Assembly: GCA_001771815.1 (NCBI GenBank)
Contig: MEPU01000010.1
Coordinates: forward strand, 1-64,000
Direction: 5' to 3'
Length of the DNA stretch: 64,000 nt
From: Bdellovibrionales bacterium RIFCSPHIGHO2_01_FULL_40_29
GTDB lineage: Bacteria > Bdellovibrionota > Bdellovibrionia > Bdellovibrionales > Bdellovibrionaceae
Shown here one piece after another: positions 1 to 64,000 of the stretch. Made by a program: the position numbers and the translations under genes. The number at the start of each line of letters is the position of its first letter. Positions within the stretch are counted from its first letter, which is position 1. The notes under the pieces are model-generated. The model saw only the letters and a list, made by a program, of their open reading frames with translations, did no database searches and was not told the origin of the DNA.

Positions 1-30
1 AGACCTGACTGACGAAACTCTTTTTGTGTT

Positions 31-72
31 ATTTTAAGTACTTAGAACATTTATTGTTTTTGATTTTTCTGT
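31..72. repeat. tRNA-downstream repeat, copy 1
   Basis: An 18-base block (31-48) and an exact 13-base block TTGATTTTTCTGT (60-72) lie just downstream of the minus-strand tRNA-fMet. The same two blocks, with one mismatch in the first, recur at 31146-31163 and 31166-31178 downstream of tRNA-Gly inside the integrative element. It may mark the right end of another tRNA-targeting element lying left of the window. Confidence 0.5.
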
Positions 73-91
73 CATTTACCATTACGAAAAT

Positions 92-168
<77 letters not shown>

Positions 169-189
169 ACAGATATATTTGTGAAGCTG

Positions 190-218
190 AAGATATTCAT
201 TTCTTCACAGATTGTCAC
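190..218 (-). promoter_or_regulatory. Likely sigma70 promoter of tRNA-fMet
   Basis: On the minus strand a GTGACA box (213-218) is followed after 17 bases by TATCTT (190-195), about 21 bases before the mature tRNA 5' end. Spacing and box quality fit a housekeeping promoter with a short processed leader. Confidence 0.5.
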
Positions 219-290
219 GTCTTTTATGTGCCTTAATTTGTTGCTAATTAGCACTACTTTTTTATACGAAGTCTTTATACACTTTCCACT

Positions 291-1472
291 ATGTCGAAAC
301 TCATTTTTTTTACTCTGGTGCTTTCTCTGTCGCTCTGGGCGAATTCGTCTCAGGATCAGCTCTCTTTTTTCAAATCCAGCTATGACGAATCCCGCTCTCA
401 GTTTCTGGATGCTGCGTCTGCGTTTGAAAATTCGACTTCGTTTGCGGTGAATCAAATTCAATTTTCTGACCCCAAAGACTCTACCCTGATCACAGACGCG
501 GTTTGGCTAAAAGCCAAATCTGCGCGCCGAAATCTGATTGTGCTTTTCTCTGGACTGCATGGCATTGAGGGCTTCACCGGATCGGCTCTGCAATCGTGGT
601 TGCTTCGCCAGCGCCTTTTAACACAGGCGACCTCTACTGATTACTTGCTGGTGCATGCGCTCAATCCTTATGGGTTTAAAGCCAAACGACGGGCAACTGC
701 CGAGAATATCGACTTGAATCGTAATTTTATGCTGAATGAAAGTCATTTTTCGACGGCTAATCCTGCTTACGCGGAGCTGGATTCTTTTTTAAATCCCACG
801 TCAGAAGCTCAGCTTGGTTTTTTTCATCGGATTGGATTTCTTTTTTCGGCATTGAAATTAGTTGCGCAGCATTCGATCGGGGCTTTGCGCCAAGCCATTT
901 TAGTGGGTCAGTATCAATTTCCGAAAGGTATTTTTTATGGCGGGACCACTCATCAGTACCAAAAACAAATTGTGGATCAATTGTATAAAGATGTGATGCT
1001 TAATTATGAAACGGTTTTTATCGTTGATATTCACACCGGCTACGGTGCTAAAAATAAATTGCATCTTTTAGCTAATAGCAAAACTCAACCCAGCGCGCAG
1101 GAATTGAATTCTATTTTTGGTGAAGAGCGCATTGATTACGGAGACAAAACTCATTTTTACCAAGTCCGCGGCGATATGCTCAGCTATCTCGAAGCCAAAT
1201 CATCGACTTCGCCCAAACATAAAATTCTAGGTGTGGCTTTTGAATTTGGAACACTGGATAGTCAAAAGACTTTGGGTTCGATCGAATCCCTGCGACGGAT
1301 TGTGATCGAGAATCAAAAACACCATCATGGTGCTGATCCGGATTCAATCCCCGGTATCGAGTCCCTTTACCTCGAAATGTTTTACCCCACTAATGAGCAC
1401 TGGCGCACAAACACAGTTCAGCAATTTGACCTCGAGATGGTTCAAATCGAAGCCTTTCTAAAGGGACACTAA
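291..1472 (+). CDS. Secreted DUF2817 / M14-like metallopeptidase
   Basis: A 393-residue protein with an N-terminal signal peptide (about residues 1-18, hydrophobic core FFTLVLSLSLW). It carries the DUF2817 pattern: HGIEG (H90, E93), NPYGF then DLNRNF (about 125-146), DIHTG with H248, and EFG with E318. This follows the HxxE...H...E zinc and catalytic layout of M14 carboxypeptidase-like enzymes, so a zinc-dependent hydrolase of peptides or amides acting outside the cytoplasm is likely; the substrate is unknown. No clear Shine-Dalgarno precedes the ATG. It stands alone between tRNA-fMet and the hemerythrin-like gene. Confidence 0.8.
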   Translation: MSKLIFFTLVLSLSLWANSSQDQLSFFKSSYDESRSQFLDAASAFENSTSFAVNQIQFSDPKDSTLITDAVWLKAKSARRNLIVLFSGLHGIEGFTGSALQSWLLRQRLLTQATSTDYLLVHALNPYGFKAKRRATAENIDLNRNFMLNESHFSTANPAYAELDSFLNPTSEAQLGFFHRIGFLFSALKLVAQHSIGALRQAILVGQYQFPKGIFYGGTTHQYQKQIVDQLYKDVMLNYETVFIVDIHTGYGAKNKLHLLANSKTQPSAQELNSIFGEERIDYGDKTHFYQVRGDMLSYLEAKSSTSPKHKILGVAFEFGTLDSQKTLGSIESLRRIVIENQKHHHGADPDSIPGIESLYLEMFYPTNEHWRTNTVQQFDLEMVQIEAFLKGH

Positions 1473-1605
1473 CACCCCACTGCTGTGGTTTTTTTCCCTA
1501 TCTTAGGCGACCAGCAACCTACTGGGTGATTAACGCTAAAAAATACCTCGGTCCCTAATTTGCTGCGCATTGGAAAAGTTCTCAAATTATTTGAAAGGAC
1601 CCCCA

Positions 1606-2205
1606 ATGAGAAAAAAAATGAAAACTGTGAAAAAGGCGGCTTCATCAAAATCAGCACCGAGTCGTTCACCGGCAGCCAAATCACCAGCGGTTCGACACGA
1701 AAATTCGGGTGATATTATTCAACTGATTACCCAGGATCACAAGCCTCTAAAGAATCTCATTGCGGTGATGATCGACGACCAAGCTGATTTTTCAGAGAAA
1801 GAAAATGCTTTCAATGAATTTGTACCGCTATTGATGGCTCATTCCAAACCCGAAGAGCAAAGTCTCTATGTCCGAATTAAAAATGAAGACAAACTCAAAA
1901 TAATGGGTCTTGAAGGCGACATCGAACACTCTTTAATCACTCACATGATTGATGAAACTCAACGCGCCTTTGGTGATGAAGATCTTTGGATGGCTCGATG
2001 CAAAGTCCTGGCGGAATTTGTAGAGCATCATCTCAATGAAGAAGAAGACGAGCTCTTTAAAGCTGTGCGCAAAGCGTTTGATCTCGACACTCGAATTGTT
2101 ATCGGCAATGAGTATCAAGAACTACGCCGAGAATTTATGATGGATGACTCCATTATAAATCCTTCTGTAAAACCCGGCAAGACCTCTGAAGTTCGAGCTC
2201 ATTGA
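1606..2205 (+). CDS. Hemerythrin HHE domain protein
   Basis: A 199-residue protein. The ATG at 1606 is preferred over an upstream TTG at 1570 because AAGGA lies about 8 bases upstream. The first 30 residues are a Lys/Ala/Ser/Pro-rich basic tail, followed by an HHE cation-binding four-helix domain. Histidine/carboxylate motifs are visible: QDHKPLKNL near residue 45, AHSKPEEQSL near 80, then EFVEHHLNEEEDELF near 145. Such proteins bind a di-iron centre and are linked to oxygen, nitric oxide or iron handling. The basic tail is unusual and could bind nucleic acid or the envelope (inference). Confidence 0.85.
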   Translation: MRKKMKTVKKAASSKSAPSRSPAAKSPAVRHENSGDIIQLITQDHKPLKNLIAVMIDDQADFSEKENAFNEFVPLLMAHSKPEEQSLYVRIKNEDKLKIMGLEGDIEHSLITHMIDETQRAFGDEDLWMARCKVLAEFVEHHLNEEEDELFKAVRKAFDLDTRIVIGNEYQELRREFMMDDSIINPSVKPGKTSEVRAH

Positions 2206-2215
2206 TTTTTTCTGT

Positions 2216-2251
2216 CAAGTATTCTGATCTTTCTTAAGATCAGAATACTTG
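2216..2251. terminator. Bidirectional terminator
   Basis: A perfect 16-bp inverted repeat (2216-2231 and 2236-2251) with a 4-base loop, followed by a T-rich run. It sits between two convergent genes (ending at 2205 and 2253), as expected for a shared intrinsic terminator. Confidence 0.85.
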
Positions 2252-2252
2252 T

Positions 2253-2675
2253 TTATTTTATGGCTTTAAAAATTTTGCTCTGGCAAAAATTGGTTGCCCT
2301 TGCGACACACGCTTTGCGTTTTTCCGCCGTCAATTTGGGTGATGAATTGTGCTCAATGCCCGTCATTTTTTCAAGTGCATACTCGTATGTTTCACAAGTG
2401 CAATCCTGAGCACATGACTTTAAAAGTTGAGCCACTTCGGCTCTTTTATCCATCGGAGCACTAAGCTCTTGAACCCGTTGATCTATCAGCGCCTTTAAAT
2501 TTTGTGACGCCTGTGAAACTCCGGCCGCATCCAAACCACAGCTGGCTTTTTTATGCGCCAGCAACTGATCCATAGCAAAAACCAAGGCATTTGAAGCGCG
2601 ACCAAGCTCTTGCAATCTCCAAGTCTGAGCCGATACCGGCAATGCGACTACCAGAATCAGAAACAAGAGGCCCAT
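2253..2675 (-). CDS. Small secreted Cys-containing protein
   Basis: A 140-residue protein starting at MGLLFLILVVALPVSA, a clear signal peptide cleaved near residue 17. An upstream in-frame extension would overlap the deacetylase and lacks a signal, so I chose the internal ATG, although its Shine-Dalgarno is weak. The mature part is helical with six cysteines, including CAQDCTC, suggesting periplasmic disulfides. It lies 19 bases downstream of the deacetylase and is probably co-transcribed with it. I do not recognise the family. Confidence 0.65.
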   Translation of the reverse strand: MGLLFLILVVALPVSAQTWRLQELGRASNALVFAMDQLLAHKKASCGLDAAGVSQASQNLKALIDQRVQELSAPMDKRAEVAQLLKSCAQDCTCETYEYALEKMTGIEHNSSPKLTAEKRKACVARATNFCQSKIFKAIK

Positions 2676-2694
2676 GATGCGATTATTGTTTTGA

Positions 2695-4167
2695 CTACGG
2701 TGACGAGAATGACTTCTCACGAACGTCTCCAATAATATCTGGCAAAGCACGTACACTGTACCCCTTCTTCTGGATATACCCCGTCAATAAACGCAAGGCC
2801 TCAACCGACTGGGAGTGAATATCATGAAACAGAACAATTCCATTTCCACGCACATCCATTTGCTTTTTTGCTCGCTCATAAATGCTCTGTGGATTCTTAT
2901 CTTGCCAATCTAACGTGTCCACATTCCACGCGATATGAAGAGCCTTTCGATCCGCGATCATCTGTCGAATTTTTGAACCCATCGGACCGCACGAACCATA
3001 AGGACAACGAAACAATGTAAAGTCCGCACCCACGGCTTCTTTAAATCCGTCTGCAGCATCATTGATTTCATGATTTAATCCAGCTTGATTCAGCTTTGGT
3101 AAATTGGCATGCGTATAAGAATGACTGCCGCGATTAAACCCTAAAGTTCCAGCCTGTGCCACCAACTTCGGATAAGATTTGATACTTTTTGTGAGCCAAA
3201 AAAAAGTTCCTGTCATTTTCGCATCCGTCAGAACTTTAAACATTCCTGGTGTGTGAGTCGGATGAGGCCCGTCATCTAAAGTTATTGCCCACGTATTTTT
3301 TGGAAAACGATTCCCTGTCACATGACCTTTTCCACCAGAATCAGGATACAGTTCGTCTAATGCCTGGGGACTACGGGTCGCATCATTCCACTGCATCATT
3401 TCGTCAGCGGCTTGCGCTAAACGATTTTTTTCGAACTCGCTCCATTTTTGGCCGATGAAAGAATCAAATAAGGTCTTTTTGCGCTCTTTGGCAAATTTTA
3501 AACTTTGCTCATAGGCTGCAGATAAAACATCCTTTGACACGCGGTAATGTTTTTCAAAAGATGGAATTCGAATCGGTTTCATTTTTTTCTCAGCAAACTT
3601 TTCACGTTGAGCTCGATTGACATCTTCTAAATGCTCCGCAAGCGAAATCACCGCAGATCGGTCTCCGGTACGGGCGCTTTTTTGAAGCCAATCCGAAACA
3701 TTCGTTACAATCCAAAGACTGGCTCGGTGATCCGTGGCTTGTGGATCATTTGCGTGAATGAGCGCCAGTTCATAAATTCCAAGCATCTCGTGCAGATTTC
3801 TTTCTGAGAATTCCCGTGCGATACGCATTTGAAAAGAAATCTGATTAAATTTCTGAAAATCTTCGGCCGTGAGTTCCGTTCCCGATTCTTTTCGCTGATG
3901 CAACAGATTGAGTTCATTATCAAATGTATTCATCATTCCATGAGCAATATAATAAAAATCGCGTTGGCGATCCAGATACTGAGCCACAGCTCGCGATCGT
4001 TCTCCATCAGAAGTTTGATTCATTAAAGCCATAAAACTATTCTCTATGGCAGTTTCAGAGTCCTCAGTCACCTGCTGAGGTTCGCGACCACCTGTGATTG
4101 ATGGAGTGGAAACAGCGGCACAGCCTGCGATGAATGCTATCAATAGACCTAAAATCACGACTCTCAT
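2695..4167 (-). CDS. Lipoprotein polysaccharide deacetylase (NodB domain)
   Basis: A 490-residue protein; the ATG at 4167 has GGAG upstream and opens a lipoprotein signal ending IAGC. A helical region of about 270 residues precedes a C-terminal NodB domain: TLDDGPHP (D298, D299), HSYTH (H349, H353), RCPYGS (about 387-392) and LFHDIH (H448). These are the metal-binding Asp-His-His and catalytic Asp/His motifs of carbohydrate esterase family 4. In Bdellovibrio, secreted deacetylases of this type act on prey peptidoglycan; a role in prey or own wall modification is inferred. A small secreted protein follows directly. Confidence 0.88.
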   Translation of the reverse strand: MRVVILGLLIAFIAGCAAVSTPSITGGREPQQVTEDSETAIENSFMALMNQTSDGERSRAVAQYLDRQRDFYYIAHGMMNTFDNELNLLHQRKESGTELTAEDFQKFNQISFQMRIAREFSERNLHEMLGIYELALIHANDPQATDHRASLWIVTNVSDWLQKSARTGDRSAVISLAEHLEDVNRAQREKFAEKKMKPIRIPSFEKHYRVSKDVLSAAYEQSLKFAKERKKTLFDSFIGQKWSEFEKNRLAQAADEMMQWNDATRSPQALDELYPDSGGKGHVTGNRFPKNTWAITLDDGPHPTHTPGMFKVLTDAKMTGTFFWLTKSIKSYPKLVAQAGTLGFNRGSHSYTHANLPKLNQAGLNHEINDAADGFKEAVGADFTLFRCPYGSCGPMGSKIRQMIADRKALHIAWNVDTLDWQDKNPQSIYERAKKQMDVRGNGIVLFHDIHSQSVEALRLLTGYIQKKGYSVRALPDIIGDVREKSFSSP

Positions 4168-4391
4168 GGTATAAAACTCCTTCGCCTGTTTGGAATCTTT
4201 ATAATAGCAGACGGCCACCAAACTGACACAAGACGATGGTCTAATATTCTATCCTCCTTCTGCAGTTAAATGGATCTGAGTTCAAGCGAGTTAGTTGATA
4301 AGATTTTTTAACACTTAATTTTTTTCAATGTCGTAAATTTACTTTGCGCAACTATGGGTAATAAATATAGTTCTATTTATTCGGGGAATTG

Positions 4392-6215
4392 ATGAAAAAG
4401 AAACGTGGGATTGAAAATCTCTTAATTGACTGGAAACTCAAGCGCGCTTCGCGCGTGACTTATGTTCTGGCAAAATACGGTGTAATATTCTCTGCTTTTT
4501 CAACTGTGATTGATTTGTATTTTCAAGTCTCTCCGCTGGTCTTAACCGGCGATGGGGCTCTTTTGATGGGGACGGGCCTAGCTTTAAATAAATCACGCCA
4601 AGAAAAACCCATTTGGTGGCTTTGGATTCCACTGTATGCAGCTCTTTGGTATGCCATCACCACCAGCCTTCTTGAAACTGGCGGAATTCACAGCCCATTT
4701 ATCGGCAGTTACTTTTCTCTTCTTTTTGTCAGCGGACTTGTTCTTCAGGTTCAAGTTCGACCACTGATCATGGTGCTTTTTGTTTTTCTGAATCTAGTTT
4801 TTTGGTTTATGGCTGATTCCTGGAGCCTCAGTAGCTTTGGCAGCGAACCCCCTGTTTTATTCTCATTTCTCATCAATACACTGGTGATGGCAGCACTTAT
4901 GGTCTGCATCTCTGAATTTTTAAAAACTGAGCGCACCTTAGCTAAAGAAATACTTAATCGCTACCGCGATCTGGAAGTCGCTCGTAAGAATCTCAATCGT
5001 GAAGAAACTGCAAATGCCACCAAATCCACATTCCTAGCGAATATCAGTCATGAACTCAGAACTCCCTTGGGCGCCATCTTAGGATATGCTGATTTAACTC
5101 TGGACTCATCTACTCCTGATACTGAAAAATCAGATTATATAAAAACAATACGAAACAATGGCGCTCAGCTTTTGCATTTGGTAAATGATCTGTTGGATTT
5201 AACAAAAGTCGAAGCCGGAAAAATTGAACTCGAAGAAGTCGTCTTCAATCCACTTTTGGTGATTCAAGAGGTTGTTGATCTACTGACCCTGGACGCGCAA
5301 AAAAAAGGTCTCCCTATTTATTTGCATCTCGAGAAACAATTGCCAAGCCTCATCTGTACGGATCCCACTCGATTGCGTCAGATCATTACGAATGTGCTTG
5401 GTAACGCCGTCAAATTCAGTGAAGTCGGATCTATCGACGTGCGCGTGAACTGCTCTGAAAGAAAAAACACCAATGATATTTTAATGACCATTGAAGTTCA
5501 AGATTCTGGCCCCGGTCTGTCTGCAACTGAAAAAAGTAGGCTCTTTAAGCCTTTCAGTCAGGCTGATGCGTCTGTGACACGAAAGTTCGGAGGAACGGGT
5601 CTTGGTCTAAACCTTTCTCGCCAACTTGCACGCCTATTGGGAGGCGATCTTTATTTAGCATGGAGCCAACCTGGAGTTGGCAGTCGTTTTGTTTTTAATT
5701 TACCGCTGAGTCATGATTCTTTAGCAAAAACAAAATCAGAACTGATTCCCCCAGTTGAAATCCCAATCAAGCCTTATTCCTTCAACCAGGTATTTTCCAT
5801 CTTAGTGGTTGAAGATAATCCGGACAGTCAGTTTTTAATTACAAAATATTTAAAAAACAGCGGTGTCCGCGTGCAAGTTGCTCAGGATGGTTTAGAGGCA
5901 TTGCAAAAAGTTGCGCACACTCATTTTGATTTAATTTTTATGGATGTTCAGATGCCCATTATGGATGGAATCCAAGCCACCCAATTGCTACGTCAAAAAA
6001 AATTCACTGCGCCGATAATTGCCCTGACAGCTCATGCCATGAAAGATGATCGTGACCGTTGTTTAGCTGCAGGATTTGACGACTATTTAACAAAGCCTGT
6101 TGAACGAAGGCTCCTGTTGCAAAAGATGAGATCTCATTTGCAGTCTCAAAGTATAACAACCCATTTCGAACCCGCAGCAACCGTGATAGACTTGAGTCTA
6201 CATACCTCATTATAA
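4392..6215 (+). CDS. Hybrid sensor histidine kinase
   Basis: A 607-residue protein. Residues 25-175 hold about five membrane segments with no large periplasmic sensor. A short coiled linker leads to HisKA with NISHELRTP (H220), then a HATPase with N-box TNVLGNAVKF (about 333), DSGPG (371) and GGTGLGL (400-406). A C-terminal receiver has acidic VVEDN, phospho-acceptor D518 in FMDVQMP and K568 in LTKPV. Signals probably pass through the membrane part. The next gene is a single-domain receiver 11 bases downstream, so the two likely form one phosphorelay. The TTG just before the ATG is less likely as start. Confidence 0.92.
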   Translation: MKKKRGIENLLIDWKLKRASRVTYVLAKYGVIFSAFSTVIDLYFQVSPLVLTGDGALLMGTGLALNKSRQEKPIWWLWIPLYAALWYAITTSLLETGGIHSPFIGSYFSLLFVSGLVLQVQVRPLIMVLFVFLNLVFWFMADSWSLSSFGSEPPVLFSFLINTLVMAALMVCISEFLKTERTLAKEILNRYRDLEVARKNLNREETANATKSTFLANISHELRTPLGAILGYADLTLDSSTPDTEKSDYIKTIRNNGAQLLHLVNDLLDLTKVEAGKIELEEVVFNPLLVIQEVVDLLTLDAQKKGLPIYLHLEKQLPSLICTDPTRLRQIITNVLGNAVKFSEVGSIDVRVNCSERKNTNDILMTIEVQDSGPGLSATEKSRLFKPFSQADASVTRKFGGTGLGLNLSRQLARLLGGDLYLAWSQPGVGSRFVFNLPLSHDSLAKTKSELIPPVEIPIKPYSFNQVFSILVVEDNPDSQFLITKYLKNSGVRVQVAQDGLEALQKVAHTHFDLIFMDVQMPIMDGIQATQLLRQKKFTAPIIALTAHAMKDDRDRCLAAGFDDYLTKPVERRLLLQKMRSHLQSQSITTHFEPAATVIDLSLHTSL

Positions 6216-6226
6216 AAGGTGGCCAA

Positions 6227-6625
6227 ATGAAGAACATCATACTGATGGTCGACGACAATTTAGAAATGCGAAATTTATTCGCGGAGCTTCTTGAAAAGAC
6301 TCCCTTAAGGGTTGTTACATTCGCATCTGTCAAAGAAGCACAGATTCATCTTTTGTCTGAAAATAATCGCAATGATGTTCTGGCTATTGTTTCCGATCTC
6401 ATGATGGGTCCAACAGATGGCTTAGAATTTTTAGCTTATGTGAAAAAGAATAACGATCTGGAGCACATTGATTTTTTTCTGCTCACCGGAGCAGATATCA
6501 GTTTATATAAAAGCTATATCGAACCCTTTCCATTGACGGGCATTATTGAAAAGCCCTTCAGTCGAAAAGACATGATTGCCACGCTCACCGGCTTACTCGC
6601 CAACCAATTGCAAGCCACGACTTGA
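6227..6625 (+). CDS. Single-domain response regulator
   Basis: A 132-residue CheY-like receiver with acidic pair DD (9-10), phospho-acceptor D57 in VSDLMMG, Thr in LLTGA and Lys in EKPF. It has no output domain. AAGGTGG precedes the ATG, and the gene starts 11 bases after the hybrid kinase, so it is its probable partner and may act by protein-protein contact. Confidence 0.9.
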   Translation: MKNIILMVDDNLEMRNLFAELLEKTPLRVVTFASVKEAQIHLLSENNRNDVLAIVSDLMMGPTDGLEFLAYVKKNNDLEHIDFFLLTGADISLYKSYIEPFPLTGIIEKPFSRKDMIATLTGLLANQLQATT

Positions 6626-6686
6626 CATCAGCTTTTCAGATGCTAGGATTTTTTAAAGTCCATTAACGGCAACTGGAGCATGACTT

Positions 6687-7157
6687 ATGTTACAAAGTAT
6701 TTTTATTATTCTGACTCTTATTTCAATTCAAGGTTTTGCGGCAACTCGTCTGCAGTTTTTTTTCGGAGATCAGAATGCGATCGCTTTGCTCACGCCTACA
6801 GACAGTTACGGAAATTCTGATTCTGACTCTTCGGATCTTTATAAAATGATGAATGTTCCCGAACAAGACTCTATGCTCGGAAAAGGAAAATCGATTATGA
6901 GCTCCGCTCGTGATTTTAATTTGGTTTGTAGCCAGTACAAAGGGCAATGCCAAGTTGTTTTAGCAAAATCCGCAAATGTTCAAATTCGTTCTGCAAAAAA
7001 ATCTATGAGCTATTCTGTGTCCGGCGAATCGGCAACTCAATTAGTGAAGCTCTTTCAATTGAATGACCTGGGTGAGGTCAAATTCGAAGCGACGGATAGA
7101 CTTTTTCGCATTTATGGAAATGCAAAAGAATTTATCTTTGAAGCGGGTCAATACTGA
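6687..7157 (+). CDS. Secreted hypothetical protein
   Basis: A 156-residue protein with a signal peptide (MLQSIFIILTLISIQGFA). The mature part has two cysteines close together (CSQYKGQC), a Ser/Asp-rich stretch (NSDSDSSD) and is otherwise beta-rich. GGAG lies 8 bases before the ATG. It is convergent with kdpE. I do not recognise the family. Confidence 0.7.
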   Translation: MLQSIFIILTLISIQGFAATRLQFFFGDQNAIALLTPTDSYGNSDSDSSDLYKMMNVPEQDSMLGKGKSIMSSARDFNLVCSQYKGQCQVVLAKSANVQIRSAKKSMSYSVSGESATQLVKLFQLNDLGEVKFEATDRLFRIYGNAKEFIFEAGQY

Positions 7158-7164
7158 GTCCGCT

Positions 7165-7845
7165 TCAAACTATTCTATAACCTACACCCGGCTCCGTAAT
7201 AATATGGCGGGGTTCAGAGGGATTGACTTCAATTTTCTTTCGCAGTTGTTTAATATAAATTCTTAAATAATGAGATTCCTCTTGCGCCCCAGCTCCCCAA
7301 ATTTCTTTAAGCAACTGGATTTGAGGCACAACCTGCCCCGGATTACGAACAAGTCGAGCCAAAACTTCATACTCTGTATTTGTTAATCGTATAATCTGAT
7401 CTAAAACCGTGACCAATCTTTGACTAAGATCAACTCGAAGATCATCTGATTCAAAAATAGGAGTGGCTTCAACTAAACCATGATTTCTTAAACCTACACG
7501 GACACGAGCCAATAATTCCGAAGTCCCAAATGGCTTGGTCAGATAATCATCCGCTCCGGCATCAAGCAATCTGACTTTTGTGGCCTCATCATCTGAAACA
7601 GTTAACACAACAACAGGCACGGTCGTCCAAGTACGCAGTTCTTTTAAAACGTCATAACCATTCATATCTAAAAGACCAAGATCCAATATAATCAAATGAG
7701 GATGAAATTCTGAAGCCAGAAGCAAGCCCTCATGGCCGGAGGTGGCTTCAGCAATTTCATACTTTTGCGTTTTCAGATGAAGCTTTAATACATCTCGAAT
7801 CGCTTTTTCATCATCAATCACTAATATTCGTGGAGCTTGCTTCAT
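7165..7845 (-). CDS. kdpE: KdpE response regulator
   Basis: A 226-residue OmpR-class regulator: receiver with acidic DDE and phospho-acceptor D55 (ILDLGLLD), Lys in LTKPFG, and a C-terminal winged helix (NTEYEVLARLVRNPGQV ... YLRIYIKQLRKKIE). The ATG overlaps the kdpD stop by one base (TGATG), so translation is probably coupled. As last gene of kdpFABCDE it should activate the operon under potassium limitation, and a matching operator lies upstream of kdpF. Confidence 0.95.
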   Translation of the reverse strand: MKQAPRILVIDDEKAIRDVLKLHLKTQKYEIAEATSGHEGLLLASEFHPHLIILDLGLLDMNGYDVLKELRTWTTVPVVVLTVSDDEATKVRLLDAGADDYLTKPFGTSELLARVRVGLRNHGLVEATPIFESDDLRVDLSQRLVTVLDQIIRLTNTEYEVLARLVRNPGQVVPQIQLLKEIWGAGAQEESHYLRIYIKQLRKKIEVNPSEPRHIITEPGVGYRIV

Positions 7846-10535
7846 CAATGTCTTTCCTGCGGCAGTACCGGTGGATTCTTATACGGAAGTTCAATCATAA
7901 ATTTTGACCCCTGCGGCGTATTGGGCTCGTACCAGATTCGACCTTTATGAAGTTCGACAATTCCTTGAACAATCGAAAGCCCTAAGCCTGTCCCACCCGC
8001 TGGTGTTCCAGGAACACGAAAAAATTTATCAAAAAGAAGTGGAACAAATTCTTCTGGAACTCCGACTCCATTATCGATGACTGAAATAAGAACTTTCTGA
8101 TTTTTTAATTCCGCCTTGATCACGATATTTGAACGAGGACCTGCGTACTGAATAGAATTAAGAACAATATTTGAAAGCGCGTGTTCAAAAAGTCTAAAAT
8201 CAATTTCAATCAATCCGATATCTTCCGCAATAAATGAACTCATTTTTTGTTCGCCAACATTTTTCTCTAACTTTTTCAAAACAACACCAATCAAATCACT
8301 GAGATCATGCCATTCCAGCTTCAATCCTAAAACTCCGGAATTAAGACGGCTCATATCTAAAAGATTCTCAATCACGCGGTTCAGTCTTTCGCCAGCATCG
8401 GCCAGGCTTTCGGCGATCCCGGCAATCTCTTGACTCTTTGCGGAGTGGCTTTCCAGGGCCGAGACTGATCCTAAAATGGCAGTCAATGGCGTTCTCATTT
8501 CGTGCGAAATTGAATTAAGCAGCGTTTGATGTAGCATTTCAGAATCTTTCAAGCGCTGAGACTCCGCAAGTCTTCGGCTTAAAAAATGCCTTTCGATAGA
8601 AATCCCTAACTGAGTTGTGATTGAATTCAATAAATTCTGCTGATCGATACTTAATTTTTTAAGTTTTTTCTCGGGCCTAAATAGAAAAACTCCCACAATT
8701 TCGCTGACACCTTGAAGTGGAATATACAGGGAACGGGCTTGCCCCAGGGTATCTGTCGACCACCCCGCAGGCTTTTGATTCTGAAAACTCCAAATGGCTA
8801 CGGCTTGCTCTTTTTCATCCAGATCAAATTGGACTAAATCAATTCTGTCAAACTGCAGAGCACCTTCTTTTGATTTTAAAATAACAATGGCTCGCCCTTT
8901 TAAAATATCAGAAACCCGCTCCGTTACTTTTTTAATGAATTCGGTTTTATTCTGGCTATTTGAAATATCTTGAAGAACCAGATTCAAAACATTTGTTTTT
9001 TCTTCGCGCTCGCGAATTAAATTTTCATGAACACGAATACGATTGGTTAAAAATCCCGTAATAATTGCCACGACGAAATAAGAAATACACAAAATAACAT
9101 CATCTGGTTGAGAAATAACAAACGTGAACCGTGGCGGAATAAATCCAAAATTCCAGACAACTGCACTCAGTGTCGCAGTAAAGAGCACAGCCCCCATACT
9201 TCCGGAAAGACCCGCAATAATCACAGCCAGTAAAAAAATAAAACCCACCGCCCGATATCCAATAAGTGGTTCAAATAAAGCACCCAAAAGACTTACAAAA
9301 ATCAAATACCAAAATGAGTAGTAATACTTCATCCATCCGCTTTGAGTTCGATAAAGAGACACCTCATCCGCGAAAGAAGCAGTCGCTTGTTCGGGCTTAT
9401 CTTGACGAATCACATGAATATCGACCTCTAGACTCTCTTTCACAAGTCTGTCTAAAAGAGATCCCCCTTCAATAACATTTCTAAACCATCTTCGGCTGGG
9501 ACGTCCGACCACAACTTGTGTCACATTTTTCTGACGACAGATACGCTTCAGAGCAGAAGCCAGATCCGCATCCGCCGTCGTGATCACTTCAGCATTTAAC
9601 TCTCGCGCCAGATTCAAATTCTTAATCAGTTGAGCTTGATCCTCTTCATTCAATGTAATTCCAGTATCCACATGAACAGCGATCCAAGGGGCTTCTAAAT
9701 TATAGGCCAACCTTCGAGTTGCGCGGATGATTTTTTCTGAATAGGGGCTATGGGATACGGCCACCAAAAGTCGCTCATTCGTTTGCCATGGACTTTCATC
9801 ACGAGTGACAGAAAATTTTTGCAAGTCCTGATCGACTCTTTCGGCCGTCATTCTCAGAGCAATTTCCCGCAAGGCCGTTAATTTATCCTCTTTAAAAAAA
9901 TTCTGAGTCGCGGCTTCTGCCTTCTCCCCCAGATAGACTTTGCCTTCTTTTAATCTTTTCAAAAGTTCCGAGGGAGCAATATCGACCAGTTCGACAAGAT
10001 GAGTTTTCTCAAGGAGGCTATCTGGAACAGATTCACGAATCGAAATCCCTGTAATAGCTTCAACACTTTCTTTGCGACTCTCAAAATGTTGAATATTTAA
10101 AGCCGTATAAACATCGATCCCCGCATCTAATAGTTCGAGAACATCTTGATACCTTTTAGGATGCCGAGAACCCGGTCCATTGGTGTGAGCCAGCTCATCC
10201 ACAACAACAACTTGTGGTTTACGTTGCAGAATCGCATCCAGATCCATTTCTTCGATTTCTGTTTTTCGATAATGCAACTTTTTTCGAGGAATAACTTCTA
10301 AACCAGTAACCAGCGCTGCTGTTTCAACACGACCATGTGTTTCCACAACACCAATTACAATATCAGCTCCTTCATTCTTTTTTTGATGAGCCGCTTTCAG
10401 CATGGCAAAAGTTTTACCAACCCCTGCAGACATTCCTAGAAAAAGACGCAGCTTTCCCTTTGATGTGGCTCTGTCGTCATCATCAATGATTTTGAGTAAA
10501 GCATCTGGATCTAGTCTGCGTTCATTAGAATTCAA
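7845..10535 (-). CDS. kdpD: KdpD potassium sensor kinase
   Basis: An 896-residue protein of normal KdpD length and domain order. The N-terminal KdpD domain has Walker A GMSAGVGKT (about 34-42) and VVVDELAHTNGPGSRHPKRY (110-129). Then come a universal-stress-like domain (255-380), four membrane helices (405-497), a GAF-like region (520-645), HisKA with SISHEMRTP (H678) and a HATPase with DNGVGVP and GGTGLGLSI. It senses potassium availability and phosphorylates KdpE. All key motifs are present. Confidence 0.96.
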   Translation of the reverse strand: MNSNERRLDPDALLKIIDDDDRATSKGKLRLFLGMSAGVGKTFAMLKAAHQKKNEGADIVIGVVETHGRVETAALVTGLEVIPRKKLHYRKTEIEEMDLDAILQRKPQVVVVDELAHTNGPGSRHPKRYQDVLELLDAGIDVYTALNIQHFESRKESVEAITGISIRESVPDSLLEKTHLVELVDIAPSELLKRLKEGKVYLGEKAEAATQNFFKEDKLTALREIALRMTAERVDQDLQKFSVTRDESPWQTNERLLVAVSHSPYSEKIIRATRRLAYNLEAPWIAVHVDTGITLNEEDQAQLIKNLNLARELNAEVITTADADLASALKRICRQKNVTQVVVGRPSRRWFRNVIEGGSLLDRLVKESLEVDIHVIRQDKPEQATASFADEVSLYRTQSGWMKYYYSFWYLIFVSLLGALFEPLIGYRAVGFIFLLAVIIAGLSGSMGAVLFTATLSAVVWNFGFIPPRFTFVISQPDDVILCISYFVVAIITGFLTNRIRVHENLIREREEKTNVLNLVLQDISNSQNKTEFIKKVTERVSDILKGRAIVILKSKEGALQFDRIDLVQFDLDEKEQAVAIWSFQNQKPAGWSTDTLGQARSLYIPLQGVSEIVGVFLFRPEKKLKKLSIDQQNLLNSITTQLGISIERHFLSRRLAESQRLKDSEMLHQTLLNSISHEMRTPLTAILGSVSALESHSAKSQEIAGIAESLADAGERLNRVIENLLDMSRLNSGVLGLKLEWHDLSDLIGVVLKKLEKNVGEQKMSSFIAEDIGLIEIDFRLFEHALSNIVLNSIQYAGPRSNIVIKAELKNQKVLISVIDNGVGVPEEFVPLLFDKFFRVPGTPAGGTGLGLSIVQGIVELHKGRIWYEPNTPQGSKFMIELPYKNPPVLPQERH

Positions 10536-10558
10536 ATCGAACTCCGATCAATTTCTAT

Positions 10559-11116
10559 TTATAAAGCTAAATGATCTAATGCTAAATTCAGCTTCAGTAC
10601 ATTCACCCGTGGTTCACCAAAAATACCAAACTGTCGTGGTTCCGTCAGTTCATTGATAAGATGGCGCAGGGTGGTGTCCGCCAGATCTCGAACTTTTGCA
10701 ATTCGTTGGATTTGATATAACGCAGCCTCGGGACTAATATGCGGATCCAAACCGCTTGCCGAAGCAAATACAAGATCCTGTGGAGGCAACTCGGGATGAT
10801 CCAGAATTTTATTCTTTTGGATTCTCTCGCTCACCTGTTTTTTAAGATCAGCACTCATTTGTCCCAAATTTGACCCTCCTGATAAAAGCGGATTGTGATT
10901 CACCGCTGACGGTCGAGACCAAAAATACTTGGGATCTTCAAAGTTCTGTGAAATCAATATAGATCCAACCATGTGACCACCTCTAGAAATAAACTGACCT
11001 TGCGCTTGGTCTTTAAAAAAAGCACCACTCAGACCTGTTACAAACGCAGGATATACAATTCCTGTTACTACACTTAAGATCACAAACATTTTCAGACCAA
11101 TAAATAATTGTTTCAT
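10559..11116 (-). CDS. kdpC: KdpC subunit of K+-transporting ATPase
   Basis: A 185-residue protein of typical KdpC size: one N-terminal membrane helix (LKMFVILSVVTGIVYPAFVTG) and a periplasmic domain with the family motifs YFWSRPSAV and ASGLDPHISPEAA. KdpC stabilises the KdpFABC complex and assists ATP use by KdpB. It follows kdpB by 9 bases. Confidence 0.96.
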   Translation of the reverse strand: MKQLFIGLKMFVILSVVTGIVYPAFVTGLSGAFFKDQAQGQFISRGGHMVGSILISQNFEDPKYFWSRPSAVNHNPLLSGGSNLGQMSADLKKQVSERIQKNKILDHPELPPQDLVFASASGLDPHISPEAALYQIQRIAKVRDLADTTLRHLINELTEPRQFGIFGEPRVNVLKLNLALDHLAL

Positions 11117-11125
11117 AACATCCTC

Positions 11126-13219
11126 TTAAATAAGTCCGATACGATTAATAATAAGATCAATGATTTTTATACCTACAAATGGAATGATTAATCCACCGAA
11201 GCCGTAAATAAATAAATTTCTTTGCAATATTTTTGAAGCCTCTAAAGCTTGATATTGAACTCCTTTAAGAGCCAATGGAATCAAAGCCACGATGACAAGT
11301 GCATTAAATATCACAGCGCTCAGTATCGCACTTTGAGGACTTTCAAGACCCATGATATTCAATTCTCCCAAAGGACCTTGGGACTGCCCCTGGATGATAT
11401 ACAATGTTCCAAATAAGGCCGGAAGAATTGCAAAATACTTTGCGATATCATTCGCAATACTAAATGTGGTCAAACTTCCACGAGTCATCAAAAGCTGTTT
11501 TCCAATTTCAACAATTTCAATCAGCTTTGTTGGATTCGAATCCAGATCCACCATATTACCAGCTTCACGAGCCGCCTGCGTTCCTGTATTCATGGCGACC
11601 CCCACATCAGCTTGCGCCAAGGCCGGAGCATCATTTGTTCCATCACCAGTCATGGCAACAAGATGTCCCCGAGATTGCTCTTCACGAATTCTTTTCAACT
11701 TTGCCTCAGGTGTTGCTTGCGACATAAAATCATCCACACCGGCTTCCGCAGCAATGGCTGCTGCCGTCAATGGATTATCACCTGTAATCATAACCGTTCT
11801 AATTCCCATTTTTCGAAGTTCAGCAAACCGATCTTTGATCCCACCTTTAACGACGTCTTTAAGTTGAATCACTCCCAGAATGTCTCCATTATCTATAACC
11901 ACAAGTGGCGTCCCACCTGCTTTGGCGACTTGCTCAACAAGACCATCAAGATCTGGAGGAATTTTAAATCCGGATTCTTTAGCAAAGTCTTTTATAGAAT
12001 CAGACGCCCCTTTTCGAATTTGTCTGTCTTTGCCATTTTGATCTTTAAAGTTCACGCCACTCATACGTGTCTGCGCAGCAAATGGGATAAATTCGGCATT
12101 TTGGGGCGTCAGTGTTTCTGCGCGAAGTTCAAATTTTTCTTTCGCAAGAACAACAATCGATCGCCCTTCCGCTGTGCTATCCGCCATAGATGACAACTGT
12201 GCGGATTCGGCCAATCGCTCAACACGCACACCAGACACCGCTAAAAAAGAAGAGGCCATTCGATTTCCAAGAGTGATTGTGCCTGTTTTATCTAACAACA
12301 GCACATCGATATCTCCGGCGGCTTCGACAGCCCGACCGCTGGTCGCAATCACGTTTCTTCGAATCAGACGATCCATCCCGCTGATACCAATGGCACTTAA
12401 TAGTCCACCGATTGTGGTTGGAATCAAACAAACTAATAAAGCCACCAATACAGGAACCGTCATGATTTCATCCAAATTTTGTCCCGTGACTTGACTGGCA
12501 TAATCAGCAAAAGGCTTCAATGTCATCACACCCAGAACAAAAACGATCGTCAGTCCAGATAAAATAATACTCAGTGCTATTTCATTGGGAGTTTTTTGTC
12601 GTTGAGCCCCTTCAACTAAAGAGATCATGCGATCCAGAAAACTATTTCCCGCTTCGGCAGTAATGACGATCTCGATGCGATCACTTAATACTTTAGTTCC
12701 ACCCGTCACAGCACTTCGGTCACCACCACTTTCTCTGATGACAGGAGCGGATTCTCCGGTGATTGCGGACTCATCGACACTGGCAATACCATCGATCACT
12801 TCACCATCTCCGGGAATAAGATCACCCGCTTCGCAAATGACGACATCATGTTTTCTGAGATCTGACGCCGAAACAGTGGTTTCAATTCCATCTTTAAGTA
12901 AACGAGCTTTGGTGGTCGTTCTTGTTTTTTTTAGTTCTTCAGCTTGTGCTTTACCTCGCCCTTCAGCAATGGCTTCAGCAAAATTAGCAAACAGCACCGT
13001 AAACCAAAGCCACACCGTAATTTGTATTTCAAAGGATTGTGACGAGCTCTTTCCAAAAAGCACAATCAGCAACGTCAACAATGCTCCGATTTCGGTCACA
13101 AACATGACCGGATTCTTAGCCTGAATCCTAGGATCTAATTTATAAAAAGATTCTTTCAATGCCGGAAATAAAATTTTCGGATTGAGCCACTGTTTTTCTT
13201 GTTTTTTTGATAATTCCAT
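11126..13219 (-). CDS. kdpB: KdpB ATPase subunit
   Basis: A 697-residue P-type ATPase catalytic subunit. Visible motifs are TGES (154-157), phosphorylation loop DKTGTIT with D310, [10 protein letters not shown] and [10 protein letters not shown] in the nucleotide and P domains, and membrane helices flanking [10 protein letters not shown]. It hydrolyses ATP to drive K+ uptake with KdpA. It sits 15 bases downstream of kdpA with operon spacing. Open frames on the plus strand across it are shadows. Confidence 0.97.
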
Positions 13220-13234
13220 AACGACCTCAATCGA

Positions 13235-14926
13235 CTAAAATGTTTGTCCATTTAATATTAAAAAGTGTTCAACAATAGGACCCAGAAAAAGTGCCGGAAG
13301 AAAAGTCAATGCACCAACAATCAAAATCACTCCGACTAACAACACACCAAATGTAAAAGTGTCCGTTGCAAAAGTTCCTGACGAAGTCGGTGTTATTTTT
13401 TTTGTTGCTAAATTTCCCGCAATCGCAAGAACTGGCAAGATCACTACAAATCGTCCAATCAACATGCTCAGACCAAGTAAAATATTAAAATAAGGCGTAT
13501 TCGCGTTTAATCCTGCAAAGGCACTTCCGTTATTTGCCGCAGCTGATGTGAATGCATACAAAATCTCGGTGAACCCATGCGGTCCCTTATTTGTCAGACT
13601 TGATAATGCCATCGGAAGCACGCTCGAGACCGCTGTTCCCAATAGAATAATGGCACACGGAGCCAGAATACCAAAGAGCGTCCACTTCATTTCGTAAAAT
13701 TCAATTTTTTTACCCAAATATTCAGGACTTCGTCCGACCATCAAACCCGAAAGAAATACTGTCAGTAAAACAAAAAGAAGCATCCCGTACATTCCCGCAC
13801 CGACTCCGCCAAATATAACTTCGCCCATCAGCATATTAAATAGAGCCACGCCACCAGACAATGGTGACAAACTGGAATGCATCGAGTTGACAGATCCATT
13901 GGAAGCCACAGTTGTTGCTGTTGACCAAATTAAACTGTTGATGACGCCTAATCGAGTTTCTTTTCCTTCCATAATTCCTGAGTATCCCAGAACAGAATTA
14001 TGAGAATACTCAGAGACAATTGAAACTCCAAGACCTGCAATCCAAACAGAAAACATCACTAAAAAAATAGTGATCCCTTGCCGGAAGGAGCCAACCATTT
14101 TTCCATACGCAAAAACAAGTGCTCCGGGGATCAGTAAAATAGCAAGCATTTGTAAAAAATTAGAAAATGGAGTCGGATTTTCGAAAGGATGCGCCGAGTT
14201 TGTGTTGAAAAAACCACCACCATTGGTTCCAAGTTGCTTGATGGCAACTTGCGAAGCGGCCAAACCTCCGGGAATGGACTGTGTCGCTCCCTCTAACGTG
14301 GTGACAACTTGATAACTCGAAAAATTTTGAATCACACCTTGCCCCACAAGAACAACAGAAAAAACAAGAGACAACGGAAGAAGTATGTACACAGTTGAGC
14401 GTGTTAAATCGACCCAAAAATTCCCAATCTTTGAAGTCTGTTTAACTTTAATTCCCCGCACCAGTGCCGCAAAAACAGCTATACCCGTTGCCGCACTAAC
14501 GAAATTTTGTACTGTTAATCCCAGCATTTGCGTCAAATATGATAATGCGCCTTCACCACCATAAGATTGCCAATTCGTATTCGTCATAAAACTTACTGCT
14601 GTATTAAAACTTTGATCCCAACTGATATTGGAAAGACTCTGCGGATTCAGTGGCAAATATTTTTGCGTCAGCTGCAAAAGAAATACAAATAGAAACCCAA
14701 GAAAGTTAAACACCAAAAGGGATTTGGCGTAGCTCTTCCAATTCATTTCATCAGAGGGGTTAACTCCAGAAAATTTATAGATAGCTTTTTCTAACCATCC
14801 CAGAATGGGTGTTAGAAATGTTTTCTTACCCATCAGAACAGAAGCGATAAAAGCACCTAGAATGGGTGTTAAAAGTAGAAAAACAGCGATATAGACGATC
14901 AGTTGAATAACATCATTTGCTTCCAT
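13235..14926 (-). CDS. kdpA: KdpA potassium-binding subunit
   Basis: A 563-residue membrane protein with about ten helices and the KdpA selectivity regions, for example TNTNWQSYGGE, NGGGFFNTNSAHPFENPTP and AAANNGSAFAGL. It binds and translocates K+. The ATG at 14926 is preferred over one at 14962 because GAGGA lies just upstream and it leaves kdpF its own frame; the region before it encodes KdpF, overlapping only the longer ORF. Confidence 0.96.
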   Translation of the reverse strand: MEANDVIQLIVYIAVFLLLTPILGAFIASVLMGKKTFLTPILGWLEKAIYKFSGVNPSDEMNWKSYAKSLLVFNFLGFLFVFLLQLTQKYLPLNPQSLSNISWDQSFNTAVSFMTNTNWQSYGGEGALSYLTQMLGLTVQNFVSAATGIAVFAALVRGIKVKQTSKIGNFWVDLTRSTVYILLPLSLVFSVVLVGQGVIQNFSSYQVVTTLEGATQSIPGGLAASQVAIKQLGTNGGGFFNTNSAHPFENPTPFSNFLQMLAILLIPGALVFAYGKMVGSFRQGITIFLVMFSVWIAGLGVSIVSEYSHNSVLGYSGIMEGKETRLGVINSLIWSTATTVASNGSVNSMHSSLSPLSGGVALFNMLMGEVIFGGVGAGMYGMLLFVLLTVFLSGLMVGRSPEYLGKKIEFYEMKWTLFGILAPCAIILLGTAVSSVLPMALSSLTNKGPHGFTEILYAFTSAAANNGSAFAGLNANTPYFNILLGLSMLIGRFVVILPVLAIAGNLATKKITPTSSGTFATDTFTFGVLLVGVILIVGALTFLPALFLGPIVEHFLILNGQTF

Positions 14927-14933
14927 GATGTCC

Positions 14934-15017
14934 TCAAAACTTCTCTGGATTGAAAAGGGCATAGGTCAAATAACTTAAAACACCTAAGCCAACAATCCCT
15001 GCAATGATGAAATCCAT
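14934..15017 (-). CDS. kdpF: KdpF small membrane subunit
   Basis: A 27-residue ORF: one membrane helix (FIIAGIVGLGVLSYLTYALF) followed by the conserved KdpF end NPEKF. It has AGG upstream of the ATG and ends 7 bases before kdpA. KdpF is a small lipid-like subunit stabilising KdpFABC, and its position at the head of the operon is canonical. It is short enough that automated annotation could miss it. Confidence 0.92.
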   Translation of the reverse strand: MDFIIAGIVGLGVLSYLTYALFNPEKF

Positions 15018-15026
15018 AAAAAACCT

Positions 15027-15056
15027 CCGGCGGTATTCCTAGGGTAGGACCGCCGG
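15027..15056. promoter_or_regulatory. GC-rich palindrome upstream of kdpF
   Basis: A perfect 8-bp inverted repeat CCGGCGGT/ACCGCCGG with a 14-base spacer that contains a CCTAGG palindrome. It abuts the kdpF Shine-Dalgarno and overlaps the KdpE-like box. It could be an operator around the core promoter or, if transcribed, a leader hairpin masking the ribosome site. Confidence 0.5.
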
Positions 15057-15074
15057 GTGTAAAAATGATATAAA
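15052..15074 (-). promoter_or_regulatory. Predicted KdpE operator
   Basis: The 23-base minus-strand stretch begins TTTATA, runs through a T-tract and ends TTTTTACACCCGGC. Compared with the E. coli KdpE site as I remember it (TTTATA-T-rich-TTTACACCCCGC), about 19 of 23 positions agree. It sits 34 bases upstream of the kdpF start, in front of the operon that encodes kdpE, supporting autoregulation under low potassium. The comparison rests on memory. Confidence 0.65.
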
Positions 15075-15087
15075 AATTGCTGGCAAT

Positions 15088-15474
15088 TTAGTTTAATTGA
15101 TACGGATCGGATAACTTTTTAATTTGTTCTTTTTCCATTTTAAGAGCTTCGGCTTGTTCTCTCGTGTATTCTGTACTGCAACCTTCGAATATTTCAGCTT
15201 TCACGATGCTTCCTTCAATCTGCTGAATTAAACTGTCCAGATCTTCACCAGAAAGATTATCCAATTCATGCTGTAAAGCTCTGCCAATAAAAAACTGTTC
15301 TGCCCCGGGTTTATGTTTCTGGGCATAACGATACAGCTCAATATCAGCTTGCACTTGTGATCTTTGGATATCTTGGCAGTCAGCAGCTGAAGCCTTCACT
15401 GAAGAGATTAAAAATCCAGCGACAATTAATCCCGTCAAGAATAATTTAAAATGTGATTTTGCTTTTAAGTTCAA
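15088..15474 (-). CDS. Secreted hypothetical protein, helical
   Basis: A 128-residue protein with a signal peptide (LFLTGLIVAGFLISSVKASA) and a helical, charged mature part with two cysteines (ADCQD and EGCSTEY) that could pair. Its 3' end is close to the kdp control region, about 14 bases from the KdpE box, and the gene is transcribed away from the SnoaL gene. Family not recognised. Confidence 0.65.
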   Translation of the reverse strand: MNLKAKSHFKLFLTGLIVAGFLISSVKASAADCQDIQRSQVQADIELYRYAQKHKPGAEQFFIGRALQHELDNLSGEDLDSLIQQIEGSIVKAEIFEGCSTEYTREQAEALKMEKEQIKKLSDPYQLN

Positions 15475-15753
15475 AAAGGCCTCCTGGTTTAAAATTAAAT
15501 AAGTTCAACAAATAAAGAAGTAGCACTTTTTATACCGTAAAAATAAATCTCAGAAGCTCTCTACTAAGCTTTTATCCAACTTCATTTGAATTCAACTGTT
15601 TCAAAATGAGACAAAATCATTTTTTGCCATTTTTTGGTGACGACATGTAATGCACCGTTAACATGTGGCGCCTATTTTGCGATGTCATTAGAAAATATGA
15701 GTTTTGGGGAAGATTTCCCTTTCCCACTGCTACTTACAACAGGAGGATTTTTT

Positions 15754-16248
15754 ATGACCCAACAGCAACCTGCAGAGTTCACAGAAAGCAAACGCGGAAT
15801 TTCCGCTCACCTCGAGGCTGAAGTGCGCCAGCGTATGTCAGATTTTGCGGAAGCCTTTAAATCCATGAACATCAATAAAATCATGTCATTCTACGCTGAC
15901 GATGTTGTCGCTTTTGATATGACTCCTCCATTGCAATTTGTAGGAAAAGCCTCGTACCGAAAATCCTGGGAAAAAATGATGCCCATGATGAAATCCACTG
16001 ATCTATTTGAAATGCAAGATGTTAAAATTCACGTAAACGGAGATTTGGCATTTGTTCATTGTCTTTCACATATGATCGGCACAACCAGTGATAATCAATC
16101 CATCGATAGTTGGGTGCGCTACACGGGCGGTTTTAGAAAAATAAACGGAGCTTGGATGATCGTGCATGAACAAATTTCTGTTCCTGTCGATATGGAAACC
16201 AATAAAGCTCTTATGGATCTTAAACCAGAACCCACAGCGATTCATTAA
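15754..16248 (+). CDS. SnoaL / NTF2-like domain protein
   Basis: A 164-residue protein starting at 15754, where AGGAGG sits ideally; an upstream GTG/TTG extension lacks support. Residues 30-145 match the SnoaL/DUF4440 alpha+beta fold: FAEAFKSMNINKIMSFYADDVVAFD, then GKASYRKSWEKMM, and ending YTGGFRKINGAWMIVHEQISVP. Such proteins bind small hydrophobic ligands or act as isomerases or dehydratases. It is followed 34 bases later by a DUF1428 gene with an equally strong ribosome site, probably in one operon. Confidence 0.85.
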   Translation: MTQQQPAEFTESKRGISAHLEAEVRQRMSDFAEAFKSMNINKIMSFYADDVVAFDMTPPLQFVGKASYRKSWEKMMPMMKSTDLFEMQDVKIHVNGDLAFVHCLSHMIGTTSDNQSIDSWVRYTGGFRKINGAWMIVHEQISVPVDMETNKALMDLKPEPTAIH

Positions 16249-16282
16249 TCGCTGTCATCAAATAAAACACAGGAGGATTTAA

Positions 16283-16642
16283 ATGGCTCTCTACGTCGAT
16301 GGCTTTGTTGTTCCCGTTCCAAAAAAGAACATTAAAAAATATGAACACGTCGCTAAAATTGCCGGCCGAGTTTGGAAAAAACATGGCGCTCTAGAATACA
16401 AAGAATGTCTTGCGGACGATGTCAAAACTGGAAAATACACTTCATTTCCTCAGAGCGTGAAACTCAAACCCAACGAAGTTGTTTTCTTCTCGTGGATTGT
16501 CTACAAGTCGCGCGCCCACCGCGACAAAGTCATGAAAAAAGTCATGGCCGATCCAAAACTAAAAGACATGGGACCCGAGATGATGCCCTTCGATGGGAAA
16601 CGCATGATTTATGGTGGGTTCAAACCTGTGGTTAGTTTATAA
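16283..16642 (+). CDS. DUF1428 (YbaA-like) protein
   Basis: A 119-residue protein matching the DUF1428 ferredoxin-like dimeric alpha/beta barrel: YVDGFVVPVPKKNIKKYEHVA at the start, GALEYKECLADDV, SWIVYKSRAHRDKVMKKVM and MPFDGKRMIYGGFKP at the end. The function of the family is unknown. AGGAGG precedes the ATG and it likely shares a transcript with the SnoaL-like gene upstream. Confidence 0.9.
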   Translation: MALYVDGFVVPVPKKNIKKYEHVAKIAGRVWKKHGALEYKECLADDVKTGKYTSFPQSVKLKPNEVVFFSWIVYKSRAHRDKVMKKVMADPKLKDMGPEMMPFDGKRMIYGGFKPVVSL

Positions 16643-16712
16643 GTAGGAACTAATATATTTAAAATTGCTTATTTGGTGAACCCAGGGAACTCTATTCAAT
16701 GAAGGAGCCCTC

Positions 16713-16769
16713 ATGACATCTGTATATATTGCACTGTTTGAGCCAATTTATGATGAGAGAATCCATTAG
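16713..16769 (+). CDS. Possible 18-residue ORF
   Basis: ATG at 16713 has AAGGAG upstream at good spacing and opens an 18-codon frame (MTSVYIALFEPIYDERIH). It lies 40 bases before the next secreted gene. It may be a leader peptide, a truncated gene start or chance. Confidence 0.25.
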   Translation: MTSVYIALFEPIYDERIH

Positions 16770-16808
16770 AAATTGATTAAACAACGAAATGGACTTATAA
16801 GGATGCCT

Positions 16809-17351
16809 ATGAAAAAAATTAATAAAAGACAAGTATTTATTTTATCGATGCTCATGATTTTCAATAACACCAGCTTTGCAAATTCATCTGAGCAAGGACC
16901 AAAAGAATCTGGCTTATACAGCAGTCTGTTCTGCACCAACGCCGAAGAAAATATCACAATTGAAGCCACCGGCCCAAGCATCACTAAAACATCACCTTCA
17001 GTCAGAACATCTCAGGTTGAGAGCGCTGATGATTTCTTAATTCAAGTCAATACTCAAAAGTTTACATGGAATACCTATAAAAATGAGTTTTTAACAAACA
17101 CGAATCAAGAAACTCCCAACTACTTAATGAATCATCAGCTGCTTTTCGCACTTCCAAAAAGCAACGCTCAGAAAAATAAAATGTTCACTCCACTGGTCAG
17201 CAGCGGCAATTTACAATTATTAACTTCTGATTTTTATTTGAAATTGATCCACGATAACCAATCCAGTCCGTTTGTAGTTTTAACTGATCTTAAAACACAG
17301 ACAAACAAAACGATTTCATTAAAATGTCATATTCAAACACTAGGGTATTAA
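16809..17351 (+). CDS. Secreted hypothetical protein
   Basis: A 180-residue protein. The ATG at 16809 follows AAGGA by 6 bases and gives a signal peptide (about residues 1-22, ending TSFA). Upstream in-frame ATG (16803) and TTG (16773) are weaker. Two cysteines (LFCTN and LKCH near the C-terminus) could pair. No recognisable domain. Confidence 0.65.
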   Translation: MKKINKRQVFILSMLMIFNNTSFANSSEQGPKESGLYSSLFCTNAEENITIEATGPSITKTSPSVRTSQVESADDFLIQVNTQKFTWNTYKNEFLTNTNQETPNYLMNHQLLFALPKSNAQKNKMFTPLVSSGNLQLLTSDFYLKLIHDNQSSPFVVLTDLKTQTNKTISLKCHIQTLGY

Positions 17352-17416
17352 AACAGTCTATCAGCCACAAGATCATTGATGACTTTTTAAGTATTTAAAC
17401 GCAAAATAATTTTGTG

Positions 17417-18589
17417 ATGAAAAATAATTCTTTCATAAAATTAACACTTATTAATTTTGCACTTGTCGGTATACTCTTCGGCTGTAAACCCAGCACTTCG
17501 AATCCTGCGGATACTGATGGCAGCACAGTTTTTAGTTGCGATTCAACGCCTATAGATAAAGGCACCCGTCAATTCGGTATGGATATTCTGGATGTGCCTT
17601 CCGTTGGCAACTACACAGATAATTTGAATCATTTAAAAAGTTTAGGCGGCCAATTTCAAACATTACATCTTAATTGGAGTGATATTGAAGGTGCCGGATC
17701 TGGTGTAACATCGGGTGCATTCACTGATCCGTTTGGCGCATTGGCGGCTTTAAATGCTTTAGCTATTTCTGATGGCATAAAAGTCACTTTACGAATTCAT
17801 CCCGTGGATGTACCTGGAAAATTTGTACCCTCGGATCTTACTGCGACTCGTTTTAATACGGCGACTATGAAAACTCGGGCACGCGCCATGCTGGATTATG
17901 TTTTTACTCAAATAAGCCCTACCCATGTCACCCATTTAATTATTGGCAATGAAATCGATGGCTATGATCCTGGTGCGGATACTAATTTTTGGGATGATTA
18001 TCCTGATTTTTTATTTGATTTGAATGCCTATCTTCAAACCACCCATCCCACTGTAAAACTTGGTTTTGTGATCACGGCTTCTGGCGCCACAGATTCTACT
18101 AAAGTATTGCCCTCTTCGGGTGGGCGCTTGGCTCCTGATGTTTTCGATGACACCGGGTGGGCTGCGGTTGTGGATTTAGTCGGCATTACTTATTATCCCC
18201 TGGATTCAAGCTTTCAAGTGAAAGCCAATTCATTAGTCTCAACTTTGTTTCAAAGTTTAGTGAGCTTCACAGCAAAGCCTATTCATATTGAAGAAGTTGG
18301 ATTCCCCTCTTCGACAACAACTTTGGGATCAGAAAATTTACAGGCCGAATTTTACTGCGAAGTCTTTAAGGCCTGGGACACCCACGCCTCGAGAATTCCC
18401 AGTTTGTCTATTTTAAGAATGATTGATAAATCAAGATCCGATGCCGAAACCGTGGCCAGCACCTATGGCTTAAGCGGTAATGAAAATTTTATTGAATATA
18501 TTCGAAGTTTGGGAATAAGAACAAATTCAAATCAAAGTAAACATGGCTTCACGATCATTCAAAGTGAATTACAAAAAAGAGGATTTTAA
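17417..18589 (+). CDS. Lipoprotein, clan GH-A-like glycosidase
   Basis: A 390-residue protein with a lipoprotein signal (LFGC, lipidated C23). The rest looks like a (beta/alpha)8 barrel: FGMDILD, LHLNWSDIE (83-91), RIHPVD (126-131), IIGNEID with E179 as likely acid/base, GITYYP (256-261) and IHIEEVGFP with E292/E293 as likely nucleophile. Two glutamates after strands 4 and 7 with NE on the first are the clan GH-A signature. The exact family and substrate are not recognised. It may attack polysaccharide outside the cell. A small lipoprotein follows 6 bases later. Confidence 0.7.
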   Translation: MKNNSFIKLTLINFALVGILFGCKPSTSNPADTDGSTVFSCDSTPIDKGTRQFGMDILDVPSVGNYTDNLNHLKSLGGQFQTLHLNWSDIEGAGSGVTSGAFTDPFGALAALNALAISDGIKVTLRIHPVDVPGKFVPSDLTATRFNTATMKTRARAMLDYVFTQISPTHVTHLIIGNEIDGYDPGADTNFWDDYPDFLFDLNAYLQTTHPTVKLGFVITASGATDSTKVLPSSGGRLAPDVFDDTGWAAVVDLVGITYYPLDSSFQVKANSLVSTLFQSLVSFTAKPIHIEEVGFPSSTTTLGSENLQAEFYCEVFKAWDTHASRIPSLSILRMIDKSRSDAETVASTYGLSGNENFIEYIRSLGIRTNSNQSKHGFTIIQSELQKRGF

Positions 18590-18595
18590 TAAACT

Positions 18596-18982
18596 ATGAA
18601 AAAGCTGGAATTGATCGCAGAGGCGGTAGTTTATATCGGTATGATGGTTGTTCTTTCAGCCTGCGCCTCAGTCGACCGCGCCTCAATTGAAAAAAGCGGA
18701 CTTGTTGGAAGTTGGAAGAGTTACAATTTCGAAGTGATGAATATTTACTGTTCAGGAGCCTTTGATAAGACTAGTGATTTCGGCACTCACTTTCTTATAG
18801 GCAACGTTCACTCAGAATCAAAAGGCGACTGGGTCAAAAAAATCACAAGTAGTGGATTTACTACAGGACCATGGGAGCTAGAGTATTCCGTCACGGAATG
18901 GCCTCACTCTGAAAATGGAATCACTCGAATGACAATGGACAATAGAATTTGGGAATTAGTCGAACGGTATTCTTGTCAGTAA
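18596..18982 (+). CDS. Small lipoprotein
   Basis: A 128-residue protein with a signal peptide and lipobox VLSAC. The mature part is beta-rich (SWKSYNFEVMNIYC ... GPWELEYSV ... ITRMTMDNRIWELVE), resembling a lipocalin-like or copper-resistance-type small beta domain, but I cannot assign a family. It starts 6 bases after the glycosidase-like lipoprotein, so co-transcription is likely. Confidence 0.65.
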   Translation: MKKLELIAEAVVYIGMMVVLSACASVDRASIEKSGLVGSWKSYNFEVMNIYCSGAFDKTSDFGTHFLIGNVHSESKGDWVKKITSSGFTTGPWELEYSVTEWPHSENGITRMTMDNRIWELVERYSCQ

Positions 18983-19055
18983 GCCCTGTGTTTTCGTGAA
19001 GAAGCCTCAGATTATATATAACAATCCCAAGTACTATATTTGAAAGGGTTCACCT

Positions 19056-19221
19056 ATGAAGACTTCGCATCCAATCATTAAAACTTCAATAATTATAGCG
19101 GCTATATTTTTTCAGGGCTGCGCTTCAACAACGAAAGTTTCAAAAGTAACTAAATCACCTGAGAAAACCAGGCGTTCTATCTGAGGACGAAGGAACTTAT
19201 CTAACTTTTGCCTGTCGATAG
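19056..19221 (+). pseudogene. Small lipoprotein, probably frameshifted
   Basis: ATG at 19056 with AAAGGG upstream opens a 42-codon frame with lipoprotein signal ending FFQGC. It stops at 19184. In the next frame a plausible continuation (GVLSEDEGTYLTFACR) runs from 19171 to a stop at 19221, suggesting one lost or gained base near 19170. It could equally be a genuine 42-residue lipoprotein. Confidence 0.4.
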
Positions 19222-19475
19222 CCAAAATTATGCAAGCATATGTCATGGGATTCAAAAAGATAATTTTACTTATAAATAAGCCTGAAATATCGACGTGAAT
19301 AATCATTTTTCTGGCATGTGTTTTTAATTACTTAAAACTGTAGATTTTATTAATCAAACTTACCTGATGTCATCAGCGTGTCATCTAGCTTTTAATCATC
19401 CGAAGCCCGCGCGAATGATTACCCCATACTCCATCAAAGCTAATTCTAGCATAAAAATAGTCTTGCTTACACCTA
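19222..19475. other. Intergenic, no gene seen
   Basis: About 250 AT-rich bases between the decayed lipoprotein and the higBA promoter. I find no ORF with a ribosome site and no strong hairpin. Confidence 0.5.
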
Positions 19476-19512
19476 TTGACAACTTATTGTAAGTACGGTA
19501 TATTGCCGTACT
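19476..19512 (+). promoter_or_regulatory. higBA promoter with operator
   Basis: TTGACA (19476-19481), 17-base spacer and TATATT (19499-19504) form a near-consensus promoter. A perfect 7-bp inverted repeat AGTACGG/CCGTACT (19492-19498 and 19506-19512) straddles the -10 box, so a bound repressor, presumably HigA or HigBA, would block polymerase. Confidence 0.8.
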
Positions 19513-19524
19513 ATATGGGATAGC

Positions 19525-19806
19525 TTGAAAAGCAAAACCAACGTCGTATTAACTAAATTTGCAGTGAAACAGCTGACGAAGCTTCCAAAGAATATAAAAG
19601 AGGCTTTAAGATATTGGCCCGAAACGATTGAAAGAATAGGAATTAGAGAAGTCAGAAAACTCACTGGATATCATGACGAGCCACTCAAGGGATATCGCAC
19701 AGGTCAGCGCTCTATTCGACTCAATAAGGCTTATCGAGTAATATATATTGAAACGAATGAATCCATAGAGATCACAACTATTGAGGTCAATAAACATGAA
19801 TACTAA
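19525..19806 (+). CDS. higB: HigB/RelE-type toxin
   Basis: A 93-residue basic protein starting at a TTG 13 bases after the operator; no better start is visible. It matches the RelE/HigB mRNA interferase fold: FAVKQLTKLPKNIKEAL, then EVRKLTGYHDEPLKGYRTGQRSIRL, NKAYRVIYIE and the C-terminal IEVNKHEY. Such toxins cleave ribosome-bound mRNA. The toxin-first order with the antitoxin overlapping its 3' end is typical of higBA. Confidence 0.88.
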   Translation: MKSKTNVVLTKFAVKQLTKLPKNIKEALRYWPETIERIGIREVRKLTGYHDEPLKGYRTGQRSIRLNKAYRVIYIETNESIEITTIEVNKHEY

Positions 19807-20116
19807 GTCTTTAACAAAAATTTTAGAAAAAGAAATGGGACCCATCTCATTTGGTGGATTTTTACGATCCTCTAGAACAATGAAAAACTTAACTCAAAAA
19901 GAAATGGCTGAGTATTTGGGAGTTTCAAAAAGCACGCTTTGCGATATAGAAAAAGGACGCCAATTTGTAAGTATTGAACTAGCTTATAAAATCGCAAAAA
20001 AATGTGGCCTGTCGGAAGCGATGGCAGTTGAGTGTACAGTTAGAGATCAGATTAAAAGATCAGGACTAAATCTATATGTGCAGATAAAAAAACTGCCTGA
20101 TACTATTAACGATTGA
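19796..20116 (+). CDS. higA: HigA XRE antitoxin
   Basis: A 106-residue protein with a single XRE helix-turn-helix (NLTQKEMAEYLGVSKSTLCDIEKGRQFVS, about residues 34-62). The ATG at 19796 has GAGG upstream; a TTG at 19781 is less likely. It overlaps higB by 11 bases, indicating coupled translation. It should neutralise HigB and repress the palindrome at 19492-19512. Confidence 0.88.
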   Translation: MNTKSLTKILEKEMGPISFGGFLRSSRTMKNLTQKEMAEYLGVSKSTLCDIEKGRQFVSIELAYKIAKKCGLSEAMAVECTVRDQIKRSGLNLYVQIKKLPDTIND

Positions 20117-20260
20117 AAGAGAAATTTCTCCGCCAACTGGCGCTAAGGCCCCAACAGCGCCACCTACGACAACAGCCTTACTTCCACTAGCAGTTTTTTC
20201 ATTATAGTCCTTTTTGCTCTTTTCAATAACAAAAGTGGCTCCTTTAGTGTCCGTGTGTTT
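20117..20260 (-). pseudogene. Unidentified gene fragment
   Basis: An open stretch of about 48 codons on the minus strand without start codon encodes DTKGATFVIEKSKKDYNEK followed by a Gly/Ala/Val-rich segment (SKAVVVGGAVGALAPVGG). It has protein-like composition but is bounded by stops, so it is probably a relic of an unidentified gene. Confidence 0.3.
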
Positions 20261-20280
20261 CTAAAAGCTGTTTTAAAAAC

Positions 20281-20446
20281 TTATCTTTCGGCGACAAGTT
20301 TTCTAACCGTTCTCAAATTGAGTCCAGAGGCCAAGGCTTGCTTATACGTAAATGGCCCTTTCTGAAGGGCTTTGGGTAGCTTTGTCATCATGGTATAAAT
20401 GCTGACATTTTTTTCTAAAAATAAAGACTGCGACAACTTTGTTCAT
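20281..20446 (-). pseudogene. Relic of AbiEi-like antitoxin N-terminus
   Basis: A minus-strand fragment beginning at an ATG at 20391 (36 codons) reads LPKALQKGPFTYKQALASG then LNLRTVRKLVAER, matching the N-terminal winged-helix of type IV AbiEi-family antitoxins. It stops after about 36 residues, where the family runs to 200 or more. A strong AGGAGG and ATG (20446) just upstream is in another frame, suggesting a frameshift. It lies downstream of a perfect palindrome at 20457-20484. Confidence 0.5.
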
Positions 20447-20456
20447 TTAAGACCTC

Positions 20457-20484
20457 CTTATATCTGGTTTAATTCAGATATAAG
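20457..20484. promoter_or_regulatory. Perfect palindromic operator
   Basis: A 10-bp perfect inverted repeat CTTATATCTG/CAGATATAAG with an 8-base spacer, directly upstream of the AGGAGG that leads into the AbiEi-like relic. This is the layout of a self-regulated toxin-antitoxin operator that outlived its gene. Confidence 0.6.
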
Positions 20485-20590
20485 TAAAGTTTGACGCAGT
20501 TTAATTTCACCGTCCGCTGAAAATAAAAATGCGCGCCGTTGTGGTACGCATGACTGTATCTTATTAAAGAGTTAGGCTAGTTTATTTTTT

Positions 20591-20703
20591 TTAAATCTTT
20601 TTATTGAGTTGTCGATGGCCTTCAAAAACTGTGATGATTTCAATTGATGTCTTTTTGATTCGATAAACCAGTCGGAGGGCTAAGAATGAACCCTCCGAAA
20701 AAA
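20591..20703 (-). pseudogene. Relic of RelE/ParE-type toxin C-terminus
   Basis: The minus-strand frame ends GSFLALRLVYRIKKTSIEII then TVFEGHRQL, the conserved C-terminal core of RelE/ParE/HigB toxins. Everything N-terminal of about residue 35 of such a protein is missing, and the frame runs into the neighbouring gene out of register. This is a truncated toxin. Confidence 0.55.
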
Positions 20704-20717
20704 GCGTAAAGAGCTTA

Positions 20718-21167
20718 TTACTGATGACAGTTATAAAGCATAATATCTTTGGTACTATTCTGAGATAATACACTAAGATGTCCGCGCTGAACGGATTCGT
20801 CCCAAACAAAAAGTCCGATTTTTTTATTTCCTTGCGAACCAATATCGTATTGCCAAATATTAAATGACCATTTCAAGTTAGAATCTTGAAGAAGTTCAGT
20901 GACATGAGTGACATAATAACTAATCGGCTTATGGTTTTTATTCAAAGTCACAACTCTTAACGTTGAATCAGGAATAACTTCACCGTAGTAATCCACTTCT
21001 TTTGCGACCTCAACGAAAGATGTCCCCTCATGAATGGGGTCCATACCCTGCGCGCTACAAGTCATAATTGACTTAAGGTCTACATCGCCACCACCAATCA
21101 TACCACCCACCGCCCATGCGCATGATCCTGCTAAAAATCCTATTAAAACCAAAATATTTTTTTTCAT
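20718..21167 (-). CDS. Secreted hypothetical protein
   Basis: A 149-residue protein with a signal peptide (NILVLIGFLAGSCAWA) and mature start GGMIGGGDVD, a Gly-rich beginning common to small Bdellovibrio secreted proteins. GGGAG precedes the ATG. Two further cysteines (MTCSA and the C-terminal NCHQ) may pair. Function unknown. Confidence 0.65.
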   Translation of the reverse strand: MKKNILVLIGFLAGSCAWAVGGMIGGGDVDLKSIMTCSAQGMDPIHEGTSFVEVAKEVDYYGEVIPDSTLRVVTLNKNHKPISYYVTHVTELLQDSNLKWSFNIWQYDIGSQGNKKIGLFVWDESVQRGHLSVLSQNSTKDIMLYNCHQ

Positions 21168-21336
21168 ATAGACTCCCTATTTAAAGTTGTTGTTACAGAT
21201 TCTAATCTTCGAAGATCTCAACATGTTATATTTATTGATTCATGGAATTCAACTGGAATGCAAAGACTTACCGCGAAATAGCAAATGACTACCTGGGTCG
21301 TCAAAGAATCATTAAAGTGCAGATAAGTTAAAGCAT

Positions 21337-21782
21337 CTATTTCTCACGTCCGATCCCTCTGCAGCAACGTATCGATTTGCTCGACATTTGAAACAGCGCT
21401 GCTGTTTTTTGTGAAATTAGTGTCGAAATTTTTTTCAACGTATGATTAAAACTATTTTGAACTTGATCTTCACACATTGAAAACCATGATAGAATTTCTA
21501 AATGATCGCCACGCCCATGGGCCACTTTATTTTTTATTTGATCTCTATTCTGCTCGAAAAAAAATTTCCGCTGTTTCTTTCTTTCTATGAGCGCAAACAT
21601 ATCGCACTCACCAAACGATGAGGTCGACTGAGTATTTGATCTAAAACATTAGATGTGTATTTGGGATCTAAAACCGCTGTCGTACCTTCGGTGGAAATAT
21701 TCGTTGATCCTGTCGTATGATCGGATTTTTTACTCTCTTGAGTAATTGCGTTTACATTCGAATCCCCGACCGCGCTTATTTA
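21337..21782 (-). pseudogene. Decayed DUF3015-like protein
   Basis: The frame 21337-21648 encodes NTQSTSSFGECDMF, then FFFEQNRDQIKNKVAHGRGD, LEILSWFSMCEDQV and SFNHTLKKIS. This matches the C-terminal half of DUF3015 proteins (ST.....C, then a FxxxNxDxLxxxxAxGxGExL helix, then a Cys). No start or signal peptide is in frame. A second minus-strand frame (21585-21782) encodes a Ser/Thr-rich protein-like stretch (QESKKSDHTTGSTNIS). Together they look like a frameshifted, truncated gene or two. Confidence 0.5.
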
Positions 21783-21905
21783 GAGCACTGTCTGACCGGA
21801 GGGGCGCAGTTTATAACCCTTCATCTTGGGGTTCTAAATCTATAGCGCCTGAGCTTTTTGAAGCCTCAGATACTTGTGTTCTGTCCGTAGGTGCGAACAA
21901 CCTAA

Positions 21906-21989
21906 GAAGGCAACCTTCCTGATCCGGTTACAATTCAGAGCCTTCTTGTCAAAGACCGCTTTTACAAAAAAAGTAGTCAAGTCGAATAA
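21906..21989 (+). pseudogene. Possible IS transposase scrap
   Basis: The plus strand reads EGNLPDPVTIQSLLVKDRFY in one frame, resembling the EGNTADPTT...F stretch of IS1634/IS4-family transposases. It is only 28 codons long, bounded by stops, with no terminal repeats seen. Weak. Confidence 0.2.
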
Positions 21990-22027
21990 AATCGAACTTA
22001 ATGAATAGTGCCTCTCTGCCATTTTGA

Positions 22028-22837
22028 TTACTTTCTAATCCGAAAAAAATCTAAATTAAAGGAAGCAAGCTCCTCGGCTTCAGATTTAATCGCGATGTCC
22101 GTCACTTCTTTTATGACATCAGCTAAGCGATTTCGTATTTTTTTAAAGTCAGCCTTCGAAACTGAAATCGGCGCTGTGTACATCAATTCTTCTTGAGAAA
22201 TTTTATCACTTGCCTCAATGGCGCGTAATCGCCAGTTGGTATGATGTTTTGTTAAATGGACTGAGTTTCGTGGAAGATGAATGCTTTGCGGACCCATTAC
22301 ATAGTAACCATTTTCGAAAACACAAAGTTGAGTCTCTGCCAGAAATTGAAGTATTTCAACGGCGCGTTCACGCGAAATTTCAAAGCGTTTGACGACTTGA
22401 TCTAAAGTTTGACCGCCAAGTAGCGATGTTTGTAGCCAAATGCTTGCGTAAAGCCAGTGCGAGTAAAAAATAGATTTCTCTTCTTCGCTAAGCTGACGAT
22501 CCTGCCTAACCCGCTCACTCAACTCCAAAGAAGACTTCTGTAGCACATTCAATTTTTCTTTGAAGTAAACTCGAAGCTTTGTGGTTCCTGCCCTTTGAAA
22601 CTGAACGGAGCAGAGAAAGTACTCCGTCTCTTGAAAAGTAAAACCTAAATATTCCGCCATCAGTTGAGCTTGCTCTAAGCTCATATTTTTTTGATCGCTT
22701 AAAATCTGGCTCAATAAACTTGGGTGAACTGCAAGAAACAGCGCCATTTTATTGATTTCACCTCTTCCCTTTTTTGGAAGATGATCAATATAATTTCGCA
22801 AAAATGCACGATAATCTAGATATTCAAAAATAGACAT
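22028..22837 (-). CDS. TIGR02147 family regulator
   Basis: A 269-residue protein of the TIGR02147 family found mainly in Bdellovibrio and Fibrobacter. It opens SIFEYLDYRAFLRNYI, then an HTH-like segment (INKMALFLAVHPSLLSQIL ... MSLEQAQLMAEYLGF, about 27-68), EYFLCSVQFQRAGT, a winged-helix-like middle (LDQVVKRFEISRERAVEIL, about 145-163), and a C-terminal helix with DIAIKSEAEEL. These are presumed DNA-binding regulators. It is divergent from the secreted-protein gene at 23028, which it may control (inference). Confidence 0.85.
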   Translation of the reverse strand: MSIFEYLDYRAFLRNYIDHLPKKGRGEINKMALFLAVHPSLLSQILSDQKNMSLEQAQLMAEYLGFTFQETEYFLCSVQFQRAGTTKLRVYFKEKLNVLQKSSLELSERVRQDRQLSEEEKSIFYSHWLYASIWLQTSLLGGQTLDQVVKRFEISRERAVEILQFLAETQLCVFENGYYVMGPQSIHLPRNSVHLTKHHTNWRLRAIEASDKISQEELMYTAPISVSKADFKKIRNRLADVIKEVTDIAIKSEAEELASFNLDFFRIRK

Positions 22838-23027
22838 ATTACTAATAATATCATGTATTTATTGATTATTCATTACTATTTGTAAGAATAATCAGTGATT
22901 TAATACCAAAATGATATAGCGATGTTAACGCAAAGCGTTTATAAAGGTTTTAAGTGAACGCAACAAAAGCAACATTGATCCGGTTCGATGCTTGCATTTA
23001 TTTGAATACGATAAGGACGGAGAGTTT

Positions 23028-24143
23028 ATGAATACGCATATGTTACTTGGATGCATTCTAATAGGGGTATTAACAAAATCGATACCGGTTTTCGCCCAAT
23101 TCACAGAAGTAGCGTCTAAACCATTGACAGCTTTAAGAGTGGAAAATCTCGATAAAAAAGGTTTTGAAATTGGGAAGAAATCATCCCTACCTCAGTTAAC
23201 TAAAAGCTCTCCTCCATCCAATAAGCAGCCCGACTTATTGGATGGACAAAGTTCAAATCAAACTGTCCGCTTCGAGAAAACAATGGGCTCTATCCGGCAA
23301 AGCATTCAAACAAAAAGAGGCGGAGTCGCTGGCGGGGGCGGAGACGAAGTAGGCGTAGACTTTGAGATGAGTCTTTACAGCGGATTAAAACGACTCGAAT
23401 TCACTGATCCTAATTCATTTATTAAAATGAATTACTTAGGTTTGAACAAACTGTTAAAAAAAGTAAAATTTATTGTTGTCGAAGACGATTTAAAAGTGAT
23501 TGCAACGAAGGATACTCTTCAGAATTCAGTTGCAGTAAATGATCGTAAAACAAAAGTTATTTACATTCAACGTGCGAGATGGGCTGCCATTACAGATACG
23601 AATCTAAAAGAAGGAATAGCTATACATGAAATTGCAAGTCTTTTAGGTATTGAAAGAACTGGTGCTTATAAAATTTCTGCTAAGTATATTGCTGAAGCCG
23701 GATTTCCGTTTAACAAAATATCTAAAACAAAAAAAGATGAACTGATAATTCGTCCAGCCTCGGGCACTTCCCTATCATTTTCTTGTACACTTTTGGATTT
23801 CATTTACTACCCACAAACGAAACATTTTATTTTGACTTCAGTCAATGATGCCACTCTAAAAGAATTTTATGGGTTCTTTAATATTCTACAAATAAATCAA
23901 AGTCAAAATGGCGATCTAAAGATCGAAGCTTTAGTAAGCGATGGGCCTTATTACACCCACTATGGAACAAGGACAGAACTTGATTTGCAGTTTGTATCTC
24001 TGGCAAAAGCATCATCAAACGATTCGTTTCAAAATTTGAACTACAACTTGAAAGTTAGAATTGTACGTGAAGATGACCACACATACCTGCATTACCAGAA
24101 TACGGCCGTTTGCCAGGTGACCCTGCAGACTGAAGCTGAATAA
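23028..24143 (+). CDS. Secreted protein with GGGGDE motif
   Basis: A 371-residue protein; the ATG at 23028 follows GGAGAG and gives a signal peptide (LLGCILIGVLTKSIPVFA). A variable region of about 80 residues precedes GGVAGGGGDEVGVDFEMSL (about 100-118) and a helical domain ending GIAIHEIASLLGIERTGAY. This resembles a family of secreted proteins common in Bdellovibrio, where the helix often reads LHEYLGL; here Ile and Ala replace some residues. The C-terminal 120 residues are beta-rich with two cysteines. Function unknown; the gene is divergent from the TIGR02147 regulator. Confidence 0.7.
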   Translation: MNTHMLLGCILIGVLTKSIPVFAQFTEVASKPLTALRVENLDKKGFEIGKKSSLPQLTKSSPPSNKQPDLLDGQSSNQTVRFEKTMGSIRQSIQTKRGGVAGGGGDEVGVDFEMSLYSGLKRLEFTDPNSFIKMNYLGLNKLLKKVKFIVVEDDLKVIATKDTLQNSVAVNDRKTKVIYIQRARWAAITDTNLKEGIAIHEIASLLGIERTGAYKISAKYIAEAGFPFNKISKTKKDELIIRPASGTSLSFSCTLLDFIYYPQTKHFILTSVNDATLKEFYGFFNILQINQSQNGDLKIEALVSDGPYYTHYGTRTELDLQFVSLAKASSNDSFQNLNYNLKVRIVREDDHTYLHYQNTAVCQVTLQTEAE

Positions 24144-24216
24144 TTTTTGTGATGTAACAGCGTCAAAAACTTTTAACTTTTTATACATTTTATTTAAACA
24201 CACTAAAGGAGATTTT

Positions 24217-24597
24217 ATGAAAACTTTATCAACGCTCTTGGGATTATCTTTAATTGGCAGTATTAGCATGGCATCGACTTTCAACTATACCTGCTATGGC
24301 TATTTTGGAAATGGCGATGCAAGTTTCGATAAAACCATGATTTTAACAACTGATACAGTATCTGCAAAAGCTGATATTATTGGCGAGAGCTGGGACAAGA
24401 TCGGCGGGAAATTAAATCCTAATTACAAATCAAAGAGCAATTTGAAATATTTGAAATACGGTAGCCAGCTTATTTTAGAAGAATCTCTTACAGTCGGTGG
24501 ACGCCAGTTAAATGACGGATCTTACGGCGGACTAGCGCGCGTCGAAGGCGAAGTTGAAGGTGGTTTCGTCCAACTGAAATTTATCTGTAAAAGATAA
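24217..24597 (+). CDS. Secreted hypothetical protein
   Basis: A 126-residue protein with a strong AAAGGAG and a signal peptide (TLSTLLGLSLIGSISMA). The mature part starts STFNYTCYGYFGNG and ends FVQLKFICKR; the two cysteines likely pair. It is beta-rich and of unknown function, 73 bases after the previous secreted gene and probably co-regulated. Confidence 0.7.
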   Translation: MKTLSTLLGLSLIGSISMASTFNYTCYGYFGNGDASFDKTMILTTDTVSAKADIIGESWDKIGGKLNPNYKSKSNLKYLKYGSQLILEESLTVGGRQLNDGSYGGLARVEGEVEGGFVQLKFICKR

Positions 24598-25331
24598 ATT
24601 ACATACTGCGCACCTAATCCGTAATAGTTGCGGACCTCTTAGCGACTATTAGTTACTTGAGAGTTTAAACTGAGGACGGTTTCACTTAAAGGCGGTGTCA
24701 GCAAGATGGCGCCACAGCTTTAAAGCGCAGATGTAACGAACCCCTTGGTTTTGGAAATAGACATTCTAAATTCACTGAACTTTGATGATCAGTGGATTTA
24801 GATATTTAGTAACAATTGTGTATCATCATTCGAAACAAAATTTTATTTTTTTGTATGCAGTAATTAATTTAAATATCTTTCTGAATTTCCAACTTACAGA
24901 CAGAAATAATATATATATCATCTTACTGACTCTGATTTTTCGGTTTGATCAATAGCTGTGAGCCGTTGAAATCAAAGAACAAGTTCAAGAATAGAAACAA
25001 CAATACTCAGTCACTGGCGACTAAGCATTGTTGGCATGATTATCGTGAATCTCGAACAGTGTGAATGGTTATCATTAGGTTCGCGGATTTGATCACCGTT
25101 TCCCTGTTGCAAAATTCAGAAAATAAAATCAATGTCCATTCAGATAACAAAGCTAGAAAACCCTGTCATCTTTCGGTCATCAATTTATCATCTGACTTTG
25201 AAATCTGCTGAAATTTCATGAAACAAAGACATTAAAACTCGTGGTTTTTATTTTTTCATTTGTGTATTTTCAACTATTTAGGATTTATGACATTTTAGAA
25301 ATCTGCGGAACCAAGCTCCAAATCCCAGAAT
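24598..25331. other. Non-coding; tRNA-flank-like sequence
   Basis: No ORF with a ribosome site is seen. An imperfect hairpin (24620-24650, AATAGTTGC/GCGACTATT) follows the secreted gene but lacks a T-run. The last 70 bases resemble the right end of the neighbouring integrative element, including an exact TGCGGAACCAA (25304-25314, compare 31179-31189). Confidence 0.5.
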
Positions 25332-25349
25332 GAAATTTGGAGCGGGAGA
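25332..25349. repeat. att core, left copy
   Basis: Exact 18-bp copy of the 3' end of tRNA-Gly plus its flank. It marks the left junction of the element. Confidence 0.88.
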
Positions 25350-25384
25350 TTCCGCTCGTGTAATTTCAATAACTTATCATATGG

Positions 25385-25402
25385 TGGCAGGGGTTGGCAG
25401 GG
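25385..25402. repeat. Paired TGGCAGGG motifs, left
   Basis: Two TGGCAGGG copies (25385-25392 and 25395-25402) in direct orientation, 35 bp inside the left att core. The same pair occurs at 31062-31080 near the other end. Direct motif pairs near both ends are typical of tyrosine-integrase arm-type sites. Confidence 0.6.
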
Positions 25403-25412
25403 ATTTTAGGGT

Positions 25413-26561
25413 TTACCTCGCTTTGTTCATCGAGATCACCTTTCCCTCTTTATTTTGTGGTACGTTGATTTTCAATCCATCAGTTTGGCCTTTCATATTA
25501 ATGCCTGCTGATCTGAAATACTCATCCGTCGTACTTAGTTTGGCGTGTCCGACGTTTTCTTTGACGATTCCTAGGGGGACACCATCAATTAAAGCTAACG
25601 TTATATGTGTAGCTCTTAATTGGTGATGTGTAATTTCCTTAATACCAATTTCTTGGCAAAATTCTCTTAAGACCCGAGCTTGATGTCCATCTTTCCAGCG
25701 ACTACAATCGACATCAATGACAAATTCTGATTTCGATTTTAGCTTCAGTTCTTTAAAAACCGGGACTATGTAGTTTGGAATTGCGACAACTCGCTCTTCT
25801 TTGTCTTTAAGAAATAGGACAATTCCTTCTTTAGGAATTAATTGTCTTCGAAGGTAAATAAGCCCTTGTTCAAAATCTATATCAAGCCATTTTAAACCAG
25901 CTAATTCACTTCTTCTAAGACCCAACGTCACTGTCAGTAGCCAAATATAATAGTAATTGTGACCACGCCTTTGTGCTTCACCTAGAAGAAGATCCACCTC
26001 TTCGTGAGTTAAGGCTTCTTTTCTTTTTTTAGGAACTTTTCGCATTTTAATTCCTGAAAATAAATTGTGTTTTAAACAGCCTGTATGTACAGCGTAAGTA
26101 AATACACATTTTATTTCTTTCAAAATATGAAAAGTCATGGATCGACTTAGACCTTTTAACTCCATCTCATCCAATTTATTATTTACAAATTGAGGCGTGA
26201 GTAAGTCTAAGTGAATCGTATCCCAATGTCGAACATAGGCTAGACGGCTTTTTTTAGATTTTACAACTTGAGGACTGTAGCCATTTGGATTTTCATTTGA
26301 TCTGACTTTTAAATGAAGTTGTTCAAGATAAGAATCTAATAATGGCCCCCAGTGAGTAAATCCTAAACCATCGGGTCTTTCTTCTCGACACGCACTCCAA
26401 AGCTCTCTGTAGACAGTTTCAGCTTTGGGTTTAGACTGAATACCTCTGCGTTTCTTTTGATGTCTTTTTCCAGTGTATTTATTGATGGCTTCAACCACCA
26501 CCATATAAAAAACTTTTTCGACACCGGCGTTAAGTTTCTTTTTATAAGCGATTATTCCCAT
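25413..26561 (-). CDS. Tyrosine recombinase (integrase)
   Basis: A 382-residue phage-type integrase. Residues 65-170 form a SAM-like core-binding domain. The catalytic domain keeps the full set: Arg in LGLRRSEL (R216), HQLR (H313, R316), GHAKLS (H339) and the nucleophile in TTDEYF (Y348). The first 60 residues may be the arm-binding domain. The ATG overlaps the stop of the upstream excisionase-like gene by one base (TAATG), so they are co-translated. It should integrate the element at the adjacent tRNA-Gly att site. It looks intact. Confidence 0.95.
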   Translation of the reverse strand: MGIIAYKKKLNAGVEKVFYMVVVEAINKYTGKRHQKKRRGIQSKPKAETVYRELWSACREERPDGLGFTHWGPLLDSYLEQLHLKVRSNENPNGYSPQVVKSKKSRLAYVRHWDTIHLDLLTPQFVNNKLDEMELKGLSRSMTFHILKEIKCVFTYAVHTGCLKHNLFSGIKMRKVPKKRKEALTHEEVDLLLGEAQRRGHNYYYIWLLTVTLGLRRSELAGLKWLDIDFEQGLIYLRRQLIPKEGIVLFLKDKEERVVAIPNYIVPVFKELKLKSKSEFVIDVDCSRWKDGHQARVLREFCQEIGIKEITHHQLRATHITLALIDGVPLGIVKENVGHAKLSTTDEYFRSAGINMKGQTDGLKINVPQNKEGKVISMNKAR

Positions 26562-26776
26562 TACGACCCCCTTTGAAAGAGTGAGTCGAGTTCAGTTTTT
26601 TTAAATCGCAAACTTTTACTCAAAAGCTTGTACGCCTTAACTTTGCCTTGATAGACCCACTTCCTCAGTTGTTTAGGGGTGGTTCTAAGGTATTCAGCGG
26701 CCTCTTCTGTATTTAACCATATGTAATTTTCAAAGAACTTTTTCTTGTTAGAGCTATGGATTTTTAATCCAGACAT
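26561..26776 (-). CDS. Excisionase-like HTH protein
   Basis: A 71-residue protein; the ATG at 26776 has AGGAG upstream, and the longer frame from 26824 is less likely. It carries an HTH_17/MerR-like winged helix (WLNTEEAAEYLRTTPKQLRK, WVYQGKVKAYKLLSKSLRFK). Proteins of this kind next to an integrase usually act as recombination directionality factors or as activators of int. Confidence 0.85.
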   Translation of the reverse strand: MSGLKIHSSNKKKFFENYIWLNTEEAAEYLRTTPKQLRKWVYQGKVKAYKLLSKSLRFKKTELDSLFQRGS

Positions 26777-26879
26777 GATTGTACTCCTGAATCTTGTTCC
26801 CAGCAAGGCTGAGAACGATGGCATATAACGTCAGGAATTCGCGCAAGTGATTTATATTCTTTTTAAATCAAACATTCAA

Positions 26880-26906
26880 TTATCCACAATTTTATGATGT
26901 GAATAA
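26880..26906. promoter_or_regulatory. Two opposed DnaA-box-like sites
   Basis: TTATCCACA (26880-26888) and, inverted, TGTGAATAA (26898-26906, reading TTATTCACA on the minus strand) both fit the DnaA box TTATNCACA and are separated by 9 bases. A strongly AT-rich tract follows to about 27055. Together they resemble part of a replication origin, though an operator or recombination site is also possible. Confidence 0.5.
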
Positions 26907-27056
26907 TTCGATCGTACGTTTTGAAATCATCAAATGAACAACATCTGATTTGGGTTTCTGAGTTTTCTTTATTGTTTTTCTAGAATCTCATGTTTTATTT
27001 TCTCTCTTTGTTTATTTTAATTTCATTCCTAATTTTTATTCCTTTTCTTACATATG

Positions 27057-27155
27057 CCCCCGCCGGTACTGTCTAGTCCTAGTTACTGACCACCTTCAAT
27101 CGTAGAGTGGGGGTGGTCAGTAACGGCACAAGGACTCCGACTGAAGCGGCGGGGG
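27057..27155. other. Large composite hairpin, unknown role
   Basis: Nested perfect stems: 9 bp CCCCCGCCG/CGGCGGGGG (27057-27065, 27147-27155), 6 bp AGTCCT/AGGACT (27075-27080, 27131-27136) and 12 bp TTACTGACCACC/GGTGGTCAGTAA (27083-27094, 27112-27123) with a 17-base loop. Its GC-rich base contrasts with AT-rich surroundings. It could be a structured RNA ending at the terminator at 27210, a single-strand or transfer origin, or a recombination site. No protein is encoded. Confidence 0.75.
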
Positions 27156-27209
27156 TGTTTACTTAAGTCATTCTCGATCTTTAGTAGTTTAATCATACTT
27201 ATCTAAATC

Positions 27210-27253
27210 AAAAATAAGTGAGTCATCGAATCGATAACGACTCACTTATTTTT
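27210..27253. terminator. 15-bp terminator-like hairpin
   Basis: A perfect 15-bp inverted repeat (27210-27224 and 27239-27253) with A-run and T-run ends and a 14-base loop. It would terminate transcription in both directions. On the plus strand it lies 55 bases after the composite hairpin, so it could close a transcript of roughly 200 bases. Confidence 0.75.
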
Positions 27254-27429
27254 CATTCTGAATCTGGTTTTTTCATGTATTTTGATGTTTCAGTGTCATT
27301 CATTTTTTTCCCTTTGGCTTTTGTAGTTTTTAAAAAGCAAGGCATGCCAGTAAAATGCGTTTTTTGATTTATGTTATTGAAATTAATTTTGAATTTCTAA
27401 ATTCTAGCCCACTTTCCTTAAATCAAATG

Positions 27430-27535
27430 ATTCAGAAATACTGAATGTTTAGAATTTTATATTGAACTTATTGCTGTATTTTTAATGGTTTAGACCACAT
27501 TCAGTATTTCTGAATAAGATGCAGTATTTCTGAAT
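27430..27535. repeat. Three palindromic operator/iteron repeats
   Basis: ATTCAGAAATACTGAAT (27430-27446), its reverse complement ATTCAGTATTTCTGAAT (27499-27515), and TGCAGTATTTCTGAAT (27520-27535) with one arm changed. The last two are 20 bp apart, two helical turns. They precede the cargo gene at 27706 and may bind the element's double-HTH regulator or act as replication iterons. Confidence 0.7.
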
Positions 27536-27611
27536 GAGGTCAGGTTTGGGAAAATTAGACTTGGATATGAGTATCGATCAACATGGCTTGTATCTATCGA
27601 AAGGGCTCGCG

Positions 27612-27629
27612 GCTACCAGATGTAATATA
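27612..27629 (+). repeat. Upstream repeat of cargo gene 1
   Basis: GCTACCAGATGTAATATA matches 28177-28194 in 17 of 18 bases. Both copies lie upstream of a secreted cargo gene (77 and 114 bases) and include TAATATA, a possible -10 box, so they may be a duplicated promoter. Confidence 0.5.
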
Positions 27630-27705
27630 CTTTTTATTCGATTTAGGATTTGTCTGGATTTTCAATTTTAAATATTATAAAAAGGCTCAACCATTGGAGA
27701 TATTT

Positions 27706-28122
27706 ATGAATGTCATCTCAATATTTTTTCTAGTGTTTCTTGCAATACCAAATTTGAGCTTTGCTACGACAATTATTTGCTCGAGCGAAACAGGTGCTTT
27801 GAAAACTGATTTAATCTTCTCTTTCGAGAAACAGCACTTGGAAGTAAGTGGGGCCTTTAGTGGTATGCCCCTTAAGTCCTTTGTGTTTTTAAGTGACGCA
27901 ATGGCTTGTGGTAAACCCATTGCGTCTGTTTCAGAGTGCACGAAAAGCGAAATTAAAGATTTAACAAAGTCCGGAGAATATGACTTTCAATTTTCTTGCG
28001 CAGATGATCGACGTGGTGAACTTCACTTTGAGAACGATTCTGTTATGGCATACTGTTATAATAGTGATGGATCACTCAGTAATCAAAAAGGCAGCGATGG
28101 CTGCAAAATCGATTTTAAATAG
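27706..28122 (+). CDS. Secreted cargo protein 1
   Basis: A 138-residue protein starting at ATG 27706 (GGAG upstream); a longer frame from 27583 lacks a ribosome site and would hide the signal peptide (VISIFFLVFLAIPNLSFA). The mature part is beta-rich with six cysteines (IICSS, MACG, SECTK, SCADD, YCYN, GCK), suggesting disulfide bonding. Unknown family. It lies behind the triple operator repeats and shares an upstream repeat with the next gene. Confidence 0.7.
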   Translation: MNVISIFFLVFLAIPNLSFATTIICSSETGALKTDLIFSFEKQHLEVSGAFSGMPLKSFVFLSDAMACGKPIASVSECTKSEIKDLTKSGEYDFQFSCADDRRGELHFENDSVMAYCYNSDGSLSNQKGSDGCKIDFK

Positions 28123-28176
28123 TCCAACCCCCTTCATTAAAATAAATATCAAATCAATCGCCCCAAAAAGCTTTTT

Positions 28177-28194
28177 GCTGCCAGATGTAATATA
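28177..28194 (+). repeat. Upstream repeat of cargo gene 2
   Basis: Second copy of the 18-base GCTxCCAGATGTAATATA motif, 114 bases before the gene at 28308. It probably drives that gene separately from cargo gene 1. Confidence 0.5.
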
Positions 28195-28307
28195 TTCGCG
28201 AATAGGTCTGAGTTTGTTTGAGTAAAAACTTCACGACTGTCAGAAATATAACTGATGAAATTACAACGAAAGTTTGTTATTTAGTGATATCTATTTAAGG
28301 AGTTCAA

Positions 28308-29570
28308 ATGAAGCAATGGCTAAAATTTTCTTTTTTTACTCTAACTATGCATTTCTTAAGCGCTGGCGTGTTGCAGGCGGCTCCTATTTTGGTAGATTCA
28401 GTAACTATTAAATCATCAATATTTACTGGAGCTACCGTTTTGCCAACTCACAATGGATCTCAGTATTTTCGTTTTGATGAGGGGTATTCTAATACAACCA
28501 ATTTTGTCTTTTTAGATAAAGACAATTTATCAACGCAACCATACAAGGTGAGCATTAATTCAAGTAAACCTGCAATAATTAATCTAATTGATTCGCCATC
28601 AGGTCGTTATGCAATTATTCAAAAAGCACCTTCAGCTCAAACACTTAATAAGTTTGAACTTATTGATGCAAAAAGCAAAACGAAGGAAGAAATTGATTTA
28701 ACGAAGATACCTACATTTATTGAGCCAAGTATTTCAAATGTGCGATTTAGTCATGATGAAAAGCAGGTCGCTATTTTTTGTGGAGACGCCATCGTTATCT
28801 TAGATCTTGTTACAAAGATAGCCACAAAGCTTGAATCAATTCCAGAGGCATCTAGCATTTCACAACAATATATTGGCAGCGATGGTAGCAATTTCTACTG
28901 CAAATATTCTGTTTTAAAAGCTTGTCCAAATTATGATTTCAGATTTTCGTTGGATGGTAAAATAATTGAACTTATTGGTGGCTTGACAATGGGAGAAGGC
29001 CGCGAAGGAGTAGCTTATTTTTCGTGGGATCTAACATCTAAAAAGAAATTAGATTTTCATCTCGTTAAAGAGGGTACTATTTTCAATGAGTTTCAAGCGA
29101 AATTTGTTGCTGATAAAACGGTTCTGATTAAAATGCTTAATGATTCAAAAAGCAAAATCATCGATATTACTTCTGGAAAGGAAACTCTAACTGCTAAGAA
29201 TATTTTGTTTTTCCAATTTTCAAATAGGCTTTTAGTAGATGATGGGATCACCTTTAAATCATTAGATGCGTCCTCATTACAAACGATTTTTTCAACAGAA
29301 ATTTCGTCGTTGAAATTACAACAGTACTCAGTATTGTTAGCCACCCAGGATGGATTGGTATCATTTCAAGACTTAAGTTGGCAAAAACTAGCAAAAGGAC
29401 TTTTTAAGGATCTTTCGTTTTATGAACTGGTAAATTCCAGTTTAGTTAAAAGTACTTCTACAGGTAGCTACTTGACGCTCTATTTTTCTCGTTTTGACAC
29501 AAATGAATATGTAAGTGCCGATCAAAATATTTCAACAGGCGAAATAAGTTTGAAGTTTTACAAATTCTAG
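28308..29570 (+). CDS. Secreted cargo protein 2, propeller-like
   Basis: A 420-residue protein with AAGGAG upstream and a signal peptide (FFTLTMHFLSAGVLQAA). It contains repeated four-strand units of the type SNVRFSHDEKQVAIFCGDAI, VILDLVTKIA and YDFRFSLDGKIIELIGG, like TolB or WD40-type beta-propellers, but no clear family motif. It may bind a partner at the cell surface. A terminator follows at 29612. Confidence 0.65.
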   Translation: MKQWLKFSFFTLTMHFLSAGVLQAAPILVDSVTIKSSIFTGATVLPTHNGSQYFRFDEGYSNTTNFVFLDKDNLSTQPYKVSINSSKPAIINLIDSPSGRYAIIQKAPSAQTLNKFELIDAKSKTKEEIDLTKIPTFIEPSISNVRFSHDEKQVAIFCGDAIVILDLVTKIATKLESIPEASSISQQYIGSDGSNFYCKYSVLKACPNYDFRFSLDGKIIELIGGLTMGEGREGVAYFSWDLTSKKKLDFHLVKEGTIFNEFQAKFVADKTVLIKMLNDSKSKIIDITSGKETLTAKNILFFQFSNRLLVDDGITFKSLDASSLQTIFSTEISSLKLQQYSVLLATQDGLVSFQDLSWQKLAKGLFKDLSFYELVNSSLVKSTSTGSYLTLYFSRFDTNEYVSADQNISTGEISLKFYKF

Positions 29571-29611
29571 ACTGTATAAAAGCACTTCATTAAAAAAAAT
29601 TAAAATTAGTC

Positions 29612-29643
29612 GAAGCCATCCAAACTGTGTGGCTTCTTTTTTT
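29612..29643 (+). terminator. Intrinsic terminator of cargo gene 2
   Basis: A 7-bp stem GAAGCCA/TGGCTTC with an 11-base loop is followed by a run of seven T, 41 bases after the stop of the propeller-like gene. Confidence 0.85.
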
Positions 29644-29742
29644 GTTCCCTATATATATTTTTTACTAATCGAGCTAATGAAAACGACTTTTGCGAAATAA
29701 AAAATATCCTGTTCCGAAGAATACGATGGATGCAATATAAAA

Positions 29743-30174
29743 TTAATTAGAAGCGCCAGCAGCCTTTAAAAGTTTCAGGACTGTTTGTCGAACAGAATTA
29801 TCCTGAATTGCATTTGCACATTTCAATGCAGTCATACGTGCAAAGCGACTTTCGCAATTAATCTGGTTTGCAGCTCCACTTTTTAATAATATAGAAACTA
29901 ATTCAGCTCTTTTGTTATAAACTGAATGGCAAGAGGCGAAAATAAGTGGGGTTACAAACTCATTTTTATATGAAGTGCTCTCAGGACATGAATTAATTAA
30001 TTTTGGATTAATTTGCAGCTTTTGCTCGACAATTTCTATATTTCCATTCCAAAGCGCTACAAAAAACTCATCATCTGTGCAGGTACTACTACTAACGACA
30101 TTTTGAAATTGGCACTCTTCAGCAGAAGCGCTAAATGAGAACAATAAGGACACAGTCATCAATAAAATTTTCAT
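29743..30174 (-). CDS. Secreted ankyrin-like cargo protein 3
   Basis: A 143-residue protein with AAGGGAG upstream and a signal peptide (LLMTVSLLFSFSASA). The mature part has ankyrin-like helix-loop repeats: DDEFFVALWNGNIEIVEQKL, VTPLIFASCHS, RAELVSILLKSGAAN and MTALKCANAI ... TVLKLLKAAGA. Cysteines near the start (CQFQ, CTDD) may pair. A secreted protein-binding role is inferred. Confidence 0.65.
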   Translation of the reverse strand: MKILLMTVSLLFSFSASAEECQFQNVVSSSTCTDDEFFVALWNGNIEIVEQKLQINPKLINSCPESTSYKNEFVTPLIFASCHSVYNKRAELVSILLKSGAANQINCESRFARMTALKCANAIQDNSVRQTVLKLLKAAGASN

Positions 30175-30334
30175 AAAACTCCCTTTTATTTGATATTAAC
30201 AAACTTGATTTTTTTATCAAAACTGACGTTCATTTGCACTTCAAATTAATCTTAAATCATGTTTGTCCTATACTGAAATGACCCACGGTCCTATTTAATG
30301 TGCATTTTGCTATCTTAAGTGATCGGGCGTAGTT

Positions 30335-30949
30335 TTACCGAACCCCAGTCTTGTCTCTTTGGTTTGTAAAACAAGATTCTAAATCTTTAGTATTCTGCAA
30401 AAGCTCTTGCGCAAAATAGAAAATTTTCTCAATTTGGTTTTCATTAAGAGCTTTTAAAGCAATGGCTAGCTTGTAGCTATACGGAACAACCCTTGATCGG
30501 ACAGGATCAGAACTCAGGTTTTTAAAACTGGTGGGGCTATATCCATAAGCCACCATGATCTGATTCCGAAGATCATGGGTGACTGGGTTTATACCGTTTT
30601 CTATTTTTGAAAGCTGTGCTGAAGAAATTTTTGTAAGCTTGCTTGCATTTTCTAAGCTCAAGTTTTTTTTAATACGAATGAATTTTAGAACAGCGCCATC
30701 AAAGGTGTTATTGATTCGCTGTTTGTTTTTAAAATTTGCAACCCACGTTTTAAATAAAGGTACAAACTGAGTTCCATGAAGAATTTTAATGATTCTTTGG
30801 AACTCAGTTTCTGAAACTCTAGAACGGCCTTTGCCGTTTTCTATCTCGCTTAGCCAGCCCTTGCTGCGTCCAATTTGTTGGGCTGCTTGTTGAACACTCA
30901 GGCCACTTAATTGACGTAAGTGCCTGATGATGACTCCGTAGTTGTCCAT
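30335..30949 (-). CDS. Regulator with two XRE HTH domains
   Basis: A 204-residue protein with AGGAGG upstream. It has two XRE helix-turn-helix motifs: LSVQQAAQQIGRSKGWLSEI (about 17-36) and LSLENASKLTKISSAQLSKI (about 98-117). The C-terminal 60 residues are helical (ALKALNENQIEKIFYFAQEL). Two DNA-binding units in one chain suggest binding of spaced or different sites. It is the only regulator in the element besides the excisionase-like protein and probably controls its operators, including one just upstream of itself. Confidence 0.85.
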   Translation of the reverse strand: MDNYGVIIRHLRQLSGLSVQQAAQQIGRSKGWLSEIENGKGRSRVSETEFQRIIKILHGTQFVPLFKTWVANFKNKQRINNTFDGAVLKFIRIKKNLSLENASKLTKISSAQLSKIENGINPVTHDLRNQIMVAYGYSPTSFKNLSSDPVRSRVVPYSYKLAIALKALNENQIEKIFYFAQELLQNTKDLESCFTNQRDKTGVR

Positions 30950-31008
30950 AAGGACCTCCTCTTCTCGAATGAAATTTAATTTTTAAATTTGAACTTTGGA
31001 AAATTTGT

Positions 31009-31035
31009 CTGAAGTTCAAAAAAGTTGAACTTCAG
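31009..31035. promoter_or_regulatory. Perfect palindrome upstream of double-HTH gene
   Basis: An 11-bp perfect inverted repeat CTGAAGTTCAA/TTGAACTTCAG with a 5-base spacer, 60 bp upstream of the regulator start. A half-site (TTTGAACTTTGG) lies nearer the gene. It is followed at 31036-31050 by a TATTTCTGA sequence like the repeats at 27430-27535. Autoregulation is likely. Confidence 0.7.
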
Positions 31036-31061
31036 GAAATATTTCTGAGAAGAGGCCGCTG

Positions 31062-31080
31062 TGGCAGGGTTTTGGCAGGG
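31062..31080. repeat. Paired TGGCAGGG motifs, right
   Basis: Two direct copies of TGGCAGGG (31062-31069 and 31073-31080), mirroring the pair at 25385-25402. Candidate integrase arm sites about 150 bp inside the right att core. Confidence 0.6.
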
Positions 31081-31145
31081 AAAATGAGTCATCTAGAAGG
31101 ATCTAGAGGGGTTTGCAATTTTTTTCTGAATCTCGAATTTGAGTG

Positions 31146-31178
31146 ATTTTAAGTAGTTAGAACTGTTGATTTTTCTGT
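31146..31178. repeat. tRNA-downstream repeat, copy 2
   Basis: Blocks at 31146-31163 and 31166-31178 match 31-48 (17 of 18) and 60-72 (13 of 13). This lies inside the right end of the integrative element, downstream of tRNA-Gly. Confidence 0.5.
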
Positions 31179-31221
31179 TGCGGAACCAATGAACCGCCCC
31201 AAAATCCACTTTGATAAGTTG

Positions 31222-31239
31222 GAAATTTGGAGCGGGAGA
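31222..31239. repeat. att core, right copy
   Basis: Exact 18-bp match to 25332-25349. Bases 31228-31239 belong to the 3' end of the functional tRNA-Gly, so integration keeps the tRNA intact. Confidence 0.88.
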
Positions 31240-31303
31240 CGGGACTCAAACCCGCGACCTATGCCTTGGCAAGGCATCGCTCTATCAACTGAGCTACTCC
31301 CGC
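31228..31303 (-). tRNA. tRNA-Gly (GCC)
   Basis: A complete 76-base cloverleaf on the minus strand with encoded CCA (31228-31230). The acceptor stem GCGGGAG pairs with CTCCCGC, and the anticodon loop carries GCC. It is the integration target of the adjacent element. Confidence 0.97.
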
Positions 31304-31318
31304 ATTCGAAAGATTAAA

Positions 31319-31347
31319 AATCTAAAAGAATCGGCTGATTCTGTCAA
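31319..31347 (-). promoter_or_regulatory. Promoter of tRNA-Gly
   Basis: Minus-strand TTGACA (31342-31347), 17-base spacer and TAGATT (31319-31324), 15 bases before the tRNA 5' end. It lies outside the integrative element, so expression is unaffected by insertion. Confidence 0.75.
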
Positions 31348-31504
31348 CTATTCGAAACAAAAGACCTAAAAGATAATCATCTCAAGTGGAATTGCTGAAA
31401 TTTGGGCTTTATCATGCATTTTGTGCAACACGGTATTTGCCAGAACCATGTTAACACGCTGATTTTGGGTTGCATGAGCATTCAAAATATATGGCAATAG
31501 GCTC

Positions 31505-32566
31505 ATGATAAAATTCATTATTTCACTGGTGCTAGTCGGTCACTATGCTTTTGCTTTAGAGCTTGGTAAACCCTCCTTTTTAAATCAACTGGAGGCTCTG
31601 CAAAGCCCTCAGCTTGTTACCACCCCTAATAATGATCATCAGCCGCTGTTGGACGCTTTTAGCCAGGCTAAGCGTTCTATCAAGGTCGGAATTTTTGGAA
31701 TTTCAGGAAAGCATATTGCTGATGGACTCGAGGCTGCTCAAAAGCGCGGCGTTTCTGTTACTATTCTTTGCGACAAGTACTGTGTCAGCAATGACAAACG
31801 AGCGGCCTTAGTGGAACAGCTGAAGGCTGCCGGAGTGACCATTCACATGGCCTCACCCGGATTCTCGATCACTCACTGGAAGATGTTTGTGATCGATGAT
31901 GCACGGGTTTTTATCTCAACGATGAATTTTATCTCGCGGCATCACCAAATGCGGGATTTAGGGGTCTTCGTCACTAACCCTTCTATTTTGCGCGAAGTGC
32001 TTTCAGTTTTTCATACGGATATCGAAAATTCTAAAAAGAGCACAGCGATTACCCCACCCCTAACCCATCCCAATTTAGTCTGGAGCCCCGTCAATGCCGA
32101 AGGCAAATTAGTGGAGCTGATTGATTCTGCAAAATCCACGATTGATATCTGGATCGAAAATATGGGAAACCAAGCTGTTCACACCGCCCTCAGAGCGGCT
32201 GTGATTCGTGGTGTGCGAGTCCGAGTGATGACTTCGCTATGTGGACTTGGCATGTTGCCGTCGACAGCGTTTGCTCATTTGAACCAACTGTTGAGTTTTG
32301 GTGTATCCGTCCAAGTGATGCCATTTCCGGGAACGCAGGATCTTCCTTATATACATGCCAAAGTGATCATCGCTGATTCAAAAACAGTTTTTCTGGGCTC
32401 TGAAAATTTTTCGATGAATAGTTTATTAAAAGCGCGCGAATTGGGAATTATCTTTCGCGATCCCAAATTACAAACGGAAATCTTAGCCCATTACGAATTG
32501 GATTGGTCCAAGACAATCAGTCTTCCGAAAACGCCCCCTGAAACCTGCGAAGCACTGCAACCGTAA
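31505..32566 (+). CDS. Secreted phospholipase D-family protein
   Basis: A 353-residue protein with a signal peptide (residues 1-18) and two PLD active-site repeats: HWKMFVIDDARVFISTMNF (H124, K126) and HAKVIIADSKTVFLGSENF (H284, K286), each with the downstream Asn/Ser part. Two HxK motifs form one catalytic centre for phosphodiester transfer, acting on phospholipid or nucleic acid. It is secreted or periplasmic, and a role in prey envelope or DNA degradation is inferred. Its stop overlaps the next start (TAATG). Confidence 0.9.
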   Translation: MIKFIISLVLVGHYAFALELGKPSFLNQLEALQSPQLVTTPNNDHQPLLDAFSQAKRSIKVGIFGISGKHIADGLEAAQKRGVSVTILCDKYCVSNDKRAALVEQLKAAGVTIHMASPGFSITHWKMFVIDDARVFISTMNFISRHHQMRDLGVFVTNPSILREVLSVFHTDIENSKKSTAITPPLTHPNLVWSPVNAEGKLVELIDSAKSTIDIWIENMGNQAVHTALRAAVIRGVRVRVMTSLCGLGMLPSTAFAHLNQLLSFGVSVQVMPFPGTQDLPYIHAKVIIADSKTVFLGSENFSMNSLLKARELGIIFRDPKLQTEILAHYELDWSKTISLPKTPPETCEALQP

Positions 32567-34392
32567 TGAATATTCTGCATCTGCTTTCACAAAATCAACT
32601 GACCGGCGCCGAAGTCTATGCCACGCAACTGATTGATCAACAATCACGAAATGGTCATAACGTCTTTCAAGTATCCAATGGTTTTTTTGCAGAAACTAAA
32701 GCCAAAAAACAAACTCTTGAGGTCGAGACAAAGTCCTTTGTCCATTTCATAAAAAATTTTTTATGGCTTCGTCATTTTTTGAAAAAACACCACATTCAGG
32801 TGATTCACACGCACTCTCGGGCCGCAGCAAAGTTGGGATACTGGGCTCGCATGGGTCTTAGAATTGGTATGATTTCTACTTTGCACGGCCGCCAACACCC
32901 CTCATTTTCAAAAAAACTATTTAATCAGTACGGAGATTTTTTAATCGCTGTTTGCGAAAGCATCCACTATCAACTGCGTTTTCATTTTAATTACAATCCC
33001 CGACGATTGCTAGTGCTACGAAACCCAATCTCTTCGACTGATTTTAAATACTCACCCCATACGTCTCGCTTCACAAATTTGAATCCCACCGAACCATTTA
33101 AAATTGCTGTCATTGGTCGAACGACCGGCCCCAAAGGGAAACGTTCTGAACAGGTGCTGATGGTTCTGTCGCAGCTATTCGAAAAATTAAATAAGCCTGT
33201 TCAATTTTACTTGATTGGTGGAAAAGCCAGCGATCTGAACCACACGTCATCTTTACAAATCATTGAAAAATCAGTCCCCGCTTTGACCAGTGTTGATTAT
33301 GCTGAATATGATTTGGTTGTAGGATCTGGCCGTGTCGCCCTAGAGTCTTTGATCACGGGCATTCCCACAGTGGCATTTGGCGAAGCTCAGTACATGGGTC
33401 TTGTTCGCCTAAGTAACCTCAAGGAAAATTACGCAACAAATTTTGGCGATATCGATCTGAACTCAATAAGTCCGTTGTTGCCAACTGATAAACTGAAACA
33501 AGATTTAAATACATTATTTTCTGACGAATTAAAAAATGAAGAAATTCAACAGATCTCTCTGCAAATTCAAAAAGATTTCAATTCCGAAATGATTTATCGT
33601 CGTATTTTACGGCTTTATCAATCCAGTTATTTTTTAAGGAATTATTCTCGGTGGATACCAACTCTTATGTATCACAAAATTCCAAAAGCAGAACTAAAAT
33701 CTCAGCATAAAATATTTGTAACCGCCGAAAACTTTTGTAAGCATCTGCAGTTTTTTAAATTTTGGGGGTTCAAAACCGTGACTTTCAATGAACTGAAAAA
33801 ATTTAAATCCGGAGAAACTGATTTTAAATCATTTCCTAAAAAGCCTTTAGTGATCACCTTTGATGATGGCTATAAAGACAATCTTGAAATAGCCTCGCCA
33901 TTACTTAAAGAATTCGATTTTAAAGCACAGCTTTTTTTATTGGCCGATGCCACCGTGAATTCAAATATCTGGGATCATTCCGAAACGGAACCTCCCCATG
34001 AAATTGTCAGCGGAATCGATCGTCAGCACTGGTTGAATTCGGCTTTTGAAATTGGATCTCATGGATTTCAACATCAAAAGATCTCGTCCATGACCGAGAC
34101 TGAAGCTCGTGCTGAATTAAAAAATTCAAAAATGGCTTTAGAAAAAGAATTCAAACGAGATATCCCCGTCTATGCCTTCACCTATGGCGACACTCATCCT
34201 GCGGCAGCGGACTGGGCCTTTGAAGAAGGTTACGACTACGCGGTCAATACCGATAGTGGCGGATTGCTTCACGAAGAAGATCCCTACAGAATATTTCGAG
34301 TGAACATTTTTCCAAATGAAACCTGGCTCAGTCTTTTTAAAAAAACATCATCATGGTATCGACGATATTATTTTAGTAAACGCCAAAAATAA
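32566..34392 (+). CDS. Glycosyltransferase-polysaccharide deacetylase fusion
   Basis: A 608-residue two-domain protein. Residues 1-345 look like a GT4-type glycosyltransferase: NILHLLSQNQLTGAEVYA, IHTHSRAAAK (80-89), ISTLHGRQHP and GSGRVALESLITGIPTVAFG (253-272). Residues 360-600 are a NodB deacetylase: TLMYHKIP, TFDDGY (431-436, D433/D434), GSHGFQH near 493 and TYGD near 547. It has no signal peptide. A single chain could transfer and deacetylate an amino sugar on a surface glycan. The start overlaps the PLD gene stop, so the pair is coupled. Confidence 0.85.
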   Translation: MNILHLLSQNQLTGAEVYATQLIDQQSRNGHNVFQVSNGFFAETKAKKQTLEVETKSFVHFIKNFLWLRHFLKKHHIQVIHTHSRAAAKLGYWARMGLRIGMISTLHGRQHPSFSKKLFNQYGDFLIAVCESIHYQLRFHFNYNPRRLLVLRNPISSTDFKYSPHTSRFTNLNPTEPFKIAVIGRTTGPKGKRSEQVLMVLSQLFEKLNKPVQFYLIGGKASDLNHTSSLQIIEKSVPALTSVDYAEYDLVVGSGRVALESLITGIPTVAFGEAQYMGLVRLSNLKENYATNFGDIDLNSISPLLPTDKLKQDLNTLFSDELKNEEIQQISLQIQKDFNSEMIYRRILRLYQSSYFLRNYSRWIPTLMYHKIPKAELKSQHKIFVTAENFCKHLQFFKFWGFKTVTFNELKKFKSGETDFKSFPKKPLVITFDDGYKDNLEIASPLLKEFDFKAQLFLLADATVNSNIWDHSETEPPHEIVSGIDRQHWLNSAFEIGSHGFQHQKISSMTETEARAELKNSKMALEKEFKRDIPVYAFTYGDTHPAAADWAFEEGYDYAVNTDSGGLLHEEDPYRIFRVNIFPNETWLSLFKKTSSWYRRYYFSKRQK

Positions 34393-34397
34393 ATTTT

Positions 34398-36296
34398 TCA
34401 GTACCCCATGGCTTTCAGAATCTGAACCACTGACACAGCCAAGATATAGGCCGCAACGTTGCTGATCAGCAACTGCATCAGGGCTAAATTCCATGATCCG
34501 GATTCTCGTTTTAAAATGCCCACCGTCGAAATACATTGAAGAGCTATACTAAAGAAAATTAAAATACCCACCACGGAAGCCACAGTAAAAATGGGTTTTC
34601 CATCGGCAAAAGTTGCTGTTCTCATCGCTTGCAGTAAGCTTTCGGTTTGGGCTTCGCCATCACCTTCAATATTAAATACAAGAGCCAACGCTGAAACAAA
34701 AACTTCACGCGCCGCAAATGCCGATATCAACCCAAAACCCGCACGCCAGTCTAATCCCATTGGAATAAATAGAGGTTCAATTTTTTGCCCTACTTTTGCT
34801 GCGTAACTTTGCTGAGAAATTTCAGAATCACTCATTTCAACACCAACATCCGGTCGTGGAAAATTCGTTGCAAACCACAGAATAATAGCCAATACCAAAA
34901 TAATGGGGCCTGCCTTACTTAAAAATGATTTTGATCTGTGAACAGATTGAGTCAGTAAAACCTTAAAGCGCGGTCTTCGATAAAGCGGAAGCTCCATCAT
35001 CAGACGTGGTTTTTGCGTCGAAGCAATCAAACGCGATAATATTCCCGAAGCAACAGCTCCTACAAAGATAGCAAAAAAATACAAAAGCGCCATAACAGCA
35101 CCTGCAAGCAATGGCTGACTCTCTGAAAATAAAAAACTAATCATCAGGGCGAAAACGGGTAATCGCGCAGAGCACGTCATAAACGGAATTACACTTTGAG
35201 CGATCAGACGTTCTTTTTTTGAACTGATATTTCGAGTGGCCATAATCGCCGGAATAGCACAGGCAAAACCCGACAAGAGCGGCACAAAGGATCTGCCGCC
35301 TAAACCTATCCACGAAAGTGGGCGATCTATCAAGGCCGCAACACGAGCTAAATAACCCGTAGACTCAAGAATTCCAATACCTAAAAATAAAATAAAAATT
35401 TGTGGGACAAAAATAACCACGCCACCTATCGCAGCAATTAAACCCGCACCTAAAAAATTACCCACTAAACCCGGAACGCTGTTGGTTACGACATCTGCCA
35501 ACCAGCCAAATGCGGAATCAATGATATCCATCACGGGCGCAGCCATCCAGTAGATCGCTGAAAAAAGCAATGTCATAAAGATAAAGAAAAAAATAAATCC
35601 AAACACAGGATGCAGAAGCAAAGAGTCAATTTGGCGTGTGATTCGGGTGATCTCTAAATTTCGATTCTGTTTCGATGTCACCCGCTCCGCCAACTGAACA
35701 GATTTCTTCATCAACACCTGTTGATTTTCCATCGACCATTCTGGCACTTTCACATCCAAATTTCGTCCCTTTGAAAACTCTTCGGAAGCCTTCATGGACA
35801 AAACCACTTTTTCAAGTCCTGCTCCCAAAAGACCATCAAATAGCACAATTGGAAAACCCAGTTCTTTTTCTAATTTTTCGAGATCCAATTGAACTTTATT
35901 TTTATATAAAAGATCCGACATCGTGACCACAAAAACAATCGGATAACCTGTCTGCCTCAACTGCTCGGCCAAAACCAAATGCCGTGACAACTGAGTTCCA
36001 TCCAGCACACAAACAACACCCGTGATTTCTTTTTGTTCTGCTTTTTTTAAAAATAATGTCGAAAATGTAACCTGTTCATCTTCACTTTGAACCTGCAGCG
36101 AGTAGATTCCTGGCGTATCAATCACCACCGGAGCATAACCCGCATGAGCCCCACTTAAATGATTTTGAAGCAAGCCGACACTGTACTCGACCGTTGCTCC
36201 AGGATAATTGACTGTTTTAAATTTTGAACCTGTTAACCAATTATAAAGAGTGGTTTTCCCCGAATTCGGAGAACCAACTAAGACCCACGCAGACAT
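34398..36296 (-). CDS. feoB: FeoB ferrous iron transporter
   Basis: A 632-residue protein: N-terminal G domain with GSPNSGKTT (8-16), NYPGATVE switch and DTPGIYS (G3), but the usual NxxD G4 position reads VVTMSDLL, so the base-specificity Asn appears replaced. The membrane part has the gating motifs RSFVPLLSGFACAIPAIMATR and GLISAFAAREVFVSAL. It imports Fe2+ across the inner membrane and is shorter than the usual 700 or more residues. It overlaps feoA by 19 bases. Confidence 0.95.
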   Translation of the reverse strand: MSAWVLVGSPNSGKTTLYNWLTGSKFKTVNYPGATVEYSVGLLQNHLSGAHAGYAPVVIDTPGIYSLQVQSEDEQVTFSTLFLKKAEQKEITGVVCVLDGTQLSRHLVLAEQLRQTGYPIVFVVTMSDLLYKNKVQLDLEKLEKELGFPIVLFDGLLGAGLEKVVLSMKASEEFSKGRNLDVKVPEWSMENQQVLMKKSVQLAERVTSKQNRNLEITRITRQIDSLLLHPVFGFIFFFIFMTLLFSAIYWMAAPVMDIIDSAFGWLADVVTNSVPGLVGNFLGAGLIAAIGGVVIFVPQIFILFLGIGILESTGYLARVAALIDRPLSWIGLGGRSFVPLLSGFACAIPAIMATRNISSKKERLIAQSVIPFMTCSARLPVFALMISFLFSESQPLLAGAVMALLYFFAIFVGAVASGILSRLIASTQKPRLMMELPLYRRPRFKVLLTQSVHRSKSFLSKAGPIILVLAIILWFATNFPRPDVGVEMSDSEISQQSYAAKVGQKIEPLFIPMGLDWRAGFGLISAFAAREVFVSALALVFNIEGDGEAQTESLLQAMRTATFADGKPIFTVASVVGILIFFSIALQCISTVGILKRESGSWNLALMQLLISNVAAYILAVSVVQILKAMGY

Positions 36297-36481
36297 GTCA
36301 TCTCCTCTTCGTTAAGTGCCAGTATAGTTTCGTTAAATTGAATCACTGTGACTGAATTGAAAGAAATTTTATGAAGCACGACAATTTGAAGTGAAGGAAA
36401 AAGTCCCAGTTCATAAAGTCGTTTCACAATATCTTCAGGTCCCTCTATAGATTCGATGGTGATTGGTTGTTGTGTTTTCAT
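36278..36481 (-). CDS. feoA: FeoA protein
   Basis: A 67-residue SH3-like FeoA domain (RLYELGLFPSLQIVVLHKI and ILALNEEEMTCLRG). It assists FeoB. Its 3' end overlaps feoB by 19 bases. No convincing Fur box is visible in the roughly 100 bases upstream. Confidence 0.9.
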   Translation of the reverse strand: MKTQQPITIESIEGPEDIVKRLYELGLFPSLQIVVLHKISFNSVTVIQFNETILALNEEEMTCLRGS

Positions 36482-36579
36482 TTGATAATAAGTACCTCAC
36501 TCAGAAACAATCTGAAAATGACAATTTACACTGAATGTCTAGTTGATCATGAATTGATAATATCTGCGATCAGCGAATA

Positions 36580-37383
36580 TTAATAAAAAACGCCCAGCTT
36601 AAATCCAAAAGCTTGTGTGAAATTTTTAGGTTCAATAAAAAACTTGCCACTGGCAGAACCATTCACTTGCAATTCCACCACATCTGAATGGGAGACATCC
36701 CAGCTTTCATAGTAAATGGACACAATCAAATTCTGAAACCATTTTGCATCTGTTATTTTCTTACTGACTGTCAATATATGACCAAATCCAGCCGATTGAG
36801 TATGATCTACATCACCATAAGTTGAATTGGCTTCCGAAAGTTTCGAATGCATCAACCCCTTTAAAAAGATATCCGCCTCCAAGTCCAAAGAATAATCATC
36901 TTTTTTAAAACTTAATCCAATGGGCGCAAAAATATATATTCCTGTGCGCGTGTAAAATCCTGAACCCTCACCCCGATCATAGAGATACCGCAAACCTGGT
37001 CCCACAAAAAAATCAAATCCGCGCGGCATTGGAAAAATAAATCGATGTGTGATTCGACTAATTACATCTGTTGTTTTAGCCTGATAAGCCGAACATTGCC
37101 CCGTGTTCACATCGCAGAGGCCACCATCATAATCCAGCTGACCAAATAAAAGATTACCTTTGAATAATCCCTGAAATCCCGATGGCCTCGACCATGGTAA
37201 TTCCGCAAAAAACCCAATCAGATACCCTTGATGCGCAATCAAACCAGGCTCTACGTAACGGTATTGGACTGCCTCGGCGCCAATTGTCAGCGCAGAAAAT
37301 GTTTTGCCTTCGGCCTCCTCAGCTTGAGTTGCAGAACTTATTAAAAAAAGAGCGAAGATTACAATGAATTTCATTTTGATCAT
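36580..37383 (-). CDS. Outer-membrane beta-barrel-like protein
   Basis: A 267-residue protein with a signal peptide (FIVIFALFLISSATQA). The mature part has alternating amphipathic strands (YLIGFFAELPW, RITHRFIFPMPRGFDFFVGPG, HILTVSKKI, LIVSIYYESWDV) and ends FGFKLGVFY with a terminal aromatic, typical of outer-membrane barrels. The start could also be 37374 and neither has a clear ribosome site. Function unknown; it is divergent from the BP74-domain gene. Confidence 0.7.
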   Translation of the reverse strand: MIKMKFIVIFALFLISSATQAEEAEGKTFSALTIGAEAVQYRYVEPGLIAHQGYLIGFFAELPWSRPSGFQGLFKGNLLFGQLDYDGGLCDVNTGQCSAYQAKTTDVISRITHRFIFPMPRGFDFFVGPGLRYLYDRGEGSGFYTRTGIYIFAPIGLSFKKDDYSLDLEADIFLKGLMHSKLSEANSTYGDVDHTQSAGFGHILTVSKKITDAKWFQNLIVSIYYESWDVSHSDVVELQVNGSASGKFFIEPKNFTQAFGFKLGVFY

Positions 37384-37487
37384 CAACTCTAGAAAACCTC
37401 AAAACCAAAGTCCAGTTTTTCCTATCAATCCGCAGGAACTTTAATCCCGTGCTTAAGTCGGCTCAATGTTTATCCGATCCCAGACTT

Positions 37488-38525
37488 ATGAATAGACTCA
37501 ATACCACCCTGCTGATCCTCTTGTGTGTTCTGATCATTGCAAAATCTGCTTTTGCTGAAGTTCTACGCTGGCCTCAGGGATGCCTGACCGGCGAACTGCA
37601 TGTTCAGAATAATTCTGATTCAGAAACACGTGCTTGGCTGCAAAAATTTAAGTCACAACTTTTAGAAGAATCTGAAGTTCGTCTTGCTCGCCAGCAAGTA
37701 ACTTTAATCCCTGTATCTGCTGAAACCGTTTCCGAAAGTTTCACTTTGCTGCATTTTAAAAAAGCCGGCACTCTTCACGCTAAATTCATATGCAACGATA
37801 ATAACATCATAAAGACCTACCCCAGCCACTCTTTCGAAGGAGGAGTTCTTTCCTACCGCCGCAGCGATCTCAAACAAAATAAATTATGGATCCAAAATTT
37901 ATACTCCGGAAATAATCAGATCGAACTTGAATTTTTAGATCGCCGCATGAATGTTCTGTCAAATTCATCGATCGCATTAATTTCTTTAGAAACTAAAGTT
38001 ATTCCTTTAATCTCCGAATCTCAAAACTGGTCTTATGTTCGAGTTCAGTCCCAGCAACGTTTTGCAGCCTTCAATCTGACGTCTTATGGATCTGATGGCC
38101 CCTTCATCATTGCACCACAATCGACTCTTGTTTCCGAAGATGCTGCTTATTTTGAAGTGCGCTCGCAAGATAATATCGGCGACAGTTTCATTGCCAAAAT
38201 CACGGATCCAGAAATGATTGCCAAAGCCCGCGAACAAATCACCAATCCGACACTTGAAAAAATTCTTTTTGCCCGGTTGAAAAAAGGACACGGCAACCAC
38301 AACCGCAATTGGTCTAAACGAGAAAAAAGTTTTTGGTCATGGTCTGTCAGTGAAGTTACCAATATTGCCGATATCGGAAGTACCTCGTGCAATGGCCTGC
38401 CACAGGTTGTTGAGGATCGGATTGATTCCTGGATTGAAAACCCAGGACGCATTTGTTTTTGGAGCTACCGCATTCGTAAAGAACTAAAACCCAGCGAAGT
38501 CGCCTCAGGATTTACAATTCAATAG
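37488..38525 (+). CDS. Secreted BP74-like domain protein
   Basis: A 345-residue protein. The ATG at 37488 gives a signal peptide (LLILLCVLIIAKSAFA); a GTG at 37449 extends it without a ribosome site. The C-terminal 130 residues match the BP74 N-terminal-type domain: YFEVRSQDN, FIAKITDPEMIAKAREQI, ILFARLKKG, FWSWSVSEVTNIADI, CNGLPQVVEDRIDSWI and ICFWSYRIRKEL. Such domains occur in secreted and adhesion-type proteins. The N-terminal 200 residues are not recognised. Confidence 0.7.
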   Translation: MNRLNTTLLILLCVLIIAKSAFAEVLRWPQGCLTGELHVQNNSDSETRAWLQKFKSQLLEESEVRLARQQVTLIPVSAETVSESFTLLHFKKAGTLHAKFICNDNNIIKTYPSHSFEGGVLSYRRSDLKQNKLWIQNLYSGNNQIELEFLDRRMNVLSNSSIALISLETKVIPLISESQNWSYVRVQSQQRFAAFNLTSYGSDGPFIIAPQSTLVSEDAAYFEVRSQDNIGDSFIAKITDPEMIAKAREQITNPTLEKILFARLKKGHGNHNRNWSKREKSFWSWSVSEVTNIADIGSTSCNGLPQVVEDRIDSWIENPGRICFWSYRIRKELKPSEVASGFTIQ

Positions 38526-39006
38526 TTGCCGATGCACTTTGACCACGCGTTTCTTCAACCTCGACACAAATCTTTTTGATATGATACTTTTTAAGTGCTT
38601 GAAAAAACTCTTTTGCTAAAAGAAGTGATAATTGCTCGACACTGGTATTGCTGACTTCCAACCAAATAACCTCATTCAAAGGCAATGAATAAAATCGATC
38701 TCGAAAATGAATCTCGTAATTTTTCCCATCTGAACTGACTTTGTATTTCATATCGGGATGCTGGGCTGGAAGTAAGACATGCTCATCCCACTGATCTAAA
38801 CGCGCTTTGATGATTTTTTTAAGAACTTTGAAGTCCACAAGGTATCCCAACTGACTCAGCGCCGAATTTTCGGAACCACTGATATCAATTCGAACTTGAT
38901 AATTATGACCATGTAGCATTTCTGCGTTTTTTTCATCGAAAATAAGAAAATGAGCACTCGAAAACTTAAAATTCTCTTTCGCCAAATGAAGGGTTGTCAA
39001 AGCCAT
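38512..39006 (-). CDS. PTPS-family protein, PTPS-III-like motif
   Basis: A 164-residue COG0720 protein with zinc ligands H19 (SSAHF), H32 and H34 (LHGHNY). Where QueD has Cys (CxxxHGH) it has Ala28, and Glu29 gives ExxHGH, the arrangement I associate with PTPS-III enzymes that bypass FolB in folate synthesis. The dyad-like DEHVLL and ETRGQSASA are also present. It probably makes a pterin precursor rather than queuosine. It is divergent from the second family member at 39054. Its 3' end overlaps the BP74-domain gene by 14 bases. Confidence 0.8.
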   Translation of the reverse strand: MALTTLHLAKENFKFSSAHFLIFDEKNAEMLHGHNYQVRIDISGSENSALSQLGYLVDFKVLKKIIKARLDQWDEHVLLPAQHPDMKYKVSSDGKNYEIHFRDRFYSLPLNEVIWLEVSNTSVEQLSLLLAKEFFQALKKYHIKKICVEVEETRGQSASATIEL

Positions 39007-39053
39007 AAATAATCCTTTATAAAACAGGTTCTGATGTCTTTACGAAAGGTACC

Positions 39054-39413
39054 ATGAACTTTGAATTGAAGCAGCATTTTCAAATCGAATCGGCCAGATT
39101 TTTACCGAATTTACCTGCGGAACACCCCTGCTCTCGAATGCACGGCCACAGTTTTAAGATTATTTTAACCCTGCAATCCTCACTCGATTCAAAATTAGGC
39201 TGGGTTATGGATTATCACGAAATCTCTGAAGTCATGAAGCCCTTATTGGCACAACTAGATCACCGTATTCTTAATGATGTCTCAGGGTTGGAAAACCCAA
39301 CCTCAGAATTATTAGCAAAATGGATTTTTGAGAAAGCTCAATTAAAAATCTCTATTTTAAAATCCGTCACAATTATGGAAACTCCGGCAACCGAATGCCG
39401 TTACCCAGTTTAA
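39054..39413 (+). CDS. queD: QueD-like 6-carboxytetrahydropterin synthase
   Basis: A 119-residue COG0720 protein with the QueD motif CxxxHGH (C26, H30, H32), LDHRILND and the C-terminal ETPATECRY. It is expected to convert dihydroneopterin triphosphate to 6-carboxytetrahydropterin for queuosine. The usual first zinc His (AAHRLP in E. coli QueD, from memory) reads SARFLP, so Arg replaces His. This may be a subfamily trait. AAAGG lies upstream. It is convergent with psd, stop codons overlapping. Confidence 0.8.
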   Translation: MNFELKQHFQIESARFLPNLPAEHPCSRMHGHSFKIILTLQSSLDSKLGWVMDYHEISEVMKPLLAQLDHRILNDVSGLENPTSELLAKWIFEKAQLKISILKSVTIMETPATECRYPV

Positions 39414-40228
39414 ATAAAATTAGAATTCACTTGAACGGCTTGCCCTAGAAGAGCTTCCACTTTTTCGCCAGTTAAAACTCCTGGAGCATACATCATCACA
39501 ATGGTGCTTCCCATACGAAAAGCTCCCAGCTCATCACCCTTGGTGATAGTCTGGTTATAGTCTTTGATTTTTTTAGCTGACGAGAGCAATTGATTCCCGA
39601 CAATTGTTGAATCAAAGGACAAAATAATTTGTCCTACGTTTGTTGCAGCAACAAACATCACACCAACTAAACCCCGATCCGTTTCAATTTCCACAAGAAC
39701 GCGCTCATTGACTGAAAATAATTCGTGAATATTTTCAGTCGACCATGCATTCACCGGCCATAAGGCTCCAGGAATATGAGTGACTTTCTTAATCACTCCC
39801 GTGACCGGAGAGTGCACGCGATGATAATCCGTCGGACAAAGATAGTACGTCAAAAAGACGCCGTTATCCCATTTCTTCAATGCGCCTTGATCTGCCGTAA
39901 ATTCCACGACGGAATAGGTCTTATTTTTTGCTTGGATCAATTTGCCACTTTGAATACGGCCTGCTTGGGTCACCACAGAATCAGAAGGATGCAAAGCCCA
40001 TGTGGTCCCAATAGGACGTAGTCCAGGTTTTAATTTTCGAATAAAAAATTCACCCAAACTAGGATATTCCGAAACAGGCAACTCGGCCTCATTCAGATCG
40101 ATATGATAGGCCTTAGCAAAAGTTTTTATAATCCACGTGCTCAGAAAACGTGGCAAACGCACGTGAACAAGTTTTCCAATAAGGTAACTCAGATGGTTTT
40201 TGGGTAAAAATCGAGTGATTGCTGACAT
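39410..40228 (-). CDS. psd: Phosphatidylserine decarboxylase
   Basis: A 272-residue proenzyme: LGEFFIRKLKPGLRPI, HPSDSVVTQAGRI, YLCPTDYHRVHSPVTG and the C-terminal FRMGSTIVMMYAPG. The Gly-Ser of MGST is the self-cleavage site that forms the pyruvoyl group. It makes phosphatidylethanolamine at the inner membrane. Confidence 0.94.
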   Translation of the reverse strand: MSAITRFLPKNHLSYLIGKLVHVRLPRFLSTWIIKTFAKAYHIDLNEAELPVSEYPSLGEFFIRKLKPGLRPIGTTWALHPSDSVVTQAGRIQSGKLIQAKNKTYSVVEFTADQGALKKWDNGVFLTYYLCPTDYHRVHSPVTGVIKKVTHIPGALWPVNAWSTENIHELFSVNERVLVEIETDRGLVGVMFVAATNVGQIILSFDSTIVGNQLLSSAKKIKDYNQTITKGDELGAFRMGSTIVMMYAPGVLTGEKVEALLGQAVQVNSNFI

Positions 40229-40256
40229 GGGCTAATTTTGCTATAAACTATTTGAA

Positions 40257-41804
40257 ATGTCGAAGATTTTTAAAGACTTAAAAATTAAAATAGAAGATGA
40301 CCTTGAACAGCATTTGAGTTGGTTGATGCCTGATCATGGTCCTTATCGCATCTTAAAACAATCTGTCGATGCCAGGCAAAAGCATTCTCCGCATTTTGTC
40401 TACTCCATCGAGGTCGCAGAAAAAGGCGAAGAGTTAAAACTCGAAGAGTTCTCGCTTGAGCGACTGACAAAAAACACATCTCAATTTAAAAAACCAATAG
40501 TTGTCGGAAGTGGACCGGCGGGCCTGTTTGCCGCACTTCGCTTTGTTGAACGCGGAATTCCATGCGTGCTTTTTGAACGCGGCAGCGAATCCACTGATCG
40601 CATCAAAGGTATCAATCGATTTTGGCGGTATGGTCAGCTTGATCCTAGAAATAATGTTTGTTACGGCGAAGGTGGCGCAGGACTTTATTCTGATGGCAAA
40701 CTCATCACCCGCATCAAATCGGATCATATTCCCTACGTGCTCAATCGGTTGGTTCAGTTTGGAGCCCCAAAAGAAATCCAATGGCTTTCCAATCCTCATG
40801 TGGGCTCGGATAAAATTCGCCGCGTGATTCCTAAAATGCGCGAGTTTCTATTAAAAAATGGTTGTGAAATTCATTACAACTCACAAGTGACCAAACTGAT
40901 TTATGGGACAAAATGCATCGAAGGTGTCATCACAGAACAAGGAGATCGTTATCTCTCGGATCATGTGATTTTAGCGACCGGTCATTCCGCAGAGGACATG
41001 CTCCATCATTTGATGGATTCCGGAGTGCATATTGATGGAAAATCATTTGCCATGGGTTTACGAATTGAACATTCTCAGAAAAAAATCAATGAAATCCAGT
41101 ACCGCCAGTATGCCGACCATCCTAAATTGGGTTCAGCCAATTACAAACTGGTTCATCATGACAAACAAACCGAAATTGGGGTCTACAGTTTTTGCATGTG
41201 CCCAGGTGGATATGTGCTCTCGAGTGGCACCGAAAAAGATGGCATCGTTTGCAACGGCATGAGTAACTTTAATCGTAATTCGCCATTTGCAAATGCCGCC
41301 ATCGTGATGAGCATCAACCACGATGATCTTTTTGGTTCCGACATTTTAGGTGGAATGAAACTGCGCCGAGAATTAGAAACAAATGCATTTCAAGCGGTGC
41401 AAAAACTCAAGGGAACCAAAGAACTTCCCGCCCAAAATATGATGTCTTTTTTAAATCGCTCCACGAAGAATACTTTGAAAAGCACATCATCACCATCCGG
41501 GGTAAAGGCTGTCCGATTGGACGAGCTGATGCCACAATTTATGTATGAAAAAATAAAACAAGGTCTAGAAAAATTTAATTTAAATATGAAGGGCTTTGTC
41601 ACTGAAGATGCCCAACTGTACGGAATGGAATCCAGAACATCATGTCCGCTGCGAGTCACTCGCCACTCGGATTCTTTACAAAGTATTAGCCACAAGGGTT
41701 TATACCCCTGTGGCGAAGGCGCCGGTTATGCAGGCGGAATCACTTCTGCCGCCTGCGATGGAATCAATTGCGCAGATCAAATTTTTGCTGAATTAAAAAA
41801 TTAG
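40257..41804 (+). CDS. FAD-dependent oxidoreductase, COG2509-like
   Basis: A 515-residue flavoprotein. A short N-terminal domain precedes the FAD-binding motif VVGSGPAGLFAALRFVERG (about 82-100) with FERG at the end of the second strand. Then follow CYGEGGAGLYSDGKL, ATGHSAED and the C-terminal GLYPCGEGAGYAGGITSAACDG. This matches the large uncharacterised FAD-dependent dehydrogenases (COG2509). The substrate is unknown. It starts 28 bases from psd, divergently. Confidence 0.88.
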   Translation: MSKIFKDLKIKIEDDLEQHLSWLMPDHGPYRILKQSVDARQKHSPHFVYSIEVAEKGEELKLEEFSLERLTKNTSQFKKPIVVGSGPAGLFAALRFVERGIPCVLFERGSESTDRIKGINRFWRYGQLDPRNNVCYGEGGAGLYSDGKLITRIKSDHIPYVLNRLVQFGAPKEIQWLSNPHVGSDKIRRVIPKMREFLLKNGCEIHYNSQVTKLIYGTKCIEGVITEQGDRYLSDHVILATGHSAEDMLHHLMDSGVHIDGKSFAMGLRIEHSQKKINEIQYRQYADHPKLGSANYKLVHHDKQTEIGVYSFCMCPGGYVLSSGTEKDGIVCNGMSNFNRNSPFANAAIVMSINHDDLFGSDILGGMKLRRELETNAFQAVQKLKGTKELPAQNMMSFLNRSTKNTLKSTSSPSGVKAVRLDELMPQFMYEKIKQGLEKFNLNMKGFVTEDAQLYGMESRTSCPLRVTRHSDSLQSISHKGLYPCGEGAGYAGGITSAACDGINCADQIFAELKN

Positions 41805-41840
41805 GAAACTGTGTTCCTGATAACGTGGGCTCGTGATCGA

Positions 41841-43868
41841 CTAGCGATCACGGCGCTCACGAAAAGGTTTGTCGCTTATTGGTGAACGACGTGGGCGCTC
41901 GCTGCCACCCGTGGTGTTGCCACGAGATTCTGAACGAGCTTCGCCACCGCTACCAAAACCAAATCCCTCTTGCTTTCGAAATCCTTGCGGAGATCGTGGT
42001 GCCGGACGTACAAGACGTTGTTCGGGACGCTCTGATCGTTCACCACGATCAAAACTGCGTGTTGGACGCGAATCATTGTCATCCGCATTCCACGTACGAG
42101 CTGCAGGAGCATCTGTATTTGGACGAGGACGTGAAACACTACGTTCTTCCGTGCGAGGACCACGGGGTGCAAATCCACGATCTTCTCGTGGAGCAAATCC
42201 ACGATCGCCACCACGATCACGGTTAAATCCACCACCGCCAGTACGCGGCCGGAATGAATCCCGAGATCCAAAAGATTCACGAGATCCACTGCGATCGCGA
42301 CCAACTGGTCCACGCTCACGAGATCCGAAATCCTGCATTTCACGAGGCACAACACCATCACCAACGAAATCCATTGAGGTGTCGCGGTTTTCAAAAATAT
42401 CTGGATGCTCGACCACTAAGTAACGAGTCAAAAATTCTTCAGCTGTGAATTCAAATTTGAATAATTCTTTCATCTCGACCATTTTACGCTCTAAAAATTT
42501 ACCTGCGCGGCCGTACATTTCATTTTTATCCGCTTCGTTCATTTCTTGAATCACATCTTTAACACGGTAAAGATTCAACTCATCATTTGAAGGCGCGCGC
42601 CCTTTCGTCATGATGGCTTTAGTTACCTGCTGAATGCGCTTCAATGTTCGCACTTCATGCGGTGCCACGATCGATAATGCCAAACCTTTTTTACCCGCAC
42701 GGCCTGTTCGACCAATCCGGTGAACATAGCTTTCAACTTCACGTGGTAACGAGAAATTAATAACATGAGTTAAATCATTAATATCTAATCCACGAGCCGC
42801 AACATCCGTTGCAACAAGGATCTTTACGCGACCTTTGCGGAAATCATTTAAAATGAATTCGCGTTCACGCTGTGGACGATCTCCGTGAATACAATCTACC
42901 GGAAATGATTTACGCTTTAACCACTCGGTGATTTCAATCACTTCGCGTTTGGTTTGACAAAAAATCAAACCATAAAAATCTTGATTCATATAAAGAACAG
43001 AAGACAACATCTGCAATTTACGATCTGGATAAATGGTATAATAAATTTGATCGATATCTGGTTTTTCAGAATCTTGCTTGTGAATTTCAACTTTGTCGTA
43101 ATCCGGCAAATACCGAGACACCACACGGCGAATTTCCGGAGACATCGTCGCCGAGAATAACCATTTACGTTTAGTTTCATTATCACCCATGGCTTTTAAA
43201 ATAGTTTCAACATCTTCTTGGAAGCCCATTGAAATCATCTCATCCGCTTCATCCAGCACCAATGTTTGAACGTTTTCTAATTTTAAAGCTTTGCGCTCAA
43301 CTAAATCGATCAATCGGCCTGGAGTTCCCACAACGATATGAACTCCACGTTTTAATGCCGTCAATTGACGATCGTAAGATGATCCACCAAAAACAGTCAG
43401 AGTATTTAAACCCTTCCATTTTCCTAATTTTTGAATTTGCGCTTCGACCTGTGAAGCCAGCTCACGAGTTGGACACATGATCAATGCTTGAACATGCTTT
43501 GAAGAGGCGTCGATAGATTCAATCAACGGAATACCAAAGGCTCCTGTTTTACCAGTACCCGTTGCCGCTAATCCCACGAAATCTTTTTCGCGTCGAAGAA
43601 GCAGTGGAATGGCTTGAGTTTGAATAGATGTCGGAGTTGTAAACTTCATCTCCGTTAAGGCCTTTAAAACTTCTTTTGATAGTTTCCAAGATTCAAAAAT
43701 ATTGGCTAATGGAGCCGTCTCGGTCTCTTCATCATCACCATTGATCATTTCCATATCTTCTTCGATGTGTACTGGAGTTTTAGGAGTGCGACCAGTTTCG
43801 ATTGTCTCTACTGCTGTTTCGATGGATGACGCATCAGATGCGTCACTAGAAGTGACTTCTGTATTCAT
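41841..43868 (-). CDS. DEAD-box RNA helicase (DeaD/CsdA-like)
   Basis: A 675-residue protein with AAGGA upstream. After an acidic N-terminus of about 55 residues come the Q motif (PTSIQTQAIPLL), AATGTGKTG (motif I), PTRELASQ, LDEADEM (II), SATMS (III) and HRIGRTGRAG (VI). A C-terminal helical region (EFLTRYLVVEHPDIFEN) leads to a tail of about 145 residues rich in Arg, Gly and Ser, with RG repeats that bind RNA. Probably a ribosome-assembly and RNA-turnover helicase. Long frames in the tail region on other strands are composition shadows. Confidence 0.93.
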   Translation of the reverse strand: MNTEVTSSDASDASSIETAVETIETGRTPKTPVHIEEDMEMINGDDEETETAPLANIFESWKLSKEVLKALTEMKFTTPTSIQTQAIPLLLRREKDFVGLAATGTGKTGAFGIPLIESIDASSKHVQALIMCPTRELASQVEAQIQKLGKWKGLNTLTVFGGSSYDRQLTALKRGVHIVVGTPGRLIDLVERKALKLENVQTLVLDEADEMISMGFQEDVETILKAMGDNETKRKWLFSATMSPEIRRVVSRYLPDYDKVEIHKQDSEKPDIDQIYYTIYPDRKLQMLSSVLYMNQDFYGLIFCQTKREVIEITEWLKRKSFPVDCIHGDRPQREREFILNDFRKGRVKILVATDVAARGLDINDLTHVINFSLPREVESYVHRIGRTGRAGKKGLALSIVAPHEVRTLKRIQQVTKAIMTKGRAPSNDELNLYRVKDVIQEMNEADKNEMYGRAGKFLERKMVEMKELFKFEFTAEEFLTRYLVVEHPDIFENRDTSMDFVGDGVVPREMQDFGSRERGPVGRDRSGSRESFGSRDSFRPRTGGGGFNRDRGGDRGFAPREDRGFAPRGPRTEERSVSRPRPNTDAPAARTWNADDNDSRPTRSFDRGERSERPEQRLVRPAPRSPQGFRKQEGFGFGSGGEARSESRGNTTGGSERPRRSPISDKPFRERRDR

Positions 43869-44055
43869 AACTATTCCTTTTTGTAATGGAGAACTTTGAT
43901 ATTTCTAGTTTCAAAGCACTCGAGTTTTGGTACTCGAGCCACTACATAAATAGCCGTGAGTACACTTTTACCGTTTTGCAATTAACTACCCAAAAATTGC
44001 CGAGAAGACACGCATTATTATCAAAATTGTTAAATTTTCCAAAGAAACCCTACCT

Positions 44056-44108
44056 AAAAAGGTACCAGCTCACTTTTCGGTTACCGAAAAGTGAGCTGGT
44101 ACCTTTTT
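44056..44108 (-). terminator. Perfect 26-bp terminator hairpin
   Basis: A 26-bp perfect inverted repeat (44056-44081 and 44083-44108) ending in A- and T-runs. It lies 40 bases after the icmF stop and before the helicase promoter. The stem is unusually long and perfect for a terminator and may be a dispersed repeat. Confidence 0.85.
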
Positions 44109-44147
44109 AAGGGGATGCGCGTTAACTAAGGGGGATCTTGCTGAAAA

Positions 44148-47100
44148 CTAAAGATTTCGTCGGTATTGGCCGCCGACTTCGTAGAGAGCTTGAGACATTT
44201 GGAAGAGAGAGCAGTGTCTGGAGGCTTTCAATAAAGCTGCAAAAATATTGTCGCCTTTTAGGGCTGCTGCTTTGAGGTTTTTGAGCTCACGATCGGCATC
44301 GGATTGATGGTCGATTTGAAACTGCTGCACATTTTTAAGTTGTGTGTTTTTTTCTTCTTGAGACGCTCGCGCCAGTTCGATCTTTTCAGGCACGTACCCT
44401 GCCGCCAAAGTTTTTGGATTGATAAACGTATTCACTCCAATAATTGGTAACTCACCAGAATGCTTAAGGTGTTCGTAATACATCGACTCTTCTTGAATTT
44501 TTGAACGCTGGTACTGGGTCTCCATCGCACCCAAAACTCCACCGCGCTCGTTCAACCGTTTGAACTCTTCTAATACGGCCTCTTCTACCAAATCAGTGAG
44601 TTCTTGTATGAAATAGCTCCCTTGAGTTGGATTTTCATTCTTACTGACGCCAAATTCACGATTGATAATCATTTGAATCGCCATCGCACGACGAACAGAG
44701 TCCTCAGTCGGAGTTGTAATGGCTTCATCATAGGCATTGGTATGCAACGAATTGCAATTATCCTGAAGCGCAATTAAAGCCTGCAAGGTTGTGCGTATAT
44801 CGTTGAAATCAATTTCTTGAGCATGCAATGAACGCCCTGAAGTTTGAATATGATACTTCAACTTCTGTGAACGATCATTTCCCTTGTAAAGATCACGCAT
44901 GGCTACCGACCAAATTCGACGAGCGACTCGTCCCAGAACCGCATACTCAGGATCCAAGCCGTTACTAAAAAAGAAAGATAAATTGGGCGCAAAATCATCA
45001 ATCTGAAGACCACGCGATAAATAATACTCTACGAAAGTAAATCCATTCGACAAGGTAAACGCCAATTGACTGATTGGATTGGCACCGGCTTCAGCAATAT
45101 GATAGCCAGAAATACTGACAGAGTAGAAATTTTTGATCTGATTTTGGGTAAAGTACTGTTGAATATCACCCATCATTTTAAGTGCAAAATTAATTGAGAA
45201 AATACACGTATTCTGTCCCTGGTCTTCTTTAAGAATATCCGCTTGCACGGTGCCGCGAACCAGCTGAACTGTCTTTTTTTCAGTCTCAGCAAATTCTGCA
45301 GACGAAAGTTTACGACCTAGTTCCTTTTCGCGTTTTTCAACTTGCTGATCAATTGCCGTGTTAAAATAAAACGCCAAAATCATGGGAGCTGGTCCATTGA
45401 TTGTCATGCTGACCGAAGTATTTGGATCACAAAGATCAAACCCCGCATACAATTTTTTCATATCATTCAAAGTGCAAATACTGACGCCGGATTCTCCGAC
45501 CTTGCCAAAAATATCAGGACGCTGATCAGGATCTTGACCGTACAATGTCACAGAATCAAATGCCGTTGAAAGGCGATGAGCTTTTTCGCCTTTGCACAAA
45601 TAATGAAAACGCTTATTCGTTCGCTCAGGAGTGCCCTCGCCGGCAAACATTCGCTTAGGATCTTCGTCTGCCCGTTTGAGTGGAAAAACTCCCGCTGTGT
45701 AGGGAAATTCACCGGGAATATTTTCATATCTAAAAAATCGAAAGCGGTCTCCCCAATCAGATAGTTTAGGAAGCACAACTTTTCGAATTTTGGTGCCACT
45801 GAGCGACTTTGAAACCAAAGATTGGCGGATTTCCCGGTCCCGGACTTTAAAAATCAATTCATCCTGAGCATAGGTTTGAACCAATTGATCCCAGTTCTGT
45901 AGGGATTCTATTTCTCCGGCTATGAAATCCTTTTTGAGCTCAGATTTTTTCTCTTCCATTTGAGCAGGATCAATTAAACTTTCATTTTTTAGAATATCTA
46001 AGGCCCCCAATTGAGATGCCTTGATCGCCAATTGTTCTGTTCGATTTTTATAACGTCGCGCATTCGCCGCAATCTCAGCCAAATAATTTTGGCGATCCGC
46101 AGGAATAATCACATGCTCATCGGCAGACAAGACCGTGTTTTTAAAAACAGGATCTATAGCAGGCAATGTTTTCTTTTCAGCTAAGACGTCTGTCACTGCA
46201 AAAAATAATTGATTCATGCCACCATCATTAAACTGGCTGGCCTGAGTTAAAAATACCGGAACTTGAATATCATCATTGAATATTTTGCGCGAGCGCTTGT
46301 ATTGTTTTGTTACATCACGCAAGGCATCCTGTGCCCCACGGCGATCGGCTTTATTCACGGCAACAAAATCTGCAAAATCGATCATATCAATTTTTTCAAG
46401 TTGTGATTGGGCTCCAAAATCGGAAGTCATCACATACATGGATAAATCACTAACTTCAGTGATTGCCATATTTCCTTGGCCGATACCGGAAGTTTCCGCA
46501 ATAATAAAATCAAAATCTAAACTGCGCATAAAATTTAATATATCTGGCAACGTCGATGCTATTTCTTTACCCGAACCACGAGAAGCAACCGAGCGCATAT
46601 ATATATTGGGTCGCGATAATGCATTCATACGGATGCGATCACCCAAAAGCGATCCACCCGTTTTACGTTTTGATGGATCCACACAGACGATGCCCAATTT
46701 TTTACCTGGATAAGCGTTTAAAAAACGCTGCGACAGCTCATCAATTAAAGACGACTTACCAGCACCACCCGTTCCCGTAATCCCCAAGACAAGAGGTTTT
46801 TTCCCTTGAGAGGATGCAAATGATGACAATCCAAATGAATCTAAAGAATGGACTTGGTGTCCGTTTTCAATGGCCGTCAGCGCTAATCCAATATTGATCG
46901 ATGGGATTTGATCTCCAGCAAAAATATTTTTCTTTTGTGCGATTTTTTTTTGTGCTTCGAGAATATCAAAATCACAACCCTGGACGATCATTTCAATCAT
47001 CCCCTGCAGACCTAGCTTTCGACCATCATCCGGATGAAATATTTGGGAGATCCCGTAATCTTCTAATTCCTTTTTTTCATCATGCACGATGACGCCACCG

Positions 47101-47396
47101 CCACCGCCATAAATTTTGACATAACTTGCTCCCGCCTGATCCAGCAAGTCTCTTAAATATTTAAAATACTCCATATGCCCACCCTGATAGGATGAGACAC
47201 ACACGCCCTGCGCTCCTTCTTGTAAAACACTTTTTGCTACATCGTGGACAGATCGATTGTGCCCCAAATGAATCACCTCTGCGCCACAGTCTTGCAGAAT
47301 ACGGCGCATAATATTGATCGAAGCATCGTGCCCATCAAACAAAGAGGCCGCGGTAACGATTCGCACAGGATTTTTCAAAATAAGCTTTTCTTTCAC
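44148..47396 (-). CDS. icmF: IcmF fused isobutyryl-CoA mutase
   Basis: A 1082-residue protein of IcmF size. I start it at GTG 47396, which has AAGGA upstream; the longer frame would run deep into the upstream hydratase gene. Order: B12-binding domain with DGHDAS (about 21-26, His23 ligand), MeaB-like G domain with TGTGGAGKSS (207-216), and the mutase barrel with FPYTAGVFPLKR. This order, and Phe in FPYTAGVF rather than the Tyr of methylmalonyl-CoA mutase, indicate IcmF. It interconverts isobutyryl- and butyryl-CoA, linking valine degradation to beta-oxidation, and follows two genes of that pathway. Confidence 0.92.
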   Translation of the reverse strand: MKEKLILKNPVRIVTAASLFDGHDASINIMRRILQDCGAEVIHLGHNRSVHDVAKSVLQEGAQGVCVSSYQGGHMEYFKYLRDLLDQAGASYVKIYGGGGGVIVHDEKKELEDYGISQIFHPDDGRKLGLQGMIEMIVQGCDFDILEAQKKIAQKKNIFAGDQIPSINIGLALTAIENGHQVHSLDSFGLSSFASSQGKKPLVLGITGTGGAGKSSLIDELSQRFLNAYPGKKLGIVCVDPSKRKTGGSLLGDRIRMNALSRPNIYMRSVASRGSGKEIASTLPDILNFMRSLDFDFIIAETSGIGQGNMAITEVSDLSMYVMTSDFGAQSQLEKIDMIDFADFVAVNKADRRGAQDALRDVTKQYKRSRKIFNDDIQVPVFLTQASQFNDGGMNQLFFAVTDVLAEKKTLPAIDPVFKNTVLSADEHVIIPADRQNYLAEIAANARRYKNRTEQLAIKASQLGALDILKNESLIDPAQMEEKKSELKKDFIAGEIESLQNWDQLVQTYAQDELIFKVRDREIRQSLVSKSLSGTKIRKVVLPKLSDWGDRFRFFRYENIPGEFPYTAGVFPLKRADEDPKRMFAGEGTPERTNKRFHYLCKGEKAHRLSTAFDSVTLYGQDPDQRPDIFGKVGESGVSICTLNDMKKLYAGFDLCDPNTSVSMTINGPAPMILAFYFNTAIDQQVEKREKELGRKLSSAEFAETEKKTVQLVRGTVQADILKEDQGQNTCIFSINFALKMMGDIQQYFTQNQIKNFYSVSISGYHIAEAGANPISQLAFTLSNGFTFVEYYLSRGLQIDDFAPNLSFFFSNGLDPEYAVLGRVARRIWSVAMRDLYKGNDRSQKLKYHIQTSGRSLHAQEIDFNDIRTTLQALIALQDNCNSLHTNAYDEAITTPTEDSVRRAMAIQMIINREFGVSKNENPTQGSYFIQELTDLVEEAVLEEFKRLNERGGVLGAMETQYQRSKIQEESMYYEHLKHSGELPIIGVNTFINPKTLAAGYVPEKIELARASQEEKNTQLKNVQQFQIDHQSDADRELKNLKAAALKGDNIFAALLKASRHCSLFQMSQALYEVGGQYRRNL

Positions 47397-47412
47397 GCGG
47401 AGTTTCCTTTTT

Positions 47413-48210
47413 TTATTTACCCTTAAAAACAGGCTTTCTTTTTTCGATGAATGCTGCGGTTCCCTCTTGAGTGTCTTCAGATGTGAATAACTGCGAGAAA
47501 ATTTCAGCTTCATTGAGTAAAGCTTTTTCAGTTTCTAAATCAAAGGATTCATTGATTGATTGTTTCGCCCGAGCCACAGCCAACGGCGATCGAGTTAGAA
47601 TAAGATTTATTTTTTTTGTAACGGTTGCCATTAACTCCGCAGCAGGGACAACATCATTCACAAGACCATACCGAAGGGCTTGCTCCGCAGAAATCATTTC
47701 ACCTGACATCGTCATCTCGCGCGCCCGACGAATCCCAATAGCACGCGTCAGCTTAACGGTGCCACCAAACCCTGGAATCAAACCCAAACTCACTTCTGGT
47801 AGACCAAATTTAGCGTTCTCGCTGGCAATAATAAAATCACAACCTAACGCCAATTCACAACCACCACCAAGGGCAAAACCATTCACAGCCGCAATGACAG
47901 GAATTTTCAACAAGCTCAACTCATGCAAAATACTCTGACCCCGCTTTGCAAATTGCATCGCTTGATCCACGTTCAAATCTTTCATTTCACGAATATCGGC
48001 ACCTGCTACAAAAGCTTTTTCACCGGCACCTGTAATAATCAGAGCTTTCACGTCCTCGAAGCCCATTTCAGAAATTTGGCGCAAGGCCTCGGACATTTCA
48101 TTGAGAACCTGCAAATTCAAAGCATTCAAAGCCTCAGGACGATGAATCATTAAAGTCCAAATTCCGTTCTCGGCCCCATCTAATTTAATTGTTTGATATG
48201 AAAGTGACAT
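47413..48210 (-). CDS. Enoyl-CoA hydratase
   Basis: A 265-residue crotonase: HRPEALNALN, KAFVAGADIREM, NGFALGGGCELAL oxyanion hole, and GLPEVSLGLIPGFGG with the Glu catalytic region, ending IEKRKPVFKGK. It hydrates short-chain enoyl-CoA in the cytoplasm. It sits between hydroxyacyl-CoA dehydrogenase (13 bases) and icmF (16 bases) in one operon. Confidence 0.94.
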   Translation of the reverse strand: MSLSYQTIKLDGAENGIWTLMIHRPEALNALNLQVLNEMSEALRQISEMGFEDVKALIITGAGEKAFVAGADIREMKDLNVDQAMQFAKRGQSILHELSLLKIPVIAAVNGFALGGGCELALGCDFIIASENAKFGLPEVSLGLIPGFGGTVKLTRAIGIRRAREMTMSGEMISAEQALRYGLVNDVVPAAELMATVTKKINLILTRSPLAVARAKQSINESFDLETEKALLNEAEIFSQLFTSEDTQEGTAAFIEKRKPVFKGK

Positions 48211-48223
48211 CTGATTTCCTTTA

Positions 48224-49099
48224 TTATTTTACCGCAGCATAGTTATAAAAACCACGACCTGATTTTTTTCCTAACCAACCCGCTTGAACATACTTCACTA
48301 ATAGAGGGCAAGGACGATACTTAGAATCACCTAAACCATCATGAAGCACATTCATAATGGCCAAGCATGTGTCCAATCCAATAAAATCCGCCAAAGTCAG
48401 TGGTCCCATCGGCTGATTGGTTCCCAACTTCATGGCTTGATCAATTGATTCCACAGAGGCAATCCCTTCGTGCAACGTATAAACAGCTTCATTAATCATC
48501 GGCATTAAGATTCGATTCACAATAAATCCAGGCATATCTTTGGTTGATTCAACAAAGGTCTTTCCCATTTTTTCGGCAAGAGCCTTTGTGAGCGCAAAGG
48601 TTTCTGGTGATGTTTGCAAACCACGGATACCCTCTACCAGCTGCATCAAAGGAACGGGATTCATAAAGTGCATTCCAGCCACCTGAGTCGGTCGGCGTGT
48701 CACTCCGGCAATTTGAGTGATTGAAATAGAGGATGTATTCGATGTTAAAATCGCCGATTTCTGAACAGTTTCATCCAGTTGGCGAAAAATATTTAACTTC
48801 AACTCGACATTTTCAGTTGCGGCTTCGATCACAAAATCACAGTCACTCAGATCACTCATACGAGTTGTTGAACTGATCCCTCGGATAATTGTTTTTCTTA
48901 GATCTTCGGTCATCATGTTTTTTTTAATCAATCGCTCACAACTGATGGAAATGATTCTCAGACCTTCGTCTAGAGATTCCTGACGAATATCGTACATGAC
49001 CACATCAAATCCCGATTGAGCCGCCACTTGAGCAATACCGTTCCCCATTTGGCCAGCACCCACAACTCCAATTTTTTTAATTGATGAAATACTCGACAT
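48224..49099 (-). CDS. 3-hydroxybutyryl-CoA dehydrogenase
   Basis: A 291-residue short protein of the 3HCDH family: Rossmann motif [14 protein letters not shown] (11-24), [23 protein letters not shown] catalytic His region, [16 protein letters not shown] and [11 protein letters not shown]. It is NAD-dependent. First gene of the hbd-ech-icmF operon, divergent from 49193. Confidence 0.94.
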
Positions 49100-49192
49100 T
49101 TAGACCTCACTTTTGAAAATGTTAATAACCAACTAGATATAGCAAAGATCTGGTCTTGATTGCAGCGATTTCCCCTCTGAAAATAGATCATA

Positions 49193-50485
49193 GTGCTATT
49201 CGTCATTGGGTTTTTACTACATTTAAATGCTTTTGCAGCCATTCCCGCTTTTGAAGCGTCGGAGATCCTCACTCTGACTTCGGAACAGGTGCCTTTTTTT
49301 AAGTCTCCTCAAAGCCAATTTCCCTCGGGCTACACTTCATTGGCAAATCTGCAAAAGAAACAAATTGAACAGGTTATTCACAGCGAAAATGCGTATGTTT
49401 ATCAGAATGAGTACTTCAAGAAAGAGGACCTCAAACCCATCTTTCCCATGCATATGTCACAATCTGTTCTGGATCCAAAATCCAAACGACGCTGGTCAGT
49501 TCTCGAAGCTAAGGTTGAAACTCTGTTGGTTTACGACACCAACACCAAGGAAACTCACCAATTTCGCATTCAAGATGTGACTCCGGATCCCTACGATCTG
49601 GGATTCGCTCTGACATTGAAAGATATTTTTCTTAAAAAAGAACCCAGCGAGAAAGCACAAACATTGACCACAGTCCCCCAGGGCCATAAGTTTTCTGTTT
49701 TAAAGTATTCCAACGGATTTGCACAGGTCAGCTACAAAACCTACATTGGCTTTATTCCCGTAAGTGAAATTGTCACTAAGTTTGATTTTGCTACTTATGT
49801 TTTTGCAAATGCAAAATGGTATCTGGTAAAAAAACGCCACTTTGATCATATTATCACTGCTGAAAATAGAAAGTTTCATTTCGATCAAATTAAGGGACTG
49901 ATTACCCCTGACAAAGTCGGTTTGATCGCATCAAAAAACCAAAAAATTCCCCTCTGGAGCCGGGTTGCTATGATACCAACCAAAGGAACCACCTGGATTC
50001 AAAGTCGCATCAAAGGTCATGGTGATGTTTGGTGGAGATCGGAAATGGCAGCTCCTGAAAAAGTCTATACTATTGATGAATTACTCAAAAAAGAAATTGC
50101 CTCGATTTCCTTTCACCCCACAAATCCCCTCAAAGCCATCGTTTCCGCACGAGGCGCCTACATCACTGAAGATGGATATTTATGGAGACTGCTTCCTGAT
50201 TTTAAAACTTTTCATGGCCCCGTACATTACTTCAGCGATCATATGATTTTTATTGGAAACTTTCGCAGTTTGGATGGAGCTAAAACATTTGAAAACTACA
50301 TTCAACTGGAACGCCTGACTGTGGCCATTCAAAATCAATTGGGATTTTTACCAAAACGTTTGCAAGTGAAACGCATTAATACTCTGCCAAATTATCAACT
50401 AAAAATTGAAATCGAAACTGGCCATCGTCGCATTCAATTGCAAAGCCCTCTCTTCACCCAAAGCTGGCGAGTGATCAAAAGTTAA
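49193..50485 (+). CDS. Secreted protein, SH3-like
   Basis: A 430-residue protein starting at GTG with a short signal peptide (LFVIGFLLHLNAFA). Residues 145-185 (LKKEPSEKAQTLTTVPQGHK, VLKYSNGFAQVSYKTYIGFIP) look like a bacterial SH3 domain, which often binds peptidoglycan. The C-terminal half is beta-rich. The start is uncertain. Confidence 0.65.
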   Translation: MLFVIGFLLHLNAFAAIPAFEASEILTLTSEQVPFFKSPQSQFPSGYTSLANLQKKQIEQVIHSENAYVYQNEYFKKEDLKPIFPMHMSQSVLDPKSKRRWSVLEAKVETLLVYDTNTKETHQFRIQDVTPDPYDLGFALTLKDIFLKKEPSEKAQTLTTVPQGHKFSVLKYSNGFAQVSYKTYIGFIPVSEIVTKFDFATYVFANAKWYLVKKRHFDHIITAENRKFHFDQIKGLITPDKVGLIASKNQKIPLWSRVAMIPTKGTTWIQSRIKGHGDVWWRSEMAAPEKVYTIDELLKKEIASISFHPTNPLKAIVSARGAYITEDGYLWRLLPDFKTFHGPVHYFSDHMIFIGNFRSLDGAKTFENYIQLERLTVAIQNQLGFLPKRLQVKRINTLPNYQLKIEIETGHRRIQLQSPLFTQSWRVIKS

Positions 50486-51231
50486 TATGAATCGAGTGAG
50501 GAGTGAGGAAAATTCTTGGACCAGACAGGATCCATGACGGAGTACACGTCTGCTTGCAGCTTTTGCCGTGTTTCAGGAGTTATCCCCACCGATGAAATCG
50601 GTTTTAAAATATGCACTTCAATCTGCCGAGACCATTTATCTTGATTTGGAATGATAGATCCCTTTGGCAAACACTCGTAAGCTCCTACAATGACCACCGG
50701 CACAACCAAAGCTTCTGCTGAAATCGCAAATAAAAAAGGACCCGCTTTAAAAGGCGACAGATGCGGTCCATAAAAACGCCCCCCCTCAGGTGAAAGCGCA
50801 AACTTTTCAGTTTTTAATCTGAGCTTGGCCTCTTCATAGACCTTATAAACCTCTTCACGCTTTTGTCTGGCAATTGGCAATGTGCCCATCATTCGCATTG
50901 CCTGAGAAAAAACGGGAATCTTAAATAGCTCAGCCTTTGCGCCAAAGCGAACACTGGGTAAAGCCCCACACAATGCAAAAATATCAAAAAAACTCGAGTG
51001 ATTAAAAAGAAATAAGCATCCCTCAGTAGGAATATTTTCGATTCCATGGACACTTAAGCGAACTCCAAAAGCACGATAATTGATTTTCCCCCAGGTGCGG
51101 ATATGCCAATCATCGACTTTTCGATTTCCCAAAATAAGATGCAGCAACATCGCCGATGTACCCATAATCAAAACAGATACTGGAAGAACAAAAATCATGA
51201 CTGTCGATCGAATAAAAGAGATGAGTTTCAC
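50482..51231 (-). CDS. PlsC-like 1-acylglycerol-3-phosphate acyltransferase
   Basis: A 249-residue protein from GTG 51231; a frame from 51309 would overlap the upstream gene by 77 bases. It has an N-terminal membrane helix (FVLPVSVLIMGTSAM) and the acyltransferase motifs NHSSFFD (HxxxxD), and SPEGGRF. It makes phosphatidic acid at the inner membrane. The start codon is uncertain since the ribosome site is weak. Confidence 0.88.
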   Translation of the reverse strand: MKLISFIRSTVMIFVLPVSVLIMGTSAMLLHLILGNRKVDDWHIRTWGKINYRAFGVRLSVHGIENIPTEGCLFLFNHSSFFDIFALCGALPSVRFGAKAELFKIPVFSQAMRMMGTLPIARQKREEVYKVYEEAKLRLKTEKFALSPEGGRFYGPHLSPFKAGPFLFAISAEALVVPVVIVGAYECLPKGSIIPNQDKWSRQIEVHILKPISSVGITPETRQKLQADVYSVMDPVWSKNFPHSSLDSY

Positions 51232-51232
51232 G

Positions 51233-52342
51233 TTAGCGATTATCCGGAAAAAGCCGTTTAATCGCAGCTTCCATTTGGCGATCTTTATATGCCGAGTGCT
51301 CCGATTCACCCGCCTGCATTTTTTTATCGGTCTCTTCTGTTAAAATTTGCACTTCAAAGGGATAAAAGAAACTGAACTTTTTTTCAGGATCAGGTCCATG
51401 CACATGAACCATTTTTCGAGCAATAAATTTGATGTACTTGAAATCTTTTGCTGAAAATGGATTCTCTTTACGAAATAATCCCAAAAAAGCACTCTGGCTT
51501 GATTTCAATTTATGATTCAAAAGACGGTCAATTTTTTCAGAAGATAAGTTTTTTTCATGTCCATGCTTTTTATTCAATTTATCGCAGACTGATAAAAACT
51601 CTTTGACGGGATACATATTGTTTGATGACTGTTCCGGCATAATTTGTGGAAAACTAATCAGATTTTCATCAATGAGAAAGCGAACCACTTGAAACGAATC
51701 AAAAATGGAACGCGTTACAAACCGCACTCCAATTTTATCATAAATTTTCATAGCAATCGCTTCCGGACGCGCCAGTAATTTAATCACTGTGCTGGCAGAT
51801 GTTTTATATGGTTTTGTATGAAAATTGGCGAGCTCGATCGAAGGATGGCCCTCTTTTTTAAATGACTTTAAAAAAAGTTTTCCGTCTTGAACCACAGATT
51901 GCTCAAAAGGAATAAGAATTTGCTTTTGAATCTCTTCCGAAAAAAAACTGAACAAATCGGTCTCGGCATGAACGAAAACATGCATGCATCGCAGAAAAGC
52001 ACAGGCCCATCTCTGCATTTCAGAATTTGTATTTTGTGAGGCATAGATCAAGAGATTACGAATATCACCGAGCTCTTCACGATTTCGGATGGCGCCAGGA
52101 ATGGATTCTAAATCAATTTTTAATCGTTCTGTCATTAAAACCAAGGCGCGACGGTGAAAATACCACAACCTTGTTAAATCAGTAGGTGAAGAAACTTGGT
52201 ATCCATAACTTTTTAAAAAGGCTTCAGCCTCTTCAAGATTGTGAATATGCAAAGATGGTCGATCTAATGCTGAGGCACCACCAGCAACCACAGATAAAGA
52301 AGAAGGATCAAAAAAATAAAATGAGGAATGATTATTGAGCAT
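51233..52342 (-). CDS. RelA/SpoT-synthetase-like protein (TIGR04552-like)
   Basis: A 369-residue soluble protein. The N-terminal 160 residues are helical. Residues 175-355 carry motifs of the RelA/SpoT nucleotidyltransferase fold: KPYKTSASTVIKLL, DKIGVRFVT (D202, G205, R207), then PFEVQILT (E330, Q332) and EHSAYK (H349, Y352, K353). These match D.xG.R, EVQIRT and H..YK of (p)ppGpp synthetases. It also resembles uncharacterised deltaproteobacterial proteins I recall as TIGR04552. Whether it makes an alarmone is unknown. It is directly followed by plsC. Confidence 0.6.
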   Translation of the reverse strand: MLNNHSSFYFFDPSSLSVVAGGASALDRPSLHIHNLEEAEAFLKSYGYQVSSPTDLTRLWYFHRRALVLMTERLKIDLESIPGAIRNREELGDIRNLLIYASQNTNSEMQRWACAFLRCMHVFVHAETDLFSFFSEEIQKQILIPFEQSVVQDGKLFLKSFKKEGHPSIELANFHTKPYKTSASTVIKLLARPEAIAMKIYDKIGVRFVTRSIFDSFQVVRFLIDENLISFPQIMPEQSSNNMYPVKEFLSVCDKLNKKHGHEKNLSSEKIDRLLNHKLKSSQSAFLGLFRKENPFSAKDFKYIKFIARKMVHVHGPDPEKKFSFFYPFEVQILTEETDKKMQAGESEHSAYKDRQMEAAIKRLFPDNR

Positions 52343-52353
52343 TCCTCATTAGA

Positions 52354-53043
52354 CTATTGAATTATACCACATCGAGCAACATAGAACTGACCCAATGTTC
52401 CGCTAGCTGCAGCACCGCCGTTTACATTTCTTGTATTTTGAAAGCGAACAACACCGCTGAAAGTTTGCGCATCCAAACGACCATCAAATCGCACTTCTCC
52501 ATAGCTATCTTTAAAACTCATGTAGCCATCACCCGTTTGTAAATTAAACTGTCCCGTAATCGTTGAACCATTTGTTGGTAAAAACTCTATGGCAACCGGC
52601 TCATAGGCTGTTCCATTTGGATCCAACTGAGCATTCAAAACAAAACTATCATAAACTTTAATAAGCATTTTTGACTGTGCCGCAACAACCATTCCATTGC
52701 CATCAACACGAACCATTCCTTGAAAGCGCACTCCCGTCGAATCTGTTGGAGAACTGCTGATTTGTCCAATTTCATCAGGTGAAATTGTTGCCGAAAGCAA
52801 TGCTTTCACACGACTTTCAAATGTTCCAGAGCTTGAGTCCAGAGTCATTTGCGCCTGCTGACCATTATCATAAATTGTTCCAATACCCGTTGTTCCTTGC
52901 GGACACGTCGTGGTTCCCGAGAAACTTCCGATGGTATTATTTAAAGTATTTGTTGTATTCACCGTTGCGCGAACTGGATCTTTCTTTGGGTTACAGGCAA
53001 CCACAAGCAGCGGCAGAATAAGTAACGGTAATAACTTTTTCAT
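52354..53043 (-). CDS. Lipoprotein, hypothetical
   Basis: A 229-residue protein starting at 53043 with GGAGG upstream; lipoprotein signal ending LVVAC. The mature part has NT/TN-rich linkers and beta strands with Cys at NxxTTCPQG and ARCGIIQ. No known domain. It sits 12 bases before the RelA/SpoT-like gene. Confidence 0.7.
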   Translation of the reverse strand: MKKLLPLLILPLLVVACNPKKDPVRATVNTTNTLNNTIGSFSGTTTCPQGTTGIGTIYDNGQQAQMTLDSSSGTFESRVKALLSATISPDEIGQISSSPTDSTGVRFQGMVRVDGNGMVVAAQSKMLIKVYDSFVLNAQLDPNGTAYEPVAIEFLPTNGSTITGQFNLQTGDGYMSFKDSYGEVRFDGRLDAQTFSGVVRFQNTRNVNGGAAASGTLGQFYVARCGIIQ

Positions 53044-53192
53044 AAATACCTCCAAGTTCTAAAAACTCTTTCACAAGACTACTACGCAATCCAGAGGCCA
53101 AGTGAACAGCTCAAGATGAGACACTTATCATTTTAATTGAATGATTATGAGACGCTCAAAACGAATACAGATGCGACTCTGAGGGTATTGCC

Positions 53193-53729
53193 TTATTTTG
53201 CGCGATTCAAACGACGCTTGTCAAAATAGTATTCACTCAAGATGGCCAGCAAAACACCAGCAACAATGGCAATATCAGCCACGTTCACAACACCTGTACG
53301 AAGTGGGATTTCGATAAAACCTAAATTCAATCGTGCTCCTGTATCAAAAACCATAAAATCAATAACCCCACCATTTTCACGAGTCATTCGATCCCATAAA
53401 TTTCCGAAACCACCGCCCATAATAAATGTATAGGCCAACAAATTCAGTCGAGATGTCTCATTTTTCAAGAGATACCAAAGCATCCCCCCAAGTCCTATCA
53501 CGACAACAACTGCAAATACCAAAAACCGCACCGTGCGAGACCAACTCCCACCGAACCCCAAAAAGGCTCCCGTATTTTCGGCATAGGTAAAACTGAAAAA
53601 TCCACCCAAGAAAACTGATGGGTCTTGCCCCTGTAGTGTGTTCACAGCCCAATACTTTGTTGCTTGGTCCAACCCCACCAATAAAAAAAGCAAAATACCC
53701 ACGACAATAAATTTAAATTTTAATGTCAT
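53193..53729 (-). CDS. lspA: LspA signal peptidase II
   Basis: A 178-residue protein with four membrane helices. The catalytic Asp pair is in GNLWDRMTR ... VIDF and VNVADIAI, and AENTGAFLGF is also present. It cleaves prolipoproteins after lipidation. Its start overlaps the stop of the FadJ-like gene by 4 bases (ATGA). Confidence 0.95.
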   Translation of the reverse strand: MTLKFKFIVVGILLFLLVGLDQATKYWAVNTLQGQDPSVFLGGFFSFTYAENTGAFLGFGGSWSRTVRFLVFAVVVVIGLGGMLWYLLKNETSRLNLLAYTFIMGGGFGNLWDRMTRENGGVIDFMVFDTGARLNLGFIEIPLRTGVVNVADIAIVAGVLLAILSEYYFDKRRLNRAK

Positions 53730-55897
53730 TGGCTCTCTTGCTGTTTATAGAATGTGGCTTGAGACTTGGCTCGCTCCATCATTTTCGATGATGGCTTCAA
53801 TCGATTTGCTTTTCGCTCGGCAGAGTATTTATTCAATTGATCAACAATGTAAACAGCTCCAACTGAATCCGCATATTTCAACAATCCCCCGCGAAATGGC
53901 GGAAAACCGGTTCCCATAATCATGGCTAAATCGACCTCGTGGGGTGTTTCAACAATACGATCTGCATCCAAAGCCAACGCGCATTCATTGATCATCGAAA
54001 ACACACAACGCTCGATGCATTCAGCAATTGAAAGCGGATTTGTTGGTGCCGGCAATCCCAATTCCGAATAGATTGAACCATCAAATTCAGTTTTTCGGCC
54101 ATCTTGACTGTACTTGTAAAAACCCAGACTACTTTTTTGTCCCAGTCTTTTTTTATTTTGCTCTAATTTCTCCATCAATGGAGGTATTTCAATACGATCA
54201 GGATAAGCAGACTTAAAAATTTTCAAAACTTTCAAGCAAACATCCAAACCAACGCTATCCATTAATTCAAATGGCCCCATTGGCATTCCAAACTCATAGA
54301 CAAAAGCTTTATCAACTTTTTCAATATCCATTCCATCAGCTAATAAAAAAGCCGCTTCCGCCATATAGGGTAGTAAAAGTCGATTCACCAAAAATCCTGG
54401 CCCATCCTTAACAACGACAGGCATTTTTCCCATTTTTTTTGCCAATTCGAAAACAGTCACAATCGTTTCATCAGATGATTTTGGAGATCGAATCACCTCA
54501 ACTAACGGCATTTTATGAACAGGCGAGAAAAAGTGCATTCCTGCAAAATTTTCGGGATGCGGATGGCCTTCAGACATTTCGGTTACAGAAAGTGAACTTG
54601 TATTGGTCACGATAATCGCATCTGATCGCATCTCTGAAGCTGTCTGTGCGATCACTTTCTTTTTGATACTCATGTCTTCGACAATAGCCTCGACAGTCAC
54701 ATCTATATTCTTAAATCCCGAGAAATCAGTTGTGGTTGAAACCAACGCCATTTTTTGAGTGAACTGGTAGTTATCGATCACTCGTTTTTTTGCCAATCGC
54801 GCCCATAAATCACGCGCATGCTTCAATGCTTTTGAATTCGCATCAAAAGAAATATCTTTCACGCGAACATCAATGCCCTTGTCCGCAGCAACATAGGCTA
54901 TTCCTCCACCCATCGTTCCAGCACCAAGAACACCCAAGTGCTTCACTGGTTTTGCTTTGATACTTCCATTGGCCACTCCAGTTTGTTTCTTGACCATCTC
55001 TGTCAGATAAAAAACATGAATTAAATTTTTAGAAATATCTGTCAGGGCACATTTTGCAAATTCTTCGCATTCTGTTTTTAAAGCTTGAGTCCGATGAGCA
55101 GATCCATAGGTTCTGCGAATAACTTCTAGTGCTGCTAAAGGCGCTGGATAATGTCCTTTTGAGGCCTTCATCACGCCTTCTTTTGCTTTTTTATAGACCA
55201 CTCCCGAAAGAACTCCTTCAAGTAGACCTGCAACAATACCTTTTGGCATAAACTTTTTACGACGCTTCTGACCACCATCTGCAATTATTTTTTGAATTTG
55301 TTCATCCGCAAAATTTTCAAGTAAATTTGGATGCACCACAAAATCAACCAATCCAATTTTAAGCGCTTTCTTCGCATTCAGTAATTTACCTGCTAAAATC
55401 ACATCCAGCGCAGCTTGTAAACCGACCACACGCGGCAACCGCACGCAACCACCGAATCCGGGTATGATTCCTAATTTTGTCTCTGGCAATCCAATTCGCG
55501 TTGAAGAATCTTCCGTTGCGATTCTATAATCACAAGCTAAAACCATTTCACAACCGCCACCGGCACAAGCCCCATGAATCAAGGCCATTGTCGGCATCGG
55601 CAAATCTTCAATCAAATTCATGATCTCTTGTCCGCTTTGAACAGCTGTTTGCACATCTTCAATCGTTTTCAGCTGACGAATTTCTTCAATATCTGCACCG
55701 GCTATAAAAATAGTTGGCTTTGCCGAGCGAAAAAGAACCATTTTATAATTTGAAGTTTTCAACTTCTCTAGATGATCACGGAGCTCTCTCATCACGGGTG
55801 TTGAAAGTTTGTTGATCCTTTCATTGGGTCGATCAAAAGTTAATATCGCAACATCGTTTCCTTGAATATTTTTAGTCGTAAATTGAATTGCTGACAT
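53726..55897 (-). CDS. FadJ/FadB-like bifunctional fatty acid oxidation enzyme
   Basis: A 723-residue fusion. The N-terminal enoyl-CoA hydratase has IFIAGADIEEI, HGACAGGGCEMVL and GLPETKLGIIPGFGG. The 3-hydroxyacyl-CoA dehydrogenase has GVLGAGTMGGGIAY (about 327-340), NTSSLSVTEM, HFFSPVHKMPLVEV and PGFLVNRLLLPYMAEA, followed by a second C-terminal 3HCDH half (HEVDLAMIMGTGFPPFRGG). It hydrates and oxidises acyl-CoA in beta-oxidation. The thiolase gene lies 7 bases upstream. Confidence 0.95.
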   Translation of the reverse strand: MSAIQFTTKNIQGNDVAILTFDRPNERINKLSTPVMRELRDHLEKLKTSNYKMVLFRSAKPTIFIAGADIEEIRQLKTIEDVQTAVQSGQEIMNLIEDLPMPTMALIHGACAGGGCEMVLACDYRIATEDSSTRIGLPETKLGIIPGFGGCVRLPRVVGLQAALDVILAGKLLNAKKALKIGLVDFVVHPNLLENFADEQIQKIIADGGQKRRKKFMPKGIVAGLLEGVLSGVVYKKAKEGVMKASKGHYPAPLAALEVIRRTYGSAHRTQALKTECEEFAKCALTDISKNLIHVFYLTEMVKKQTGVANGSIKAKPVKHLGVLGAGTMGGGIAYVAADKGIDVRVKDISFDANSKALKHARDLWARLAKKRVIDNYQFTQKMALVSTTTDFSGFKNIDVTVEAIVEDMSIKKKVIAQTASEMRSDAIIVTNTSSLSVTEMSEGHPHPENFAGMHFFSPVHKMPLVEVIRSPKSSDETIVTVFELAKKMGKMPVVVKDGPGFLVNRLLLPYMAEAAFLLADGMDIEKVDKAFVYEFGMPMGPFELMDSVGLDVCLKVLKIFKSAYPDRIEIPPLMEKLEQNKKRLGQKSSLGFYKYSQDGRKTEFDGSIYSELGLPAPTNPLSIAECIERCVFSMINECALALDADRIVETPHEVDLAMIMGTGFPPFRGGLLKYADSVGAVYIVDQLNKYSAERKANRLKPSSKMMERAKSQATFYKQQESQ

Positions 55898-55904
55898 ATG
55901 ACAG

Positions 55905-57257
55905 TTACCCTTCGTTTTCCAAAATTATTGTCCCACCTTGACCACCACCAATACATAATGTGGCCAAACCGAATTGAATTTGACTGCGTTGCATCTCTTT
56001 CATCAACGTGAGTGTGATTCGTGAACCAGTTGCTCCAACAGGGTGACCATAAGCAATGGCTCCGCCATTCACATTCAAAATATCTGAGCGCAACTCACCA
56101 ATTCTTCCAGCAAGTCCCAATTTTTTTCCAAATTCATCGGATTCAAATGCTTTCTGACAAGCCAACACCTGAGCCGCAAAAGCCTCATTCAATTCAACTC
56201 GCCCGATATCCTTCATTGTTAACCCAGCTCGTTTCAGTGCGAGTGGTGTCGAATAAGCCGGTCCCATTCCCATTCTTTCGGGCTCAAGTCCAACATATCC
56301 ATAACCTCGAATACGAGCCACGGGCTTATAACCTAAAGCTTCTGCTTTTTCGCGAGCCATTAATAATACCATCGCGGCCCCATCTGTGATGGGACATGAA
56401 TTTCCGGCTGTAATAGTTCCTGTAACTTTATCGAAAAATGGTTTCAACTTTTGAAGCGCTTCCAGGGTTTGATTATCACGCGGACCAATATCTTCAGTGA
56501 TTGTTTCTTTAAAATCAGGCGGTAAATACAAAGGCGTCATTTCTTCTTTTATTTTTGATTTTGCTGCGGTGGCTTTTTGATGCGACAACAGAGCATATTC
56601 ATCTTGCTGGCGGCGAGTGATTCCAAATTCTTTTGCAATCACTTCAGCAGTCATGCCCATATTCATTCCCACAAATGGGTCTGTTAATCCTTCGGCCAAT
56701 GCTATGATGGGTTTATACTTTGTTTTTGCAAGAGGGGCTGTCGTTGCCATTTCTTTGATTTGCTTGAGATCCGCCATCAACCAATCCCAAAGAGCTGAAA
56801 TTTTTGCTCCGCCTGAACGCGCAGAACCTAATCGTTCAATGATACTGGTGATAGCTGGTGGCATAATGAATGGCATTTGCGACATGTTCTCGGTTCCACC
56901 AGCCACAATAATATCCATTGTTCCAGAACGAATCCGCTCAAAACCTGAACTGATACTCTCCATAGCTGAAGCACAATTGCGATGCACAGTGACGGCCGAC
57001 GTTGACAGTGGAAATCCCGAGTTCAAAGCCACAACACGAGCGATATTAACGGCATCAGAGGGTGACCCTGTATTTCCCAAAATCACTTCATCAACTAAAT
57101 TCACATTTAAATTTGTGCGAGCAATGAGCTCTTTCAAAGCCACCTGTCCAAGTTGAGCGGCGTGAACTGTTTTTAACTTAGTACCTGCTTTTGCAAAGGG
57201 TGTACGCACTCCATCGACAATGACGACATCTCGTGCATTTTTAGGCAGTGAACTCAT
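55905..57257 (-). CDS. Acetyl-CoA acyltransferase (thiolase)
   Basis: A 450-residue thiolase, close to FadI in length. Active-site C95 is in HRNCASAMES, the His in GHPVGATGSR and the second Cys in LCIGGGQGG. It cleaves 3-ketoacyl-CoA with CoA. First gene of the thiolase-fadJ-lspA run, divergent from maeB. The two beta-oxidation subunits are encoded together. Confidence 0.95.
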   Translation of the reverse strand: MSSLPKNARDVVIVDGVRTPFAKAGTKLKTVHAAQLGQVALKELIARTNLNVNLVDEVILGNTGSPSDAVNIARVVALNSGFPLSTSAVTVHRNCASAMESISSGFERIRSGTMDIIVAGGTENMSQMPFIMPPAITSIIERLGSARSGGAKISALWDWLMADLKQIKEMATTAPLAKTKYKPIIALAEGLTDPFVGMNMGMTAEVIAKEFGITRRQQDEYALLSHQKATAAKSKIKEEMTPLYLPPDFKETITEDIGPRDNQTLEALQKLKPFFDKVTGTITAGNSCPITDGAAMVLLMAREKAEALGYKPVARIRGYGYVGLEPERMGMGPAYSTPLALKRAGLTMKDIGRVELNEAFAAQVLACQKAFESDEFGKKLGLAGRIGELRSDILNVNGGAIAYGHPVGATGSRITLTLMKEMQRSQIQFGLATLCIGGGQGGTIILENEG

Positions 57258-57416
57258 GGTGTAGTCTCCTGGTTTGGGTCATTTTAATTCGCTGTATAAT
57301 CTCGTTATTAAACCTTAAAAAATGGTTTGAGGCAATTGACGCTACTCAACAATACAGACCAACAAATTGTGCTTTTCCGAACACATTCGTAGAATAAACA
57401 CTCTAAAGAGGTTGAA

Positions 57417-59723
57417 TTGGAAAATACAAAACCAGAAAAAAATTTCGACAAAGAAGCGTTAGAATTTCACAAAAAAGGCCGTCCCGGAAAAATCGAAGTT
57501 GTTTCGACAAAAGACTGCAATACCGAAAAGGCACTCTCCCTTGCCTACTCTCCGGGAGTTGCAGCCCCTTGCAAAGAAATCGCAAAAAATCCAGATACTG
57601 TTTATGACTACACAACTAAAGGAAATTTAGTTGGGGTCATTTCTGACGGCACAGCTGTCTTGGGTCTAGGAAATATTGGTCCATTGGCGGCAAAGCCAGT
57701 TATGGAAGGCAAAGGTATTTTATTTAAAATGTTTGCTGGTATTGATGTTTTTGATATCGAAGTCAAATCTTCATCTCCTGCGGAATTCATCGCTGCCGTA
57801 CGCACATTGGAACCAACATTTGGCGGAATCAACTTAGAAGACATCAAAGCCCCTGAGTGTTTCGAAATTGAAGAAACATTGAAGCGCGAAATGAATATTC
57901 CCGTTTTTCATGACGATCAACATGGAACAGCCATTGTCAGCGGAGCAGCCTTGCTTAATGCCTGTCAGATTATTGGTAAACAACTCAGCGATATTCGCGT
58001 GGTTATTAATGGCGCGGGCGCCGCTTCGATTTCTTGCACAAATATTTTTGTGAGCCTTGGTGTGCAAAAGCACAACGTCATTATGTGTGACAGCAATGGC
58101 GTGATATTCAAAGGCCGCACAAAAGGCATGAATAAATACAAAGAAGCCTTCGCGGTAGAAACTCCTCTGCGCACATTAACTGAAGCTCTTGCTGGTGCTG
58201 ATGTTTTCTTAGGTCTCTCGGTCGCCGGAGCCGTCACTGGGGAAATGCTTCAACTGATGAATAAGGATCCCATTATTTTTGCGATGGCAAATCCTGATCC
58301 TGAAATCAGACCCGAAGAAGCTCGAAAAGCACGTCCTGATGCGATTATTGCTACAGGTCGCTCCGATTATGCCAATCAAGTGAATAATGTCCTTGGCTTT
58401 CCATCCATTTTTCGCGGCGCCCTTGATACCCGCTCTACTCAGATCAACGAAGCCATGAAACTGGCAGCTTGCCATGCTTTAGCAAAATTGGCGCGCGAAG
58501 AAGTTCCGGATTATGTTTCAGCATCTTACGGTGGGCAAAAGTTTAAATTTGGCCGCGAGTATCTCATTCCAAAACCTTTTGATACCCGCGTGCTTTTACG
58601 AGTGGCTCCCGCCGTCGCCAGAGCAGCAATCGAAACCAAAGTCGCCCGCATTGAAATCACAGATTGGAATCTTTATCACGACAAGCTCGAAGCTATTCAA
58701 GGACCACAGAAAGTTTTTGTTCGTTCAGCTGTTCACCGGGTTCATGAAAATTCGAAACGTCAGGGCTTCTTGCCAAAAATTGTTTTTCCAGAGGGCACCA
58801 GTTCAAAAATTCTTAAGGCTCTAAAAACCTGCCAGGAAGAAAAAATCTGCCAACCTATTATTTTGGGGTACCCTGACCATATTTTAGAAAAAGCCAAATC
58901 CCATGATGTGAATTTAAATGGAATTGAAATCATCAATCCGGCGACACATCCCAAATTAGGACTTTACGCTCAAAAACTTTTTGAATCTCGTCAACGTAAA
59001 GGCATCAATATCAAAGAGGCTGAACGCCTGATGATGGAGCCCAGTTATTTTGCGGCCATGATGCTGGATCAAGGTGATGCCGATGGAATGATTAATGGCG
59101 CCACAACAGATTATGCCAAAGCCGTGCGTCCTATTTTACAAACAATTGGAATCACTAAGAACGCAGTCCCTGCAGGACTTAATATTGTTCTAGCAGATAA
59201 TAAGCTTTTATTTTTCACGGACACGACCGTCAATTTTAATCCGACGGCAGAACAACTGGCGCAGATTGCTATTCAAACAGCCCAAGTGGCCGAACATTTT
59301 GGACAAAAACCTCGAATCGCCATGTTGAGTTTTTCAAACTTCAGTGGCGCCGAAGGAACTCCTGCAAAAATGAAGCGTGCCGCAGATATAGTTCGCCAAT
59401 TGCGACCTGATATTTTGGTTGAAGGTGACATGCAGGCCGATACAGCCGTGAATCAAGAAATTCAAGATCGAATTTTTCCATTCTCTGGTCTGAAGGGCGA
59501 AGCCAACATTTTGGTTTTTCCAAATTTAGAAAGCGCTAATATCTCTTACAAATTGCTTCAGCAATTGGGTAAAGTCGAAGTTCTGGGACCATTTTTGATG
59601 GGAGTTCGACGAGCTGCCAATGTCTTGCAACGGACAACAACGGAAAGCACTATTTTTAGTTCTGTTGTTTTAACTGCTCTCGAAGCTCAGTTTATAACTG
59701 ATTACAGAAGTCAAAAAAATTGA
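57417..59723 (+). CDS. maeB: NADP malic enzyme with phosphotransacetylase domain
   Basis: A 768-residue protein starting at TTG with AGAGG upstream. The malic enzyme half has SLAYSPGVAAPC, GNIGPLAAKPVMEGK, VFHDDQHGTAIV, GAGAASISC and ATGRSDYANQVNNVLGFP. The C-terminal half (about 440-765) is a PTA_PTB domain with FPEG and GRRAANVLQ-like elements. It decarboxylates malate to pyruvate, producing NADPH; the PTA domain is usually regulatory. It is divergent from the fatty acid oxidation genes. Confidence 0.95.
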   Translation: MENTKPEKNFDKEALEFHKKGRPGKIEVVSTKDCNTEKALSLAYSPGVAAPCKEIAKNPDTVYDYTTKGNLVGVISDGTAVLGLGNIGPLAAKPVMEGKGILFKMFAGIDVFDIEVKSSSPAEFIAAVRTLEPTFGGINLEDIKAPECFEIEETLKREMNIPVFHDDQHGTAIVSGAALLNACQIIGKQLSDIRVVINGAGAASISCTNIFVSLGVQKHNVIMCDSNGVIFKGRTKGMNKYKEAFAVETPLRTLTEALAGADVFLGLSVAGAVTGEMLQLMNKDPIIFAMANPDPEIRPEEARKARPDAIIATGRSDYANQVNNVLGFPSIFRGALDTRSTQINEAMKLAACHALAKLAREEVPDYVSASYGGQKFKFGREYLIPKPFDTRVLLRVAPAVARAAIETKVARIEITDWNLYHDKLEAIQGPQKVFVRSAVHRVHENSKRQGFLPKIVFPEGTSSKILKALKTCQEEKICQPIILGYPDHILEKAKSHDVNLNGIEIINPATHPKLGLYAQKLFESRQRKGINIKEAERLMMEPSYFAAMMLDQGDADGMINGATTDYAKAVRPILQTIGITKNAVPAGLNIVLADNKLLFFTDTTVNFNPTAEQLAQIAIQTAQVAEHFGQKPRIAMLSFSNFSGAEGTPAKMKRAADIVRQLRPDILVEGDMQADTAVNQEIQDRIFPFSGLKGEANILVFPNLESANISYKLLQQLGKVEVLGPFLMGVRRAANVLQRTTTESTIFSSVVLTALEAQFITDYRSQKN

Positions 59724-60985
59724 GTCAGCACGTCCGAATCAACGAAAAAGATAAAGTCATTGTTGTCGGAGTAGGTCTGAAATCAGAACCTATTTCCGAA
59801 ATCAAAGAAAATCTTTGCGAGCTCGAAGAGCTGGTCATGGCCGCCGGTGGTGATGTCATTGGATCGACTGTGCAGGTTTTACCGCAGTTCAATCCAAGCA
59901 CGCTGATTGGCACAGGAAAAGTTCAAGAAATTAAAGAAATGGTCGAAGAAAGCAAATGCAATTTAGTTGTACTTGATCATCAACTTTCGGGAATTCAAAC
60001 GCGAAATTTACAAGAATCCATCGGTTGTAAAATATTAGACCGTTCGCAATTGATTCTGGATATTTTTGCCCAGCGTGCTCGCACCTATGAAGGAAAACTT
60101 CAAGTGGAGTTGGCGCAGTTATTGGATCAAATGCCCCGCATGATCGGCGCATGGAATGAATCACTCTCAAGACTGGGTGGCGGTATTGGTACGCGCGGCC
60201 CCGGAGAATCAGCACTAGAAAACGATCGCCGCCGTATCCGAGAAAAAATTTCTTTGGTCAAAAAAAAATTGGATGAAGTTTCTCAACACCGCGCCCAGCA
60301 TCGCCAATCTCGAAAACGAAATGAGATCCCAAGCTTTGCTTTGATTGGCTATACAAATTCAGGAAAAAGCTCGTTGCTCAATCGCCTGACTGGCGCTCAA
60401 GTGGTTGCCAAGAATATGGTTTTTGCGACACTTGATCCGACAACTCGTAAGGTCTTTTTAGATGATGGCCCCCCTGCTGTTGTGACAGACACCGTGGGCT
60501 TTATCCGAAAATTACCTCCACAATTGATTGAAGCCTTTAAAGCCACACTCGAAGAATCTTCAGAGGCTGATATTTTACTGCACGTTGTGGATTTGTCTTC
60601 ACCCAATATGGAACGGCAAATTGAAGTCATCGAAAGCCTGATGAAAGAATTCAAATGGGAAGATAAAAAAATTATTCATGTCTTCAACAAAGTCGATATT
60701 GCTCCAGTTGATCGCCAATTTCGCGTGAAACATTTTCCCCGCGTTTTTGTCAGCGCTCTGACCGGCCAAGGGTTTGATCAGCTTAAAAAATTAATGTCTG
60801 ACTCGATCAACGAAATGCAGACCGAAGTCGAGCTGTACTTTGATCGTGCGAATGAATACCGTATCTATGATTTAAGTCGCGAGGCTAAAATCAATCGCAA
60901 AGAACCTGCCACTGAAGGCACAATTTGCTTCGCTATGATGACCCCGACTTTATTAAATAAATGGCGGGATTTTTTAGTTAAATAA
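59720..60985 (+). CDS. hflX: HflX ribosome-associated GTPase
   Basis: A 421-residue protein starting at a TTG that overlaps the maeB stop (TTGA). N-terminal HflX domain (FNPSTLIGTGKVQEI, LDHQLSGIQTRNLQ, QVELAQLLDQMPRM), GTRGPGE, a coiled coil, then the G domain: GYTNSGKSSLLNRLTG, TVGFI, FNKVD. HflX splits stalled ribosomes. Translational coupling to maeB is likely. Confidence 0.94.
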   Translation: MSQHVRINEKDKVIVVGVGLKSEPISEIKENLCELEELVMAAGGDVIGSTVQVLPQFNPSTLIGTGKVQEIKEMVEESKCNLVVLDHQLSGIQTRNLQESIGCKILDRSQLILDIFAQRARTYEGKLQVELAQLLDQMPRMIGAWNESLSRLGGGIGTRGPGESALENDRRRIREKISLVKKKLDEVSQHRAQHRQSRKRNEIPSFALIGYTNSGKSSLLNRLTGAQVVAKNMVFATLDPTTRKVFLDDGPPAVVTDTVGFIRKLPPQLIEAFKATLEESSEADILLHVVDLSSPNMERQIEVIESLMKEFKWEDKKIIHVFNKVDIAPVDRQFRVKHFPRVFVSALTGQGFDQLKKLMSDSINEMQTEVELYFDRANEYRIYDLSREAKINRKEPATEGTICFAMMTPTLLNKWRDFLVK

Positions 60986-61001
60986 GTTATAGTATAAGTC
61001 T

Positions 61002-62141
61002 ATGACAAAATTTTATCTTATCTTTTTAATTGCCGTTACAATTTCACCAAACATCCAAGCTCAGAACAAGTGCATTAGCGGTAAAGAGTCCTCTTCCCAT
61101 TTATTAGATCAAATGAAAACCGCCTCTCAAAATCCTCAGTCTCCGACCTATTCTATTTTTAAGGCCTACAATCTGGGGCAATCCACAGAAGGCAATGCTA
61201 TTGCCTCTGAATTCTGCACCGATGACAAATGTCGTTTTAGACAATCTGAAATGGCAGACTTCAAAAGAATCTCCGAAGCCACCACAAAAGTATTAAAAGC
61301 TCCACAAATGGCTTTCAAAATGGAGTGCGTGATTGCTGGAGCTCAATTTAAAGCTGAAACTTCTGAAATCCATTGCCCTTCAGGAAAACGAACCAAAGGT
61401 TCATTTGATTTTTGCGTCAATCAAGATCTTTTGGCCTACCAAAATGCGGTTGTCAGCAATTTTCAAGACTGTCTCCAAGCCAGTGGAATAAGAACTTTGG
61501 ATGCCGCTCACCTATTTAAAATGTTCACGCTGGAATCAGCCTTCAAACCTTACTACGCTTATCCAGGCGGAGTGGGTTTTGGTCAGCTGACATCTATTTT
61601 TGTGAATGATCTGCATGAAGCCCACCGTGGACGAAAATTCATTCAAGCCATGGCCAATTCAAATAACTCCCAATGCCAAGCTGCAAAAATAATTGCCGAA
61701 AAGGATCTTCAGAATAAACCCCGACATTCTGACAACTGCAGCTTTGTTACCATTGGCGAAGGCTTAGAACGCAATATTCTGTATTCTATGTTAGGCCTCG
61801 CAAGTTCGTGGAAAAATGATATTGAACCTAAACTTCGAAAATATATTGCTAAGCATGCTGGACACCCGCGAATCGAAGAAGTTAAAAATATGGCATTACT
61901 TAACTCGTATGGACCAGGGCGTGCTAAGGCTCGCGCCACTATTGATCGATTATCAGGCTTACCTCCAGACAAATTTCTGGCGGCTATAAAAAAACCACTT
62001 CGCACCAAGCGCGGAAATCTCACGTACTACACAGATCGCATTGAACGCCGTCAAAAGAATTTACTGACTACGAAACTGATTGATCCTGTTAAATCAGAGT
62101 ACGCTAAAACTGGAGCCAACGCATGCGTCAATACAAACTAA
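61002..62141 (+). CDS. Secreted lytic transglycosylase-like protein
   Basis: A 379-residue protein with a signal peptide (FYLIFLIAVTISPNIQA). Residues 165-205 read FKMFTLESAFKPYYAYPGGV then GFGQLT, the ESxxxP...GxGQLT signature of SLT/lysozyme-like muramidases with a likely catalytic Glu. Around it are cysteine-rich parts (CTDDKC, HCPSGKR) and NSYGPGRAKA. It may cut peptidoglycan of self or prey. The 3' end overlaps the next gene by 19 bases. Confidence 0.7.
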   Translation: MTKFYLIFLIAVTISPNIQAQNKCISGKESSSHLLDQMKTASQNPQSPTYSIFKAYNLGQSTEGNAIASEFCTDDKCRFRQSEMADFKRISEATTKVLKAPQMAFKMECVIAGAQFKAETSEIHCPSGKRTKGSFDFCVNQDLLAYQNAVVSNFQDCLQASGIRTLDAAHLFKMFTLESAFKPYYAYPGGVGFGQLTSIFVNDLHEAHRGRKFIQAMANSNNSQCQAAKIIAEKDLQNKPRHSDNCSFVTIGEGLERNILYSMLGLASSWKNDIEPKLRKYIAKHAGHPRIEEVKNMALLNSYGPGRAKARATIDRLSGLPPDKFLAAIKKPLRTKRGNLTYYTDRIERRQKNLLTTKLIDPVKSEYAKTGANACVNTN

Positions 62142-62530
62142 TTGCCATAATACTTTTTGCATTTAGTGCCCTGGCTGTATCACCCGAGCCCACGAATGCA
62201 ACCTACGAAGAATTTCAGAGATCAAAAGATCAGTTTTTAGCAATGAAATTGACTCAAAAAGATTTTTCAAAAAAATTCAAAGAGCTAGATTCACAACTAA
62301 CGGCGCTTTATGAAAAACTAAAAGCCTCTGAATCCGAAGAACTCTCTGTCGAGGGCAATCAAATGGCTCTGGATCTTGAACTTCTTGAGCCACTCCGTCA
62401 GCTTGCCAATTCAAAGTTTGATAAAGCCGCCTGTCGTGAAGCGCGCCATTCAAATCAAATGAATGTCACTCCCGAAGACAAAGAGCAAAACGACGTCATC
62501 GAAAAAGTCATTCAATCTATTTGCAAATAA
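62123..62530 (+). CDS. Small secreted helical protein
   Basis: A 135-residue protein with a signal peptide (LIAIILFAFSALA), an amphipathic helical body (TQKDFSKKFKELDSQLTALY) and two cysteines (AACRE and the C-terminal SICK). It overlaps the transglycosylase-like gene, suggesting a functional pair. Family not recognised. Confidence 0.65.
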   Translation: MRQYKLIAIILFAFSALAVSPEPTNATYEEFQRSKDQFLAMKLTQKDFSKKFKELDSQLTALYEKLKASESEELSVEGNQMALDLELLEPLRQLANSKFDKAACREARHSNQMNVTPEDKEQNDVIEKVIQSICK

Positions 62531-62550
62531 TGGAACAAAAAACTAAGGAC

Positions 62551-63015
62551 TTAGCGATTCATTAAACGTTGTTTGCGACGCATTTCTGCAGCAAAAAAAC
62601 GACGCTTCTCGATGTCTGTTTCTGGCGCCAATGCAGGAACTTCACATGGCTTTCCGTCAGCCCCGATAGCCACAAAGGTCAAATAAGCTGAAGCCGTATG
62701 AAAATATTCGGATGTTTTGGGATTCTCTGCCATGACTCGGACCCCAACTTCCATGGATGTTCGAGAAACATAATTGACCGAGGCCATTAGATTCACAACC
62801 CACCCTTTTTTGATAGGCGCTACAAAATTTAATTGATCAATACTTGCTGTGACAACTTCACTATTAGAATGTCTTTGAGCAGCGATCGCTGCAGCGACGT
62901 CAATCCAGGACATGACAGTTCCACCGAAAACTGTATCTAAAGAATTTGTATGGGTGGGTAAAACAAGCTGAGTCATTATAACTTCGGAAGAGCGAACTGA
63001 TTTGCTCTTTTTCAT
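62551..63015 (-). CDS. Acyl-CoA thioesterase (YciA-like hotdog)
   Basis: A 154-residue hotdog-fold protein: MTQLVLPTHTNSLDTVFGGT, VMSWIDVAAAIAAQRHS and DQLNFVAPIKKG. Asn and Asp in the first block are the catalytic residues of the family. AGAGGGG precedes the start. It hydrolyses acyl-CoA. Confidence 0.9.
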   Translation of the reverse strand: MKKSKSVRSSEVIMTQLVLPTHTNSLDTVFGGTVMSWIDVAAAIAAQRHSNSEVVTASIDQLNFVAPIKKGWVVNLMASVNYVSRTSMEVGVRVMAENPKTSEYFHTASAYLTFVAIGADGKPCEVPALAPETDIEKRRFFAAEMRRKQRLMNR

Positions 63016-63069
63016 TATAATGACCCCTCTTTAAGACTTAAAATAACCATTTTAAATGGCTAAAAACAA

Positions 63070-63441
63070 TTAAACTCCAGCGTCATTATTCCCGTTGCGG
63101 TTACCAAAAGTACCCGTTCCAGGAAGTGTGATCGTTGTATTTCCAGCAGGAATGATCGGAGTTGCTTGAGTATTGTAAGCAGATGCGCCAGCAGGTTGAG
63201 AAACTTCAGCACGTGATTCACTTTCAACAAAACCAATGTGTGGTAAACACCATACGATTAATTGAGCTCGTGATTTAACGTTCATTTTTTTGTAGATATT
63301 TGTTAAGTGGAACTTAACAGTTTTCTCTGTTACGAATAACTGATTTGCAACTTCCTTGTTAGAAAGACCCTTTGATACTAGGTCTGCAACCTCAGCCTCG
63401 CGATTTGATAAACCCTTTTGTATTAATACATCTCTGAGCAT
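63070..63441 (-). CDS. Orphan LuxR-type HTH protein
   Basis: A 123-residue protein with a GerE helix-turn-helix at residues 8-70 (LSNREAEVADLVSKGLSNKE, then TEKTVKFHLTNIYKKMNV). It has no receiver domain. The last 50 residues are a Pro/Gly/Asn/Thr-rich low-complexity tail. It is divergent from cheY and may regulate motility or attack-phase genes (inference). Confidence 0.85.
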   Translation of the reverse strand: MLRDVLIQKGLSNREAEVADLVSKGLSNKEVANQLFVTEKTVKFHLTNIYKKMNVKSRAQLIVWCLPHIGFVESESRAEVSQPAGASAYNTQATPIIPAGNTTITLPGTGTFGNRNGNNDAGV

Positions 63442-63641
63442 CCTTGCTCCTCCTGCTTAATTGTTTTTAGTCTCTTTTTGCGACACCTTGAAACAGCACC
63501 CAGACTATCCTTTGTCTAGGTGGTTGTCTCGAAATGAACCACAACAACCTGTATTTAAGTCTGCCGAGACTTTTAAGAAAACGCAATACTTTAGACCACA
63601 CTATTTTTAAAAACTAGACCGCATTATTTCTCATTTTTCAT

Positions 63642-63668
63642 CTAAGTTTTGTGGTTTTTAACCGATAC
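63642..63668 (+). promoter_or_regulatory. FliA (sigma28)-like promoter of cheY
   Basis: CTAAGTTT (63642-63649), 11-base spacer, ACCGATAC (63661-63668). Compared with the flagellar consensus TAAAGTTT-N11-GCCGATAA, 12 of 16 bases match with exact spacing. It lies 20 bases upstream of the cheY start, so cheY is probably expressed with the flagellar regulon. Confidence 0.6.
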
Positions 63669-63688
63669 ATCCTCAATAGGAGTCTAGC

Positions 63689-64000
63689 ATGTTCAATTCA
63701 AATACGAAGTTTTTGGTGGTTGATGACTTTTCTACGATGCGAAAAATCATCAAGAAGGTTCTTGATGAAATTGGCTATAAAAATGTCGTTGAAGCCGTTG
63801 ATGGCAAAAATGCACTTGAAGTCATCGCCGAGTCTTATAAATCAGGACAACCCATTCAGTTTGTTATTTCTGACTGGAATATGCCCAACATGCAAGGTAT
63901 CGAACTTTTAAGAGCCTGCAAAGACCACCCTGACTATAAAACACTTCCCTTTATGCTCGTCACTGCTGAAAGCGAACAAACTCAAATCATTGAAGCCGCC
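63689..64000 (+). CDS. cheY: CheY chemotaxis response regulator, 5' part
   Basis: The first 104 codons; the gene runs off the window. A receiver with DD (12-13), TMRKIIKKVL, phospho-acceptor D62 in SDWNMPNMQG and VTAES at residue 96. The MRKI and DWNMP sequences are typical of chemotaxis CheY, which binds the flagellar switch. AGGAG precedes the ATG. Confidence 0.9.
   Translation, partial: MFNSNTKFLVVDDFSTMRKIIKKVLDEIGYKNVVEAVDGKNALEVIAESYKSGQPIQFVISDWNMPNMQGIELLRACKDHPDYKTLPFMLVTAESEQTQIIEAA

Follow-up and report, generated by a model that had tools for sequence, protein, structure and literature searches.

The window, the 64,000-nucleotide stretch of DNA analyzed here, contains a 5.9-kb integrated element (25332 to 31239) whose two ends carry the same 18-bp sequence, a repeat of the tRNA-Gly 3′ end. 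The left attachment repeat (25332-25349, GAAATTTGGAGCGGGAGA) is an exact copy of that end, and the right one (31222-31239) overlaps the 3′ end of the tRNA-Gly gene itself (31228-31303, minus strand). Next to the left repeat lie, both on the minus strand, a tyrosine recombinase or integrase (25413 to 26561; PF00589, E = 2.3e-19) and an excisionase-like HTH_17 protein, Xis (26561 to 26776; PF12728, E = 3.7e-12), whose start was set at 26776 and not at 26824 on the basis of homology with the ICE protein (MSGSQIQSSNEQKFF) in locus L059. On the other side of a noncoding region are three cargo genes, encoding a putative secreted protein (27703 to 28122, plus strand, with a longer frame from 27583), a 420-amino-acid protein with a signal-like start (28308 to 29570, plus strand), neither with an assigned family, and a small protein that also has a signal-like start (29743 to 30174, minus strand). 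None of the three has a Pfam match, and their starts resemble those of secreted proteins. A Cro/CI-type HTH regulator with two HTH repeats (30335 to 30949, minus strand) completes the element. As the preliminary description of this DNA had noted, neither a Rep nor a relaxase gene occurs among the element's open reading frames, and T4SS genes are missing from them as well; the integrase and both attachment repeats that define an oriT-only integrative mobilizable element are present. The tRNA-Gly gene is kept across the genus, with flanks too diverged for a clean vacant-site comparison. Homologues of the HTH regulator adjoin tRNA-Gly in genomes G047 and G048 too (L276 and L277), so that this tRNA may be a shared integration hotspot.

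The noncoding region between Xis and the cargo has a GC content of 33%, against 41% across the window, and the signals that the preliminary description had seen stacked there are all present in their places. Two exact DnaA-box-like sites, TTATCCACA (26880-26888, plus strand) and TTATTCACA (26898-26906, minus strand), face each other 9 bp apart; TTATNCACA occurs 4 times in the window, with 2.7 expected. A composite hairpin (27057 to 27155, plus strand) is built from nested arms at 27057-27065/27147-27155 (CCCCCGCCG/CGGCGGGGG, 9 bp), 27075-27080/27131-27136 (AGTCCT/AGGACT, 6 bp), and 27082-27094/27112-27124 (GTTACTGACCACC/GGTGGTCAGTAAC). The earlier count of 9, 6, and 12 bp of perfect stem holds for the first two, whereas the third arm pair is 13 bp long. 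The predicted folding energy of this hairpin is −63.6 kcal/mol, compared with −36.3 ± 3.3 in shuffled sequences (z = −8.4; 0 of 200 shuffles). It is followed by a second inverted repeat, IR2 (27206 to 27257), containing a 15-bp stem, AAAAATAAGTGAGTC/GACTCACTTATTTTT, at 27210-27253, and by three operator-like palindromes, ATTCAGTATTTCTGAAT, within 27430 to 27535 (at 27430, 27499, and 27519; one copy has one mismatch). Their core, TTCAGN5CTGAA, begins at 27431, 27500, and 27520.

When 144 genomes of the class were searched at the DNA level, the 221-bp unit of hairpin and IR2 was recovered from three elements in other genera (83 to 84% identity) and a 185-bp part of it from a fourth genome (84% identity), and there were many weaker matches to the inner stem; 18 neighborhoods of such hairpin matches were retrieved for comparison. 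The stems are conserved in these related elements, a comparison that the preliminary description had proposed. Among relatives, the inner stem TTCCTGACCACC..GGTGGTCAGGAA hardly changes, while the outer arms vary in sequence and stay complementary, pairing at 97.7% with their own partners versus 68% when arms are swapped between elements. At least two Watson-Crick types occur at 15 of the 17 pair positions of the outer stem, and in an alignment built from sequence alone, 18 pairs are changed on both sides, compared with 8.2 in shuffles (0 of 500). The outer stem of the window hairpin is interrupted, and this hairpin carries TTACTGACC where the majority of relatives have TTCCTGACC. Inverted repeats are also enriched 40 to 80 bp past the hairpin, with frequencies of 0.19 and 0.30 in two 20-bp bins over 80 sites, versus 0.03 and 0.02 in shuffled sequences.

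The hairpin, IR2, and the palindrome array of the window have counterparts of about 80% identity in complete ICEs of sister genera. These ICEs encode, in order, VirB2/TrbC, VirB4, a VirB8-like protein, VirB9/CagX, VirB10/TrbI, VirD4/TraG, a lipoprotein, and a protein of 254 to 272 amino acids. The hairpin comes next, and beyond it lie genes for a small protein, for an HTH protein, and for an integrase of the tyrosine or serine type. The small protein appears ribbon-helix-helix-like (RHH-like), an assignment read off the alignment alone. In searches of 369 genomes of the phylum, a covariance model built on the hairpin matched 125 genomes and a profile of the 254- to 272-residue protein matched 166. 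Among the matches listed, 65 of 129 hairpin sites lie within 312 bp of a gene for this protein, and in every one of these pairs the hairpin is situated 3′ of the gene (65/65) and in the opposite orientation (65/65). Of 40 hairpins without a listed partner that were inspected with up to 5 kb of flank, 38 lie near an integrase, VirD4, or a diverged relaxase, and L153, L159, L166, and L177 show the Int-Xis-hairpin order of the window. The suggestion that the hairpin is a transfer origin is supported by its conservation beside a relaxase and a T4SS operon. An integron attC site or a transposon end, considered from the hairpin itself, was abandoned when this synteny emerged.

MOB_C is, to our knowledge, among the least characterized families of relaxases. 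No canonical relaxase was found among the ICE open reading frames scanned. The core group of the 254- to 272-residue protein has no direct match in Pfam, and a sequence search of the PDB with the family gave no real match. An alignment of the family shows invariant HD, PD, ExE, K, and RY positions, in the pattern of PD-(D/E)XK nucleases, to which MOB_C relaxases are related (PMC12857230). In the AlphaFold2 model (pLDDT 90.6), residues 1 to 76 are predicted to form a MarR-like winged helix (best Z score, 8.8; RMSD of 1.9 over 64 residues), and the C-terminal half has weak fold matches to the PD-(D/E)XK proteins YaeQ, EcoO109I, and XisH; with Foldseek, all matches of the whole model have E > 0.01, and the N-terminal winged helix alone is firm. 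TraX of pAD1, the prototype of MOB_C, is likewise built with a winged HTH at its N terminus; its binding site is a set of five direct repeats located 70 to 120 bp from nic (PMC12857230). Comparison of the family with a PF13814 (Replic_Relax) set by hhalign gave 99.8% and an E value of 4e-29, the family profile matches an open reading frame at 18 of the 20 loci retrieved for PF13814, and the hairpin also adjoins genes that score above the PF13814 cutoff, such as those in L188, L189, and L194. The putative ICE relaxase is linked to a characterized MOB_C protein at the profile level, by direct comparison of A4 with the pAM373 protein (79% probability, E = 1.6e-5). The helper ICE protein, which is absent from the window, therefore combines an N-terminal winged helix and a PD-(D/E)XK core with homology to PF13814 and to known MOB_C proteins, the features by which a MOB_C relaxase is recognized.

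The hairpin, too, resembles those of MOB_C plasmids. The enterococcal plasmid pAM373 was chosen as yardstick for this family; it is typed MOBC in PLSDB, and its "replication-relaxation" gene passes the PF13814 cutoff (the CloDF13 record shows no intact mobC). Close to the relaxase of pAM373 is a pair of perfect 25-bp inner arms that contain TTCCTGACCA/TGGTCAGGAA; perfect outer arms of 18 bp enclose them, and five direct repeats of 12 bp come next. By strict count, 7 of the 8 plasmids inspected, pAM373 included, have a TCCTGACC/GGTCAGGA stem near the relaxase (conservatively, 6 of 7): five from Enterococcus (pAM373 and L294 to L297), one from Alkalihalophilus (L298), and one from Cytobacillus (L299). 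The Rothia plasmid (L300) has nested arms and lacks the TCCTGACC motif, and outer arms of at least 11 bp were not found in the Enterococcus mundtii and Cytobacillus plasmids. In the window the TGACC/GGTCA motif of MOB_C sits in the inner stem of the hairpin, within outer arms, as TTACTGACCACC, and in complete elements this structure lies close to a gene for a PF13814-type relaxase, as is typical of a MOB_C oriT. The region thus matches the oriT hairpins of MOB_C, and the earlier view that it belongs to no known family no longer holds. The window shares with pAD1 and pAM373 a nested hairpin with a TCCTGACC/GGTCAGGA inner stem, found near a winged-helix, PF13814-type relaxase (PMC12857230), and a separate repeat cluster that adjoins the hairpin. 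It differs from them in its outer arms and in having an inverted repeat in place of the five 12-bp direct repeats. Moreover, the hairpin is at the 3′ end of the relaxase gene in the Bdellovibrionota ICEs but beyond the 5′ end in pAM373, and the window element is integrated and has no relaxase in cis, whereas pAD1 and pAM373 are plasmids. A scan of 84,980 species genomes with the exact motif TTCCTGACCAN{20,50}TGGTCAGGAA found 64 loci, against about 7 estimated by chance, with at least 27 of them in Bdellovibrionota/Oligoflexia. Outside these groups, a relaxase-profile match lies 0 to 567 bp from the motif at four Enterococcus loci, in Halobacillus, and in three metagenome-assembled genomes (MAGs; one gammaproteobacterial, one from Anaerolineae, and one unclassified). 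Several other motif loci have no gene that matches the profile, and chance is the likely origin of at least some of these.

How the window element is related to the ICEs can be read from its alignment with L059, the ICE of genome G035, which served as reference. Positions 26688 to 26927, from the start of Xis to the 3′ end of the RHH-like gene, are 82% identical to L059:1355-1593; positions 26946 to 27266, with the hairpin and IR2, are 80% identical to L059:1906-2226; and positions 27325 to 27445 are 78% identical to L059:12900-13020, where a control region lies at the distal end of the tra operon. In the ICE, the second and third blocks are separated by the relaxase and the tra operon, both absent from the window. 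What the window therefore keeps is the start of Xis, the oriT, IR2, and this distal control region; it has none of the tra operon, no relaxase, and lacks the greater part of the RHH-like gene. By this comparison the window element is an internal-deletion derivative of an ICE, in which integrase, Xis, oriT, IR2, and operators were kept. Its integrase is only about 32% identical to that of the L059 type, which indicates that the integrase was exchanged. Two genomes besides that of the window carry such derivatives. In G033, blocks 98% identical to the G035 ICE run from the integrase to just past IR2 and then continue in the cargo, with ICE positions 2270-12727 (the tra/relaxase block) missing and the hairpin and IR2 kept. 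The third derivative, in G061, is shorter and has nearly the same left breakpoint. IR2 is retained in all three, and the preservation of oriT and IR2 in elements that lost the machinery is what mobilization in trans predicts. The palindromes are spaced by 69 and 20 bp in the window and in L059 and by 68 to 69 and 20 bp in L061, L062, and L078, and in intact ICEs the array stands upstream of the tra operon. What had been described as iterons is therefore an operator-like array, which is probably the leftover control region of the lost tra operon and may now drive expression of the cargo.

A genome-wide search for three kinds of genes found no PF13814 gene, no VirD4-type coupling protein (PF02534), and no gene of the A1 family in the genome of the window. 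Without a PF13814 relaxase and a coupling protein of this type the element has no means of self-transfer by this route and requires a helper, in agreement with the helper dependence suggested in the preliminary description. No helper ICE is present in the genome of the window; hitchers without a helper in the same genome are common (PMC11389934). Very probably, the region is a MOB_C-type oriT that serves as the cis-acting transfer module of an oriT-only integrative mobilizable element. This element is related by deletion to a MOB_C-type ICE and most likely relies for its spread on machinery borrowed from related conjugative elements. Int and Xis would excise the 5.9-kb element from tRNA-Gly, and the MOB_C relaxase of a co-resident or incoming ICE would bind near IR2, which by analogy with the repeats of pAD1 is a candidate binding site, distant from nic, for the relaxase or an accessory protein. 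The helper relaxase would then nick one strand, presumably within the inner stem of the hairpin, which contains TGACC, or beside it, the VirD4/VirB channel of the helper would pass the nicked strand to the recipient, and Int would reinsert it there at tRNA-Gly.

The same structures have been read in other ways. The hairpin and the second stem could form a single transcript of about 200 nucleotides that ends in a terminator, for example like the sgm-sRNA of SGI1, a small RNA known to serve in mobilization (PMC9299015). This would agree with the conservation and covariation of the structure and with a bias of wobble pairs to the plus strand (10 G-T versus 3 A-C in the outer stem, with an invariant TT/GG in the core). 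However, the region has no Rfam family, with nothing found at the gathering threshold and sub-threshold matches only in a permissive search. No promoter-like site was seen upstream of the hairpin on the plus strand and no terminator was called there, the T-run after IR2 is not regular among relatives, and in the ICEs IR2 and the relaxase gene overlap at the 3′ end of the latter. MOB_C plasmids, moreover, bear similar perfect nested arms in their DNA at the relaxase. The RNA proposed in the preliminary description appears very unlikely. It is still harder to credit that the region is a recombination or regulatory site of the integrase/Xis module, such as a site controlling Int expression or an accessory site for excision: in many small elements the hairpin is 0.9 to 2.1 kb from the integrase, but the same hairpin type occurs with unrelated tyrosine and serine integrases, follows the relaxase gene, and is found near the relaxase in MOB_C plasmids. 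Nor is there much to recommend a vegetative replication origin of a circular form, as first proposed from the two opposed DnaA boxes, the low GC and AT-rich tract, and the "iterons," given that there is no Rep gene, that the palindromes taken for iterons lie upstream of the tra operon in the ICEs, and that the box pair (26880-26906, between Xis and the hairpin) is not conserved: in 13 relatives, the 350-bp stretch upstream of the hairpin contains no DnaA box.

As a mobilizable element with a MOB_C-type oriT, the window element joins a class of which other members have been described. It shares with the iOriT elements, the "hitchers" defined in PMC11389934, an oriT close to those of conjugative elements and the lack of a relaxase and a T4SS, and the same features are reported for staphylococcal plasmids that mimic the oriT of conjugative elements (PMC8136818). 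It differs from both in that its helper family consists of Bdellovibrionota ICEs with a PD-(D/E)XK relaxase and in that it arose by internal deletion and not by acquisition of a foreign oriT. SGI1 is likewise integrative and moved by a helper, and its GC-rich oriT consists of inverted repeats (PMC6414798), but it has its own atypical, tyrosine recombinase-like relaxase MpsA, MpsB, and an sRNA, whereas the window element has no such mobilization genes. What is new is a family of Bdellovibrionota ICEs with a structured oriT and with derivatives that keep only the oriT, MOB_C oriTs and oriT-only elements as such being already known; no account of such ICEs was found in the openly accessible literature, and one may exist elsewhere. 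Because the oriT of most conjugative elements is unknown, and such sequences are short and degenerate, relaxase-less hitchers are difficult to detect (PMC11389934). A structure-based model of the MOB_C oriT links plasmids of Enterococcus and Bacillaceae with Bdellovibrionota ICEs and their deletion derivatives, predatory genera included, and the hairpin model R1 together with the motif TCCTGACC..GGTCAGGA provides a search tool for both helpers and hitchers. A hairpin in which covarying outer arms enclose a core of near-invariant TGACC/GGTCA might even be a general signature of MOB_C oriTs in several phyla, read by the relaxase as a folded single strand and revealing a large population of relaxase-less satellites in Bdellovibrionota, a broader proposal that we hold tentatively and at somewhat less than an even chance. 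G033 and G035 offer a natural pair in which mobilization in trans can be studied, L061 (G033:C8) and L059+L081 (G035:C12) having the same metal-efflux-type cargo without and with the tra/relaxase block, respectively.

Several further loci are worth recording. In L062 (positions 265-885; G061:C78), an open reading frame fuses the N terminus of the RHH-like protein to the C terminus of the integrase, apparently through a deletion inside the derivative element. L149 (G047:C35:88686-102178), from the genus of the window, has three oriT-like hairpins within 6.2 kb (at 5014, 8401, and 11114), possibly marking tandem mobilizable elements. A Bdellovibrionota-type locus with Int, hairpin, relaxase, and VirD4 is found in L239 (CALQIT020000006.1), from a MAG labeled Streptomyces griseus, a label that looks wrong. 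Similar TTCCTGACCA hairpins with short palindromic inner loops occur in L237, L251, and L261 (Actinomycetota) and in L229 (an Aeromicrobium MAG), with no relaxase-profile match in the DNA retrieved for these four loci. Finally, the plasmids L296 (Enterococcus hirae), L297 (E. mundtii), and L300 (Rothia) are nonmobilizable by PLSDB typing and nonetheless bear a replication-relaxation-type gene, a TraM-recognition/T4SS DNA-binding protein, and a large hairpin.
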